Notes under the pieces: model-generated | The model's database searches: none | What the model saw: the letters and a program-made list of their open reading frames with translations, nothing else | What the model was told of the DNA's origin: nothing | Translations under genes and position numbers: made by a program | In this document: positions 1-64,000 of the stretch, one piece after another | Layout: each line of letters starts with the position of its first letter | Numbering within the stretch: position 1 is the first letter of the stretch | Source: Manduca sexta | Taxonomy: Eukaryota; Arthropoda; Insecta; Lepidoptera; Sphingidae | DNA length: 64,000 nucleotides | Direction: 5' to 3' | Assembly: GCF_014839805.1 (NCBI RefSeq) | Contig: NC_051142.1 | Location: forward strand, 18,570,589-18,634,588

Positions 1-1340
1 CTTCTGACTCAAAATATAAATTCCAATATGTAATTTCTAATGACTTAATTAAACTTTGGACTTATGGAGTAATTATGTGGTTCATTATAAACATCGTAGC
101 ACAGTAATTTTCCTGATTTGTTGTCTGATTACGAAGTCCTGGTGCCTATCTTTCGGCTTCATTATGAGCTCCACTTTACTAAAGGGTACTTTCTAAATGC
201 AAATGCTTAATTTTTTTAAGAATTTGCATTTAAAAAGTGAAAATAACAATTTGTAAAATTGCCGTTAAAATTTGTTAAAAATGTTTATTTTTTTTTTATA
301 ATTACAAAATGATACATATAAACAATTTCATGATGAATTCTTATATATTTAATAATAGAATTCTTCATTTATCATAAATTCATAAATCATAAGTTACATT
401 CCAATTAGATAATTAAAGCGAAAAGATCAAAATTGATAGTCTGACTATAAAGATAGCCGACGCGCTAACTCTATGCACACAGCTACGCACGCTGTCTGTG
501 TGAGTGAATTTTGCGAAGAATTACCTATAGTTGACTTCACGCGCGGCACGTAAACGCTCTTAAAAATTCGCTATATCGCTCATCAGGCAGCCATCTGCAA
601 CTCTCGTCATTCTTTATAAAAAAAAATTGTTATTCAAACCGGAGTCGCGGTTGTTGCAAAAAATACACTAACAACGAAGCAGTAATAATATGCAAATTAG
701 TGACCGACTTTTCAGCTGAAGCCGAAAGGAAACCGAATTTCGGCTTTCGTGTTAGTTGGGCTCGAAACCGAAAGTTAAAACTGACCAAGTGTCGGCTTCC
801 TGTTGCGTTTCGTGGAGTGAGTAGTAAGAATAATGAAGTAATTGTCTGGGAAGATACCATCTAGGCAAGCGTGGTACATCGTAGCTTACTTCGTCACTTA
901 CCAATAATAACGATGTAAATATTTAAAAAAAGGGCACGATAATGAAAATACTTTCGATTTTAATTTCCGACACACGAACACCACTTTCGGACTTCGGGAA
1001 CAATCGTGAACGAAATAAATGATTTGGCCGAAACCGCAACCCAGTCCGGTCTCTAATGCAAATAAATAAACTCGTATCGAGTTGAAATGTGCGCAGTTTA
1101 TTAAAATAACGGTGTGCTTTTAAATGTTACAACCACCGGTGTTCTAGGAAATGCACCGTTGTGCGAGATTTTATGCAGCAACACACATTTTGGAATAAAA
1201 ACTGCGGTAATAATTAGCGCGTTGGCTTTTGTCGTCAGGGTAATGAATAACACTCAAGTCTGAACAACAGTAGCGAAAGGTCCTTTAACCCGATTCCTTC
1301 CAAGCCCTTTTGTAATTTATATAACATCCAATTATCATGA
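1..1340. other. Left flank, no gene recognised
   Basis: AT-rich non-coding sequence. Short GC-richer islands lie near 470-560 and 715-830. Open frames are short with no recognisable domain and no splice-linked partner. It may be distal upstream DNA of the RhoGAP gene or intergenic. Confidence 0.6.
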
Positions 1341-1655
1341 GCAGTGATGGCCTAGTTGGTTGTGGAACGGACAAAGACAAATGTCCGCAGGTTCAAAACC
1401 CAAGGGCACACACCTCTGACTTTTATAAAAATTATGTGTGTATTCTTTGTGAATTATCGCTAGCTTTAACGGTGAAGGTAAACATCGTGAAGAAACCTGC
1501 ATACCTAAGAAGTTCTCCATAGGAATTTCGAGGGTGTATGAAGTCTACCAATCCGCACTAGGCCAGCGTGGTGGACAAAGGCCTAATTCCTCTCAGTAGT
1601 AGAGGAGGCCCGTGCTCAGCAGTGGGACAGTATATAATACAGGGCTGATATTATT
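1341..1655 (+). repeat. tRNA-derived SINE, family A, near full length
   Basis: The head has tRNA-like promoter boxes: an A-box-like GGCCTAGTTGG and a B-box-like GGTTCAAAACCC. The body carries stretches seen again at 15.1, 29.3, 31.9, 36.9 and 62.9 kb, such as the GTCTACCAATCCGCACTAGG and AGTAGTAGAGGAGGCCCGTG blocks. The tail ends in CAGGGCTGATATTATTATAT. I infer a Pol III SINE common in Lepidoptera; the family name is not assigned. Confidence 0.8.
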
Positions 1656-1789
1656 ATATATATAATTATCATTACACCGAGCGCGTTTATGCATAGAAGT
1701 ACTTATATGTTGTGTTGGGTTCCCTGTCAGAAAATTTCAACTTTCGTCACTGCTGGACAAAATATGTACTTGGTGAGTACAGACGGCCT

Positions 1790-1945
1790 GCGTCGGTGGC
1801 GTAGTCGTGTAGAGTAAGCGGTACGTCAACCGCGTTGAGGTCTTGGATCGAATCCCGGGTTGGGCAGAAACGGTTTTTTTGCGCTGTATCACTGGGCTAA
1901 GGTTATACTTACGCGGCAAATGGTATAACCCGATGGAGTATATGC
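1790..1945 (+). repeat. tRNA-derived SINE, family B
   Basis: It starts with GTCGGTGGCGTAGTCGTGTA and has a B-box-like GGATCGAATCCCGGGTTGGG. The same head recurs near 5771, 18680 and 63885 on + and at 30.4 and 43.0 kb on -. The body is degenerate. Confidence 0.65.
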
Positions 1946-1989
1946 ATATGTAATAAATATTGAGTAGAGCATGGCAGTAAAGTCCTAAA

Positions 1990-3074
1990 GTCTGCACTTT
2001 ACAAATAAATATTGAATACGTGACGTCACCCCATGAACCGGCAACCTCTCGCCACCATTCCGTCCGAAACAGTTGTTTTACACAATCTTCAGACGATGCA
2101 GCACGTCTGGCCCACTGACCGGCATCAACACATTAACATAATCTTTATACATTATGTATGAGATGGTGAGTCAAGATTTTGTGAATGTATACTCGCTATG
2201 TATATTCAAGATTCCACCTGGATAGATTAGCTACTAAGGTGTTGTTTATTTCTGCCGTCAAGCAAGCTGTATGCAAGCACTGAAGATTTGCAAGTCATTA
2301 CTCAACATGATCGAACCTTATTTAAAGGTAGGTAGGTTATCCCAATGCCATAGTTTAATATGACAGAATAGCGTGACGAGTTGGCCGCTCGTCTGACGGC
2401 AAACGCGTTCTTATAAACAGTAACAACGCCATCGGGAACGTACAGCCTGATCAGGAAAATATAAAATTTCTTGTACTGACGACGTTAATTTTAAAACGAA
2501 AAGCAATAGTGGCGCCCCCCAAGGCAGGTTTTTTACTTACCTGGTCAGGCTATAACTACAGTCGTAGTGGTTCTTACTATGATACAAGCGTAATGCATTG
2601 TATTTCGCTACTCAGAGTCTCAGATGTTCTTGAAAAGGCATGTGGCATAAGGCATCATATTTTTCAAAAGCAACAACTCGAAACACAAAACTCGCAGCGT
2701 CCAAAACTGATGAGTCAAACGAAATGTTTTGTTATCGCCGAGTGAAATCTAACAATCCGGTTTGTTGGAGTGTGAAAGAAGCGTGTTGTAACGAAGCTTA
2801 CAATTAACTTTTATGTTGTTTTCTAACTGGGTTTTAACTGTTATAAGGCCTGGCGTTATGGTTACCATTTAATATGCAACTGAAGAAATTGGGCTTGTTG
2901 TCCGGTTGATGCAAAAATTAGCCTGTTTGGGCACACTATCACCTTCCAATAACAGCATGGTACTGCATTGACAATCTAGAACTTTAAATGTGAAGGTCTT
3001 GTCTCGTAATGTTTAAGTAAATCTTAATCGCTAGTTGACGCATACAGCTAACACAGGCTGGATGTCGACGATCA
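1990..3074. other. Non-coding, no gene recognised
   Basis: AT-rich unique-looking sequence. Around 2375-2430 it weakly resembles the start of repeat family C (the GCCGCTCGTCTGACGG stretch). A 78-codon open frame at 2509 has no recognisable domain and is probably chance. Confidence 0.5.
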
Positions 3075-3831
3075 TCTATACTTACTATTATATAAAGCTG
3101 AAGAGTTTGTTTTGTTTGTTTGAACGCGCTAATCTCAGGAAATACCGATCCAAACTGAAAAATTATTTTTGCGTTGGATAGCCCTTTGTTCGTGGAGTGC
3201 TATAGGCTATATATATCATCACGCTATACCCATTAGGAGCGGAGCAGTAATGGCTAATCTCAGGAACTACCGGCCCAAACTGAAAAAATCTTTTTGCGTT
3301 GGATAGCCCTTTGTTCGTGGAGCGCTATAGGCTATATATCATCACGCTATACCCAATAGGAGCGGAGCAGTAAAAGCTAATCTCAGGAACTACCGATCCA
3401 AATTGAAAAAATATTTTTGCGTTGGATAGCCCTTTGTTTGTGGAGTGCTCTTAGTTATATATCATCACGCTATGACCAATAGGAGCGGAGCAGTAATGAA
3501 ACATGTTGCAAAAACGGGGACAATTTATTAGTTTTGAGAGCGTCCGTTGCGTGCGCTGCGTAAACGGTTAGTTATGTAACAATGATGTATGACGGGTTGG
3601 TCCTCTTAAAAAGTTCTAAAAAATATATTATAAAACAAAGTCCCCCGCTGCATCGGTCTGCCTAAACGTGTTAAACTCAAAAACTACCCAACGTATTAAG
3701 ATGAAATTTGGTATGGAGACAGTTTGAGACCCTGGGAAGAACATAGACTCCCGGGAAACTACTACTTTTATAACGGAAAACTTTAGCCTGAAAAACTTTA
3801 TAACGCGGGCGGAGCCGCGGGCAAAAGCTAG
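3075..3831 (+). mobile_element. Non-autonomous Helitron, copy 1
   Basis: It begins TCTATACTTACTATTATA and ends with the hairpin GCGGGCGGAGCCGCGGGC, then AAAAGCTAG. It lies between A and T, the usual Helitron target, without target duplication. The 5' half contains three tandem units of about 122 bp starting near 3130, 3253 and 3374. There is no Rep/helicase coding, so it depends on an autonomous relative. Two better-amplified copies lie at 12964 and 33780. Confidence 0.88.
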
Positions 3832-3857
3832 TTGAGGGATACAATGTCTTCAGCATT

Positions 3858-4025
3858 TTTGCTGGTGGCAGTATATATTTAATAACCGCCCGGATAGCGA
3901 CTACCGAATGAATACAAGGCGTTAAAACCCGCCAGTGGCCCACGTGTGTCGCATTCCAGGATCAGCCTGTGTATATCCGGTTCCAACAGGCCGGCATAAT
4001 TGTGTCGACTGTTAAAGGGTAATAA
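3858..4025 (-). repeat. Interspersed repeat family D
   Basis: The reverse complement matches sequence at 22186-22345 and 60095-60265, including an ATTATGCC segment and the GGTTTTAA...GGTCGCTATCC segment. It shows no coding potential and the class is unknown. It starts just after Helitron copy 1. Confidence 0.65.
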
Positions 4026-4224
4026 CCTCTTGTCAGTCGATATTCTACTGGTCCCCACTTCACTTACCATCAGGTGCCGCGAGACGTCGCTTTACCGTGC
4101 ACGACTAAAAATTTTTTTGGTCTTTACTTTTTACTTATTACGTCTGCATAGGTGCAATGTAAGCTTCGTACCCCTGAGATTATCTAAAACTATGCAGGGA
4201 ACAGTCCAATACCTACTGCTGCTT

Positions 4225-4370
4225 ACTATCAGGTCTTATTTGCCCTGCTGTCTTCATCACAAGAAGACCACAGCTGAACAAAGACATCCCCTAAAGATTT
4301 CCAGTCCGAATGATGTTAGAAATGGCTTGCGTCCACAGAATCCCTGTTACTTTTATCATGCCGTCATGCC
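4225..4370 (-). repeat. Degenerate LINE 3' fragment (family E)
   Basis: It contains CCCCTAAAGATTTCCAGTCC, the complement of the stretch preceding the stop in the LINE tail at 43620-43765, followed by a weak match. Heavily decayed. Confidence 0.4.
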
Positions 4371-5770
4371 ATGCCAGTTAAAAAAGTATTGCCATTAGTC
4401 TCTGGACCTCCCATCAAGATGTATTATGCAAGTTTTTTCGCGACAGCTGCTCGTTTACCGCTACCGTAACGAGCCGGAATCGAACCGGTGTTCATCGAGC
4501 GCAACACCGGTTCACTTGCGTACTGTTGTGTAATGTTTGTTTAACAGTTGTTATGTATACAAAGATAACTGTTACTATTGTGGAGAATAGAAATGGATAT
4601 GCTATTCATTCAGATGTTTTTTTTAAGGCAAACGAGTAATATTCCGAGTGATCAGCAGTAGCAAAGGATGAAATTTTTCGAAAGAGAAGTCGACAACATA
4701 TTGTTGGTACTGCTCATAGGCATTAATGCGGTCTGGAAGCCGGCAGGAATCGGGTTATATGAACCCTTAGCCACTGGTGATCAATGAGCCCCGTACATAA
4801 GATACTGGATATCGTAAGCAAATTGCGTATAAATTGCAGATTAATGAAAATCTGGCAATCATAGAGAGACTCAATGTCTTCCATTGGCGGTGAATTGCAC
4901 CTTTTTGAACTAACCATCAGCTCAACTATACCTGATAGATACAACAACACTATTAAAACAACATAAACACGTTGAATCGCAGTTCGCGACGCCGTCGGAC
5001 TTCCGCGCAGTGTCGCGTGCGAAACTCGCGTGTTTATTTTTTCGTTTTTACACTAAGCAACACCGTCGTAAAATTGATATGAATTTGAATTTCGAACACT
5101 CCCTGCATGACGTTAGAGTTCAGTGTTGCCAATTGAAATATCGCGTGAGGCATGGTAGTTTTTTTTTTGTGGCGTATTAACACGGCTCATCAACGTAATA
5201 CGGTGTAATTGATTTTCATCTAGCGTGTGCGTGTGGGTTTGTTTGCAAATATTAAACTTTTTGCTTACTAAAAGGTATGAATATTTTGTGTGTTTGTTGG
5301 TCAGTCGATACGTAGCTGCTGATTAGTTGTATACTTCACAAACTGATATTATATTTTATACCTAGTTGGATACCAACCACCAAGAAGAACCCGCCATAGC
5401 GTATCATTACAGCAAGTAAGTCAAATGAGCAAATTTCAGCCAATGTTGAGTTCATCACGCATCTTACCTTGTTTGGTTAGTATGTATATAAGAACTGCAC
5501 TGATATCGCCATCAAGTATAAGTAATTTATCAGTGCCGGCATTAAAAAAAGACCTGAAATAGATTGATACTGTTGTATTATCATTAGTCCTATATTAAAT
5601 GTCCATCAGTGTATGTATTCCCTTTAGTAAGGCGTAGTGTTATTAAAAACGTTGATTGGTTTCTATGATTGCGTTCTAACTGTTACGTCGGACAGTTATA
5701 TTCAGTAAACACGCGGCGTAACGTGCGTTGGTACTTGTTGATTGAATACCTGCTAATTAAAAAAAAACTC
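4371..5770. other. Non-coding; small CpG-rich patch
   Basis: No gene recognised. Near 4473-4495 the minus strand reads like a tRNA T-arm plus acceptor end, but no full cloverleaf can be built. Around 4975-5035 there is a CpG-rich patch that could be a distal promoter, with no further support. Confidence 0.45.
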
Positions 5771-5996
5771 CCTCAGTGGCGTAGTTGTACTGCATGCGCG
5801 GTACGGCACCGCTCTGAGTTCAAATCCCGGGTCGGGCAAAGTTATATTTGGGTTTTTCTGCTCAGTATCAGCTCGGAGTCTGAAATTTGTGCCCGAGATG
5901 GCGATAGGCTCGCCACCTCTAACACTATAGGACGAAACACACTTGGCGAAAAATGGGTGCCCTGGTTGCGCCGCTGCATACCCGTTCGGGGATAAA
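5771..5996 (+). repeat. tRNA-derived SINE, family B, best copy
   Basis: The head is CCTCAGTGGCGTAGTTGTAC with a B-box-like GAGTTCAAATCCCGGGTCGG, followed by a conserved body (GATGGCGATAGGCTCGCC). It ends near CCCGTTCGGGGATAAATGTG. This is the most complete family B copy in the window. Confidence 0.78.
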
Positions 5997-8900
5997 TGTG
6001 TGATGTGTGTGTGTTTGTTTAAAAGAAAAACTATTTTCGTTGTAAACTGATGACGATGTTCTCGTGGGTGTTTGTAAATCAAGAGATTAAGTTTTATATC
6101 TTTCTCAAGTGTCTATCATTTTGAAATACACAAAGATTTTATGGATATTCGCGCGTTATGTAAATCTACTTATTTTGAAACGTTGAGCTTACTTAAGATT
6201 TAAGAGTGATCTACTATATACGGTGCTCAGATTGGTTAACTGAAATTCTTCAACCTCTATCACCGTGGGACATTATTTAGCTCGGCGATTCATTGTACCG
6301 CTTGGGAATATGCCTGCCTCTGATCGGCAGAATAAAAGCCGATGCTTGTAATTGTTGTGTAACGAAATATTTAATCGACTTCCCAGAAACCTTGCCAAAG
6401 GTTGTCCATAAAATTATCAAATTATGAGACCCTGATCATTGAAGTTATTGATGAGCCAATAACTAACGAACTTCGTTAAAATATTCATAATATTGTAACA
6501 CGACGAAAGACGATCCAAATACGTAGAAAACATGTTTTTATACACAATAGTGGAGATACAGGGTGTTTCCAAAAAATAACAGAAGCAGCTAGGTTATGTA
6601 GGATGGTAGAGTAAAAGAAAATAAAGGTATGATAACGTGTCATGGTTGTTCATTATTACGTTTCAAAATTGTTTGAGTACTAACATTAAAATAATTTGTT
6701 TGTACGTTGTAACTATCATAATTGTGAGTCGATAATATAAGTGTAGATATGTTCAATAATATCCATTGATTTTGCATAATATATTTTTCTCCAATCCTAC
6801 TAAACTAGTTTTACAACACCATGTATCTTTTTATTTTTAATTTTTGATGAAGACGCAATCTGGGTCGACATATTTATAAATTTTATACTGGTTTTAGAAT
6901 CTTTCAAATACAATAAATCACGTTTTCTAAAACGTTTTTAGCTTAACACCTATATTTTTATAACATAGCGGTAGTTTTGAGTCTAACAGAAAGTCCCATA
7001 AAGTCATGTACTGTTGTAACTGTTGTTATTTCATTATACAGGTGTTGCAAAAAAGTAATTTTACACGTGACTTCACACATGATATATATGTTTTTGAATT
7101 TATCTGGCTTAGAACCTCTCGTGGTATTTAGAAGTCCGCCATTACATTACAGTTAGCATTACCAGTTTAAATATTTCTAAGGCCAAACATTGTGCCATCT
7201 TTATTTTACCTTTATAATATAGATCATTGTAGCATAGATCCATACGAGACATTCGATACGTCGTAGTGATGCTTGCTATGCCCTACCACTTACTTTGAAG
7301 TACAAAGTTCTGATTACTTCGCTTCTGTATTCGAACAGTTAAGTCCCCTTCTCATCTAATCCAAAATATAAGTCTCACCGATTTCTTCTACTGACAATGA
7401 AAAGGATTTCAAAAAGGCGTTATATAATTGTCGACGTTATAAGATGCCATTCACAAATCACACTGACCTTGTTTCATAACAACGAAGATGATCAAAATAA
7501 TGTTAATGGGTGAAGTGACCTTTCCACGGACGCTAGTTCGCTCGCCTTGGATTAGGTGGCGCGGCTCGGCGTACCGGTCTTTCGACCTAACCGGTGTCCA
7601 GAAATATGTCAATGAATTTTATGTCAGGAACTGGATCATGAAACTTTTGTCGCTTTCATTCGGTAATTGAAACATATAAGAAGACATAAATGTCGGCTCT
7701 CGTACTATAGAGCATTGGACGAATTTTTATCATCTAGCAATGCATAAATTGCTTTAAATATTTTTTAAAAATGTAGTTACAAAACCTATGTTTTCACTTC
7801 TTTCCATCAGCTAATGATGGCTAAAAGAGTATATTTAGGCTTTTTATTCTAGTTACTATCAGTCTGAGCATATATTTACTTAAAATGTTATGTATTATGT
7901 TACAAAATATTTGAAGCTAGTACAGTTTAGAAGCCTTAAGGGATTTTTTCTCCACTGTCGGAAACCGCACCATCTATGCAATATGTTATGTATTTATTAA
8001 CACTACGCTCTTGTCCATGTTTCCTCCGTTCACGCAGAATGGCGGACGTAATTAATTCTCGATTGACACATAATCACTTTACGATAAGGTACCATTCCGG
8101 ACAATATGATAATACTTACAATCGATTGAATGTCGGTCCTTTAGATATATATAATCTAATATCCAATTATTTCTGGTAATTACATGATTTCATATTGTTT
8201 GCTATAAATTTTGTTGTATTTGATTCCATCACGCTGCCATGACCAGTTTAGACTTAGGCAAGTCTCTTTACAGCTTATTTGCACTTTACAGTACTTATCA
8301 CCCGATTTAGTAATTTAATTGCGTCAATTTAAAATCAAGAAATTGTATGACATTTTTTATGTCATAAAATCAATTATTTTTATTGCAGTAACTTATAGAG
8401 TAACAGTAACCTCGTATCGTCTTCAAATCTCAACTTGACTAGTCGTCATTGTGTCGTGGTATTGGAATCGTTCCTTTACCAACCATACGTGATGGAGCAC
8501 GTAGCACACGCAGTTGAAGTCGACGGAGCAATTAGCCGGCTTTGATTATCAGCACGCGTTGATGGCACTCCTTGCGCCGTGACTCATCTCAGACATGTAC
8601 GCTCTTCAAAATAGTTTTAGCAGGCGCGGTTATGCTGTTGTATTTGAAATTGGAACATTGTTGTCTATGGGATTTTTTATTTGTTTCTTAATGAGCATGG
8701 ATTTGTTTTTTCTGTTGGCAGTTACTAAAGCATCTTTTTTATACTGCTTTGATTAACTGTGTAAATAATATTAATTATATCAATAATAATTCCCCTGCGA
8801 CGCATATAAGCCCAGCAAAGTGTGTTTACTCTTGTTGGGTCGTTGCCTGATATATAAATGATAAATGCGGGAGGTTATGTTATTTAAACACTCAATATAT

Positions 8901-11900
8901 ATATGGTATTTGGGGTTTATAATTAGAATTTGGCATTTAATTTCATTTATTCCATAATAATATGCTATTTAACATTCCTATAGCCTTAGTCATGCTCGAA
9001 TAGACAATAAAAGATCTCATAATGTTGGTTCCCATTTTGATTATATTCACCTTTCGCTGGTGCCAAGCAAAATGTTTCTCTATATTACAAGAAAGAAATG
9101 TATTTGTTTTTAAATGCGCCTTATGACTTCATCATATAAACAAAGACTAAGCAATAAATTAAATTTAGCGTGAATGTAATGTATCGTTGTTAGAGATAAA
9201 AATAAAAATGTCCACTTCCTCCCAGCACGGGACAGTTGTATGGTATCCCGTCGATGGCGGCCATATTTAAATTGCGTCATACTCTCCGTATGCCGCGCAG
9301 ATGGGACACGAGGTTTTGTTAATTATATCTCAAAACTTAGTTATGCCAACTGCTGCAAGGAAGCCTTGCGGTTGAGCTTTCTCTGGGACAGAAGCACCCG
9401 ACTATTTCTGACAAGATCTCCCATCATGCACACGTACAATTAAAAAATCCCAATAAATAAGAATTGACGAAAGTTACGGAATAAATTTAATAAGTTATAA
9501 GGAAGGATGATCTTTAAATCACAGTCTATGAGTGTTAATTTTGGACAAAAGAGGTAATCACATGAAATAGGCTAATTACTTAATAAATGCTCTTATTTAC
9601 TACGTTTCGCCCCAAATTAATCATTTTCACTATATTCATAATAATTAATCACATTATATTTGTTTGTAACAATAGATAAAAGCCGGTAAAACTCGCTACA
9701 AAAAGTCGCTCAATCAATATGTCAAAATAGGGTGACATTTTCACACGTCGCGCCGCGCCGCTCTGCCTGTACGAAACGTAAACCGGTGTCGCTTCCGTCG
9801 CGTTGCGGGAAATGGATTATAATCGACGCGTTTGAAATTCAAAAATCGTATATCTTTCACTTGGATTTATTGCCATACTAAAATTATTTTGAATTACCAA
9901 AACGGTAGAAATATATTACAAAAGATCTCCAGGAATAAATTTTTACATAAATTAACTTCTTAATTATTTATTAAATTTATATATTTAAATATGAATAATT
10001 AGATCACTTATGTTATTAATTAAAACATGGATGTCTTACATTTGCATAGTTTACTTTCGGGAAGATTGGTTGTAAAAATTTGCATGAATCGAAAGATTTG
10101 GTATTACTAATTAATAATTTTAATAAATTGGTCTGGGTATTCGATAAAAAATTGAAGGTTTTTTTTGGTGCCACTATCCTCGTCTTTTGGAGAATTACTT
10201 GTACTTTTATAGCTGTTTACCTTTGCAAAGTCAGGAAGCTTTCTAAGTCCTTATCACGAAAAGCCGTTGGACTTTGCCAACCAATGAAATTTATAACGTA
10301 ATAAAAAAAAATACATGACAATGTGTTGCTCTTAGCATAACAGCTTGGGAGCGTGCTGTTGTTTTTGTAATATAAACGAGATGACGATGATTTTCTCACA
10401 ATGCGCCATGATTATTACGTTGCGGTGAGGGAACATGTGGGTTTTTGTCATCAGCTATGTTCGTCTATTAACGTGGTAATGATTCAGTTGAGTTCAGCCT
10501 AAAGAATCGTGAACGGATTTTGGTGCATGTGGGTGATTTAGTATTGTATTAATTTTGCTCACTGTGTTGGTGTCGCGAATTTATTATTTAAACTCACGGC
10601 TTCTATTCCTGAGGGCAGGAGCCGTATAATGATACCCAGGACATCGTGTATCTTTCCCATTATGTGATACGAGGTGAGTGTTTTGCCATATTGGATACTA
10701 TTATCTAAATGTTGGAATTAAATAAAATTAGTTTTCTTATTTTATTTAATTGGTTTATACTTTATACGTAACCTTTTAATATGAACATATCACATAATGT
10801 TTTTTTTTGTGAACAAACATGAAACTAAAATATTTTTCACTACGGATGTTCTTTTAATTGTTGCGTGAAAGATTTTTTTCTGTCATAAACAAAAGTAATG
10901 TTATATATTTTATCCATAGCAATAACTTTAGTCATCAAATCATCATCAAATACTTGGTGTGAATTAATCTCGTATTTAGCTTTCGCAATGGCTACAACTT
11001 TGTCACCTCCACTCGAAATACCACCTTAATGACATATGAATGACCTTAATTAATGGCTTTTGGTGCATTCATATAAGATTTATTATTTACTTGAAAACTT
11101 TGTCGTATAATTAATTAGCAACTCGCACCAAAGCAAATGTTTTGTTCTTTTTGTTTAACACTTAAAGCATCGGAATGTTTGCCGGCAAACATGAAGCTCA
11201 GGCAGTGAGGTTATTAGTATAAATTACCACATTTGGAAGTATGGCCATCCACCGCCAAATAAATCGAAGCGATCGGTTGACGCGTGCATTGTGCAACGGC
11301 TAAGGGCAACATCAATAAGGACAACAACTTTTTTATTTAAAGTTTGTAATGTTCCGGATTGAAGGGTATTTTAACCAGTATAATTATAGGCCATTATAGT
11401 AGTCATCATTTTGTGTCTCAGAATGGCTGTGGGAAGTATAAAAAAAGTAGGATTATTGCGCCGTCTCCGGTCAAACGAATAATAGCTAGATGATCATCGA
11501 AATCAGACAGTTTACATGTAGCTTATACATTGCGTGAGAAGCGTTCGTTAAGACGCTCCGAGTTCTTGTTAAATCACTCTAGTCGTTAAGTAAAGTAATA
11601 AATCTTATAGTTTGCTTCGCCATTCTGCCGCTTGTCAGAAAAAAGCATCCGTTTCCAATTTGTACGGCCAGTACTGTGGAACTGGTAGAAATTGTCTTGA
11701 AATTAGAACCACATTAATCTAGTACCAACGTGCCTGAGTTTTTAATCCTGACCACGGCCAACTACATTATACGCACACTGCCAATAAACATTTTGATTAA
11801 TGTTCTGTCAAATTATTTGACATAAGAAAGTATCAATACATTGTATATCACTCATGAATAATAATGTTCATTGTTAAGGGGACTTGTGATAGAAGACAGA

Positions 11901-12963
11901 GCACGGAGCTACTAATTTACACATGATATGACGTCACCACGTCACACCATGGTATTATGGTCGCTCCGCCACGGATCTATTAACGAACGGGACGACCTCC
12001 ACGGCGGTTTTAGAGAAAGTCGACGCTTTTACGATTGCGTGTGTGTGTGATGTATTTATCAGTGTTTGTGTATGTGTTTGGACTGCAATTTTATACCACT
12101 GTAGTTTTATAAGGAAATTGTATATTACAATTCTGTGGGAATAGGTTTGCTGTTTTTTTATTGTAATTGTGACTTATGAACACAGATTTTGTTTACATGT
12201 TTAAATATATAGAAAAGGTAGGTCGAAGCATAACATAATCGGCTGAAGCGCATATTTTTCAATCTTATTTTCCTTGTTTCAAGGGTCGGCAATATATTTA
12301 TCGATTCTTTAGTAGGTATTGTAGGTGTTAATTTCCCTATCAGGTCACTGACCTGGTTACATAGGTATGCTGAATTCTGCTATAAAAATACTCAAAAAGC
12401 AATTTGTTTTTAAATAAGTCCGTACCGCGTACAGAAGTTATTTACTGCCGGATCACGGATGTATAAAGTAAAACAGTTACACTGACAAGCTACCCACACA
12501 AAATATCCGCCCAAATTTTATTTCCTGAGATAAAAAGCGGAAAGTAAAATTTGAATTAGTAAAATCTTCATGTCTTTATGGGACGTAAAACTTATCAATG
12601 CGATAGATATTTCTATCCTAGGCAAGGTATTTTATACAACTCGATGACGAGCAAGGCGTTCGTCTGATTGTAAGGGCAGCGTTTGTCTATAAATAGTGGC
12701 AGAATCGACATTTCGCATTGGAAGTTAAGTCGCACTGTCTGTTACACTACTAGTGGCCACAATGACCTCACCAACCACAATTGTTTGTACACTGCTGCTC
12801 AGCTATGAAAAGCTTAAGTGCTGGTGATTACCCAAATACTTGACCTAGTCAGAATCGAACCTGTTAATCCTCTACTTACGGTTATTACTAGTGACTCTAA
12901 TCGGTCGTGATGATGTCGTGGGATTAGTAAAAATGGTTTTATAAGCGACAATTTATATGATAA
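5997..12963. other. 7-kb gene-free AT-rich region
   Basis: I find no exon pair or conserved domain here. A GC-rich patch at about 9745-9815, with clustered CpG, could be a regulatory element or promoter. About 12640-12690 resembles the head of repeat family C. The longest open frames (60-73 codons) look like chance. Confidence 0.5.
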
Positions 12964-14073
12964 TCTATACTATTTATATAAAGCTGAAGAGTTTGTTTGT
13001 TTGAACGCGCTAATCTCAGGAACTACCGGTCCAAACTGAAAAATTCTTTTTGCGTTGGATAGCCCTTTGTTCGTGGAGTGCTATAGGCTATATATCATCA
13101 CGCTATACCCAATAGGAGCGGGGCAGTAATGGCTAATCTCAGGAACTACCGGTCCAAACTGAAAAATTCTTTTTGCGTTGGATAGCCCTTTATTCGTGAA
13201 GTGCTATAGGCTATATATCATCACGCTATACCCAATAGGAGCGGGGCAGTAATGGCTAATCTCAGGAACTACCGGTCCAAACTCAAAAATTCTTTTTGCG
13301 TTGGATAGCCCTTTGTTCGTGGAGAGCTATAGGCTATATATCATCACGCTATATTCAATAGGAGCGGAGCAGTAATGGCTAATCTCAGGAACTACCGATT
13401 CGAACTGAAAAAATATTTTTGTGTTGAATAGTCCTTTGTTTGTGGAGTGCTCAAAATTATATATCATCACGCTATGACCAATAGGAGCGGAGCAGTAATG
13501 GCTAATCTCAGGAACTACCGGTTTCAACTGAAAAAGTCGTTTTGTGTTGGATAGCCCTTTATTTTTGGACCGCTATAAGCTATATATCATCACGCTATGA
13601 CCAATAGGAGCGGAGCAGTAATGGCTAATCTCAGGAACTACCGGTTTGAACTGAAAAATCTTTTTGTGTTGGATAGCCCTTTGTTCCTGGAGTGCTATAG
13701 GCTATAGATCATCATGCTATAACCAATAGGAGCGGAGCAGTAATGAAACATGTTGCAAAAACGGGTAAAATTATGAGTTTTGAGAGCTTCCGTTGCCTGC
13801 GCTGCGTAAACGGTTAAAGTTATGCAACAATGATGTATGACGGGATTGTTTCACTTAAAAAGTTCTAAATAATATAACAAAGTCCCCCGCTGCATCTGTC
13901 TGCCTTAACGTGTTAAACTCAAAAACTACCCAATGTATTAAGATGAAATTTGGTATGGAGACAGTTTGAGACCCTGGGAAGAACATAGGCTCCCGGGAAA
14001 CTACTATTTTTATAACGGAAAACTTTAGCCTGAAAAACTTTATAACGCGGGCGGAGCCGCGAGCAAAAGCTAG
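12964..14073 (+). mobile_element. Non-autonomous Helitron, copy 2
   Basis: Same termini as the copy at 3075: TCTATACT start, GC hairpin and AAAAGCTAG end, and an A/T target. Six tandem units of about 123 bp (starts near 13009, 13132, 13254, 13377, 13500, 13623) make it the longest of the three + copies. The 3' 330 bp is nearly identical to the copy at 33780-34802, suggesting recent activity or shared descent. Confidence 0.9.
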
Positions 14074-14448
14074 TTATATGTATATATTTTATGAATATTG
14101 CATGGCACTAAGATTACTTTTTTATAACTAAACCACAACAAAGCTGGCCTATAGGTACCTACTATAAACATATTGTTATGCATAATATGAAGTGCAGATA
14201 GGTTCAATACGGGAGTCTTGCTTCTATGCAATATTATGCAAGTTATGAACGAATACATAATTTAGTTATAAAATAGGTTGAATGATTTATAACATCATTT
14301 TGACATTTTATTAACGCTTCGTTAGTGTTACTTAGGCTTTATTTATGACGTTCTCAGTTCGGTCTCGGTTTTCGTTCGGACAGTGTAAATAATATTTGTG
14401 ACAAATGTCATTATGTTGTGATGAAAACCGCTGATCTTCGTGGTACCC

Positions 14449-15027
14449 TTTTTTTTTTTTTTTTTTGTTTCGCGGAGAAAGTGCCTTATTACTACCGCCC
14501 AGCCTTCGTGGGGGGCGACTGAGCGGTTATGCTGGGGTAACCGTGCCTTACGGCCCGGCGTTGAGCCGCCCGGATTTGATGATGACCTTCGGGCGACCGC
14601 CGGGCCGAGTCCCTAACCCTATATACAACTTAACCTATGCACGGCCTACCAGCTAAAACTCCGCGGTGACCCTCTTCGGCGCATTAGGAACGGCTGCGGG
14701 CTTCCTCTGACGTTGAAGTGTCTAGTCTGCGACCGCAGCCGCCCCTGCGCGGTGCCGTCTTGCGGCCCGTCTCCTATGGGGGGGGGCTCAGAAGCCCTGC
14801 GCACCGAAGGACGCCCTCGGCGTCTACGGCAGTGTGAGGCCAACAGCACACTGCCGTCCATCCCGGGGGTCAACCGAAAGATGTGTAAAAATGCACAAAA
14901 ATGCACTAGGGGGGGCAGCCCCCTGCTGCCCGCCGACGACCCCCTTCGTGGCCCCTATTAGTCGCCTCTTACGACAGGCAGGGGATAACGTGGTGGAATT
15001 CTCCAAACGCCCCCATTCCACAGGGCG
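14449..15027 (-). mobile_element. 5'-truncated LINE 3' end with target duplication
   Basis: The 16-bp direct repeat GATCTTCGTGGTACCC flanks it (14433-14448 and 15028-15043). A poly-T run after the left repeat is the poly-A tail of an element on the - strand. The insert is GC-rich and has no convincing open frame, consistent with a 3' untranslated region. The block CGCCTCTTACGACAGGCAGG resembles R1-clade LINE tails as I remember them; that clade assignment is inference. Confidence 0.8.
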
Positions 15028-15103
15028 GATCTTCGTGGTACCCTGGCATCCCTTTGACGATTTAGGTCTGAGATAATTTTATGCTTTAGTAATAGGTAGC
15101 TAA

Positions 15104-15435
15104 AGCAGCGATAGCCTTGTTGGGTGTGGAACGGACTGCCGAGACGAATGTCCGCAGGTTCAAATCCCAAGAGCACACACTTCTGATTTTTCTAAAAAAT
15201 TATGTGTGTATTCTTTGTGAATTATCGTTCGCTTTATCGGTGAAGGAAAACATCGTGAGGAAACCTGCATACCTGAGAAGTTCTCTATAGGAATTTCGAG
15301 GGCGTGTGGAGTCTACCAATCCGCACTAGGCCAGCATGGCGGACTATGGCCTAATCCCTCTCAGTAGTAGAGGAGGCCCGTGATCAGCAGTGGGCAAGTA
15401 TTATAATACAGGGCTGATATTATTATTATAATAGG
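15104..15435 (+). repeat. tRNA-derived SINE, family A, full length
   Basis: The clearest family A copy. It has an A-box-like ATAGCCTTGTTGGGTG, a B-box-like GGTTCAAATCCCAAG, the CCTGCATACCTGAGAAGTTC body, and a tail ending in GGGCTGATATTATTATTA. It sits about 60 bp beyond the right target repeat of the LINE. Confidence 0.85.
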
Positions 15436-16900
15436 TATTGGGCACACAAATTACTACTCATAAAATATGTCAACGAAATAAAAACTATCGAGATCTGTTA
15501 CGTGAATCTAGCAAAGATTTATAACACTAATATATATTTTAATTAATGAAATCATCAAAAATTTAGGTATTCCACAGTTTTACCTATGTATTATACAACC
15601 TTGGTTTTTTTGCGGCTCACGACACGTCTGGAATACTGCATCGTGAGAAAATATTATAATGTGTGATATTTTTTTACTGACTTCAAAAACGGAGAAGGTT
15701 ATCAATACACTTTTTTTTCAATGTTTATTATCTCCGAACACGGCGATTTATGAATTTAATTGGAAAAATAATTTGTTCGAAAGAATACACCTGCAAATTG
15801 GGCAGTAGATTTTGTTAATGGTAATATCATCATCAGCCATGTAAAGTTCACTAACGTTTGTATGATAGCTTTACATTTTATTTATTTTTAACCGACTTTA
15901 AAAAAAGGAAGAGTTTCTCAATTCGATGTGTATTTTTTAAATGGATGTGAAGCTTATGTTTTATGATTAACTTATAAATAATTAACTTATAAATTAATAT
16001 TTCATAAATTTAGATTTTCTAATCAGTGAAACTGCAATTAAGAAATTGATGTCTATTTTAGTAATAAATTAGTTGGCAGTAGACAGTAGCGACAATACTT
16101 ATAATTATGAGTTATGATGAACCAAGTAAAATTGCGCCCATCTATTTAACAAGTAAGATATTCAAGTTCTTAAGGCTCTTCTCCGAGCAAACAACATTCG
16201 ATACAATTTTAAATAAAATAAAAATGTTTGATGTGTTTGAAAATTTTTAAACTGCCGAAATATTCCATATTAAATTCTCTATGTAATAATGCAAATTAAA
16301 ATTAAGGGTGCTTTTGGAGGGGATACGGCATCATTTAGTGGCACTTTCATTATAAAATGAATGAAAAACAATATCTACAGCATACAAGATTTTAAACAAC
16401 CAAAGTAAGAATAATATACTCGTATTGTAGAAATATGTTTAATATTTGTATATTATAAATTTCGAACAGATAGTATCTATAAATACGTTGAGCGCACCGT
16501 TTTCTGGCGGTAAGGCCTTAACACTGTTTAAATATAAGTTATTCCGATTGTCCAGTATCAATAATACGCATGCTACTGTTACAAGTGATAGATTTTCCTA
16601 GACCTACATAAAAGTCTAGGCCTTGACATTTCCCATTATTGCACTCGTAAGAACTTTCATAGACTGAACCTAGTTATGCAATAGATATTGTTGGACAAAG
16701 TCACGTATTTGAAAAAGTAACATTTATTCTTATTAGTCATCTCTGTTTAACTCAGTATGCCCACCTACAATAAATTAACAAAATATTAACAATAAAGTAT
16801 TCATAATTTGGTTCAAGGAAAAACTTGCAATTTTATATGAAAACATCGTTTATATTAATACCACGTGACATTTTACGACTTGTCATAAATTCTACCATCG
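15436..16900. other. AT-rich upstream region, nothing recognised
   Basis: Strongly AT-rich with no coding signal. It lies immediately upstream of the proposed RhoGAP promoter and could hold enhancers, but no specific site can be supported. Confidence 0.5.
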
Positions 16901-16914
16901 TGTCGGGCAAAAAT

Positions 16915-17050
16915 CTCTTGTTGGCAACACCGTCATCGACCGCTCGCAGTGCGCGGCGGCGCGGAGCGGGGGTATATCGCTGTCAAATTCCATAATACAA
17001 TCGGAGATGTATTTTCGCGATTAATTAATTAGAAAAAGCTTTTTACTGAA
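16915..17050 (+). promoter_or_regulatory. Candidate promoter of the RhoGAP gene
   Basis: A CpG-rich block (about 16940-16972, GCGCGGCGGCGCGGAGCGGG) is followed by TATATCGC in otherwise AT-rich DNA. About 700 bp of leader-like sequence follows, up to the proposed start codon at 17736. Position and composition are the only evidence; no transcript data were available. Confidence 0.35.
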
Positions 17051-17079
17051 TTAATTCGCAGTTTATTGCCCAATTCATT

Positions 17080-17735
17080 ACGTTTATAACGTTTCGTTAA
17101 CACGATAGCCGGGACGGTCACGCGGTCGCCCCCATACCACAGTGAATTCCGTACGCTCTTGGAGTCGCGCATCTATTTTTGTTTTGTAGCCCACTTTTAT
17201 TGTAAATATTGTTTTTGGTGTCGAAACTGCGGTGTTGGTGTTGATTTTTTTAAACCTTTTTCGTCGATAGCCAGCGTACCGTGAAGATTGAAGGCGTGCG
17301 CCGCCTGAAACGCACTGACTTTCGAAATTTTCGTCTCTGGTGATGTGAATTTGTGCCAACGAGAGTACTCTAAGGTTTATTGTGTGCTAAAAGTGCTGTG
17401 CCAAATGTTAATACAGTGATATTTGTGCGAAAACTTCGTAAAAAATAAAATTGTAGGCATTAAAAAAATATATATTTAAATTTAGAACAATAGGCTGTAG
17501 AGTATCTTCGAGTGTTATAAAGGTGACTAATTAACAGTAAATAAACACGAATATTAAAAACGGAATTTCACATAAAACAACACAAAATGAAACCAATCAC
17601 TACAAACAAAGACAATTTCACATCTAAACAAGCGTAACAGTGATTCAAGGCTACAAAACCGAAAGTGATCCAAACACAGTGCAACTAAATGGCAGTTTTT
17701 TGTTTAAAATTGCATTATTTTAGTTGTTTGAAGCC
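17080..17735 (+). other. CdGAPr: Probable 5' untranslated leader with upstream ORFs
   Basis: A-rich, stop-dense sequence typical of insect leaders precedes ATG 17736. It holds at least three upstream ATGs: a 4-codon one at 17405, a 16-codon one at 17587 and a 16-codon one at 17689. The last ends by overlapping the proposed main start. Confidence 0.45.
17587..17637 (+). CDS. Upstream ORF 1 in the proposed leader (16 codons)
   Basis: ATG AAA CCA to TAA, lying wholly upstream of the proposed main start. It could reduce ribosome flow to the main frame. No conservation evidence is available. Confidence 0.25.
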   Translation: MKPITTNKDNFTSKQA

Positions 17736-17739
17736 ATGA
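17689..17739 (+). CDS. Upstream ORF 2, overlapping the main start (16 codons)
   Basis: The ATG has A at -3 and G at +4, a favourable context. Its TGA shares bases with the proposed main start in an ATGA overlap at 17736-17739. If translated, main-frame initiation would need leaky scanning or termination-reinitiation. Confidence 0.3.
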   Translation: MAVFCLKLHYFSCLKP

Positions 17740-17789
17740 GGCGAGTGTTCGGCGTCTGTTCGGACAGTTGGCTCCTCTGCGGACAGAAT
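17736..17789 (+). CDS. CdGAPr: CdGAPr exon 1 (proposed start exon)
   Basis: Eighteen codons, MRRVFGVCSDSWLLCGQN, ending at AAT|GTGAGG in phase 0, which exon 2 requires. The ATG context AAGCCATGA is acceptable. The first intron would be 8.2 kb. The alternative is that exon 2 is first coding and Met at 26035 starts the protein. Confidence 0.5.
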
Positions 17790-20700
17790 GTGAGGGAAAC
17801 AGTCAATCCCCAAACACAATAGATGTTGTATGTTTGTTTTTCTTTACTCTACTTTTTTAATTTTTTTGTTTTCCCTCATTGTTATGCATGCGTTTTTGTG
17901 TAGCTTTGGTGTATAATATGGTATTGTTAGAATAATGAGAAATGGATAAACTGGACCTGAATTAAAAATTGCTATTCTTTAATTCAAACAACAAATTTAT
18001 ATAAACATAAAAATATATTTAGCATTTATAAATTGTTTTGGCTATAAAATGACAAGGGTACCAAAAGATGAATAATATTTTTCTGCAAGTCACAGTTCAA
18101 AGATGACTGGCACAATGGACAAGTAAGTATTCAGCCAAGGAACAAGAGAAATCTGTGACATCTAAACATTTGAAGCCATTTGAACCTTGAAGTATAAACG
18201 AAATCTACTCACAAAAATTCCTAACACTGATATGAATTATGTTTAACTAAAACTGCTCTAGAAGCCTGTATTTTCTTTTAATTTCCCTTGTATCATATAA
18301 CTTAGCACATTAATCTTGTGACTGAATTAAAAACCTCGTTCCATAATTCTTCAGGCCCCCATTGATGAGCCATCAATAAAAAACCATGTCATGTTTACAA
18401 AACAACTTATTGACAAGTTAAAATTGATGTATTGAATTATTTTAAATTAACATGTGACATCACCATATTATTCACCAAACTTGATGAAATAATATTTTGT
18501 TTTTAATAATGGATGTTTGTCTTGTGATTATTGAAAACAAGGGTTTATTTGTACTGGAACAATGTTAGACACTATTAATGGTATCTCTTCAGTAAGCCAG
18601 TTATAATATGAATTATTATATATTAAGTTTTGGATTTGGTCCTGAGGTTTATATTCTTTAAAATATAATAGTCTTGTCTGTCTAGAAGCAGTGTAGTTGG
18701 ATCATTACATGTCCTGGGTTCGATATCCAGGTTGGGCAATTAAGTTTTTTTACAAGTCATAAATGCTTGATAGTTAACTATACAGTTTTTCCCGTGACCT
18801 GGAATGTGGAGATAATCAATACAATGTAGGTATACTAATAATGCCTCGGTTTTGATCCTTATTGATAGAGGCATTGGCTTACATATTAGTAGAAATTTAT
18901 TATGTTGGCTGACTCCTGGTTGGGGATAAAGTACTGTTATAATGTACATAACTTTAGGTACAAATGGACCCTTTTATATGTGTGTTTGCAGCTTGTAATG
19001 ATATTGAATCAACATTTATTGTTTGTTGTATATGCTATGTGTCATATTTAATATTCCCTTGTATAATTTAGAATTATAAATATTATTGTTTGTTTCCCAT
19101 GTCTGGTCTTTAAACGAAATGGTATATGAAAAATAGCATAAATTTATATTTTATTGTTGTTAATTTTTAAGTTTATGGTTTTGTATATTGCAATTATAGC
19201 TAATGATATTTCAAAAATGAATCTTTAATAGGAGGTAATATTCTGTAATAGTCTGGTATTGCTTTTTTTAAGTCTTCACAGGCACTGATGCTTATCAGGC
19301 AAGTCTTTTTTCATCATTTAGTTGTATAAAACATGTTCAAAATCTTGATAACATGTTACTAACAATAAGTGAGGTTTTATTTTCGTCTGAATATCTCTAA
19401 CAGCTTAAAATACTCAACAGTAATGAAACAATAGAACAAAATTGTGACATCATTCTACTTCTCAGAGTCTCAAATTCCGTTTTGTTTATTATATTTAACA
19501 ATGATGATGTAACACTAAATTTATATCATTTGAACACGAGTTAATCTTAAACTAAAAGTCATTTGTGTCACCGTAAGGTTAAATTTAAATAAAATATGCG
19601 ATTCATCATCTAACATCTGTTTGACCGAGCGGATTTTGAGGCGCCGGTGAATAAACAATGTCACTGAGCAGATCAATTTTGTAAAGTATAAACCTTATAT
19701 TATACTAGTCAATACTTCTTTTTGATCGTAGTTCTGCTCGTCAGAATGTCTTTTCTCCTAGAAAAGATTCACTGAACACTTTTCGGCAATGAAATTTAAA
19801 ATATATTATGTAGATACATCACGGGATTGATCGTGGCGCTGATAGGTGTTAGCTAAAACGTAGGTATATTACAATTATTCGGCCATATGGCAAAAAAGTT
19901 CTGAGGTAACAAACATAAAAAAATACAGTCGAGTTGAGAACATCCTCCTTTTTTGTAGTCGGTTAAGAATGTGTAAAGCTGTGAGCTTATGAACTCTTAA
20001 ATCCAAGACTTGTGCTCCCGGTATGCCAATTTTATATCCAAATTCATTCAGCGGTTTTTGCTTTTAGTTTTACAAACATCGAAAAAATTTATGAGATTTA
20101 GACGAAGAGTCGATCAATACAATCAATATTATAATCGGTATAACAGCCTTCGATCAAGGTCCTTAAACCTACACTGGGATTCCGTAAGATAGGCATCAGC
20201 AATACCATAACACCTACACCCATATACTTATTTACCCATCTATACAGCTCATAGTAGATTAAAATTATTCTGCATTTTTTTTGGGACAAGCAAGTCTAGC
20301 TTCGGAAGCAAGCGTCGCAATAATCAAGATCAGCCTCACAAATAACAACATTTAGGCATTTAAATCGGAAGCTTAAGATTGTATTTTATAAAGGGTACCT
20401 TAAACTGGTACAATGTTCTTCTGTACCGTAAACTACCAAGTAGTACTCCATCTATAGTTTTACGAAATTTCCATACGATTTATGAAAACGTAATCAAAAG
20501 TCAATTTGAAAAAACCTTGAGTCGGATGTAAAGGAAAATATAATTACGCATGATAATTTCCAAGAGATAAAGTCTCGTGCATTTATCATACAAGGATAAA
20601 GTATTAAAACTGTTAAACGCCCATTGTATTTAGATATTTAAATAGTTGGTACGACTGAGACGGATGATGCGTCTCGCAGAAAACCAGCGTAAATCTACAA

Positions 20701-23700
20701 GTTTTCTTCAGCTCAGTACAGTCGGTGCGGTTGTCAAAGAAATTAGTTTATGAATTCAATTCCTAGAGCTGGTAGACAACATTTATGATCTTTCAAAAAT
20801 ACTCATGAAATCTGTGATATAGTGGCGGGGACTTGCCTATGGGATTTGGGAGAGAACTAAGATTTGCGAACGGCAATACAGATATGCGTATAAATAGTAA
20901 TCTATAGCACAAAATCATTGCCGCTCGGCTTTACTGAAGTCGACGTCTATCCTTTAAATCCTCTATGATTCATACAATAAATATAATGGCAAATGTTTGC
21001 ACCAAATATTTGCACTACACTTGTCCGGTTCCAGTTCTTTACTGACCCGAAACACTCCTAAACGACTCCCTAAACATCTGTCAATAAATGTTAATGTTCT
21101 AACATTAAATGTTAATAAATGTTAATGTTCTAACATTTATCACTCCCCTGCACAGACCAAATAAAAATCTGTACAGTCATAATATCTGCTTGACCATTTT
21201 AGGTGAAAACATCGCGTTTTATGGATCATTGTAATTCTTTTACAATCCATTAAATCTGTGTTGGGGTGCGGTGTGAGTGCTCGCAGGTAGCGGATTTTTA
21301 AATTAAGTATTGACTTGGAATGTCATGGAAACTTATGTTGTAGCGATAAATTTTGCTAAACTACCGTCGCGTCGTTTCGGTTCGATTTCCGCACGGAGAT
21401 GTTTGTGTGTTTACAAATGTTTTTTTCGTATTGGATATTGGAACCTTTGATGGTCAATACGGCCTTATTGAACGCAATTATGGCTTGTTATTTTCTATAT
21501 ATAGTCGAATACAGAATACAACAGAGTGTGTTCTAACTTACAACTACATTCCATAACAATATTACACAATCGAAAATATATCCTATTCTCTTCGCATCAT
21601 TTTGTAGTCGCACAAATACAGTTGTGCAAGTCGGTTACAAAATACTGTGGTAATATTACGACAAACATATTTATCAATACATAATGTAAGTTTATGTAAC
21701 AATAACAGTGTCCTCGTCTACAAAATAGCAATATATGATATAACATAGCTGAAGATAGCAGCCCCGAAGGAGTATGCAATTTGGGCATTCACTGTTTGCT
21801 CATGGCATTTTTTTCTATGATCTCCAATCCTTATTCTATGCTAATGTGACGTAGGCGCAACATACCTTTTGAAGCACGCTGCAAAATTGATTTGACTTAG
21901 TTCTTATAAAAAGATATTCTGTGCTGTGATCCTAATGCTAAATTAAGTCTAGCAAGTTCTTACAGATATTGTGTAAGGATTTTTAGATGCGTTTACACAA
22001 GGGACAATAATCATTTCTGAGCGTTTTTTTGCTAAGCTCAACCTAGCTATAATTGCAATTGAAATTATTATACCCAATCTGAGTATATTTTGATGCAGTC
22101 GCATGTTATTAGATAATTATGAAAAATCCTATTGTATTTTAATTTTTTTTTATATATGATAATGGGAAAGTGAGTGAAACTCTCGACAGTCGAAACAATT
22201 ATGCCCTCCTGTTGGAACCGTATATTCACAGGCTTATCCCGAAACGCGACACATTTACGTGGGCGACTATGGTGGGTTTTAATACCTTGTGTACGGTGGT
22301 CGCTATCCGGGCGTAAATAAAATATACCACCAGCTGTTAATTACTTACATTAATGTTTTCGCTACTCGCTTGCGTTTGTCGCTCCCGCGTACTCTCCCGC
22401 TAACCGCTATCGAAAGAACCTCTAAACCATAATAGTTAACCCAATTTTTCTATATTTTTATGACAACATAAAACATAACGTCGGCTCGCAATGAACTGTC
22501 CGATCTCAAATCATTGTGTGCGACACACAAAGCCTTCGAGTTTCTAAAGAATTTAATTAGTTGCGTATTGGAAATTGATGCTGGGAAGTTGCTTGCCGTT
22601 CGAGTGGAATTAGGTCACCGTGAAATTTATTTTGGAAATATTTGCCTTGTGACTTTCAAATCAAAAGTGTATTAATAAGAGCTAATTATCTATAAAGAGA
22701 TATGTGTATATATATACTAGTCTGAGGAAAGAAATTAAGATTTATGGAACGTTATATTCTAATCCAAGAAACTACATAAATTATATGAAAACTTTAGAGC
22801 TTATTTTGTTGGTATTATGAGACTTCTTAACACCTGATGACTTGACCTCTATTGGGGGTGATGAAAATAATGTAATTTGATGGTATTTTATAATTCGGAC
22901 CCATCAATATAGTTACTGTTTATGGTCAGAAGGCGGTTACCATCTTAAACGACTTAGTCGCCTTGTTGTTAGTAATATAATGGAAAGATAAATATGCAAT
23001 TGTAAAGGGAATCATAAACCAGATGTAATAAAGTTACAATTGTATTATCAAAATCCTGTAAATGATTAACAGCGGTTTTCAATAAACGATCCCAATCTCA
23101 ATCTTTAATCCGATTACGAGATTGAACCAATCAAAACAACTCATTTGTAAGCATGTCAAAAAAGCTTTGTTCTCATTGGTTAATTTTGAGATAGATTGAA
23201 AAACGCGATTGGGATCTTCAACGGCTGTTAGAAATTACGTTTCGCGATAAATACGCAGTTTGCATTTTCAAACCAACACTATGTAAATACAGTTAACACT
23301 AAAGTATAAAACCAATGCAGATTATCCAGTTAATCTGCGGATTATCCAGATGAATCCGTTTAACTGTGAACTCTTTGTTTCTCACGTTACTTACAAAATC
23401 GATATGATCAACTTAGTTGTTTATTTTCATTGGTTCAGCACTAGTTGTCATTAACCCTTTGTTTTTAAAAGATGCGATGTCTTTGTCGTAACTTTAGCTA
23501 TTTTTATACTAATATTCAAAGTGAATACAGTTAAAGGCAAATGTAGGGAATGCACCTGTGTATTGCGTACACACTTGTACACTATCATATCTCCTGCGCA
23601 CCTGGCTGGTCTCGGTCAGGATTAGCCGCCGTGGTCGAAAGGCTAGGAGAGAAGTAGGAAAGAATGTCGATTATAATTAAAGCCCGAGCATTCATCGACT

Positions 23701-26700
23701 GTTACTTAATTAAGAAAGTAATGAAAGGAGCATCTAGACAAGCTATTAACCCTAGTGTACGCTAGTATCGGAGTCGACTAGCGAGTAATTTAGTAACTAA
23801 GCGTGTCTGTATTCTACACGATAAAATTTTCGTGTTCAAACTACGCTTTGTTTTTGTTTTCTATCGTGTACACGGTTGCTATCCAGTGGATTAAAACATA
23901 TAAAATAATATCAGTCCGGTATTATAAAGGCTATGAAGGTGCTACAAATTTTCATCGCTCAGTATACTATACTGTTCCACTGCTGGTTACGGGTGACCTT
24001 GGTAGACCTTGCGAGATTAGGCACTAATCTACCATGCTGATTTAGTGCGGTTCGGTAGACATCCTACACATTCGAAATTCTTACGGAGAATTGTAGGTTT
24101 CTTTGCTATGCTTTCCTTGTTTTTAATTCTAGTCTAAAGTTAGCATTACGTTTATATTTTACCAGCTTTTGCTTGATGCTTCGGCCGCGTGAGACTTTTC
24201 CGAGATTAAAGTCCTGCTATAATATATAGAAAATAGCGTATGTCCTTCCCAGGGTCTGAAACTATCTCCATACCGAATTCGATAATCGAAATCCATTTAG
24301 TAGTTTTTAAGTTTATCGCGTTCTGACAAGCAAACAGATCGGTGGGGGACTTAGTTTTATAATATATTTTTAGAACTTTTTAAGACGAACCATTTCGTCA
24401 TACATGATATTTTTCTAACTTTAACCCTCTGTGCAGCGGACGCAACGCAAGCAAAGGAATAAATTTTCTTCGTTTTCGTAACATTTTTCATGCATGCTCC
24501 GCTCCTATTGGTCATAACGTGTTACACAGCCTACTTCAAGAAATGAGCTATCCAACACTTAAAGAATTTATCAATTCGAATCAATAGTTCCCGAGTTTTG
24601 CGCATTCAAACAAACTTTATATAATAGTATAGATAGATGCCGCCTTGACTAAACACGAAAGTATTACGTGAAACCTATGAATGATCGATTGATACTGACG
24701 TTGTATAATTATATTAGAACAATGAGTGATGTCATTCGGCTCCTAGTGTCGTATTAGTTTGTTTGTGAACACCTCGTATTGTGCGTTGTAATTATGTTAA
24801 AACATTTAGTAAGTTATGCTCTTCAATTAATTGTATTGCATTAAGGTTTACTACGCAGTAAATTTAGGAAAATTATATAAAAGTAATATAACTGGTCTTG
24901 TAAGGTACACGGCGCGGTAAATTTTGGATAAATATATAAAAGTAATATAATCATGGTATTATATCGTCGCTCTGCTGGGGGCGGGCCTCCTCTACTACTG
25001 AGAAGGGTTAGGCCTTAGTCCACCCCGCTGGCCCAGTGCAGATTGGCAAACTTTACAGATTTAGGATATTTTTTGTGAATTGAATTCCGAAATTGAATGG
25101 TCTTACGAAAAGTAAGAGAATTTCTAAGAGAGTGTTGTATTGACATATTTATTGAAATAATTATTTTTCAGATTTTATCGCGGTTTTCTCATATAATAAT
25201 TTTCTCCCGACGTTTCGAAAACTTTGTAGCCTTCGTGGTCACGGTTGGTCCGCCCCGTGAAATAGTTTCATTTCAATGTTTAACATTCGCGTAAACATGA
25301 AAAATGATTTTATCGTTCTTCAACCTGAGTTTCGTGTTTTTCAATGTTTATCTATATCGGTTCAATAGATTAACCGTAAACACGTCATAAACATACTATT
25401 ATTTCCTTATTCAATCACAACTAGGTCATTAATTAATTAATTGTAACTATTAAAGCAAAACCACAAACTATTTGTCAATATTTTGAACAGAACGTCGTTG
25501 TTTAATGTTCATTCATGTTACATAGAATTATAAGTATTTACATATATATTATTTTCCTTAAATGGCTGTAATTTGCATTAGATGATTGAACTGTTTTTGA
25601 AATGTACTGAGTCACATTTCGACTTAGTGGAGATTGAATAATAATTCAGTGTCAGAAATTGTCTCAATAAAATCATAATCACAGTGTTAGGTAGGTTTCC
25701 TTTATTCTTTAGTTACTAACCAGTCAGATATAAAAAATAAGCTGACGCCTAAGTTCTCCCGCCAGTGTAATATCACCTTACTTGTCATTATTATAAAGAT
25801 GAAAGTTTGTGACGCTCGGCAAGTTCTGGAAGCACTAATCTCTCTTAAGCCAACAGCAAAATAAATCAAATAGAATGATAGGGAAATATTAAGTAGGAAA
25901 ATAAATTGGGGTAAGATTGTCTACTTGCCTCCAAAGCAGGCAGAGCAGCGGCAAACGCCGAGTATTTGGTACAACAGATCGTTTTATAATGTGTGTTATT
26001 GTTGTTGTTGCAGGGCTCTCCCCACGGGTCTGTGATGTCGTGCCAGTCGCTCGCGGCGCGCGCGTTCGCCGAGCCAGACAAGGACGGCGTCACACACTGC
26101 TCGGGATTTCACAGGTGAGCGACAGAGATGGATGATAGGTACAGGATGACTTGATAATTATGTTGGGTAGTCTAATCTTAAGATTCAGGAAATATTGATG
26201 TAAGGCTTAGTGGAGCTAGGGTCAGGAATTAAAAAAAATAAATGGCACCATATTTTTGTCTCTTCAGATATTTTTATTTTTGATTAAATTATGTATTTTA
26301 AATCAGAAAATGCGTAATTAGAGAGAGTAGATCACCTTACAGTTTACATAATAGATTTACAAACGTTGGCTATTGTAGACATTATTACTACAGTAATGAA
26401 ATGGTCTCTATTCGCAGGTCTGTAAGATTCAGTTCGGACTCGCGAAGTTCTACAAGAACGCCAAATGAGCCAGAATGCAAGCGGGAAACGCCAGGTGAGA
26501 TGTCTTACAATATTCACATTCATTCAATCTCATGACTGCTTTAATGACAGCGCACTTGGATTATGAAAGACAAGGCCAGGGTATTCGAAACAGTCAGAAG
26601 GTATTTGTTGAACCTCTGGCAGTTTTACCGACAGTGAAGCTGTTACTTAAATCAGTTACAAGACTGCGACACTTTTTTACTTTTTTTTTTAACACTAGGA

Positions 26701-29700
26701 AATCCGTTTACGGATTTCTGCCGGACTCGCCGGTATAAACCGTCCTACCGACTAAAACCCGCCATCCGACTCTCACTCCCTAATATGGAAGGTCGCGGGG
26801 TGCGCAAGTGCATGCAACCGCAACCTTCGCAGGATAAGACTACGACACCCCAGTCTAGTGACCCTGTACATGCATGCTACAGACGAACCTTTCTTTATCA
26901 CGGTTCTATTCCATAAACAGGTGTAGATAATGTTGTGTAATGTTGCAGGTTCGATCTCGCTGACGGCGCTGGCGGTGACGCCGGTGACGTCGCAGAGCTC
27001 CGCCATGAGCCAGTCTGCGCCGCCCTGCTCCACACCCTTCGACTTGCCGCACACGGTCAGTTGTAACAAATACCCCAAATTTATTCCTCATTGATAATTG
27101 GATTAATGCCCACGAGGTGTTTTCTTTTTGAATAAATCGGTTTACGGGCACTTGGGTTACCTGGTCTTATAAGACCAACACCAGCCATATATAGTCATGA
27201 TACCAGAATAATCATGCGTTGTTAGTTTTAATGAAAAGGGATAGAAAATGTGTAAGTCCCCTGTCCTACATAATGGAACACCAAGCTGTCGCTTCACGTT
27301 GGTATTCTGGAAGATAGTGGTACTAATCCGGTAAAGTCAGCATATGATGTAAATTAAATGTCTCTACATTGTGTCTTCATTAATAAAGAAAACCAATAAC
27401 GATCGAATAATCTGTGTGATTATCTGTTAAGTTTGTAGTTTGTTTGTCTCTCACTAGTAGAGGAGGCCCGTGCTCAACAGTGGGACAGTATACAATACAG
27501 GGCTGATATTATTATTATTACAACTCCGAAATAAAATCGATTCGTGTTCTGATTGCAGCCGCCGCCGCCGGTGCCGTCGTGCCGGTTCCCGAAGCTGGAG
27601 GACTGCGCGCACTTCCACTATGACCGCGTGTCGCTCGGCGGGCTCGCCATCGAGACCGTGCCCTGCGACGAGGACTGCGTCGACTCCGCGGACGAAGGTC
27701 GGCCCTTTTCACCATCCAACACCTTGAAATACAAAATATTGTTGGGTATTCCACTGCCGCTCGCCGTCCTGAGACATGAGGTGTTAAGTCTCATTATATC
27801 CAGTAGTTACACTGGCTACAAATGTCCTCCAAACTGGAACACAACAATGACTACACACTGTTGCTTGGCGGAAGAAATAGATATTGCGGTGGTACCTACC
27901 CAGGCGGACTCTCACATATGAGAGGCCTCCAAACAACCTTTACGTGTGCTTGTAAAGATATCAGTGTTCCATTTGACAGGGGAGGGTAATCATTTATGAA
28001 TACTCGCCAGGGTAGATAATGATTTTCTGTTACTGACTGTATTTTTTTCAATCAATTCTGATGAGTATCAGAGTGGGAGGGAGTACTTTTTATTTTTTTT
28101 AATAATATTGGCACTATAGACAATACCCAGCTTAAACATGTGGGTCTGGAATTGTGAATTTTTGCGCTCCAGAACCCTACAGAGGCTCAAGGCTAAGAAG
28201 GAATACTTGGACAATAATATACCAGGAAGGATATTGTTATGGGATCGAGTATCAAATTTCTTACGACTTTGACTACTCATTAATATGAGACTAAGTGCCT
28301 ATTGCACAATGCAGCGTTTGTAGTAACCTAAAGTATCCAATCAAGTTGGTAATTTAAACATCTAACTTGCCTGTCAAACTTACCCCAATTTATATTTAAA
28401 AATTTATATAATTTAACGTTTTGCGTTCAGGTTGGGTGTGCCTCAAGGTCCGTTCTCACGTGAACTCGTCGTGTTCTGAGTGGCTGGAGGGCCGCGCGCT
28501 GGCCTGCAGCTGGTCGGAGCCGGGCGACGCCAGGGACTGGACGCTGCTGCGGAACAGGACCAACTTCCTCGCGCTCGACGACATGCTGCACAGGTTAGTA
28601 CAGGGGAAACGGGCAGGGGAATTCGATGAGAGCTCTACTGCATTCTACTGTTGATTTGTTTATTGCATTTTATACATATTGTCATGTAAAAGCGGACTTA
28701 ATGCCACATGTATTTGCTACCAACCTGTAGTGGTGCAGAGATAAAATAGTAGTTGATTGCAATATCTATGGAACAAATATACAGCATCTGTTAGGCCAAA
28801 TGTCATTGTATTTATTTCATGCTAATCACAGTCAAATGTTACTGTGATAGTATAGGTAAAAAATTCTAACTGGGCATTTGAATTGTAAATTATTGCAAAC
28901 ATCTTTTCTTTAGTGAGTTTATCATGAGTCCAAAAAGATTCTTCATTCGAGGCTAAAATTAATATAACCACCTCATTCCACAGATGTATATACGACAGAA
29001 AAGTGTCAGGCCTGCCGAACCTCACGGAGAAGATGACTCCAGCGCTGATGCAGGACGAGGAGGAGTACCGAAGGCTGATATCGGACTACGTGCATCACCT
29101 GTCCATCATCGCCGACGACTCCATCAACTGCGGACCGGTTTTGAACTGGCTGCAGATGGATAATAAAGGTTGGACTAATATTTTTTTTTCCTTTTTTTTA
29201 TTAGTAGATTTAGTAGATGATTGGTTTGGGCAAAACTTTACATAAACAACGGATTTTGGGTTCGATTCGTGTAAATATCAGCCCTGTATATACTGTCCCA
29301 CTGCTGGGCACGGGCTTCCTTTGCCGCTGAGAGGGTTCAGGCCTTAGTCTACTATGCTGACCTAGTGCGGATTATTAGACTTTACATACTCTCAAAATTC
29401 CTATAGAGAATTTCTCAGGTGTACAGGTTTCCTCACGATGTTTTCCTTCAGCGTTAAAGCAAGCGATGATTCACAAGAAATACACACAAGTTTTTTTTTT
29501 TTAATAACAGGTGTATGCCCTTCCGATTTGAACCTACGGACATTCGACTCGACAGTCCGTTCCACACTTAACTATGCTATCACCGCTTTCGATTCGTATA
29601 AGGGGCAACCATTTTTCATAAAAAATACTCAACTGCTTAGTGCTTATACTTGCGAGAATAGTTTTTGTTTTTACGTGTGTATGTAGGGTCTGTGGTATAA

Positions 29701-32700
29701 AAGCCAAAACAGGCGATGTTACTTACAAACAAGGTTCAACCTACGCTGATTAAGCTATGAGTCTAATGAAACACTGAATATCAATATATTTTTTGTGTCA
29801 GGTCACAAACTGTTAGTGGCGAATGAAGACTCGAGCTCCATAAACACGCCTGCCGTAGCGGCGGCCTACTCCGTCAGGAAATATGTGTCACAGGTACATA
29901 ATGTTAATTTATATTTGAACTACGTATTGCATGCGGATTTTCTCCCGTAAAACCTCCTTCTCTGGGTACAGGTGTTACTTTGTATTTTTCAGATAAAATT
30001 TGGATGTTTTTGGTATGTAGTGTATCTTTGTGCCAAATTTGATTCAACTTGTTTCAGTTATTTTTGTGATTGAATAAATATGAATTTTGTTGCAGGCTCG
30101 AGACGAAATCAGTTTTGAAGTGGGTGACATGATATCCATCATTGACATGCCTGGTTAGTATTACATTTTTTTCACTGATAAACAGTAATGTTCATCTGAA
30201 ACATATATTACTGATATATGCCGCTAATATACAAGTATTGTAAATGCTTTTGTATTATCTATACACACAGAGATGCATACTCACGTCTATTTTCTCCTAA
30301 GTGATAGATGCATAGGTTCAATTGTTGCACCCATTATAGCCTATCGCCATATTGGGCATCAATTCCAGACTTGTAATTTATACTGAGTAAAAAAACCGAC
30401 AACACTTTGCCCAACCCGGGGATCGAACCCCAGTCCTCGACACTGGCACGGAAGCAGTGTACAATTGATAATGTTGCGCGTGCGCAGGTCCGCAGGAGTC
30501 GCTGTGGTGGCGCGGCAAGCGCGGGTTCCGCGTGGGGTTCTTCCCGCGCCACTGTGTCGCCGTCATCGGCGACAAGGTGCCGCGCCACATGACGCAGCCG
30601 CCGCCCATCGTCGGGTCAGTGCGCACCCACCACTCTCACCTAGCCTAACTATGTGTTACACGTCATGCGATATCACATTATTGTACATTTAGTACTTATT
30701 GTCACTAAGTGCTATTTACGATCGTTTTAAATAAACAATTACAATCCTAATTAACGATTCAGGTCCAATAATGAACCGCTCAAAGAAGTCTTTTCAAAGC
30801 ATGATAAAAAACTTTGTTCTGATTGGTTCATCTTAACGATGGATCGATTAAAACGATTGGAATTGTTTATTGAAAGCGATAGTTAGTGTTTACGTTGTGC
30901 CATTGATCATGCAATTTAGTATTTTTATGCCTTACATTGTATTATTAGTCACTTGATTTAGTTTGTTAGTATATATAGTACAATAGTTCTACAGATCATT
31001 GTCATTTGTATAATATTATCCCAATTGATTCGGTCGGTATATTTATCTTCCTTGTTCGCTGAGCACGCGTCACACGATCGTAGTACAATTATAAAATGTT
31101 ATTCTTTGTTTTATATGTTTTTATCCACATACACATAACAATCTATTGAATTTTATAATGTAATATCTCTAAGAATTGCATTAATCGTGTCCTCATTTGA
31201 TTAATTTGTCCATAATAACATAATTAACAATCATTGCAGCTTGCTTACACTAAACTTGTGTACTCACAGATCGGTGGCGGTCGCTCCAATCAAACCGGTA
31301 CTGCGTAAACACGGCAAGTTGATATCGCTGTTCCGCAGCTTCATACTGTCGCGGCCGTCGCGGCGCAGCCTCAAGCAGCAGGGCATCCTGCGCGAGAGGG
31401 TCTTCGGCTGCGACCTCGGCGAGCATCTGCTCAACTGCGGCGAGGACGGTGAGAGAATCTGTGTGGGCTTTAAATCGAGAAGGTTCTGATTGCACACAGT
31501 GCTGTAACTAGGGCGGTAACAGTCGTGCCCAGGTACAGGGTGTAGGAATGATCAAACTAGTTATGCGCGTGCGCAGTTCTAATAGCTTGTACTGGCTACA
31601 TAAAGACCTAATTACGGCACTGCTTGTATACAAACAGAAATGGTATTGTATGACAATGAGTAGTGAGAGTATGTGTATGTGTCCAGTGCCGTGCGTGGTG
31701 GTGTCGTGCGCGCGCGCCATCGAGCAGCGCGGCGCCGTGGACGGCGTGTACCGGCTGTCGGGCGGCTCGGCGCTCACGCAGCGCCTGCGCGCGCAGTTCG
31801 ACGGCGCGCACGCACTCGACGCGCGCGCCGCGCCCGACCTCGCCGTGCCCGACCCGCACGCCGTGCCCAGCCTGCTCAAGATGTACTTCCGGTACGTGCA
31901 CACCACTGCGCCACTCGCGTATACCAACAGTAATATCAGCCCTGTATATATACTTGCCCACTGCTGAGCACGGGCCTCCGACACTACTGAGAGGGATTAG
32001 GCCTTAGTCCACTACGCTGGCCTAGTGCGGATTGGTAGACTACACACACCTTCGAAATTCCTATAAAGAACTTCTCAGATGTGCAGGTTTCCTCACGATG
32101 TTTTCCTTCACCGTTAAAACAAACGATAAATTCACAAAGAATACACACATGATTTTTAGAAAAGTCAGAGGTGTGTGTCTTTGTGATTTGAGCCTGCGGA
32201 CATTCGCCTTAGCAGTCCGTTCCACACCCAACTAGGCTATCGCCGCTTTTTTTTTTACTAAATACCGTCCAACAACTATCAATACCGTCTTACACATTCC
32301 AGTGAGCTGCCGAACCCGCTGTGCACGTACCAGCTGTACGAGCGGTTCGTGAAGGCGGTGCAGGTGCCGGACGAGGCGGCGCGGCTCGCGGCCGTCAGGG
32401 ACGTGGTCGTCAAGCTACCACCGCCACACTACAGGCAAGTGTTGTTTAAACTTCATTGCCTATGACAATTATCGATAAATCATACAGGTTCTTACGGGAA
32501 TAGCAATTAAACCTGTTACCCCTGATGATAAGTAAGAGGTTCAGATTGAACATCAATGTGTTAGTAGACATAATTATGGCGGGCAGTTCGAATCTGAATA
32601 TACACCAACTAATCCCGTGAAGAGACACCCAAGTAGGCCATTATGGGGGGTTTCATACCTTGTGTGCGAATGTCGTTGTCAGGGCAGATACGATCATCCT

Positions 32701-35700
32701 ATTACCAACAACTTAGTCCAGGTTGTTTCAATTGTGATAGGTAAAATTAAAACATGTGGCAGTAACGAATTGCGATGAAATTCACAGCCAAGCGAAAGGC
32801 TTTGCGCGCTTGTTTAGTGTGGTAACTGTTAGCTTTACTTGACTTCTGAAACAACACGGGGTAAGATGTGATGTCTCACTTCCAGAACGATGGCGTACCT
32901 GATGCGGCACCTGCGGCGCGTGTCGCTGCTGAGCGAGTCGACAGGCATGACGGCGCGCAACATGGCCATCGTGTGGGCGCCCAACCTGCTGCGCTCCCCC
33001 GCGCCGCAGCACGCGCTGCAGGGCGTCGCCGTGCAGGTCACCACCACCACCACTACCATTATACAGACTATTCGATCGCTCAGGCACGACCTGTTTGAAG
33101 TTTGTCACGGGTGATGATATAGCTATTGTTACTGGGGACTGGCAAGTGTCGACAGATGTATTATTGTGACTAACTTCAAACCGGTCAAGACATAGCGGCT
33201 GCACTGTAGACTAGTTAATGCCACTATCGCCACTTACACCATTACCGCCAGCTCACGTCCTCTCCTAGCATAACCATTAACACGTAACTACATTTCAAAC
33301 ATTCTAACACTATCTTCACACATGCACGTACAGCAATGTATTTACGAAGGTTATCATTTCGGCAGGCGGTGGTGACGGAGTTCCTGATATGCTACGCGGA
33401 GGAGCTGTTTGCGCAGGAGCAGGGGGCAGATTCAGGACCGGAGTCTCTGGAACAGGTGTGTAAATATGGTATATGAGTCACGCGTGATCCATAAACGAGA
33501 GTCACGTGTGGTGTGGTCCACATGTGACAATGATGACCATGGGGTCGTGAGACAGTTTTATCGGTACTGTGAGTCACATGTGATCCATAGTCTTGTCACG
33601 CGTGACCCATGCTGTGAGTCACGTTTAAATTGTGACCCATGTTCGTCGTTGAAACTGTGAACTGTTACCTTTTAGGAGCAGTGTGAAACACAAGAGGTGG
33701 AGCTCCGCGGCACGGAGTCCTGCAGGCGGCCCAAGAGTTTGCCCATCAATCCACCCACCAAGCTATTGAGGTGATTATATCTATACTATTATATAAAGCT
33801 GAAGAGTTTGTTTGTTTGTTTGTTTGTTTGTTTGTTTGTTTGTTTGTTTGTTTGAACGCGCTAATCTCAGGAACTACCGGTCCAAACTGAAAAATTCTTT
33901 TTGCGTTGGATAGCCCTTTGTTCGTGGAGTGCTATAGGCTATATATCATCACGCTATACCCAATAGGAGCGGGGCAGTAATGGCTAATCTCAGGAACTAC
34001 CGGTCCAAACTGAAAAATTCTTTTTGCGTTGGATAGCCCTTTGTTCGTGGAGTGCTATAGGCTATATATCATCACGCTATACCCAATAGGAGCGGAGCAG
34101 TAATGGCTAATCTCAGGAACTACCGGTTTCAACTGAAAAATTCGTTTTGTGTTGGATAGCCCTTTATTTGTGGACCGCTATAAGCTATATATCATCACGC
34201 TATATTCAATAGAAGCGGAGCAGTAATGGCTAATCTCAGGAACTACCGATTCGAACTGAAAAAATATTTTTGTGTTGAATAGTCCTTTGTTTGTGGAGTG
34301 CTCAAAGTTATATATCATAACGCTATGACCAATAGGAGCGGAGCAGTAATGGCTAATCTCAGGAACTACCGGTTCCAAACTGAAAAATCTTTTTGTGTTG
34401 GATAGCCCTTTGTTCCTGGAGTGCTATAGGCTATATATCATCATGCTATGACCAATAGGAGCGGAGCAGTAATGAAACATGTTGCAAAAACGGGGAAAAT
34501 TATGAGTTTTGAGAGCTTCCGTTGCCTGCGCTGCGTAAACGGTTAAAGTTATGCAACAATGATGTATGACGGGATTGTTTCACTTAAAAAGTTCTAAATA
34601 ATATAACAAAGTCCCCCGCTGCATCTGTCTGCCTTAACGTGTTAAACTCAAAAACTACCCAACGTATTAAGATGAAATTTGGTATGGAGACAGTTTGAGA
34701 TCCTGGGAAGAACATAGGCTCCCGGGAAACTACTATTTTTATAACGGAAAACTTTAGCCTGAATAACTTTATAACGCGGGCGGAGCCGCGAGCAAAAGCT
34801 AGTTTCTTTATAATTATTAACCAACAAATATTAACTTAGCAAGACAGGCGACAAACTGTTTATGATCTCCCTAATGACAGTATATAAAGCTTACTAAAGT
34901 CGTGATCTCTTTACTTTGCCGGAAATACCGGAATCACAAGTATTCGCTGCGGAGCTTTATTTAGAGCATGTGTATAAAAATAATAATAAAAATATCAACC
35001 CTGTGGGGAAATTATGGTATTTCTAATCAGATTTTTAAATTGTTATTTGTCGACCCGTAGCTTGGAGGAGGCTCGTCGCCGAGGCCGCGCGAGTGGCTCG
35101 TCACCTCCCCGCTCAGCCCCGCCCGCGCCGCCCTCGCCCTCGCCCTCCGCCTCCGCCTCGCCCTCCGCGCCGCTGCGACCCACGGCACACCTGCAGCCGC
35201 AGTACATCGAGGTAAGTCTTGCTTAACTTGGATACCTACTTTGTACATCACCCTGTTAATGTTAGTGAATATATAGGGTGTTGTATAAATGTGGGATTTT
35301 TAACTTAATCATGTGTAGGCGATATCATTGTTATAACATTTCACTCATAGCTTTAATATCATGATACCGTAATAATTGTTAAATACTTAGCTAAGTATAT
35401 AAAAAACTTAAAATAGTAACATAATAAATTAGCTAAAAATTAAAAGGTGCGTAAATAATTTAATAATGATCAAAATAATAATAAATTGAGGTAAATAATA
35501 AAACAAAGCCGTGCACTAACCACTAACATGTGTGCAGGTCGGCTCCGGACCTAACAATCTGCCGCAGTACCACACCGTGCTCGACTTACCGCTCTCAGGT
35601 TAGTAATAGTACTTCAATTGAACTTGTACATATCCTGCGCCTTATGAAATGAGAATGTCATAATGTTTATTAATTGATTGGATTGAATTGTCCAAAACCA

Positions 35701-38700
35701 AAATATTTACGAATGAATATACTAAATTGGTATTACTTACCCAAAATATTCGTAATATGATGTAATAACCCAACCCGTCCGTGTGTCAGGCGCCAAGCGC
35801 GGAGTGAAGCGGTCTCCGTCGGGCTGGCGCGGGCTGTTCACGCGCAGCAAGCAGCAGCGCCCGCGCCCCGCGCCGCCCCCGCCGCCGCCCGCCGCCGCCG
35901 CCACCGCCGCCGCACAGGTACGTGCCCTCCACTTATATACAGGGTGTGCGTTTTACTAGGGATTTGTTTGCAAAAGATTTCGATGCATAAAATTAAGCAC
36001 CCTTTCAAAATTGAGGTAATTTACGCAGGCGAAACCGCTGGCAACATCTAGTTGAATGATAAATATCCAATTCAAATTAATAATACAAACATTAACATGG
36101 TGACTTGCATTGCAGGAACCTGTTGTGGGCGGAGTGCGTCCGTCCCGTTCGTGCGAGTCGGTGTCGGAGGCGGACACGCTGCCGCCACTCACGCGCAATC
36201 ACACACAACCACTACGACAACACGCTCGGTATGGAATTAATACAATAAGGTCAATCATCATCATAAGCAATAGAGTGCCTGCTGCTAAAAATATAAAATT
36301 TATATTGGATATTTTTACCAGCAATTCTATAACAAATTAACCTACTACTATCTAAAACTACGTCATCGTAAATGGTTTTCATTGGACAAATTTTCGAAAA
36401 CATCATATGTTTGTAAAGTGTAAACATCTGCTCTCATCACTGCTGATATGTTTAGTGTTTACAGATTTGTGACGTCATGTCGCTGAATCAATAGTTTTGT
36501 AAATTTTTCTGACATTTAGATACTATTAATAAATTTTGCCAGACCTATTTTAATATTTAAAAAATAATAAAAATTACATATAATGTGTTTCTTTGTAGGT
36601 CATCATCGTGCGATTCGTATTTCGAGCCATGGCAGGCGGAGCTGGCGGACATGCGCCTGCGCCTGTCGCCACAAGAGAGAGACAAGCACATGTTCAGCGA
36701 GGAGGACGACCCGCAACAACGGCCTCACGTGAGTACATTCGTTTTAGACGGGGAGAGAGAAAAAACTCATTATGCTGCTAGTTTCATATGGACAAAGTGG
36801 ATAGATTATTACTATGTAGTAGTATCAGCCCTGTATTATATATTGATTAACATATTACTGGTGGGGACAGGCCTCCCCTACTACTAAGAGGCATTAGGCC
36901 TTAGTTTGAAAGAAAACCTGTATACCTGAGAAGTTCTCTATGGGAATTTTTCAGGTCATGTGAAGTCTACCAATCCGCACTAGGCCAGCGTGGTGGACTA
37001 TGGCCTAAATCCTCTTGATAGTAGAGGAGGCCCGTAGCTAGCAGTGAGACAGTATATAATAAAGGGTTGATATTATTAAAAGACGCGCGTGATATGTCGC
37101 GTCCAAGGACTATAGTCTGTATGGTGCTTATTAGACATTTGTATAAATATACAATTGCTTATATCACTTACCTTACGTGTAATGTTGTAGGATGATTCCC
37201 TGTGTTCAACTCCACCGGAATCCGGGTTGTGCAGTGTGGAGCCAAGTCCCAGGAGGAACTTGCGAGTCGATATAGAGGCAGCTAACGAATTGGCTGAAAG
37301 GTGAGTAATTCATTATAACAACTTCTTGAATTATAACTAATTAAATATTAAAATATATAGGGTGTCTAAAGATGGGAGAATGAGTATAATTTGATTAGGA
37401 GAGTAAAAACCTTATTTTGGGGCTGTCAGTGTTGCTTTATTGTTTTTAAGTTGATATTGTCATTATAAGAAATTGGTGAGATGTCTTACTGCATTATGGT
37501 GTGGATCTTAACTTTTTGGTCAGATTATTATTTATTGGTTGATTCATTGTAGACTGCCAAATAGGGTTCCTTATTTTCTTGTGAGCGAGTACGGATAATT
37601 AGAAAATCGGTGTATTATTGTCCCTCGTAAATTTATATTGTAATCGTTGGTTAATATATAAAGCTGAAGAGTTTGTTTGAATGTGCTATCTTCAGGAACT
37701 ATAAAAGTTATTGTTTTTCACATTACACGTGAGTTTTGTAGGCTACTTTTATCCTGGAAAGTTTTTGATATGGGTGGAATGAGTTGTAAGGGGTCGTCCA
37801 TCAAGCACGTGATGTTTTTTTAGTGACTTTTTAACCCCCTTCCTTCCTGGCGCTATGTTTTGAGGTTTAAGCCCCCCCCCCCCCCACCCTAACCAAAAGC
37901 ACGTGTTTCTTTTGGTACAAAGTATATTGAAATTTTTTGATTAATTTTTAAATACACGTATAATCTGATAAAATTTTGGAAAATTAAACATTGAGATAAA
38001 ATTGTCCAGACAGACAACATGTTGCAGGCTCTTTTAGGCGCATAGAAAGAATAAAGGAACGTTTAAAAAAACATATATTTGTACATGAACGTTGTCGCGA
38101 AGCGCGGGGAAATCGTTGCTCGGCAACGGTGAGTCAATGTTCACTCGTCGTTTTTTGATCAACGAAAAATAAATACACTTGATATATCATTACTCCCCCC
38201 TTATCCTTGTCATATTTCGTGATTTTATTTTCGAACCCTTCTCCCCTCTTCGATCCTCACGTAATTAATGGATGAGCCCTAAAAGTTCGTGTGGTGTATG
38301 TGGTGTCGGCAGACGTCGCGCGGCGCTGGAGGAGCAGCTGTCGTCGCTCGGCTACATCGACGGCGAGTCACCGCGCGCGCGCGCCCCGCCCGAGAAGCGA
38401 GCCTCCGCGCGACCCGCCAGCCCCGCGCACAGCGACATCGCCAAGCGGTACGTACACGCGCACGCACGCACGCACACGGACACAGCGGACACACACAAAG
38501 TCTCAGGCGAGCCTCCGCGCGACCCGCCAGCCCCGCGCACAGCGACATCGCCAAGCGGTACGTACACGCGCACGCACGCACGCACACGGACACAGCGGAC
38601 ACACACAAAGTCTCAGGCGAGCCTCCGCGCGACCCGCCAGCCCCGCGCACAGCGACATCGCCAAGCGGTACGTACACGCGCACGCACGCACGCACACGGA

Positions 38701-41700
38701 CACAGCGGACACACACAAAGTCTCAGGCGAGCCTCCGCGCGACCCGCCAGCCCCGCGCACAGCGACATCGCCAAGCGGTACGTACACGCGCACGCACGCA
38801 CGCACACGGACACAGCGGACACACAAAGTCTCAGGCGAGCCTCCGCGCGACCCGCCAGCCCCGCGCACAGCGACATCGCCAAGCGGTACGTACACGCGCA
38901 CGCACGCACGCACACGGACACAGCGGACACACACAAAGTCTCAGGCGAGCCTCCGCGCGACCCGCCAGCCCCGCGCACAGCGACATCGCCAAGCGGTACG
39001 TACACGCGCACGCACGCACGCACACGGACACAGCGGACACACACAAAGTCTCAGGCGAGCCTCCGCGCGACCCGCCAGCCCCGCGCACAGCGACATCGCC
39101 AAGCGGTACGTACACGCGCACGCACGCACGCACACGGACACAGCGGACACACACAAAGTCTCAGGCGAGCCTCCGCGCGACCCGCCAGCCCCGCGCACAG
39201 CGACATCGCCAAGCGGTACGTACACGCGCACGCACGCACGCACACGGACACAGCGGACACACACAAAGTCTCAGGCGAGCCTCCGCGCGACCCGCCAGCC
39301 CCGCGCACAGCGACATCGCCAAGCGGTACGTACACGCGCACGCACGCACGCACACGGACACAGCGGACACACACAAAGTCTCAGGCGAGCCTCCGCGCGA
39401 CCCGCCAGCCCCGCGCACAGCGACATCGCCAAGCGGTACGTACACGCGCACGCACGCACGCACACGGACACAGCGGACACACACAAAGTCTCAGGCGAGC
39501 CTCCGCGCGACCCGCCAGCCCCGCGCACAGCGACATCGCCAAGCGGTACGTACACGCGCACGCACGCACGCACACGGACACAGCGGACACACACAAAGTC
39601 TCAGGCGAGCCTCCGCGCGACCCGCCAGCCCCGCGCACAGCGACATCGCCAAGCGGTACGTACACGCGCACGCACGCACGCACACGGACACAGCGGACAC
39701 ACACAAAGTCTCAGGCGAGCCTCCGCGCGACCCGCCAGCCCCGCGCACAGCGACATCGCCAAGCGGTACGTACACGCGCACGCACGCACGCACACGGACA
39801 CAGCGGACACACACAAAGTCTCAGGCGAGCCTCCGCGCGACCCGCCAGCCCCGCGCACAGCGACATCGCCAAGCGGTACGTACACGCGCACGCACGCACG
39901 CACACGGACACAGCGGACACACACAAAGTCTCAGGCGAGCCTCCGCGCGACCCGCCAGCCCCGCGCACAGCGACATCGCCAAGCGGTACGTACACGCGCA
40001 CGCACGCACGCACACGGACACAGCGGACACACACAAAGTCTCAGGCGAGCCTCCGCGCGACCCGCCAGCCCCGCGCACAGCGACATCGCCAAGCGGTACG
40101 TACACGCGCACGCACGCACGCACACGGACACAGCGGACACACACAAAGTCTCAGGCGAGCCTCCGCGCGACCCGCCAGCCCCGCGCACAGCGACATCGCC
40201 AAGCGGTACGTACACGCGCACGCACGCACGCACACGGACACAGCGGACACACACAAAGTCTCAGGCGAGCCTCCGCGCGACCCGCCAGCCCCGCGCACAG
40301 CGACATCGCCAAGCGGTACGTACACGCGCACGCACGCACGCACACGGACACAGCGGACACACACAAAGTCTCAGGCGAGCCTCCGCGCGACCCGCCAGCC
40401 CCGCGCACAGCGACATCGCCAAGCGGTACGTACACGCGCACGCACGCACGCACACGGACACAGCGGACACACACAAAGTCTAAGGCGAGCCTCCGCGCGA
40501 CGCCGCCAGCCCCGCGCACAGCGACATCGCCAAGCGGTACGTACACGCGCACGCACGCACGCACACGGACACAGCGGACACACACAAAGTCTCAGGCGAG
40601 CCTCCGCGCGACCCGCCAGCCCCGCGCACAGCGACATCGCCAAGCGGTACGTACACGCGCACGCACGCACGCACACGGACACAGCGGACACACACAAAGT
40701 CTCAGGCGAGCCTCCGCGCGACCCGCCAGCCCCGCGCACAGCGACATCGCCAAGCGGTACGTACACGCGCACGCACGCACGCACACGGACACAGCGGACA
40801 CACACAAAGTCTCAGGCGAGCCTCCGCGCGACCCGCCAGCCCCGCGCACAGCGACATCGCCAAGCGGTACGTACACGCGCACGCACGCACGCACACGGAC
40901 ACAGCGGACACACACAAAGTCTCAGGCGAGCCTCCGCGCGACCCGCCAGCCCCGCGCACAGCGACATCGCCAAGCGGTACGTACACGCACGCACGCACGC
41001 ACACGGACACAGCGGACACACACAAAGTCTCAGGCGAGCCTCCGCGCGACCCGCCAGCCCCGCGCACAGCGACATCGCCAAACGGTACGTACACGCGCAC
41101 GCACGCACGCACACGGACACAGCGGACACACACACACAAACATCTCCACCTAACTTTTATTCTAAGTTTGGACTAACTTGTTCAGAATTTCCCGATAATT
41201 TACTCCAGCAACAATATTTCAGTAATATTATATACGGGTCATTTCGACATTGCGTTACTAAATGAAACCACAGGTTCGTGGTGACCTCTGCTAACACCGT
41301 GCAAAAGATTATTCATAAGTAACGTATATTTACGTCAATAATCCCGATTTTAGATTTATGGTTTTTTGATCACGCTGTCTCTTAACGCGCTTAACTGAAG
41401 TGAATGAACTACGTCACAGCTGATGATATTATTACCGAACCTATAGGGTTCAGAAGGTCAGCTCACAAATGAACTCCCAATACGTTCACTGACTTGGTTG
41501 CAACAGTTCATTGAGTCAATAATTAATTACTACAAAAAATATTTCGTCAATTATAAACGTTATTTTCGTTAATAAAATAGTTTTCCTACCAAAAAAGTTA
41601 CCTACATAATTCCTAAAGTTACAAGATTTAAATCTATTGGTATCGTATTTTTTTTAAATTCTACATGATATTCCGACATTTATTTTAATTCCAACATTAA

Positions 41701-44700
41701 TATTTCGGTTTGTCATAATATCTAAAAGAAGACTACGTACACATTACCGAACGTCATATTATGCTTTCTGTACCATTTCTTTGCTATGGCAATACGTCCG
41801 AGTCTTTGACCGAGTGAAAAGAGCGCGCGATTATTCAATACAATAGTCGTACTCTTTCTCGCCTAAACTAGCAATGTTGTCAGTATAAACCTTTTTACCA
41901 AAAAGCTTGCTAAAACGACACAGCATTTCAAAAATTCTATTAGATTTTTTTTTTATTACATGATGTTCTAACAGATTTAACACACAATTGTATTACAAAA
42001 TAAAATAAGTAATGATTTATGATGAAATGATTAATGAAAAGTCTACCTAATTAAAATAATACACAGCAATATTTTAGTATTTTTAAAACATTATTTTAAG
42101 TAATAAAGTATAATAGAGATTTTGGATTCAGTGATTCATTTTCAATAGGCATACGGGGTATAAAATAAACAAGATATTGCACAATAAGTTAATAATAAAA
42201 AAAGTTTGGTAACACTGCGAAGGCACGTGTTAGTTGTAAAACTCTGGCTCGTCAAATATCGTGTACCTCCAGACTAGTGTTGCCAGGGTCAATTTGTTTA
42301 AAATCAAGACGGTAAAACAAATCGAGATTTAGTGTTGTAGATCGGGACATAAAAAAAGCAAGTATTTTTTTAAAATTTAAGTTTTATGTATTGCGTTTTA
42401 CAAAAATATCACTGCAAGTCATGCTAAAGTTGCGTTTTATTTGGATTTCTGTTTTAACATCGAAGCACAGATCGCCGGGTAGTCGCATCTCTAAGCAAAA
42501 GAATAAAACAAAACTGTACCTTCAGCGCTAGTGAGATGATACTTGCTATTTTGATTGCATTGTCGCACTCAACACAGTGATGAATTCGTAGTTTATTTTT
42601 TCATAATACTTAATGGTTTTAATAATTTTATTGGTGCAAAACGGGTCACGTCCCCAGAACCCTAAAAATCGGGACATCCCGCGCAAATCGGGACATCAGG
42701 CAACACTACTCCAGACTACTACATTTGGGGAATTCGCTAACCTCGTGTGTCGCGTGTTGGTCGGTAAGGCACAAAGATATTTAAAGTGGTCCCCTAAATG
42801 CGACCTTAACACGTATAAAATAGAGTCTATTTTTAGAAATATTTTTGTCATTTTGAATATTTTACGATCGCGAAGTTGCATCGTTGACGCGTACGCGAAA
42901 CTGAACTAATCACAATCTATTGATTATGTTTCTAGCGGGGGCTGTCATTACGATTTTAATGTGGATTTATGAATTTGCGATAGGTACTGAATGGAAAAAT
43001 CCAATATCATTTTGTCCGACCCGGGATTCGATCCCGTGACTTTAGCAAAGCATCCGTACTATAATACAACTGCGGCACCGAGGTAGTCACAAATTAACTC
43101 TATTAAAAATACTTTGAAGTATGAAACAACTTTTAAAGGAACAAGCAATCTACAAATCATTAGGTATTGGTAAACGCATTTACTATTTTGAAAACATGTT
43201 AGATACCTATTGGGACGTCGCGCCGTGACGCATCCCGTCGCTCGACATTTTTACCTAAAACTATCACATTACCTAATTATTATCAAGATTGTAACTTCGT
43301 TATTAATTGTTCGTGTGAATTGCCAGACTTGCAGAATGATATTTTATTGTTATGAGTGTTATAAATCTAACCGTTGAACATATTTATTATAACTACTTAT
43401 CTACTAAAATGGATGAACTACCTACATTAGAATGTGTGTGTTTTGATTTAAAAGAATGAAACCACTTTAAAATTACGGAAATCATGTGTTATGTGTACCT
43501 AACATATGCAGTTGTGGTTATTTGATTAGTGTCGTTTGCTTATGATGATAGTTTGAGCATAGAAAATATTGTAATGAAATGTGATGATTAATGCGTGATG
43601 TTTATGTTGGTTGGATGTCCACCTGCAAGGTGGACAGACGACTTGATAAACGTCGCGGGAACACATTGGATGCAGGCAGCTTTCGACAGGTCCGTCTGGA
43701 AATATTTAGGGGAGGCCTATGTTCAACAGTGGACTTTATGTGGCTGATGATGATAATGATGTTTAGGTATGTGGCTTTTTTGTAACGTCGGCGTAGCGTC
43801 GTCGCTGCTGGTCTAATTGTTGATTGAGTGATGTGGCACGACACAAAACCCTAGGTAGTTAAAGCGCCGACATCAGCTGTTCGGTTGCGGCGCGGCGCGC
43901 GCGGTGCGACGAACTACCCTTGCGCTCCGAGTGTATATCACTTGTTCGTGTGCGTGAGCATAATATTATCAATGACTGTGTGCGATGTTGCCGCTCCGAC
44001 GAATTCTAGTATAGTAGTAGTGGCAAAAGGGTGTGTAAAAATAAAATTACTATTTGAATATTTATTTTGTTTGAAAATTTTACTTTTTTGTTTTTGACCT
44101 TAGGTTAGAGTAACTTATAGTAAACTGCTTCTTTCAAGATGACTTTCTCGCAGTTAAATTTAAGTCTAGGGTTACAAAATGACCCCGTATATATACATAG
44201 TATGGCTCTCCACAAGTCCTGCAAGCTTCAAAATTAATAGAATTCGACTTGCAGTGATTGTTTAGGCGGTAAAAATTATTACGAAAATCGAGCTATGCCA
44301 GTTTTGTTGCTCTTTTGAGCCTAACTTAATACTAAATAGTGCTATTTCCCACAGATTATGCAAAGATCGCGACAGCCCCATGGCGCCGCAGACAGATTTC
44401 CAGAACACCGCGAACAACGTCAAACTGAGGTGAGTAAAGTGCATAACATTTGGTTGATATTAAAAAACATTCGTTGTGAATTGTCTATAGAATATTGTAG
44501 TATTGATAAACATAAAAAATCACGATATGAACTTATTTAATATCTTGGGATGAAAAGACTGAACTTTAAACTTTTGTTATATGAATTTTATATAGCTATT
44601 AAAATATGTCTATTGCAATAAATCGTAATTAAAAATAGACTTAGCAGTCAATCGTCAAACGTGCGTATGAGTGATGGTGTTTTGTCTACACTCAGTATGC

Positions 44701-47700
44701 ATGTGTCGGCTCGACCAGGCTGGTATATAAGCCTGTCTGAAGATCTTCAGTTTTGCTGCTGCGTGTTTTATAGACTGTAAGTTTGCCAAAGGACCAATCA
44801 TCTCCCAATTTCCAATTCCTATGTAAAGTTGAGTCTGTAGTACTTTGGCTGCGTTATCATCAGAAACCTAGCTGCTTTTATCTACCTACTCCTATTAAGT
44901 CATTGTATTTATTTGAGTAATACAATATCAAATTAAACCCAAAAATCTTGATATATAAACATATTATGTGTCCATATTATTACCAACTAGGAAGTTTGGC
45001 GGTTGACTCCATAATTAAAGTGACTTCGCCTAAAGATTACTATGACACAAAAATAATACAAATGCACATTACGCCTACATCTCCGAAGGACTGGCAGAGG
45101 TGCATTCAGGGTACCCATGTAAGCCTTGTTCCGTCCCATGATATAGGGGCACAATACAGACAATTCATGACGAATGTGTTGTTGTAAGTTTTCATTTCGT
45201 CTGACATGTTCCGTTTGAGCAGAAAATCTGTCACTTTATGTGCACGATGGTGTGTGTGTCCGTGGCAATGAATGATGTGTACTTGTAACTGTAGCTAAAT
45301 ATTAGATGTTTTAAATTGTTAATCAAATAATGTTTAACAAAAACTATAAAATATAAAAAATATGTTTACTTACTTCGATATTTTCCTTATTATGTTTGTA
45401 TCGTTGTAACAAATCAAAGATTTTTTGCGGCTTTGAGTTTTACAAAACAGCATTTTTTGAGAACTAACGAATGCATAATCTTACATAGCACCCGTAATGC
45501 AACCAATACCATCGCAAAAAGCCCAATCAATATTAAATTCGCATACAAACTTCATAAATACATGCACACACACCACCGTCCAAAAATAACCAAAATAATT
45601 TTCAAGCTTGCTTCACATCTAACATTGCAGAGAGAGAAACTCCCCGCGAAAGACAAAGTCGACACGATACAGCGGTGTACATCATCCGGTCGATGAAAAG
45701 ACTGTCGCCGTGACGCGACTCAGTTGGCACGGAAAAGACGGACACTCGACACTGATCAAAATCGATTGGCCGGTTGAGAACAACTCTATGAGTAATCTGA
45801 CGACTAGCACGATAAACTCCAGTCCGATGACTCCGGCCACTCCGGTGTACGATCCGTTGGAAAGCGACTCCGAAGTCAGCGAGAGTAACAAACAAACGAT
45901 ACAGATTAAAAATGACGTTTGCGTCAGCTGCGATAAGGAGACGTGCCTCAAATGTGAACTGAAGGCCACGGATTTTGAGTCCAAAGTTTACGAGAACAGT
46001 TTGGATCCAAGTCCTGTGCATTCCGGAAGCTATAATTTAAACAGATTGTCGGCTGTGTCGACGTCGTCGAACTCCGACCAGGAGAAGAGGGCCAATGACG
46101 TCATTAAAGTGATGACGTCGTCGCATGAGAGTTCTTCAAGTTACTCGAATGTAAGCTCTAAGCAAGATGAATTGTATGAATGCTACGGGTTTACAAGACC
46201 CAATTATATTAATTTACAATCTTCAAGCACCAGCAAAAGCTCTCCAGGATCTCCTTTAAAAAGCCCATTGAAATCTACCATAAGCATCACATTTAGATCT
46301 CCTACCAAAACCAAAAACGAGTTTGAAGGCATAGACGGAAATAACACGCCCACAAACGACAGAGATTCGGTCTACGAAGACATAGATTTAGAGAAAAACT
46401 TGTCTATAGTAGAGGAGGCGAGTGTGCCGGAAACGGATGCAAGTCTGCCAACGCAACAGGCATGCCAACCTGAGCATTTTAACGATGATCTCATTATATT
46501 AGAAACTCCTACAGAGAGGTTCGAAGATCCAGTAGACGTTTACAGCCAAGTGAAATTCTTTAAAAAGAGCATAGAAGAGGTCAACGCACTGATTTTCGAT
46601 TCTCCAGAAACGGAATGTCAATACGAAGACGAACAAAGTCATTACGAAAACGTTAAATTTGATAGGCACAACGACTACGAAAATATTAATGTGGAGCTCA
46701 AATTATGTGACAAGAAACTAGAAATTACTGAAGTCGATAATAAAGAACCGGATTCCGTGGAGAAGGACAACGGAAATGTTATAAAAAAGAATTTGAATGT
46801 TCGTGAACTAGCGATTAGGTTTGAAAGTCCTACTGAACAGAAACCACCGTTCACATTCGAAAAGTTTAAAGCCGAAATTAAATATCCAAGTCTGGAAAGG
46901 AAAGAAGACAGGAGGAAAGAAGATGCCAAAGATTCGAAAGTTAAACTAGCTAGGAGTTCTAGCAACGCGCGTTCGCTGGACGAAAGCGCTTTCGTTAAAG
47001 AATTTGGTCATGAAAAGAACTATGTAGACAGGAGGAAAAGTCTCGAAGTCAGAGACGTTAAAAGAACGACTAAATTGTTAGATTTGAATCTAAATATGGC
47101 GGACAATGAATCTAAAAATAGTGTAACACCTACAAGTGAAAACAAGATATCGTTAATACAAAGATTTAATGAAAAACGACCCACAGACATCAAAAGCTTA
47201 ATCAGCGTTGACACAGAAAAGAAACTAAGCAGAGAAAGGATAGAGAAATACAAAGAAGAAAGAAGGAACTTCTTACGAGAGAAATACAGTTCCCAATCGT
47301 TCAGAAGTAATCCAGAGCAATTGACTAGGATTAAGATAAAGAAAGATTTAGACGATAAAGGCGATTGTGAGAGGTTGAATGACCTGCCTAAGTTTGAACG
47401 GAGAAATACAGTGGACCTCGGACAAAGGATGAGGTTTTCTGTGGCCAAAAGTGCCAACAATTTGGACACTATAGCGTCCCCCACTAGTCCTGAGAAAGGG
47501 GAACCGAGCGTCGAGTTGAGAGACAGTGAGAGGTAAGTTTCCACTAAGTTTGAGGTTATACGGTATGTTTGTATTAAAATGATCAAAGCTTAAATTATTA
47601 CACATATTTTAAAAACTGGTACATTTTAAGATCATTTTTTTTTTACCTTCTATGTTTCAAGGATAAAATTAATTAATAAATTTTAAAAATGCATAAATTT

Positions 47701-48260
47701 TAAAGGCCTGTACTACCTCAATCTATTTTTATTTTTTTTATATTTGTTTGATTGGCGTTACAATGTTTTTAATTGGAATTGAACGTAACCATTTTTTCTA
47801 AATTTAATGATTAAAATACTACTAACATTTCTGTTTGTAAATATTACTGTGATTCAAAGAGTTTGTATGAAAGCGGCAGTATGTTAGACATTCATATAAA
47901 AAATACAAACGCAATAAAGTAAACATTTATTATTTAATACTTTAAAATGCTTTTCCTTTTTGACAAATTGTTGATATATTCTACAACAGAAACATTATAA
48001 TTGAATAATTTGCACCACAAATAAAATTGAACAATTCATTTGCCTAACATTATTTAAAATCGCAATATTTTTAAATTTACATCAAATTAGGAAAAACTTA
48101 GAACATATCGCTTTCAGACAAAACTCTGAACTATCTTTATAGTCCTATAAATGAAATATATCATAAGAAAACTATTTCCAGAAAGGAGAAATCGTCACCA
48201 TCGTACAACATACGCGACATGACCGCCATATTTGAACAAAAAACACAACACACGGGTTGA
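17736..48260 (+). CDS. CdGAPr: PX-SH3-RhoGAP protein (CdGAPr / ARHGAP32-33 family), 26 exons
   Basis: Gene-level entry; the exons follow. Spliced length is 4839 nt, 1612 residues plus stop, and every junction keeps frame. Order: short N-terminus; PX-like region about 125-290; SH3 about 300-362 (FEVGDMISIIDMP, then WWRGKRGFRVGFFP); RhoGAP about 410-610 with the arginine finger in GVYRLSG (about Arg450) and WAPNLLR; then a long Pro/Ser/basic tail. Family members stimulate GTP hydrolysis by Cdc42/Rac-type GTPases and act at membranes and junctions through PX and SH3. All introns end in AG; one starts with GC. The tail has its own features: Pro/Ala-rich exons, an exon whose 3' boundary is copied 25 times (38397-41142), a 1.9-kb exon and a conserved-looking C-terminal motif. 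Family identity is firm from the PX-SH3-GAP order; the first exon is the weakest part. It converges with the SID-1-like gene downstream. Confidence 0.92.
18675..18745 (+). repeat. SINE family B head fragment, intron 1
   Basis: AGAAGCAGTGTAGTTGGATC and a B-box-like GGGTTCGATATCCAGGTTGG. Confidence 0.5.
21083..21142 (+). repeat. Small tandem repeat
   Basis: About three imperfect copies of AATGTTAATGTTCTAACATT in the proposed intron 1. Confidence 0.7.
22186..22345 (+). repeat. Interspersed repeat family D, intron 1
   Basis: From GACAGTCGAAACAATTATGC to ATATACCACCAGCTGTT. Same order of blocks as at 60095-60265 and, reversed, at 3858-4025. Confidence 0.65.
23067..23230. mobile_element. Palindromic MITE, family P, intron 1
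   Basis: The left arm TAACAGCGGTTTTCAATAAA with GATCCCAATC is mirrored by GATTGGGATC...CAACGGCTGTTA at the right. Flanked by TA/TTA. Related to 30713 and 55380. Confidence 0.65.
23955..24125 (-). repeat. Degenerate SINE family A, intron 1
   Basis: Contains CTACCATGCTGATTTAGTGC and ACATTCGAAATTCTTACGGA, diverged forms of the family body, reverse orientation. Confidence 0.6.
24162..24633 (-). mobile_element. Old, degraded Helitron
   Basis: Reverse copy: CCAGCTTTTGC at the left corresponds to the 3' end and GTATAGA at the right to the 5' end. Internal blocks (GGGGGACTTAGTTTTATAAT, GCTCCGCTCCTATTGGTC) are clearly shared. Only one internal unit, so older or unamplified. Confidence 0.75.
24843..24950 (+). 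repeat. Local direct duplication
   Basis: Two adjacent imperfect copies of about 55 bp, each ending TATATAAAAGTAATATAA. Confidence 0.6.
24958..25075 (-). repeat. SINE family A 3' fragment, reverse
   Basis: GGCCTCCTCTACTACTGAGA and GGCCTTAGTCCACC, truncated at its 5' side. Confidence 0.7.
26014..26114 (+). CDS. CdGAPr: CdGAPr exon 2
   Basis: Acceptor TTGTTGCAG, donor ACAG|GTGAGC. It enters in phase 0 and leaves in phase 2. It encodes the MSCQSLAARAFAEPDKDG region and contains an internal ATG (26035) that could serve as start in transcripts lacking exon 1. Confidence 0.85.
26418..26494 (+). CDS. CdGAPr: CdGAPr exon 3
   Basis: Acceptor TTCGCAG, donor CCAG|GTGAGA. It encodes a Ser/Arg-rich stretch (SVRFSSDSRSSTRTPN), probably disordered and phosphorylatable. 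Confidence 0.85.
26673..26835 (-). mobile_element. Short retroposed insert with imperfect target duplication
   Basis: The left flank AAGACTGCGACAC (660-672 of the 26-kb block) and right flank AAGACTACGACAC (26836-26848) differ at one base. A T-run just inside the left flank fits a poly-A tail on the - strand. It lies in CdGAPr intron 3; the class is not recognised. Confidence 0.5.
26949..27055 (+). CDS. CdGAPr: CdGAPr exon 4
   Basis: Acceptor ATGTTGCAG, donor ACACG|GTCAGT, leaving in phase 0. It encodes a Ser/Thr-rich linker (SLTALAVTPVTSQSSAMSQS) before the PX-like region. Confidence 0.87.
27450..27525 (+). repeat. SINE family A 3' fragment
   Basis: Starts TCTCACTAGTAGAGGAGGCC and ends in the GGGCTGATATTATTATTA tail, about 34 bp before the exon 5 acceptor. 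Confidence 0.75.
27559..27697 (+). CDS. CdGAPr: CdGAPr exon 5, start of PX-like region
   Basis: Acceptor GATTGCAG, donor GAAG|GTCGGC (a weak donor). A proline run is followed by FPKLEDCAHFHYDRVSLGGL, the beginning of the PX-like fold in this family. Confidence 0.9.
27711..27935 (+). repeat. Interspersed repeat family C, inside intron 5
   Basis: Matches 54180-54410 over most of its length (ACACTGGCTACAA, GGCGGACTCTCACATATGAG). It begins about 14 bp after the exon 5 donor. Class unknown; the 5' part of the family is seen in the 54-kb copy. Confidence 0.75.
28431..28593 (+). CDS. CdGAPr: CdGAPr exon 6, PX-like region
   Basis: Acceptor GCGTTCAG, donor CACAG|GTTAGT. It encodes WVCLKVRSHV and WTLLRNRTNFLALDDMLHR. 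The last block matches the conserved PX segment in which a query sequence is aligned to 'R.Y..F..LD..LH'. Confidence 0.9.
28984..29168 (+). CDS. CdGAPr: CdGAPr exon 7, end of PX-like region
   Basis: Acceptor TTCCACAG, donor AAAG|GTTGGA. It encodes CIYDRKVSGLPNL and SINCGPVLNWLQMDNKG, the family-diagnostic lead into the SH3 domain. Confidence 0.92.
29275..29600 (-). repeat. SINE family A in intron 7
   Basis: Reverse-oriented near-full copy: ATCAGCCCTGTATATACTGT at the left, B-box complement TTTGAACCTACGGACATTCG near the right. Confidence 0.8.
29802..29893 (+). CDS. CdGAPr: CdGAPr exon 8, start of SH3
   Basis: Acceptor TTGTGTCAG, donor TCACAG|GTACAT. It encodes SINTPAVAAAYSVRKYVSQ, the conserved bridge from PX into SH3. 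Confidence 0.92.
30096..30153 (+). CDS. CdGAPr: CdGAPr exon 9, SH3
   Basis: A 58-nt exon. Acceptor TTGTTGCAG, donor CCTG|GTTAGT. It encodes ARDEISFEVGDMISIIDMP, with the acidic RT-loop part of the SH3 domain (DEISFEVGD). Confidence 0.92.
30318..30470 (-). repeat. SINE family B in intron 9
   Basis: Reverse copy: complement of the B box (GGGGATCGAACCCCAG) and body (CCTATCGCCATATTGGGCAT). It ends within about 20 bp of the exon 10 acceptor. Confidence 0.7.
30488..30614 (+). CDS. CdGAPr: CdGAPr exon 10, SH3 end
   Basis: Acceptor GCGTGCGCAG, donor CGG|GTCAGT. It encodes ESLWWRGKRGFRVGFFPRHC, with the Trp pair and the FP of the SH3 ligand groove. Confidence 0.92.
30713..30887. mobile_element. Palindromic MITE, family P, intron 10
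   Basis: Imperfect inverted arms: left AATAAACAATTACAATCC, right GGAATTGTTTATTGAAAGCG. Related elements lie at 23067 and 55380. No coding capacity. Confidence 0.55.
31270..31448 (+). CDS. CdGAPr: CdGAPr exon 11, RhoGAP entry
   Basis: Acceptor TACTCACAG, donor GACG|GTGAGA. It encodes KPVLRKHGKLISLFRSF and GILRERVFGCDLGEHLLN, the family-typical start of the RhoGAP domain. Confidence 0.93.
31687..31891 (+). CDS. CdGAPr: CdGAPr exon 12, catalytic arginine finger
   Basis: Acceptor TGTGTCCAG, donor TTCCG|GTACGT. It encodes DGVYRLSGG; the Arg (about residue 450) is the GTPase-activating arginine finger. It also encodes VPSLLKMYFR. Very GC-rich. Confidence 0.93.
31930..32250 (-). repeat. SINE family A in intron 12
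   Basis: Full-length reverse copy from ATCAGCCCTGTATATATACT to the complement of GGCGATAGCCTAGTTGGG. It ends about 50 bp before the exon 13 acceptor and fills nearly the whole 411-bp intron. Confidence 0.85.
32303..32434 (+). CDS. CdGAPr: CdGAPr exon 13, RhoGAP, GC donor
   Basis: Acceptor CACATTCCAG. It encodes ELPNPLCTYQLYERF and VVKLPPPHYR. The intron begins CACTACAG|GCAAGT, a GC donor with otherwise perfect consensus; no GT nearby keeps frame and the conserved PPPHYR join. Confidence 0.92.
32628..32715 (+). repeat. Family D fragment in intron 13
   Basis: Resembles the GGTTTTAATACCTTGTGTAC part of the 22186 copy (GGTTTCATACCTTGTGTGCG here). Confidence 0.45.
32886..33036 (+). CDS. CdGAPr: CdGAPr exon 14, RhoGAP
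   Basis: Acceptor CACTTCCAG, donor GTGCAG|GTCACC. It encodes TMAYLMRHLRRVS and MTARNMAIVWAPNLLR, the conserved RhoGAP helix contacting the GTPase. Confidence 0.93.
33366..33455 (+). CDS. CdGAPr: CdGAPr exon 15, RhoGAP end
   Basis: Acceptor TTTCGGCAG, donor GAACAG|GTGTGT. It encodes AVVTEFLICYAEELFAQEQ, the last helix of the GAP domain. Confidence 0.92.
33477..33640. repeat. Cluster of palindromic CACGTG-like elements, intron 15
   Basis: Five short units of the form GTCAC(N)GTGA(Y)CCAT: GTCACGCGTGATCCAT, GTCACGTGTG with CCACATGTGAC, GTCACATGTGATCCAT, GTCACGCGTGACCCAT, and a last decayed one. Fills most of the 220-bp intron. Confidence 0.7.
33676..33770 (+). CDS. CdGAPr: CdGAPr exon 16
   Basis: Acceptor CCTTTTAG, donor TTGAG|GTGATT. 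It encodes CRRPKSLPINPPTKLLS, the basic/Pro motif that follows the GAP domain. A Helitron starts 10 bp after the donor. Confidence 0.9.
33780..34802 (+). mobile_element. Non-autonomous Helitron, copy 3, in intron 16
   Basis: TCTATACT start, hairpin plus AAAAGCTAG end, A/T target. Five internal tandem units of about 123 bp start near 33860, 33983, 34106, 34229 and 34352. It begins 10 bp inside the intron and occupies about 80% of it. A TTTG microsatellite (about 33806-33854) is part of its 5' end. Confidence 0.92.
35061..35211 (+). CDS. CdGAPr: CdGAPr exon 17, Pro/Ser/Ala-rich
   Basis: Acceptor CGACCCGTAG, donor ATCGAG|GTAAGT. It encodes LEEARRRGRASGSS, then a low-complexity Pro-Ser-Ala run (SPSPSASASPSAP) that could bind SH3 or WW domains. 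Confidence 0.9.
35538..35598 (+). CDS. CdGAPr: CdGAPr exon 18
   Basis: 61 nt. Acceptor ATGTGTGCAG, donor CTCAG|GTTAGT. It encodes VGSGPNLPQYHTVLDLPLS; the PNLPQYHTVLD core looks conserved in the family as I remember it. Confidence 0.88.
35790..35917 (+). CDS. CdGAPr: CdGAPr exon 19, basic then poly-Pro/poly-Ala
   Basis: Acceptor CGTGTGTCAG, donor GCACAG|GTACGT. It encodes GWRGLFTRSKQQRPRP, then runs of Pro and Ala from GCC/CCG repeats, likely length-variable between individuals. Confidence 0.88.
36116..36228 (+). CDS. CdGAPr: CdGAPr exon 20
   Basis: Acceptor GCATTGCAG, donor GCTCG|GTATGG. It encodes SRSCESVSEADTLPPLTR, a likely phosphorylated Ser-acidic segment. Confidence 0.88.
36599..36728 (+). 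CDS. CdGAPr: CdGAPr exon 21
   Basis: Acceptor TTTCTTTGTAG, donor CTCAC|GTGAGT. It encodes SSCDSYFEPWQAELADMRLR and an acidic EEDDPQQRP end; probably a short helix in an otherwise disordered tail. Confidence 0.88.
36826..37078. repeat. Two head-to-head SINE family A fragments
   Basis: 36826-36906 is a reverse fragment (ATCAGCCCTGTATTATATAT). 36905-37078 is a forward one ending in the AGGGTTGATATTATT tail. The opposed pair could fold into a hairpin in the intron 21 transcript. Confidence 0.7.
37191..37300 (+). CDS. CdGAPr: CdGAPr exon 22
   Basis: Acceptor TGTTGTAG, donor GAAAG|GTGAGT. It encodes DDSLCSTPPESGLCSVEPS and RVDIEAANELAER; the latter helix is probably continuous with exon 23. Confidence 0.9.
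37651..37760 (+). repeat. Helitron 5'-end fragment
   Basis: TATAAAGCTGAAGAGTTTGT and CTTCAGGAACTA match the 5' part of the Helitron copies. The termini are missing. Confidence 0.5.
37789..38281. mobile_element. MITE with terminal inverted repeats, ends 31 bp before exon 23
   Basis: The left end AAGGGGTCGTCCATCAAGC is mirrored at the right by CGTAATTAATGGATGAGCCC, giving imperfect inverted ends of about 20 bp. It contains a C-run near 37872. No coding capacity. Confidence 0.65.
38313..38447 (+). CDS. CdGAPr: CdGAPr exon 23; its 3' end is the seed of the array
   Basis: Acceptor GTGTCGGCAG, donor CCAAGCG|GTACGT in phase 2, joining exon 24 as AKR-LCKD. It encodes RRAALEEQLSSLGYIDGES, then RASARPASPAHSDIAKR. 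The final 51 nt plus donor are copied through the following 2.7 kb. Exon end could instead be any downstream in-phase donor up to 41084. Confidence 0.85.
38397..41142 (+). repeat. 110-bp minisatellite of an exon-intron junction, 25 units
   Basis: Each unit is 51 nt of exon 23 end, donor GTACGT, and 59 nt of intron start ending in TCTCAG. Copy starts: 38397, 38507, 38617, 38727; then 38835 and every 110 to 40485; then 40596, 40706, 40816, 40926, 41034. Units are nearly identical. Exceptions: 108-bp periods after units 4 and 24; one inserted G in unit 20, whose preceding TCTCAG reads TCTAAG; AAG to AAA in the last unit. The array is open in the gene's frame throughout. Confidence 0.97.
41143..42266. 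other. Intron 23 after the array, nothing recognised
   Basis: AT-rich sequence without exon signals or repeats I can name. Confidence 0.5.
42275..42708. mobile_element. Non-autonomous hAT-type MITE with 8-bp target duplication
   Basis: Termini TAGTGTTGCC and GGCAACACTA are perfect inverted repeats. The flanking 8-bp direct repeat CTCCAGAC (42267-42274 and 42709-42716) fits hAT insertion. Internal ATCGGGACAT motifs are repeated near both ends. It has no transposase; transposition would rely on a related hAT element. Confidence 0.88.
42940..43088 (-). repeat. SINE family B in intron 23
   Basis: Reverse copy with the B-box complement CCGGGATTCGATCCCGTGAC and head complement GCGGCACCGAGG. The body matches the copy at the right window edge (ATATCATTTTGTCCGACC). 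Confidence 0.7.
43620..43765 (+). mobile_element. LINE 3' end: ORF terminus plus GAT-rich tail
   Basis: An open segment encodes RWTDDLINVAGTHWMQAAF, then LGEAYVQQWTLCG and a stop, followed by a GATGATGATAATGATG tail. This is the usual C-terminus of a lepidopteran non-LTR retrotransposon; only the 3' end is present, as expected for a 5'-truncated copy. Decayed copies lie at 4225, 51640 and 56035. Confidence 0.75.
43868..44035 (+). promoter_or_regulatory. CpG-rich block in intron 23, possible internal promoter
   Basis: GCGGCGCGGCGCGCGCGGTG at about 43888 stands out in AT-rich intron DNA. An ATG at 43972 opens 19 codons to a possible donor AAAGG|GTGTGT (about 44030) in phase 2, which could splice to exon 24. 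Speculative short-isoform start. Confidence 0.25.
44355..44429 (+). CDS. CdGAPr: CdGAPr exon 24
   Basis: 75 nt. Acceptor TTTCCCACAG, donor CTGAG|GTGAGT. It encodes LCKDRDSPMAPQTDFQNTAN and links exon 23 to the big tail exon. Confidence 0.88.
45631..47532 (+). CDS. CdGAPr: CdGAPr exon 25, 1.9-kb tail exon
   Basis: Acceptor AACATTGCAG, donor GAGAG|GTAAGT. It encodes 634 residues, mostly Ser/Asp/Glu/Lys-rich and disordered. It contains short recurring helices: NVRELAIRFES (about 1342), ISLIQRFNEK (about 1459), and a charged run RERIEKYKEERRNFLREKY that may form a coiled coil. The composition is less GC-rich than the 5' exons, normal for a long 3' exon. Confidence 0.9.
48182..48260 (+). CDS. CdGAPr: CdGAPr exon 26, terminal exon
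   Basis: Acceptor CTATTTCCAG. It encodes KEKSSPSYNIRDMTAIFEQK, then TQHTG and stop TGA at 48258. NIRDMTAIFE resembles NVRELAIRFE in exon 25. Confidence 0.9.
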
Positions 48261-51200
48261 CAACGCGTTTATTTTTATTTTAATTAAATTTATAATTTAA
48301 CATACATGTTGGGTGGTGTGGTTTTGGTATGTTTGCGGCGTGGAATAATTACGTTGAGTTTGTAGTGAATTATTGTACAATGTTTTATATACAGTGTGTG
48401 TTTTTTGTGTGGATTGTCATATAAAAAAACTAAGGCAGTCATTAGACAATGAACTAGAAAAAAATGCACCAGGTCTAAATTAATATACATAGTGCATTTT
48501 AGAAATATCGAATATTTAATTAATTATACAAAGAAAACATTTTATCGTCTCAAATTATTGTCGTATTTTTTGGGGCATAATACAGCCTAAATTATTTTTA
48601 ATTCACAAATACATTAATTCAAAACCACGCCATAAAACATGCAAGAAGTCGTTTTGTAATTGTTATTGTATAATTTAAACTTAATTGTAAAATGCTTTGT
48701 ATTATGAAAAAGAAATATTAAGTTGTGCCTGAAAATGCTGGCGTGCAGTCTCGGACTAAGGTGATAGTTTGTTTATGATTGTTGAAAGAAAACATTAGTT
48801 TGTTTAATTTTTTACTGAAATTGCAAGATATAAAATTGAATAAAAAAAGATCTTAAAATATTTGTTAAAAAACCTCGTAAAAATTTAAAAAAAAAAAAAT
48901 TACACTGTTAAAGTTTAAGAGGATTATAATATTTTTCAAAAGCGAACTGAATTTAGACGAATCTCAAAACATGTCATTATTTTATTTAATGAATCTACGA
49001 CTAGTGAGACTCAGTCCGCGACTGCACGAGTGTTTTCCTCTATATGTAAGAATTTGTTACGTTAAATTATTTATTAATACTATTGCGTATTCTTAATATG
49101 CGCATTGTCACGGACAGTGGTTCTCAAAGGTAACGCCCTTACAAGAGTGTTATAGGGGGCAAGACTTAGTAAGTTTGAGTAAATCAAATATTAGCTAGTG
49201 TTTCAAGTTTGTTTCTTTTAGATAGGAAAGAAAATTATGTAGGCAAAGTTCTGTGGTGAGGATATTCACTATGCCATTTGAAACATCGACATATTTTATA
49301 CTCAAATTATTGGTCACAAATTTTGTTGAATAAATATTAAATTTATATAAAAATGTACAAGAACTGTACAAATTGTAAAAGAGAATTTGTAGGTCTAAGG
49401 AATTCTCAGAGGGCGTAGTTAATTTTGAAAACCACTGTATTACATTACAGAGACAATAGACTTGGAAAATTATTGAGGATAAAAATATAATTTGACAGCG
49501 TAGCTGTTATTCACGTCGCTTTGCTGAGGCAGTGGCTACCTCAGGAGAGAATTGTATGCTGCAGACAAATGGGTAATTCGGACTTGTCAGAGAAAGTCTA
49601 ATGTCTGTATAGTACCGTGACATTGCTCCCAATATCTAACATCACACCATTAAACGAGTATTATTAAATATTAATTTTCTCAATATGTATAGTTTTTGTT
49701 GAACTTTGACATCAATATGGCGTGTGTATGTGGTTTTGGCAGCTGTTATGTTATGTCTAGGTTAGCCCTGACTCGTAATTGTATTGATTTTTTTGTTGTT
49801 ATTAAAAAGCAACGTCTTTCTGATAACTATGACGTTTTACTTTTTATAGGTTGTGTTTTTCTACGTTTTCATATTTAAATACGCTGCGTACATCGCCATT
49901 TTGTTTGTAAAGTTTCACAAAAAAAATGTTATGAATCTCCAGTTTTTTTGTTACACCTTATGCCTTGGAATAAGATCTACTAGCGACATCTATACGTGTT
50001 CTCTATTCGATTGTTGCCATAAATTAAAAAAAATGTAATAAAAATGCATTTATTATCTATATTTTTGTAAACGGTATTTATGGATAATGTAGACACTCGT
50101 TATGGAATTGTATAGACATTTTTTTTGCTTTTTGTCTATTGGTTTTGGTGCCGACATTTTTGGTCTTAAAAGCCTAAAAGGAACCAACTGTAGTTGGTGA
50201 ATAATTGGTTTTTATTATTTGCAATCAAGTAAACCATAAACGCAATTGTCGATAGTAGTTTGATCTGCAGGTATTTATAGTATGTCTGGATGCACTGCGA
50301 CTGTTAATATAACGCCTCGGCGTACGAAAAGGGGATCAAAAATGTCGGTACTTGAAACAACCGCGAAAAATATTTAAAACGAAATAGCGTCTCCAATAAC
50401 ATATAATGAATCTGTAGCCGCGTGTAACCGAGCAGCGACTATTAAATATAATATAGGCTTCGAGCGCGACTTTGCTCGTACAAGTTCTGACCACTATATC
50501 GTACAAGTTAAGGAGTAAATGTAAACAATTATCTACCTTTACAATAATCGATTGTGCAGAGACACGAGTCGTGAGCACACTCGGGATTGGTCGGTTTGTT
50601 GTCCGAAGCGTCGATGTGCAGCGTGACTGGTTTCTCGCTCGATGCTCGATGTCCATACACCTTGGTTCAATTTGTATATTCGCGAGCTCGCCCCGCTGTT
50701 TACCTGTGCTCATGATTCGTGCCGTTAATTTATTTGAAGAAATCAACAGACAAGGTATTATGAGAATGGAGCTAATTGTTTGCAGTTACTTTTGTCTTAT
50801 TCTTCCTGTATTTATCTAATGACTCTAATGTATAGAAACAATATGCTTTTATATTCCAAATAATTAAATGTAGTTGTTACCAGGTTTTTTTGTTGCATTT
50901 AAATTGAAGTATTGTGGTTTTAGCCAATTTCTGGGTAGTCCGAGATTCATCTATTTCTTCAAGATATCGGATACAGTGCCATAATGTTGTATTTTAAAGT
51001 TCTGAGGTATCGCTCATGTATACGCCAGCGACCTCTTGTGTATGTAATGTAAAATGAACCTTATACTGGCTATAATAACTTTGTATTTTACAAAACCTGG
51101 TAACAACTAGCGTCACGTATTTTAAATTCCAAATAACTTCCATTATTCTTGTTACGAATGTGTCGTTTATATGTTTCTCTTCACAAGTATATGTTAAAAA

Positions 51201-54115
51201 GCAGAAAGAAGTTTTTATTCTAAATGCAAAATCAAAAACTGGTCATACGAAACTGACTCCTACTAGTTTCATTGTCAGACAGAATTTAAATGTTCCTAAG
51301 TATGCACAGTCGGTTACTAAAGTAGCTGAATAAATTAAGAAATTTGAAACACAGACTTCTGACTACACATTGACTTAATTGAAATATTCTTTTTTTCATC
51401 TAAAATAAAGAACATTTTGAAGTTGAATTTAGTGACGACGAAACGATTGTTGATAGCACACAAAAGTTTAAAGCTGGTTTGAAATTTTCAATTTGTTCAC
51501 CTAATTTTGTGGCTGAGTGTACCTATATCATTTGAGCTGGTGGACCTTTCCGAGATCAAATCTAGTAAGACAAACCTGTCTGGGAGACTTTCGTTTTTGT
51601 ACTCTGGCAAGACAAAGTGCTAAACAGTCATCATCAGTCACATGAAGTCCACAGCAGAATATAAAACTCCCCTAAAGATTTCCAGACAGACCTGTCAAAG
51701 GCCTTTAGGACTAAGCACAATAGACTAACAATAGGCGTTGCGTTGCAACAATTATGCCGGCTTTGGTCTTTTCGTTGTGAAGATAAACATAAAAATCAAT
51801 GTGAAATATGACTGTGACACCGCCAAACACTTTTCCATTTTCTAAATAAAAATTTTGTAAAAACATAAAAAAATAATTCCGTTTTGTAAAATGTATAAAC
51901 GACTATATTAATTAGCGTTACTTCTATTCTGTCGTGGGCGTACTTAGGATGTGGGGGGCAAAAGAGGAGCCGATCACAACTATGGATTTGAATATGGAAT
52001 TTAAGAATACATTTTTGATTTTTAATATTCATATCTGTTTTGTAACGAATCATACTTTGAGTAACGGTAAGGTACGTGAAATTCAAAGTATGCTTTTGAT
52101 AGCGTGAATTATAATGTTATCTCAAAATATAGGCAATATGATATAATCTATCAAGTCTGCCTATATTCACGGTCATCATCTACAATGTTATTGTGTACTA
52201 ACTTAGGGTTCAGGTGCCTTCACAATCTCTACTAAGTGCGCCCACACTCTTTCCCATATAAAGCGTAAGTGAAAAATATATAAAAGTTTAAGAAACTATA
52301 TGGTTATTCGCGCGTGCCCAGGGCCGGACTCGGTCGATCGCTGTGGGGCCCATTCATGTGTTACTCGTATTTCGGATTTGCCCTGAGTTTTTAGCGTTTT
52401 CTATAATTGTATATGTGCTTTCGATATTGTAACAGTAAGTAGAGGATTTGTATATTGGACTAATTACATTGTTGATAAGCGTTGACAGTTTTATTGTATG
52501 ATTGATGAAATTAACTTCGAAACAAAAAAAAGTTGATAAGAGCTTAAAGGTATCTTTTCCGTTAACCTGAATTGATAAAAGTGGTCAGAAAAAGGATAGG
52601 ATCAAGGACATTAACAGCTCTGTTGTGATTAAACTTTAGACGGAATTCTCTACATAAAACATTAATTCGTTTTATCCTTCATGCAAGCGACTGTCTCTGG
52701 TAATTGTAGTGTGAATAAGCAACGACATACAAGTCTTCAAAAACGGCTTTAATTATATACATAAACGTAGTGGTAAATAATCGCCCGATTCGGTCCTGAG
52801 CAGTTACTATTAAATGTAAAAACAACCGAGCTTTAAGCTTCTCCAGTTATGAGAGCTGCGCCGGCTGAAGTCGCGTCACTTGCACAAAATAGTTGGCAAT
52901 GTGCAAGGTTCGGCAATATAACATGGGGGGTATATGTCAATGTGACGCGCGACTGCGGCCCTGTATGATTTTTTGTGTAAAATATACAATATTTATAAGC
53001 TTGTAGACGACGTATGAAGGAATGGAAATGATATACAAAATAAAAAGGTATTATGAACTAAAGGTTTGTTTAATTATCTTTGCACATGATTAATAAACTG
53101 CAGCAGAATGGAACTGATATGGTTCTTAAAAGAATTAGTATATTAATATAGTTGTTCAGTGAATAGACATTTAGATTTGCTTTGACTTACAAAATGTTTT
53201 ACGAAACTTACCTGTTATATTATTGCCATATTTATTCGTAGTAGTTACACTAGTAGCGCCTCTGCCTACCCTTGAAAGTTAAGGAGCGTGTGTATGGGTG
53301 TGTCAAAATTTACTCCGTGTAAACATATTGTATTATAACACTACAATATGTGTTACGGTACAAATGTTCAAGGCGTTTATGAACAAATAAAACACAAATA
53401 TTATAAAAAGTGTATTTACACGGCAAATTACATAAGTATTAAATACTTATACTTACTACAGTCATTCAACAACAAACAAACAACACGATAGTTTGTGTGT
53501 GTAAATATATTTATAGTCGTGGAAAACTATCATTCTTATAACTGATCAAAATATTGGTGTTCTTAAATAAACATACGTGTACGCAAAAATATGCTATATT
53601 TTATAAGAGATAACACGTTGAATCTATATTATAATAATTTGACAATGTGTGTAGCGTGCTGGTTTACTGCACTACTGAATACTGTACTTTGGGTGTATTT
53701 ACAAAGTATTTTGTGTTTTTTATTATTTATTTTTAACGCAAATGCAATACCTGCTTAACTAATCATAGCACCTTAAACACAAAATTTATACTTTGTCTAA
53801 ATTCGAAATAAAATCAAAGATCATGAGTCCAGACGCTGTAACGCCTGAAATATCTTTTCACAGCAAGGCAAGATCACAGTGTCCACCTCTAAATACTACA
53901 TCCTTAAAGCTATAATCTTACGGGACTACAAAACAATACATTCGAAATAAATTAAAAAAAACATATCAGGCCCGTTTCACTATTCTCAAGCAAATTTTAT
54001 TCGCCAAACATATTAGACAGCCAAATGAATATAATACTCATTTATTTGGCACCGTTGTTGAAAGCGTCACTTTTGTATTAAATCGACTTATATTTTTTAT
54101 TTTATTTTTATTTCT
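48261..54115. other. 3' untranslated and intergenic DNA, gene-poor
   Basis: The first part is probably the CdGAPr 3' UTR. A moderately GC-rich patch at 50460-50760 carries open frames on both strands (115 and 136 codons) but no recognisable domain. Short degenerate pieces of families D (51735-51765) and E (51640-51710) are present. No gene supported. Confidence 0.5.
48839..48844 (+). terminator. Candidate polyadenylation signal of CdGAPr
   Basis: AATAAA about 580 bp after the stop in AT-rich 3' sequence. Another AATAAA lies at 49329. AT richness makes chance matches likely. Confidence 0.35.
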
Positions 54116-54117
54116 TT

Positions 54118-54410
54118 GTATGAGGAGACGAGCTTGCCGTTCGCCTGATGGTAAGCGATACGATCGCCCATAAACAGTAAAAACACCATCCAACACCATG
54201 AATTACAAAGTTTTGTTTGGTATTCCATTGCGCTAGCCATCCTAAGACATGAGATGTTAAGTCTTATTATGTCTAGTAGTTACACTGGCTACAATTTCCT
54301 TCAAACCGGAACACAACAATGACTACATACTGCTGCTTGGCGGCGGAAATAGACATTGCGGTGGTATCTACCTAGGCGGACTCTCACATATGAGAGACCT
54401 ACCACCAGTC
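54118..54410 (+). repeat. Interspersed repeat family C, longest copy
   Basis: Starts with GAGGAGACGAGCTTGCCG and CGCCTGATGGTAAGCGATAC, and shares its 3' two thirds with 27711-27935. Its head recurs at 56820. Class not recognised. Confidence 0.75.
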
Positions 54411-56034
54411 AGTACTACCAGTAAAGTGATTTAACGAGAAACATTTACTGAGATATGGTGAAATAGGCTCGAATAGAAAACTTTGTGACTTAAAGAAAAT
54501 TTAAATATCAATTTTAGGTATAATAATTTGAGTTTGAATTGCTCGGTGACTTAATTATTTACATTTAGAGATTACGACGCAAGATATTAATTATCCCACG
54601 TAGTGGCGTAAATTTTTATGGTCTGTCGTATCTACACTGTTTATATTTTGTGTTATTCTATTCTAATACTAACATTATCACCGTCTCCATTCGAGACCGT
54701 CTTTAAAACCAATGCATTTGTGTTTAAATATTATTTAAAACAAAACTTAGACATTCATGTTAAATTCGTAATCAAAATAAACTGTTACTTTATACAGACA
54801 AAATTTAAATAAAATAAACATCTTATTATACTTACATTAAAATCACAAGATAGCATTTTTAAATTATTATTTATATTTTAATAGTGAGTTCATAAAATCA
54901 CGCATAAGAGCTTGCAGACATTAAATAGATGATATTTGACTAAAATTTTCATAAGAACTTTATGAACAATTATTTAGTACACAAGAATTTCACTAAGGAC
55001 AAACAATTTTCACCTGAACAGGATATGCACTGTGGTGGGTCATACACTGATGTTATAGGTTAAAGGAAAATAAAACCTATATTTTAGGAGGGGATTTGCA
55101 TATTTGGGGGAGGGGATCACTTTTGCTTTTTCGTATTAAAGTTAATGTTGTCACAAGAAATTAGTACCATACCTTACTACACAGTGAAGTGTCCTCTTAT
55201 AAATAAACAGTTCATAAAAATACGCAAATAAAATTGTTTTCATTGTCTGCAAGTTATTTAGATTCATAAAGCTTTTCTTAATCTCTGTGATCTAATTTTA
55301 CATTAACAACTAAAACCTCTATATAGAATTCACCCTAAAATATTATGACGTATTGCAAGCATATAACTATTTAGTAGCTTCAGATCGATCGTTAAAATAA
55401 ACCAATCAAAATGAGTAATATGTGAGTGCTGCGATCAAACTGCATTCTAATTGGTCTATTTTCCCACTCGATTCTGAGATATCGATCTATGATTATTAAT
55501 TTCGGCCACAACTATTGATAGAAATACAGTGTAGGTTACTCAAAACGGAAAAGTCTTTCAAGTAGAATTAATATCGCTGGCTCAGTACTAAGGTCCTATA
55601 TTCATTTTTACTTATGTTGCAAAAATGAGATTAAAAATTTTCATGGTAAAAATTTCATAACATTAATTCATGGTACCCTCTTTATTCATCTTTAGGGATT
55701 ATTAAAAAAATTTACTAAAAAAGGCTTACAATCAAAATATACATATATAGTTAATTCAATTTGCACATTAATTATAACAATTAGATACTTGTAATAGTGA
55801 GCCAGCGATGTCTATTAAGTAATTAAAAATATTTTTTTTATAATCACACTTGATTTGAAAAAATAGAGAGACAAACATATGTTAACAATAATTTGTAGAA
55901 TTCTGGAGTAAGCCAGAACGATTTTATGTTGGGTCTAGACCGCCCAAGCTATTTGCATTTCTCCAGGAACGCGACTCGATGAATCCACAACATATCCATC
56001 CTTTTTTTTTTTGTAACATAAACATAGGTCCACA
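54411..56034. other. Intergenic AT-rich DNA
   Basis: Nothing recognised apart from a weak palindrome near 55380-55494. Confidence 0.5.
55380..55494. mobile_element. Weak palindromic MITE, family P
   Basis: Arms AGATCGATCGTTAAAATAAA and its rough complement near 55485, with central ACCAATCA...ATTGGT as in the other two copies. Confidence 0.4.
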
Positions 56035-56155
56035 CGCAGCGTTGGACGTCAAATTGAAAGGTGGGCAGACGACCTGATAAAGTTCTCAGAAATATGTTGG
56101 ATGCAGGTTTGTATGGTGAGCAGTGGACTTCATGTAGCTGACAATGATAATACGT
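56035..56155 (+). repeat. Degenerate LINE 3' end (family E)
   Basis: GGTGGGCAGACGACCTGATA and GAGCAGTGGACTTCATGTAG match the 43620 tail with indels that break the frame. Confidence 0.55.
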
Positions 56156-56391
56156 ATAGAGATAGCGCTGCGCCTGACGGTAGGTGGAATATCAGAATAC
56201 CGAGTAACGAGATAAACCTCGCCAGTAGAGCGTAATACCGACCTGTTATATATATACTTCGTTAGTAATAAACATTGTATACATCTGTCAGTTACACTAT
56301 GTTTTGTCTCGCTTCCTCTGACGTTAAATGTCACTCGACAAAGCAAGATGAAACGCTGTACAACTGTGACAGACGTATATATTTATTAGTA

Positions 56392-56397
56392 TAATAA
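56392..56397 (-). terminator. Candidate polyadenylation signal of the SID-1-like gene
   Basis: TTTATT on + reads AATAAA on -, about 155 bp beyond the stop codon. Confidence 0.45.
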
Positions 56398-56549
56398 TAG
56401 TCGGCAAACAACTTGAGCATACTACCGCGTGGGTTTTTTGCACATTACCATAGCTACACACTAATGTACAAAAAAATCTGTGTAGCTATGTTAACGTAGA
56501 AAAAATCCCGCACAACGCAGGGCACGGTCCATATTTCTAGGTCCACCCT

Positions 56550-56726
56550 CTAGAAGACCATGATGTGTTCCCTGGAGACGGTTGAGAGGTTGTCGTCGAT
56601 GGTGAGGTACATGTTGAACGAGAAGAACATCGCCGTGGAGGAGAGGAAGTGCCAGATGTCGTGCGAGTCGTACAGCTGCAGCAGCGAGCACACGCGGTTG
56701 TTCTGCCGAGACTGCGCCGGAGTCAG
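56550..56726 (-). CDS. sil: SID-1-like terminal exon
   Basis: Acceptor CCTCGCAG|CTGACT, stop TAG. It encodes [36 protein letters not shown] and the last membrane segment, ending in IMVF. The two His are the predicted metal ligands. Confidence 0.93.
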
Positions 56727-59700
56727 CTGCGAGGGAAACATATTTCATTTACACAGATACATCTAAGTATGTATTAAATTAGCTGATCCCAGCGTATCTT
56801 GTTTTTTTTATTGCTTTGAATGACGAGAGAGAAGTTTGCTGTTCGCCTGATAGTAAGCAATACGACCGCCCATAAACCAGTCGCCCGGAAATTACAAAAT
56901 ATTGGTCCAATTAAAGATAAAATTAACCAATACGTTAATCCAAAATTTAGACTATTACCAAAATTCTTCCAAATATACTCTAAAGTTTACTTTAGACAAA
57001 TATCAAACATTTTCGAAAAGTATAACATAGTTAGACATAGGTAGTATATCTGACCGCCCAGTTTGTGCTCTGGTCGAGGTAGAAGTAGCTGGAGCCGAAC
57101 CACACGCCGTACGTCAGCACGATGTACACCCAGCTGCAACGGAACAACAGCTCAGTACACTTCAAGTCAATTGTACAATTCTAAATAATTATTGGTTTTC
57201 TTATATGCATATAAAATGATATATACCACCCAATATTTTAAATAAATAGTCTCCTTACTTAACACATAAATAATCCCCTTAAAACCCCCAAATTATTTTT
57301 ATTCAACCACAAATATTTTTTTTTTTGAAATGGGCAATATAATTATACTACACAATATTTTGTTTACTAATGATTCTAAAAATATGGAATGACCAATCAG
57401 CTTATTTTAAAGATGATCATGATGCACAATTATGAGAATTAATAAACCAATCCAAGCAGGGACAATTTTATATTTTTAATTGTAACACAATTTCTATGAA
57501 TTCGTTCCATTCCACGTTTACAGTTTAACCTTCATTATAGTGTAACGCTATACAATGTTTTTATGCAGCTATTAGGAGACGAACTATTCTAATATGGTTT
57601 ACAACCAATTCTTTTTATAAATATGATTGACTCATTATCTGCAAATATTAAGGGATGGTTCCAATATACTCTATCGTTTTTAAAATCACAAATATAACAT
57701 TCCCGTTACCTGTACCAGCGGATGGACTCCCGGTGCAGCAGCTTCATGACGATGTAGAACAGCGTGTAGAGGAACAGGTTGCTCATCAACACGAGCAACA
57801 AGTGTGACGCGAAGTCGCGCGAGTGTTGCGCAACACTGAACCACACAGTACAACATTATAGATATATGTGTGAATGTAGCTTGATATGCCTATGGACGAT
57901 CTTGTCTAGTATGGTATGACAGAGAAGACTATAGAAGCCATTAGATGTTTATCCCCGAAGTCAGAGGTGCAATTAGGGCACCCACTTCTCGCCAAGTTTG
58001 TTTCTATTGGACAATTAATGCTCCAAAAAAAATGTCTGTACTGTTGTGGCGATTCTTCATTGGAGTGGAATAAGAGTGGGGCGGAAACAATCATTTTTAA
58101 GGTAATAATAAAAAGTATAATCAAAATTTGTTAGGGTTGGAGTGTCGACTTGAATTTCTTATGTCTTGTTCGTTACTTAGTTATATGCAAAGCAATGCTA
58201 TAATAAAAATAGATTGATTTTAAATGCTTTCGCCATGAAACCCTTCACAGTGTGAATGTAAGATAGAATGGAGTGCTATGATTTATTAATATTGAAATAC
58301 TTTACTTCAGTCCACTGTCAGATAAACAAAGTTAAAGAAAACTAGGAAACTGCCGACCCTATACCTTTAGCCCGACTGTGAGTATGCAAGTGTCATTTCT
58401 TGAATTTGCTTTGGCTGCTAACTTCAGGGCGGTAAAATAAATAATACTGTTTTGTGTGTAGTGCTGTTGTGCACTGACCCGTAGGCGGCGATGGCCCAGT
58501 TGGCGAGGTTGGCGATGAGCAGCAGCACGCAGCGGCCGCAGTGCGTCGGCGTCACCGCCACCAGCGGCCGCGACAACAACTCGCGCGCCGCGCGGGACAG
58601 CACGCCGCCGTCTGACAACACGCGGCTCACTACTGCACTATGTTCACAGCTCTCACATCCATATAATGTTACATTATAACTCAAAACATATATTATAATT
58701 TAAGAGATACAAACAAAATATAATGCTATGATTTTATACTTTAATGCTTGAGTGACGAGTGTTATACACAGACGGTACACGCATATAAACGTATTGCACG
58801 TGCCAGCCTCAGGTGATCTGTCTATATAAGTAGTTCTACTCACAATATTTGTACCAATACCGATCAATTAAATTAGATTTAATTACCTCAACAAACATTA
58901 CCTTAGAGTTTAGACTCTAATAAACGCCCATGATGATCACCAAAGAGTCTCATGTATCAAATTATGTTTTTGTTTTGCGGTTAGTCATAAATCGTGGATG
59001 TTACCATCTATACTGCCGAGGATCGACATTGGGCCGTAAGACCGGTGAAACCAACATAACCGTCGCACTGACCCTATTTTTTGCCCGCAAAAAGGAGAGG
59101 AGAGTGGAAGGGAGAGATATGCTCGCCTCATCAATGGGCGGTAATTTTTTACATTCATTTTCATATTAGTCACATTTATACTTCATTAGAAATGAGATCC
59201 ACTGACCGAGTTTGAATCGTCCGAGGTAGTATATCTGGAAGGTCATGACGAGGCACGTGACGAGGTGCAGCACGGTGAACGCGATCCAGAAGTAGAAGTT
59301 CGCGTTCAGGATGCCCACCAGACCTGTTCAAAACGGTACACTGACATAAAAATACAATATAATTTTGATCAATGCAATATCGACTTTGTAAATAAAGAAC
59401 ACAACGTCGATATTCCTTTGTTCAAAAGTATACATTTTGACGAATATATCAAGTGAAATACTAGTAATGAAAAGAGGTTGGGTGTGTGACCCGAAATTGG
59501 CAGTAATTTATATTAAAAATATTGCTATGTGCAGGAGTGGGCGTGTAGTAGGGATATCGCTCCATCTCTTTCCTTCGCACATAGCAACTCTAGATGACGT
59601 CACATGCGCGTATTGAGCCTGTTTTAATTTCTGGACACTTACCCCTTCTGTCGAAATTCAATGGCTTATAACTTATTTATTTTCACCGAATTTTAATCAA

Positions 59701-62700
59701 TATTTCTAATAGAATTTATACGAGATAGTTATTCATTTAATAAACGTAAAGAAGACAAAAAAGTCGCCCTATTGAGCTACTAATTTGTTTGGAGAGTTAC
59801 CAATGAATATGATGAGCGCGAGCACGCCGAAGGTGGCGTGTGCCCTGGCGTTGATGTCGGGGTGCCGCGCCTGGTAGATCTTCACCATGCACAGCACCGA
59901 CGTCACGTACATGAACGACGTGTCTGCACAGCGCAATACATATTATAGGGAAACCTTATCTAAACGTTATATCCGATAGTCGTTATAAACGATGCGTCCT
60001 TATAACCGGATTCGCAATAACCGGTTTTTACTGTATATACCATCCCATACAACCTTTTTTATAACATAGTGGAATGGGGTCTAATAAACTGTCGACTGAT
60101 AAGAAATGATTACCCTTCCACAGTCAACACAATTATGCCGGCATGCTGGAACCGGATATACACAAGATAATTCCAGAACGAGACACCTCATACAGGCCAC
60201 TATGATGGGTTTTAACACCTTGTGTACGGTGGTCGCTATTCAGGCGGATATAACCCACCACCAGAAAAACTTTGGGCAAGAAAAAGAAATGTGATTCCAA
60301 TATTTATTATTAGTGCTCATATCGATAGTATCTCATTATGCAACGGTAAAAAAATTCGTCGATTAGTATCTGCATTATTTCCTTTAGCTCACATCAATTG
60401 AATAATTATAATTTCCATTATAAGCTATCGCTTAGGCCCGCTGTACAGTATCTCACCGAACTGGAAGTTCATGCTGTTGGGGCAGACGTGGTAGGCGGCG
60501 GACAGCAGCCCCTCGCTCACCAGCGCGATGCCCATCGCGTACAGCAGCCCGAAGTGTTGCGGGATGCCCATCTCCTTCTACCAACGTTAAAGGAAAGTTA
60601 CGTCAAATCGCCAAACACCATGTGACATTACGTGTGTGATATGATTCCAAAAATCAAGCAATACTTAAATGTGAATCAAACAATAAATAGCACACAATAT
60701 TTCATATTTAAACGGAAAAAAATATATAAAAAGACCAATATTGTCGGGGATAGTAAAATACTGCGTAAATAGCTTTGGTAACTATCACGCGAGTGATAAA
60801 TATATTTTTTTCAGGATTGAGATATAGCTGAATGTGTCGATATTTACTTTGTATTGAATACTCCAATGTTAATTTGACAACTTGCATCACTTTTGCGGTA
60901 TTATACTTTTCTAGAGGATATAACGCAATCACGCGATTTCACTTGAGACCACAGCTAAAATGACTTTAATAGAGAACAGGAAATTGTATGTGAAGGAAAC
61001 ATTCTATCGGTAAGTATATCGCTGGTGGACGGTCTCACCTGCGCCACACTCCGCGCCCGGTGGTAGCTGTGTCGCCTCCACACCTGGCACAGGAACAGCA
61101 CGCCCAGCATCACGTAGCCGAGGTTGGAGAACACGTGGTTGAAGTCCGACAGCACCATCAGCGGATGCGCGCACAGGAAGTTGAAGTAGCACAGGTCTTG
61201 GTTTCCGGATTGATTTAGGAGCTAAAAAAATGATTGCATAAGCCATCAAACCAGCAGTGGTTAAGTTACTAATGGTAAATGTATGTACATAAAACTGAAC
61301 GATAGAGTTACTGGCCGGCAGTGGCGTAGTTGCTATAGGTTACTGGCAGTAACTGCGGTACTGAGAGTTGCTAACTAACTTGCTAATACTAGTAACCTCA
61401 CCCGTTGGTAGGTGACGACGAGCTGTATGACGGGCAGCGTGTAGAACACGGCGACGGTGAGCACGTTCCATAAATACATGTTCGAACGGCTCGACAACAC
61501 CTTCGGGTGACATCTGTAGGTAAATACTTATATTTTAACACGGCAAGGTACCTCGCCATTAGAAATTGAAAAGCATGAAGAGAAATAATGTCAAATTGTA
61601 GTGAAATATTGAACGACAGCAATGGTAAGGCGAGATCTTGCGAATCCATGAGAAACAAAGGGGTCTATGAACATCCTGAATAGAGAAAACCTTTTATATT
61701 GGTGACAATATTCGTATCCATGAGAAATAAAAGAAAAGAACAGAGAAAACCTTTCATATTAGTATATAAGCACAATATTAATTCTAATAGAAAATACTAT
61801 TTTCGAATTATAATCCGATCAATATTTTTTTCTAAAAGCACTTTCTTTGGTGATAAGTTACTCACCTTGCCAGGTTGGCGACACACAGCTTCCCTCCCAG
61901 TAGGTAGAGATTTTTCTCCGCGTTGATCTCATCAGGCGTTGAGAAATTCGACTCGGTGTCCGATATCGAACTACACTCTATAAAACACATACATATAGCC
62001 ATTTTCATCAAGTAAGATTATGCAGTTAACGCAAAACGAACCGTATCACCCTGACATAAGGCTCATAGTAGCAATGACATCGTCCAGTCGAACTTGGGTA
62101 AATGTATAATTTAGGAATATTAGTTTAACTTGACATAAGATTAAGTTCAGACTAACAATTTCTCGCAGCAGTATATTTAACTTCCAGATGCAATACACAG
62201 GCGTCAACATTTCAATACACACGTGCGACTCGCCGCAATTCCTGCAAGCTTCAAAACTTGCAGGACTTTCTAATTTTTTTAACCCTTAATTTTTGTACAA
62301 GATTATTGTATGTAGGTATAGTGTATAACGTCCTGGGACCTGTGTGTTGCGAGGTGGGCAGGTCCCCCGGCGGGAGGTGGTGGCGGGAGGAGCTCTCGCC
62401 GCTGACTTCCATGACGTTGACGTGTCGGCGTCGCGTCGCTGGCACCGACGCGTTGTCGTGCGGGATCGCCGGGGAGATTAAACCGTCTACGGATATTAAT
62501 ACATTTTAAACCCATCGAAAGATGAAACATTTATAATTCATGGAAAGTGTAAGGTCGTTATGGCAGAGTCATGACCCTTTTCTTTACTTGACAGTTGCCT
62601 ATCATCATTATCAATTAAGGTTATTTGGATCAATTTGGTAGTTTATGGTCTTAGTCCATCACAAGAAGTTCAGTTGATTATGTTTAACAGGGTGGGGTAT

Positions 62701-63629
62701 ATTTTAAAGTTTAATAGAAAATAAGTACATACTCGACTACTGTGGGACGGTTTTATAGACTGCCTGGGGGAGAGCCTGGCGAGGGGATCACTATCTGGAC
62801 CTCATGCCGCTTAGGGGCCATTCAAGTATTATAATAATATCAGCCCTGTATTATATACTTGCTCACTGCTGAGCACGGGCCTCCTCTACTACTGAGAGGG
62901 ATTGGTAGACTACACACACCTTCGAAATTCCTATAGAGAACTTCTCAGATGTGCAGGTTTCCTCACGATGTTTTCCTTCACCGTTAAAGCGAACGATAAA
63001 TTCACAAAGAATACACACATGATTTTAGAAAAGTCAGAGGTGTGTGCCCTTGGGATTTGAACCTGCGGACATTCGTCTTGGCAGTCCGTTCCCCACCCAA
63101 CTAGGCTATCGCATTTTGTAATTGTAATTTGGAGGGTCTTGTAAAACGTTAAGAAGCGTTACAGGGGAGAGTAGGAGGAGTTCGTACAACGCGTTGTGAA
63201 CATTGTTTTTTTTAATTTAAAACAATAACAAAGGTATTTTAGCGACTTTCCCGTACTTTGCGTAACGTAATTGTATTAGAAAAAAGTCACTTTAGGGTTA
63301 CATAACTCTTTGACGGGGGACGGGTGCGTAGAGGAAAACGTTACGGCGCGTTACATGCGCGGGTGGAAGGGACAGAAATCTTCAATAATTGCGTTACGTA
63401 ATACTTGAACGGCCCCTTACAATCAAATGCAGTGGTAACTTCGCCATGCTCTATAGGAAGTCGAGTTAGCTGCGCCGTACCTTCCTCCTGGCTGGTGTCG
63501 ACGCTGCCCAGCACCTTCCTCCTGGTGCACAGCACCGCGCCGAGGAAGGCCAGGTAGAAGGACGCGAAGAACGCCAGCACGGCGCCCGCCGCGATCATGT
63601 ACTCCTGGTACGATATCGTCTCTATTATC
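56550..63629 (-). CDS. sil: SID-1-like (SIDT family) membrane protein, C-terminal part, 12 exons
   Basis: Gene-level entry; exons follow in descending coordinates. The joined reading frame is 1597 nt, about 531 residues, all junctions in phase; the 5' part lies past the right edge. Family members are multi-pass proteins linked to cellular uptake or transport of double-stranded RNA (nematode SID-1) and to lipid/cholesterol handling (animal SIDT). Evidence: [51 protein letters not shown] and [12 protein letters not shown] are signature segments. Predicted segments: one before a Ser-rich loop, then ten more to the C-terminus, the expected eleven. The CREST-superfamily residues (Ser and His in SAAYHVCP, Asp in FQFD, two His in HDIWHF) are all present, so metal binding is plausibly intact. 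Lepidoptera are known to carry several such genes (sil1-3); which one this is cannot be told here. Confidence 0.93.
56820..56885 (+). repeat. Family C head fragment in the last SID-1-like intron
   Basis: TTGCTGTTCGCCTGATAGTA and ACGACCGCCCATAAACCAGT match the start of the 54118 copy. Confidence 0.55.
57055..57133 (-). CDS. sil: SID-1-like exon (membrane segment 10)
   Basis: Acceptor CCGTTGCAG, donor GGCG|GTCAGA. It encodes [20 protein letters not shown] and QSTNWA. Confidence 0.92.
57710..57835 (-). CDS. sil: SID-1-like exon (membrane segment 9)
   Basis: Acceptor TGGTTCAG, donor TACAG|GTAACG. It encodes [20 protein letters not shown] and a hydrophobic [11 protein letters not shown] end. Confidence 0.92.
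58479..58632 (-). CDS. sil: SID-1-like exon (membrane segment 8)
   Basis: Acceptor ATAGTGCAG, donor TACGG|GTCAGT. It encodes a loop [20 protein letters not shown], then [18 protein letters not shown]. The acceptor is one of two nearby AGs; this one fits the phase. Confidence 0.87.
59207..59323 (-). CDS. sil: SID-1-like exon (membrane segment 7)
   Basis: Acceptor TTGAACAG, donor CTCG|GTCAGT. It encodes [20 protein letters not shown] and [11 protein letters not shown]. Confidence 0.92.
59801..59923 (-). CDS. sil: SID-1-like exon (membrane segments 5-6)
   Basis: Acceptor CTGTGCAG, donor ATTG|GTAACT. It encodes [20 protein letters not shown] and [13 protein letters not shown]. The Asp of FQFD is completed across this junction. 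Confidence 0.93.
60095..60265 (+). repeat. Interspersed repeat family D in a SID-1-like intron
   Basis: CACAATTATGCCGGCATGCT and CCTTGTGTACGGTGGTCGCT, in the order seen at 22186. Confidence 0.7.
60457..60574 (-). CDS. sil: SID-1-like exon (membrane segment 4, predicted metal site)
   Basis: Acceptor TGGTAGAAG, donor TTCG|GTGAGA. It encodes [20 protein letters not shown] and [16 protein letters not shown], the most conserved SID-1 block. The acceptor's preceding tract is weak. Confidence 0.93.
61039..61221 (-). CDS. sil: SID-1-like exon (membrane segment 3)
   Basis: Acceptor TTTTTTTAG, donor CGCAG|GTGAGA. It encodes [20 protein letters not shown] and [20 protein letters not shown], a signature region of the family. 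Confidence 0.93.
61402..61513 (-). CDS. sil: SID-1-like exon (membrane segment 2)
   Basis: Acceptor TACCTACAG, donor CAACGG|GTGAGG. It encodes [20 protein letters not shown] and [15 protein letters not shown]. Confidence 0.91.
61866..61977 (-). CDS. sil: SID-1-like exon (cytoplasmic loop)
   Basis: Acceptor GTTTTATAG, donor GCAAG|GTGAGT. It encodes [20 protein letters not shown] and [15 protein letters not shown]: an acidic Ser-rich loop leading to the next segment. Confidence 0.9.
62340..62486 (-). CDS. sil: SID-1-like exon (variable loop)
   Basis: Acceptor TATCCGTAG. Donor CACACAG|GTCCCA is weak but gives the required phase 1. It encodes [20 protein letters not shown] and a His/Pro/Ser stretch; low conservation is expected in this loop. 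The exon is the least certain of the gene. Confidence 0.7.
62840..63115 (-). repeat. SINE family A in a SID-1-like intron
   Basis: Reverse copy from ATCAGCCCTGTATTATATAC to the complement of GCGATAGCCTAGTTGGGTG. It lacks about 40 bp of the middle present in the 31930 copy. Confidence 0.8.
63481..63629 (-). CDS. sil: SID-1-like exon (membrane segment 1), first one in the window
   Basis: Acceptor CAGTTTCAG, donor GGAAG|GTACGG. It encodes [38 protein letters not shown] and SVDTSQEE: the first membrane helix after the extracellular domain. It enters needing two bases from an upstream exon outside the window. Confidence 0.9.
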
Positions 63630-63884
63630 CTGAAACTGATTAAACTTTGTCAAGTTACATATATAATCACACGCACACGCGTGCGGGCTAGGCAGAGAGA
63701 CAACTTGTACACCCATATTTAGCCGACCCTGTATCACGAAATAGAATAGTGTGAAAACTATTGTCTGAATGCAAATACCAATGTTGTCAACTCAAATTTA
63801 TTTTGCATCAAAAATCAGAAAATCTCTCTTTAATACGATGCCTCGGCAGAGAAATAGTATATCACATCAGGTTCACATCACATT

Positions 63885-64000
63885 ACTCCGGTGGCGGAGT
63901 TGTTTTAATGTACTGTTGTGCTGAGGTTTGGGGTTCGATCGTAGGACAAATTGATATTGGATTTTCCTACCCTGTAACAGTCCGGAGTTCAGAATTTGTA
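63885..64000 (+). repeat. SINE family B, cut by the window edge
   Basis: CCGGTGGCGGAGTTGTTTTA and a B-box-like GGGGTTCGATCGTAGG; the body ATATTGGATTTTCCTACCC continues to the edge. Confidence 0.65.

What the first reader, a model, noticed from the sequence alone, without database searches (positions are those of the whole stretch)
38397..41142. An exon-intron junction amplified 25 times: array of phase-preserving 51-nt mini-exons
The 110-bp unit is not random intron DNA. It is the last 51 nt of CdGAPr exon 23, its GTACGT donor, and 59 nt of intron ending in TCTCAG. From unit 2 on, each copy is bracketed by an AG acceptor-like site and a donor. 51 is a multiple of 3, and the entry and exit phases (2 and 2) match, so any number of copies could be spliced in as RASARPASPAHSDIAKR repeats without frame loss. 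The '59-nt intron' is near the insect minimum and lacks a good pyrimidine tract, so many copies may be decoy donors instead. Either way, 25 consecutive identical 5' splice sites in a signalling gene is unusual.
Basis: partly seen in the sequence, partly recalled or inferred. Interest (0 to 1): 0.88.

Follow-up and report, generated by a model that had tools for sequence, protein, structure and literature searches.

The report
Splice-site junction amplified in moth gene
In the tobacco hornworm moth, the last 51 bases of one coding exon of the gene CdGAPr plus the start of the next intron are repeated 25 times in a row inside that intron; the extra copies are likely spliced out harmlessly, and similar repeat arrays sit at splice junctions of other genes of the same genome.

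Summary
The array is real in the assembly: 25 units of about 110 bp (20 identical), each made of the last 51 nt of Manduca sexta CdGAPr exon 23, its GTACGT donor and 59 nt of intron, at 38397-41134. The mini-exon reading is not supported. The public M. sexta protein joins one copy to exon 24. None of the 45 proteins with this junction (M. sexta included) has a second copy. One unit breaks the frame. The acceptor-like sites lack pyrimidine tract and branch-point motif. The array matches a known class, the 'mirage' minisatellites of amphioxus, and resembles the donor-bearing VNTR of human ABCA7. New here: the same genome holds comparable junction arrays in at least three further genes (C2H2 zinc finger, glutamate synthase, a ZZ-finger cluster), plus two candidates. 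Units are about 93-110 bp, at 5' and 3' splice sites, and copy number differs between versions of one junction (16 against 52; 2 to 32 in the ZZ cluster, and one exon-only match). Phase is not preserved across the class, so the 51-nt multiple of three looks accidental. Everything rests on one assembly: no reads or cDNA were available, so copy number and transcript use remain untested.

The parts
38313..38447 (+). CdGAPr coding exon 23 (135 nt); its last 51 nt are the exonic part of unit 1
   Evidence: spliced reading reproduces M. sexta protein P0001
38397..41134 (+). junction array, 25 units of 110 bp (108-111), 20 of 25 identical
38448..38453 (+). exon-proximal 5' splice site GTACGT, the donor implied by the public protein
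   Evidence: position-weight score 8.54, 11th best of 23 real donors; 0.5% of 1324 decoy GTs reach it
38448..38478 (+). 31-nt alternating purine-pyrimidine run starting at the donor; 25 of the 25 runs of >=20 nt in the window lie in the array
38500..38506 (+). first acceptor-like site GTCTCAG, at the joint between units 1 and 2 (23 of 24 joints have it)
40375..40484 (+). unit 19, ends TCTAAG instead of TCTCAG
40485..40595 (+). unit 20, 52-nt exonic part (one base more), so inclusion would shift the frame
41034..41134 (+). unit 25, distal copy joined to the original intron flank (no GTCTCAG); carries AAACGG
38448..44354 (+). intron 23 (5907 nt), 2687 nt of it array
44355..44429 (+). exon 24 (75 nt, in frame; LCKDRDSPMAPQTDFQNTANNVKL)
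45631..47532 (+). exon 25 (1902 nt)

Best explanation
The feature is a 'mirage'-type minisatellite: a 110-bp segment spanning the end of CdGAPr exon 23, its 5' splice site and 59 nt of intron is repeated 25 times head to tail inside intron 23, likely made by one junction-spanning tandem duplication that then grew by unequal exchange or slippage, and splicing is predicted to use only the exon-proximal donor and remove the other copies with the intron. Shown: structure, single locus, single copy in the public M. sexta protein and in the 44 other proteins with the junction motif, and further junction arrays at other genes of the genome. At CdGAPr and glutamate synthase the exon-proximal copy continues into the real exon and the distal copy into the intron; C14 looks the same, but its next exon was not seen. 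Inferred: why the first donor wins. It is the nearest donor downstream of a genuine acceptor (exon definition), whereas donors 2-25 have no upstream acceptor with pyrimidine tract and branch point. The TCTCAG at each joint is probably a by-product of the first duplication (intron TCTC next to exonic AG plus one extra G). The alternating purine-pyrimidine stretch may have favoured breakage here, but it is short in four of the six array units tested, so it is not a general cause.
For: Unit structure and homogeneity. One locus. Protein P0001 with one copy followed by LCKDRDSP; 23 of 24 exon joints of the gene solved exactly, including donor after 38447 and acceptor at 44354. 0 of 45 proteins with the junction motif has a second near-copy; of the 13 others, one (P0039) shows a single diverged copy, and the rest lack all or part of the exon 23-24 region or do not align there. 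No scored candidate reads through the array. Weak acceptor context; shortest solved intron of the gene 191 nt against 59. Sister arrays: C2H2 gene on C767, two arrays; one of these junctions also on C2, 16 match rows against 52, flank 94% identical over 1101 bp; glutamate synthase on C26 (Pfam PF04898, E 3.8e-22 across the junction); ZZ cluster on C3, 3' type (PF00569, E 2.1e-12 across the junction in the L043 copy); likely C14. Published class with the same anatomy and reports that it does not disturb splicing (PMC3087553, PMC3902484, passages).
Against: No read, cDNA or second assembly could be examined. P0001 is a predicted isoform, and the 9 sequences of its cluster were not visible one by one, so a 17-aa-longer isoform could be hidden. 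Short reads cannot tell one copy from another. The acceptor-like site scores 4.03 by position weights, above 10 of 23 real acceptors and 90% of 981 decoy AGs. Three donor-spaced patterns gave 115, 138 and 97 hits against 87, 82 and 198 for the reversed patterns, so no steady enrichment of donors in arrays is shown.
Confidence: 0.8

Rival explanations
1. The copies are phase-preserving mini-exons, spliced in variable number to give (RASARPASPAHSDIAKR)n isoforms.
For: 51 nt is a multiple of three; 23 of 24 internal joints end in TCTCAG; donor good (8.54) and acceptor score mid-range. A 59-nt intron need not be used: donor 1 to the acceptor of unit 3 gives 169 nt.
Against: Single copy in all 45 proteins with the junction motif, P0001 included; no pyrimidine tract or branch-point motif; unit 20 breaks frame; sister arrays have exonic parts of 37, 75, 79 and 74 nt and 44 nt in ZZ, of which only 75 is a multiple of three.
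Confidence: 0.07
2. The array acts on splicing without being included: 24 spare donors bind U1 and slow or divert splicing, for example more skipping of the in-frame exon 24 as the array grows, as reported for exon 19 at the ABCA7 VNTR.
For: Same anatomy as ABCA7 (each unit starts at the canonical donor; PMC5954066 passages); exon 24 is 75 nt, in frame; 25 equal donors.
Against: P0001 includes exon 24. I saw no protein joining exon 23 straight to exon 25, but proteins are a weak test of skipping. No expression or array-length data.
Confidence: 0.12
3. The array is wholly or partly an assembly or polishing artefact.
For: One Nanopore assembly with Illumina polishing (PMC8022704 passages); short-read polishing can homogenise copies; all arrays found are in this assembly with similar unit lengths (93-110 bp).
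Against: Nanopore read N50 is 9,156 bp against a 2.7-kb array; arrays at unrelated genes have different units, both junction types, private variants and copy numbers differing between versions of one junction.
Confidence: 0.06

Closest known systems
Amphioxus 'mirage' minisatellites (Adh3, globins BflGb6/BflGb9, TnC, PGBD5); PMC3087553 and PMC3902484, passages read
   Same: [quoted passage not shown] regular splicing reported; repeat number differs between haplotypes (6 and 3 units in BflGb6) or assemblies (PGBD5); the repeats adjoin the authentic exon.
   Different: The passages give 2-7 units for BflGb6 and PGBD5 and unit lengths of 10-160 bp; here up to about 13-52 copies in the largest array of each gene, consensus units 93-110 bp, in an insect.
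Human ABCA7 intron-18 VNTR; PMC5954066, passages read
   Same: Each unit begins with the canonical donor GT; 23.7 units in the reference; array adjoins the exon.
   Different: 25-bp unit lying in the intron; a length effect on exon 19 skipping was measured there, nothing of the kind here; a cryptic donor one unit downstream is used there (25-bp retention).
Internal tandem repeats at exon-intron boundaries of human segmental-duplication paralogues; PMC2812944, passages read
   Same: Minisatellites at boundaries changing the gene structure of recent paralogues, as in the ZZ cluster.
   Different: On average 30-bp units repeated 4 times; linked there to novel introns, not seen here.
Tandem (mutually exclusive) exon duplication, for example Dscam (recalled, no call)
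   Same: Exonic sequence repeated with flanking intron sequence.
   Different: Copies here are near-identical, lack good acceptors and are not seen in the public protein.

Membership tests
mirage minisatellite | tandem unit spans an exon-intron boundary | tested here: met
   51 nt exon + donor + 59 nt intron, 25 copies
mirage minisatellite | copies carry splice signals | tested here: met
   GTACGT in 25 of 25; TCTCAG at 23 of 24 joints
mirage minisatellite | regular splicing is not disturbed | tested here: inconclusive
   public protein has the regular junction, but no RNA was examined
mirage minisatellite | length instability between haplotypes or copies | tested here: inconclusive
   only one CdGAPr locus to look at; sister arrays differ: 16 against 52 rows, about 2 to 32 full units plus one exon-only match in the ZZ cluster
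ABCA7-type donor VNTR | every unit carries the canonical donor of the adjoining exon | tested here: met
   25 of 25
ABCA7-type donor VNTR | array length alters splicing or expression | not testable with these tools
   no population or RNA data
array of mini-exons / tandem exon duplication | copies are included in mature mRNA | tested here: inconclusive
   one copy in P0001, 0 of 45 proteins with a second near-copy; no RNA examined and cluster members not seen singly
array of mini-exons / tandem exon duplication | every copy flanked by a good acceptor and donor and phase-preserving | tested here: not met
   unit 20 is 52 nt and follows TCTAAG; poor acceptor context
intron gain by tandem duplication | a new intron position relative to relatives | not tested
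   relatives' gene structures were not available; the M. sexta protein has no extra or missing residues at the joint relative to its closest relatives
dispersed transposon or satellite | unit occurs at unrelated loci | tested here: not met
   25 match rows at one place; the one other match is 44 bp of CA/CG-rich sequence

The most novel reading that the evidence does not exclude
Manduca sexta has an ongoing, recurrent process that amplifies splice junctions into arrays of roughly 100-bp period across its genome, at both donors and acceptors. The result is a natural series of genes with one to dozens of near-identical competing splice sites, in which array length tunes splicing of neighbouring exons (in CdGAPr, the in-frame exon 24) and occasionally feeds repeat-peptide isoforms or new introns.
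Probability: 0.2. Interest if true: 0.85.

Novelty: new member of a known kind. Interest (0 to 1): 0.6.

Why it matters
How the spliceosome picks one of many identical sites is usually studied with designed minigenes. Here are natural arrays with dozens of near-identical sites in conserved genes such as CdGAPr and glutamate synthase, apparently tolerated. The recurrence in one insect genome, with copy number differing between versions of a junction, extends the amphioxus 'mirage' class and makes it testable in a laboratory insect: which copy is used, whether length varies between strains, and whether new introns are born from such arrays.

Tried and rejected
Z-DNA-prone runs as a general cause: 31 nt in CdGAPr and 56 in C2H2-A, but 8, 9, 6 and 14 in the four other units tested. 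RNA structure hiding the donor: no excess stability (z 0.58 and 1.96). My first gene model joined exon 23 to 45631 and missed exon 24; the public protein corrected it. Search for fragments with two copies of the 17-aa unit: 878 candidates, none at E <= 0.001 (a 170-aa query reaches only proteins of about 94-297 aa). The pattern shrank to a 6-mer and was useless. A VNTR in the miR-137 host gene (PMC6692358, passages) was considered and left aside, since its repeats are not the splice sites. Pattern GGTRAGT x3 (115 hits, capped list): besides the C3 and C14 arrays it listed arrays of shorter units (17-48 bp, several with CACCTGATGGT-type units), an 80-bp C5 array and single hits, which I did not follow. 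Pattern AGGTRNGT x3 (138 hits, capped list): tetranucleotide and other simple or short-unit runs, single hits, a C8 array and a C4 96-bp array (L042) in which I saw no clear coding sign. Pattern CGGTRNGT x3: all 97 hits listed, in eight places. Of the four large arrays, C28 is CdGAPr, C3 and C26 are junction arrays of identified genes or domains, and C14 is a likely one (in C14 the motif lies on the strand opposite the gene and in C3 in the intron part, so there it is not the used site). C3:7970k and C3:7996k match the ZZ unit. The single hits on C6 and C16 were not fetched. Reversed-pattern control: 198 hits, capped list; it gave a further candidate, C7:2014276-2020263 (98 bp), whose displayed letters read like coding sequence followed by GTCAGT, not verified; a C13 array (119-bp spacing) was not examined. 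In one search the printed score for 'unit25' was off by one base; one search gives the right value (8.5).
Full report
What the window is. The window lies at G000:C28:18570589-18634588 of a genome with 470,002,661 bases in 4056 contigs. [quoted passage not shown] The best protein match is 'GTPase-activating protein CdGAPr isoform X3 [Manduca sexta]' (P0001, 1589 aa). So the organism is the tobacco hornworm and the gene CdGAPr, on the plus strand.

The observation. Tandem Repeats Finder reports 38397-41134, period 110, 24.9 copies, 99% matches. Parsing gives 25 units, 20 of them identical. The five variants are unit 4 (108 bp), 19 (ends TCTAAG), 20 (111 bp, 52-nt exonic part), 24 (108 bp) and 25 (AAACGG, original intron flank). 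The donor string CGGTACGTACAC occurs 25 times. In the genome search the unit matched nowhere else apart from 44 bp of CA/CG-rich sequence. In 200 kb of random sequence (20 segments of 27 drawn) one array of period >=30 and >=3 copies was found, of a dispersed 123-bp family.

Gene structure. Fitting P0001 to the window solved 23 of 24 exon joints exactly. The unsolved one covers a stretch between residues 52 and 78. Exon 23 is 38313-38447, intron 23 is 38448-44354 (5907 nt, of which 2687 are array), and exon 24 is 44355-44429 (75 nt). P0001 reads ...PEKRASARPASPAHSDIAKR-LCKDRDSP...: one copy, joined to exon 24. Of the 58 proteins found (P0001 included; at least three from sources without a species name, and some species more than once) contain the exon 23/24 junction motif. 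None of these has a second near-copy (9 or more of 17) of the last 17 residues 13-39 residues upstream. Of the other 13, P0039 aligns with a single diverged copy, and the rest lack all or part of this region or do not align there. Two further searches, one with two copies of the unit (878 candidates, none significant) and one with the frame that reads through the array (nine matches, all of them in the CdGAPr list), found no protein carrying the array. Both are limited to a range of protein lengths, and only the 7985 best candidates were scored.

Splice signals. With weights from this gene's own introns, the array donor scores 8.54, 11th best of 23 real donors, and 0.5% of 1324 decoy GTs reach it. 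Unit 25 scores 8.5. So donors 2-25 are about as good as the working one. Of 24 acceptor-like sites, 22 score 4.03, one 3.19 and one -1.62. The value 4.03 is above 10 of 23 real acceptors (scored leave-one-out) and above 90% of 981 decoy AGs. These sites have only 2 T in 17 nt (real: 4-11) and no branch-point-like motif at the three checked, against 19 of 23 real ones with at least one. The shortest solved intron of the gene is 191 nt. RNA folding gives no special structure. Use of a mini-exon is thus unlikely but not excluded by sequence. The intron-length argument stops only adjacent copies, since donor 1 to the acceptor of unit 3 gives 169 nt.

Origin. Unit 1 continues upstream into the real exon and unit 25 continues downstream into the original intron, as a tandem duplication predicts. 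The joint reads AAAGTCTCAGGCGAGCC, between exon GAGAAGCGAGCC and intron AAACATCTCC. TCTC from the intron side and AG from the exon side would account for the acceptor-like TCTCAG with one extra G; this is inference. A 31-nt alternating purine-pyrimidine run begins at the donor of the consensus unit, and the 25 runs of 20 nt or more in the 64-kb window all lie in the array.

It is not alone. The 44-bp match led to unplaced contig C767 (L038), where a C2H2 zinc-finger gene carries two junction arrays. One has units of about 93 bp (12.1 copies by Tandem Repeats Finder, 13 donors counted, spacings 77-109) and ends an exon at ...HLRTHTG. The other has 97-bp units (51.8 copies) and ends an exon at ...YEHMNHS with donor GTGAGT. 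The second junction also occurs on chromosome contig C2, with 16 match rows against 52 on C767. The 1101 bp before it are 94% identical between the two. They are therefore two versions of one locus, alternative haplotypes or paralogues; I cannot tell which. The distal flank of C767 was not matched at the C2 locus among the 41 matches listed, most of which are a dispersed repeat.

Pattern searches then gave three more places. C26: 99-bp units, 27 donors, in a glutamate synthase gene; the peptide spliced by hand matches PF04898 across the junction, E 3.8e-22, and solved glutamate synthases. C3: a 96-bp unit spanning a 3' splice site of a ZZ-finger gene, 33 acceptor joints in L040 counting that of the real exon, so 32 spare ones; in the neighbouring copy L043 the ZZ domain is continuous across the junction, PF00569 E 2.1e-12. 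C14: 100-bp units, 20.8 copies, after a reading frame ...NAAKAQ with donor GTAGGATC; gene not identified, so a likely junction array only. The ZZ gene is a local cluster. Counting full or nearly full units gives about 2, 19, 32, 12, 3, 22 and 7 in seven places on C3 and about 12 on each of contigs C3001 and C1660, and there is an exon-only match at C3:7852899 with no unit match beside it. These counts are lower bounds, and apart from L040 and L043 the places were not read.

What the sister arrays say. Consensus unit lengths are 93-110 bp. In the five 5' arrays the exonic parts are 51, 37, 75, 79 and 74 nt and the intron parts 59, 56, 22, 21 and 25 nt (some of these splits depend on where the unit is cut); in ZZ the exonic part is 44 nt. 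So phase preservation is not a property of the class, and three of the five intron parts are far too short to be spliced out between neighbours. Alternating runs are long only in two of six units. The common features are the junction itself and a GC-rich exonic part. I found these arrays by sequence similarity and by motif patterns, so they are a lower bound and a biased sample. The three donor patterns gave 115, 138 and 97 hits against 87, 82 and 198 for the same patterns reversed, so enrichment of donors in arrays is not shown.

Comparison with the literature. [quoted passage not shown] They are reported at 5' and 3' boundaries, with units of 10-160 bp, unequal repeat numbers between haplotypes, somatic instability at Adh3, and RT-PCR suggesting regular splicing (PMC3087553, passages). 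PGBD5 of amphioxus has 60- and 108-bp repeats at splice sites (PMC3902484, passages). Human ABCA7 has a 25-bp VNTR whose units start with the exon 18 donor; longer arrays go with exon 19 skipping (PMC5954066, passages). Boundary repeats in human paralogues are in PMC2812944 (passages). The literature searches listed no paper that I recognised as describing such arrays in Lepidoptera; I opened only the papers named here and PMC6692358.

Verdict. The mini-exon reading is not supported. The best reading is a mirage minisatellite whose extra donors are likely ignored because only the first donor is paired with a genuine upstream acceptor. The main caution is that everything rests on one Nanopore assembly polished with short reads, with no reads or RNA in hand.

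Noticed in passing
L038 (C767) 844-5884 and 7203-8361, minus strand: Two junction arrays in one C2H2 zinc-finger gene; the first of these also on C2:7982436-7983973 with 16 match rows against 52.
   Followed up: partly
L041 (C26:17789300-17792700) 395-3019: Glutamate synthase exon-donor junction repeated in 99-bp units, 27 donors.
   Followed up: partly
L039 (C14:6839900-6843600) 917-2992, minus strand: Likely exon-donor junction of an unidentified gene in 100-bp units, 20.8 copies; the array copies shown lack a short piece present in the exon-side sequence.
   Followed up: partly
L040, L043 and other places on C3 7.85-8.0 Mb, C3001, C1660: Cluster of ZZ-finger genes whose 3' splice junction is repeated in 96-bp units, about 2 to 32 full units by gene copy, and one exon-only match.
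   Followed up: partly
G000:C7:2014276-2020263: 98-bp array of about 60 units; displayed letters read like coding sequence followed by GTCAGT on the minus strand. Letters could not be fetched.
   Followed up: no
window 3128-3496, 13009-13745, 33860-34474; also L029 462-1451: A 123-bp tandem unit (GCTAATCTCAGGAACTACCGG...) of 3-8 copies at several places; a dispersed family.
   Followed up: no
window about 57000-64000, minus strand: Reading frames of a neighbouring gene on the opposite strand with hydrophobic, transmembrane-like stretches; gene not identified.
   Followed up: no
L042 (C4:795000-797000) 522-1566: 96-bp array of 10.9 units containing GTGAGT on the minus strand, no clear coding sign.
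   Followed up: partly
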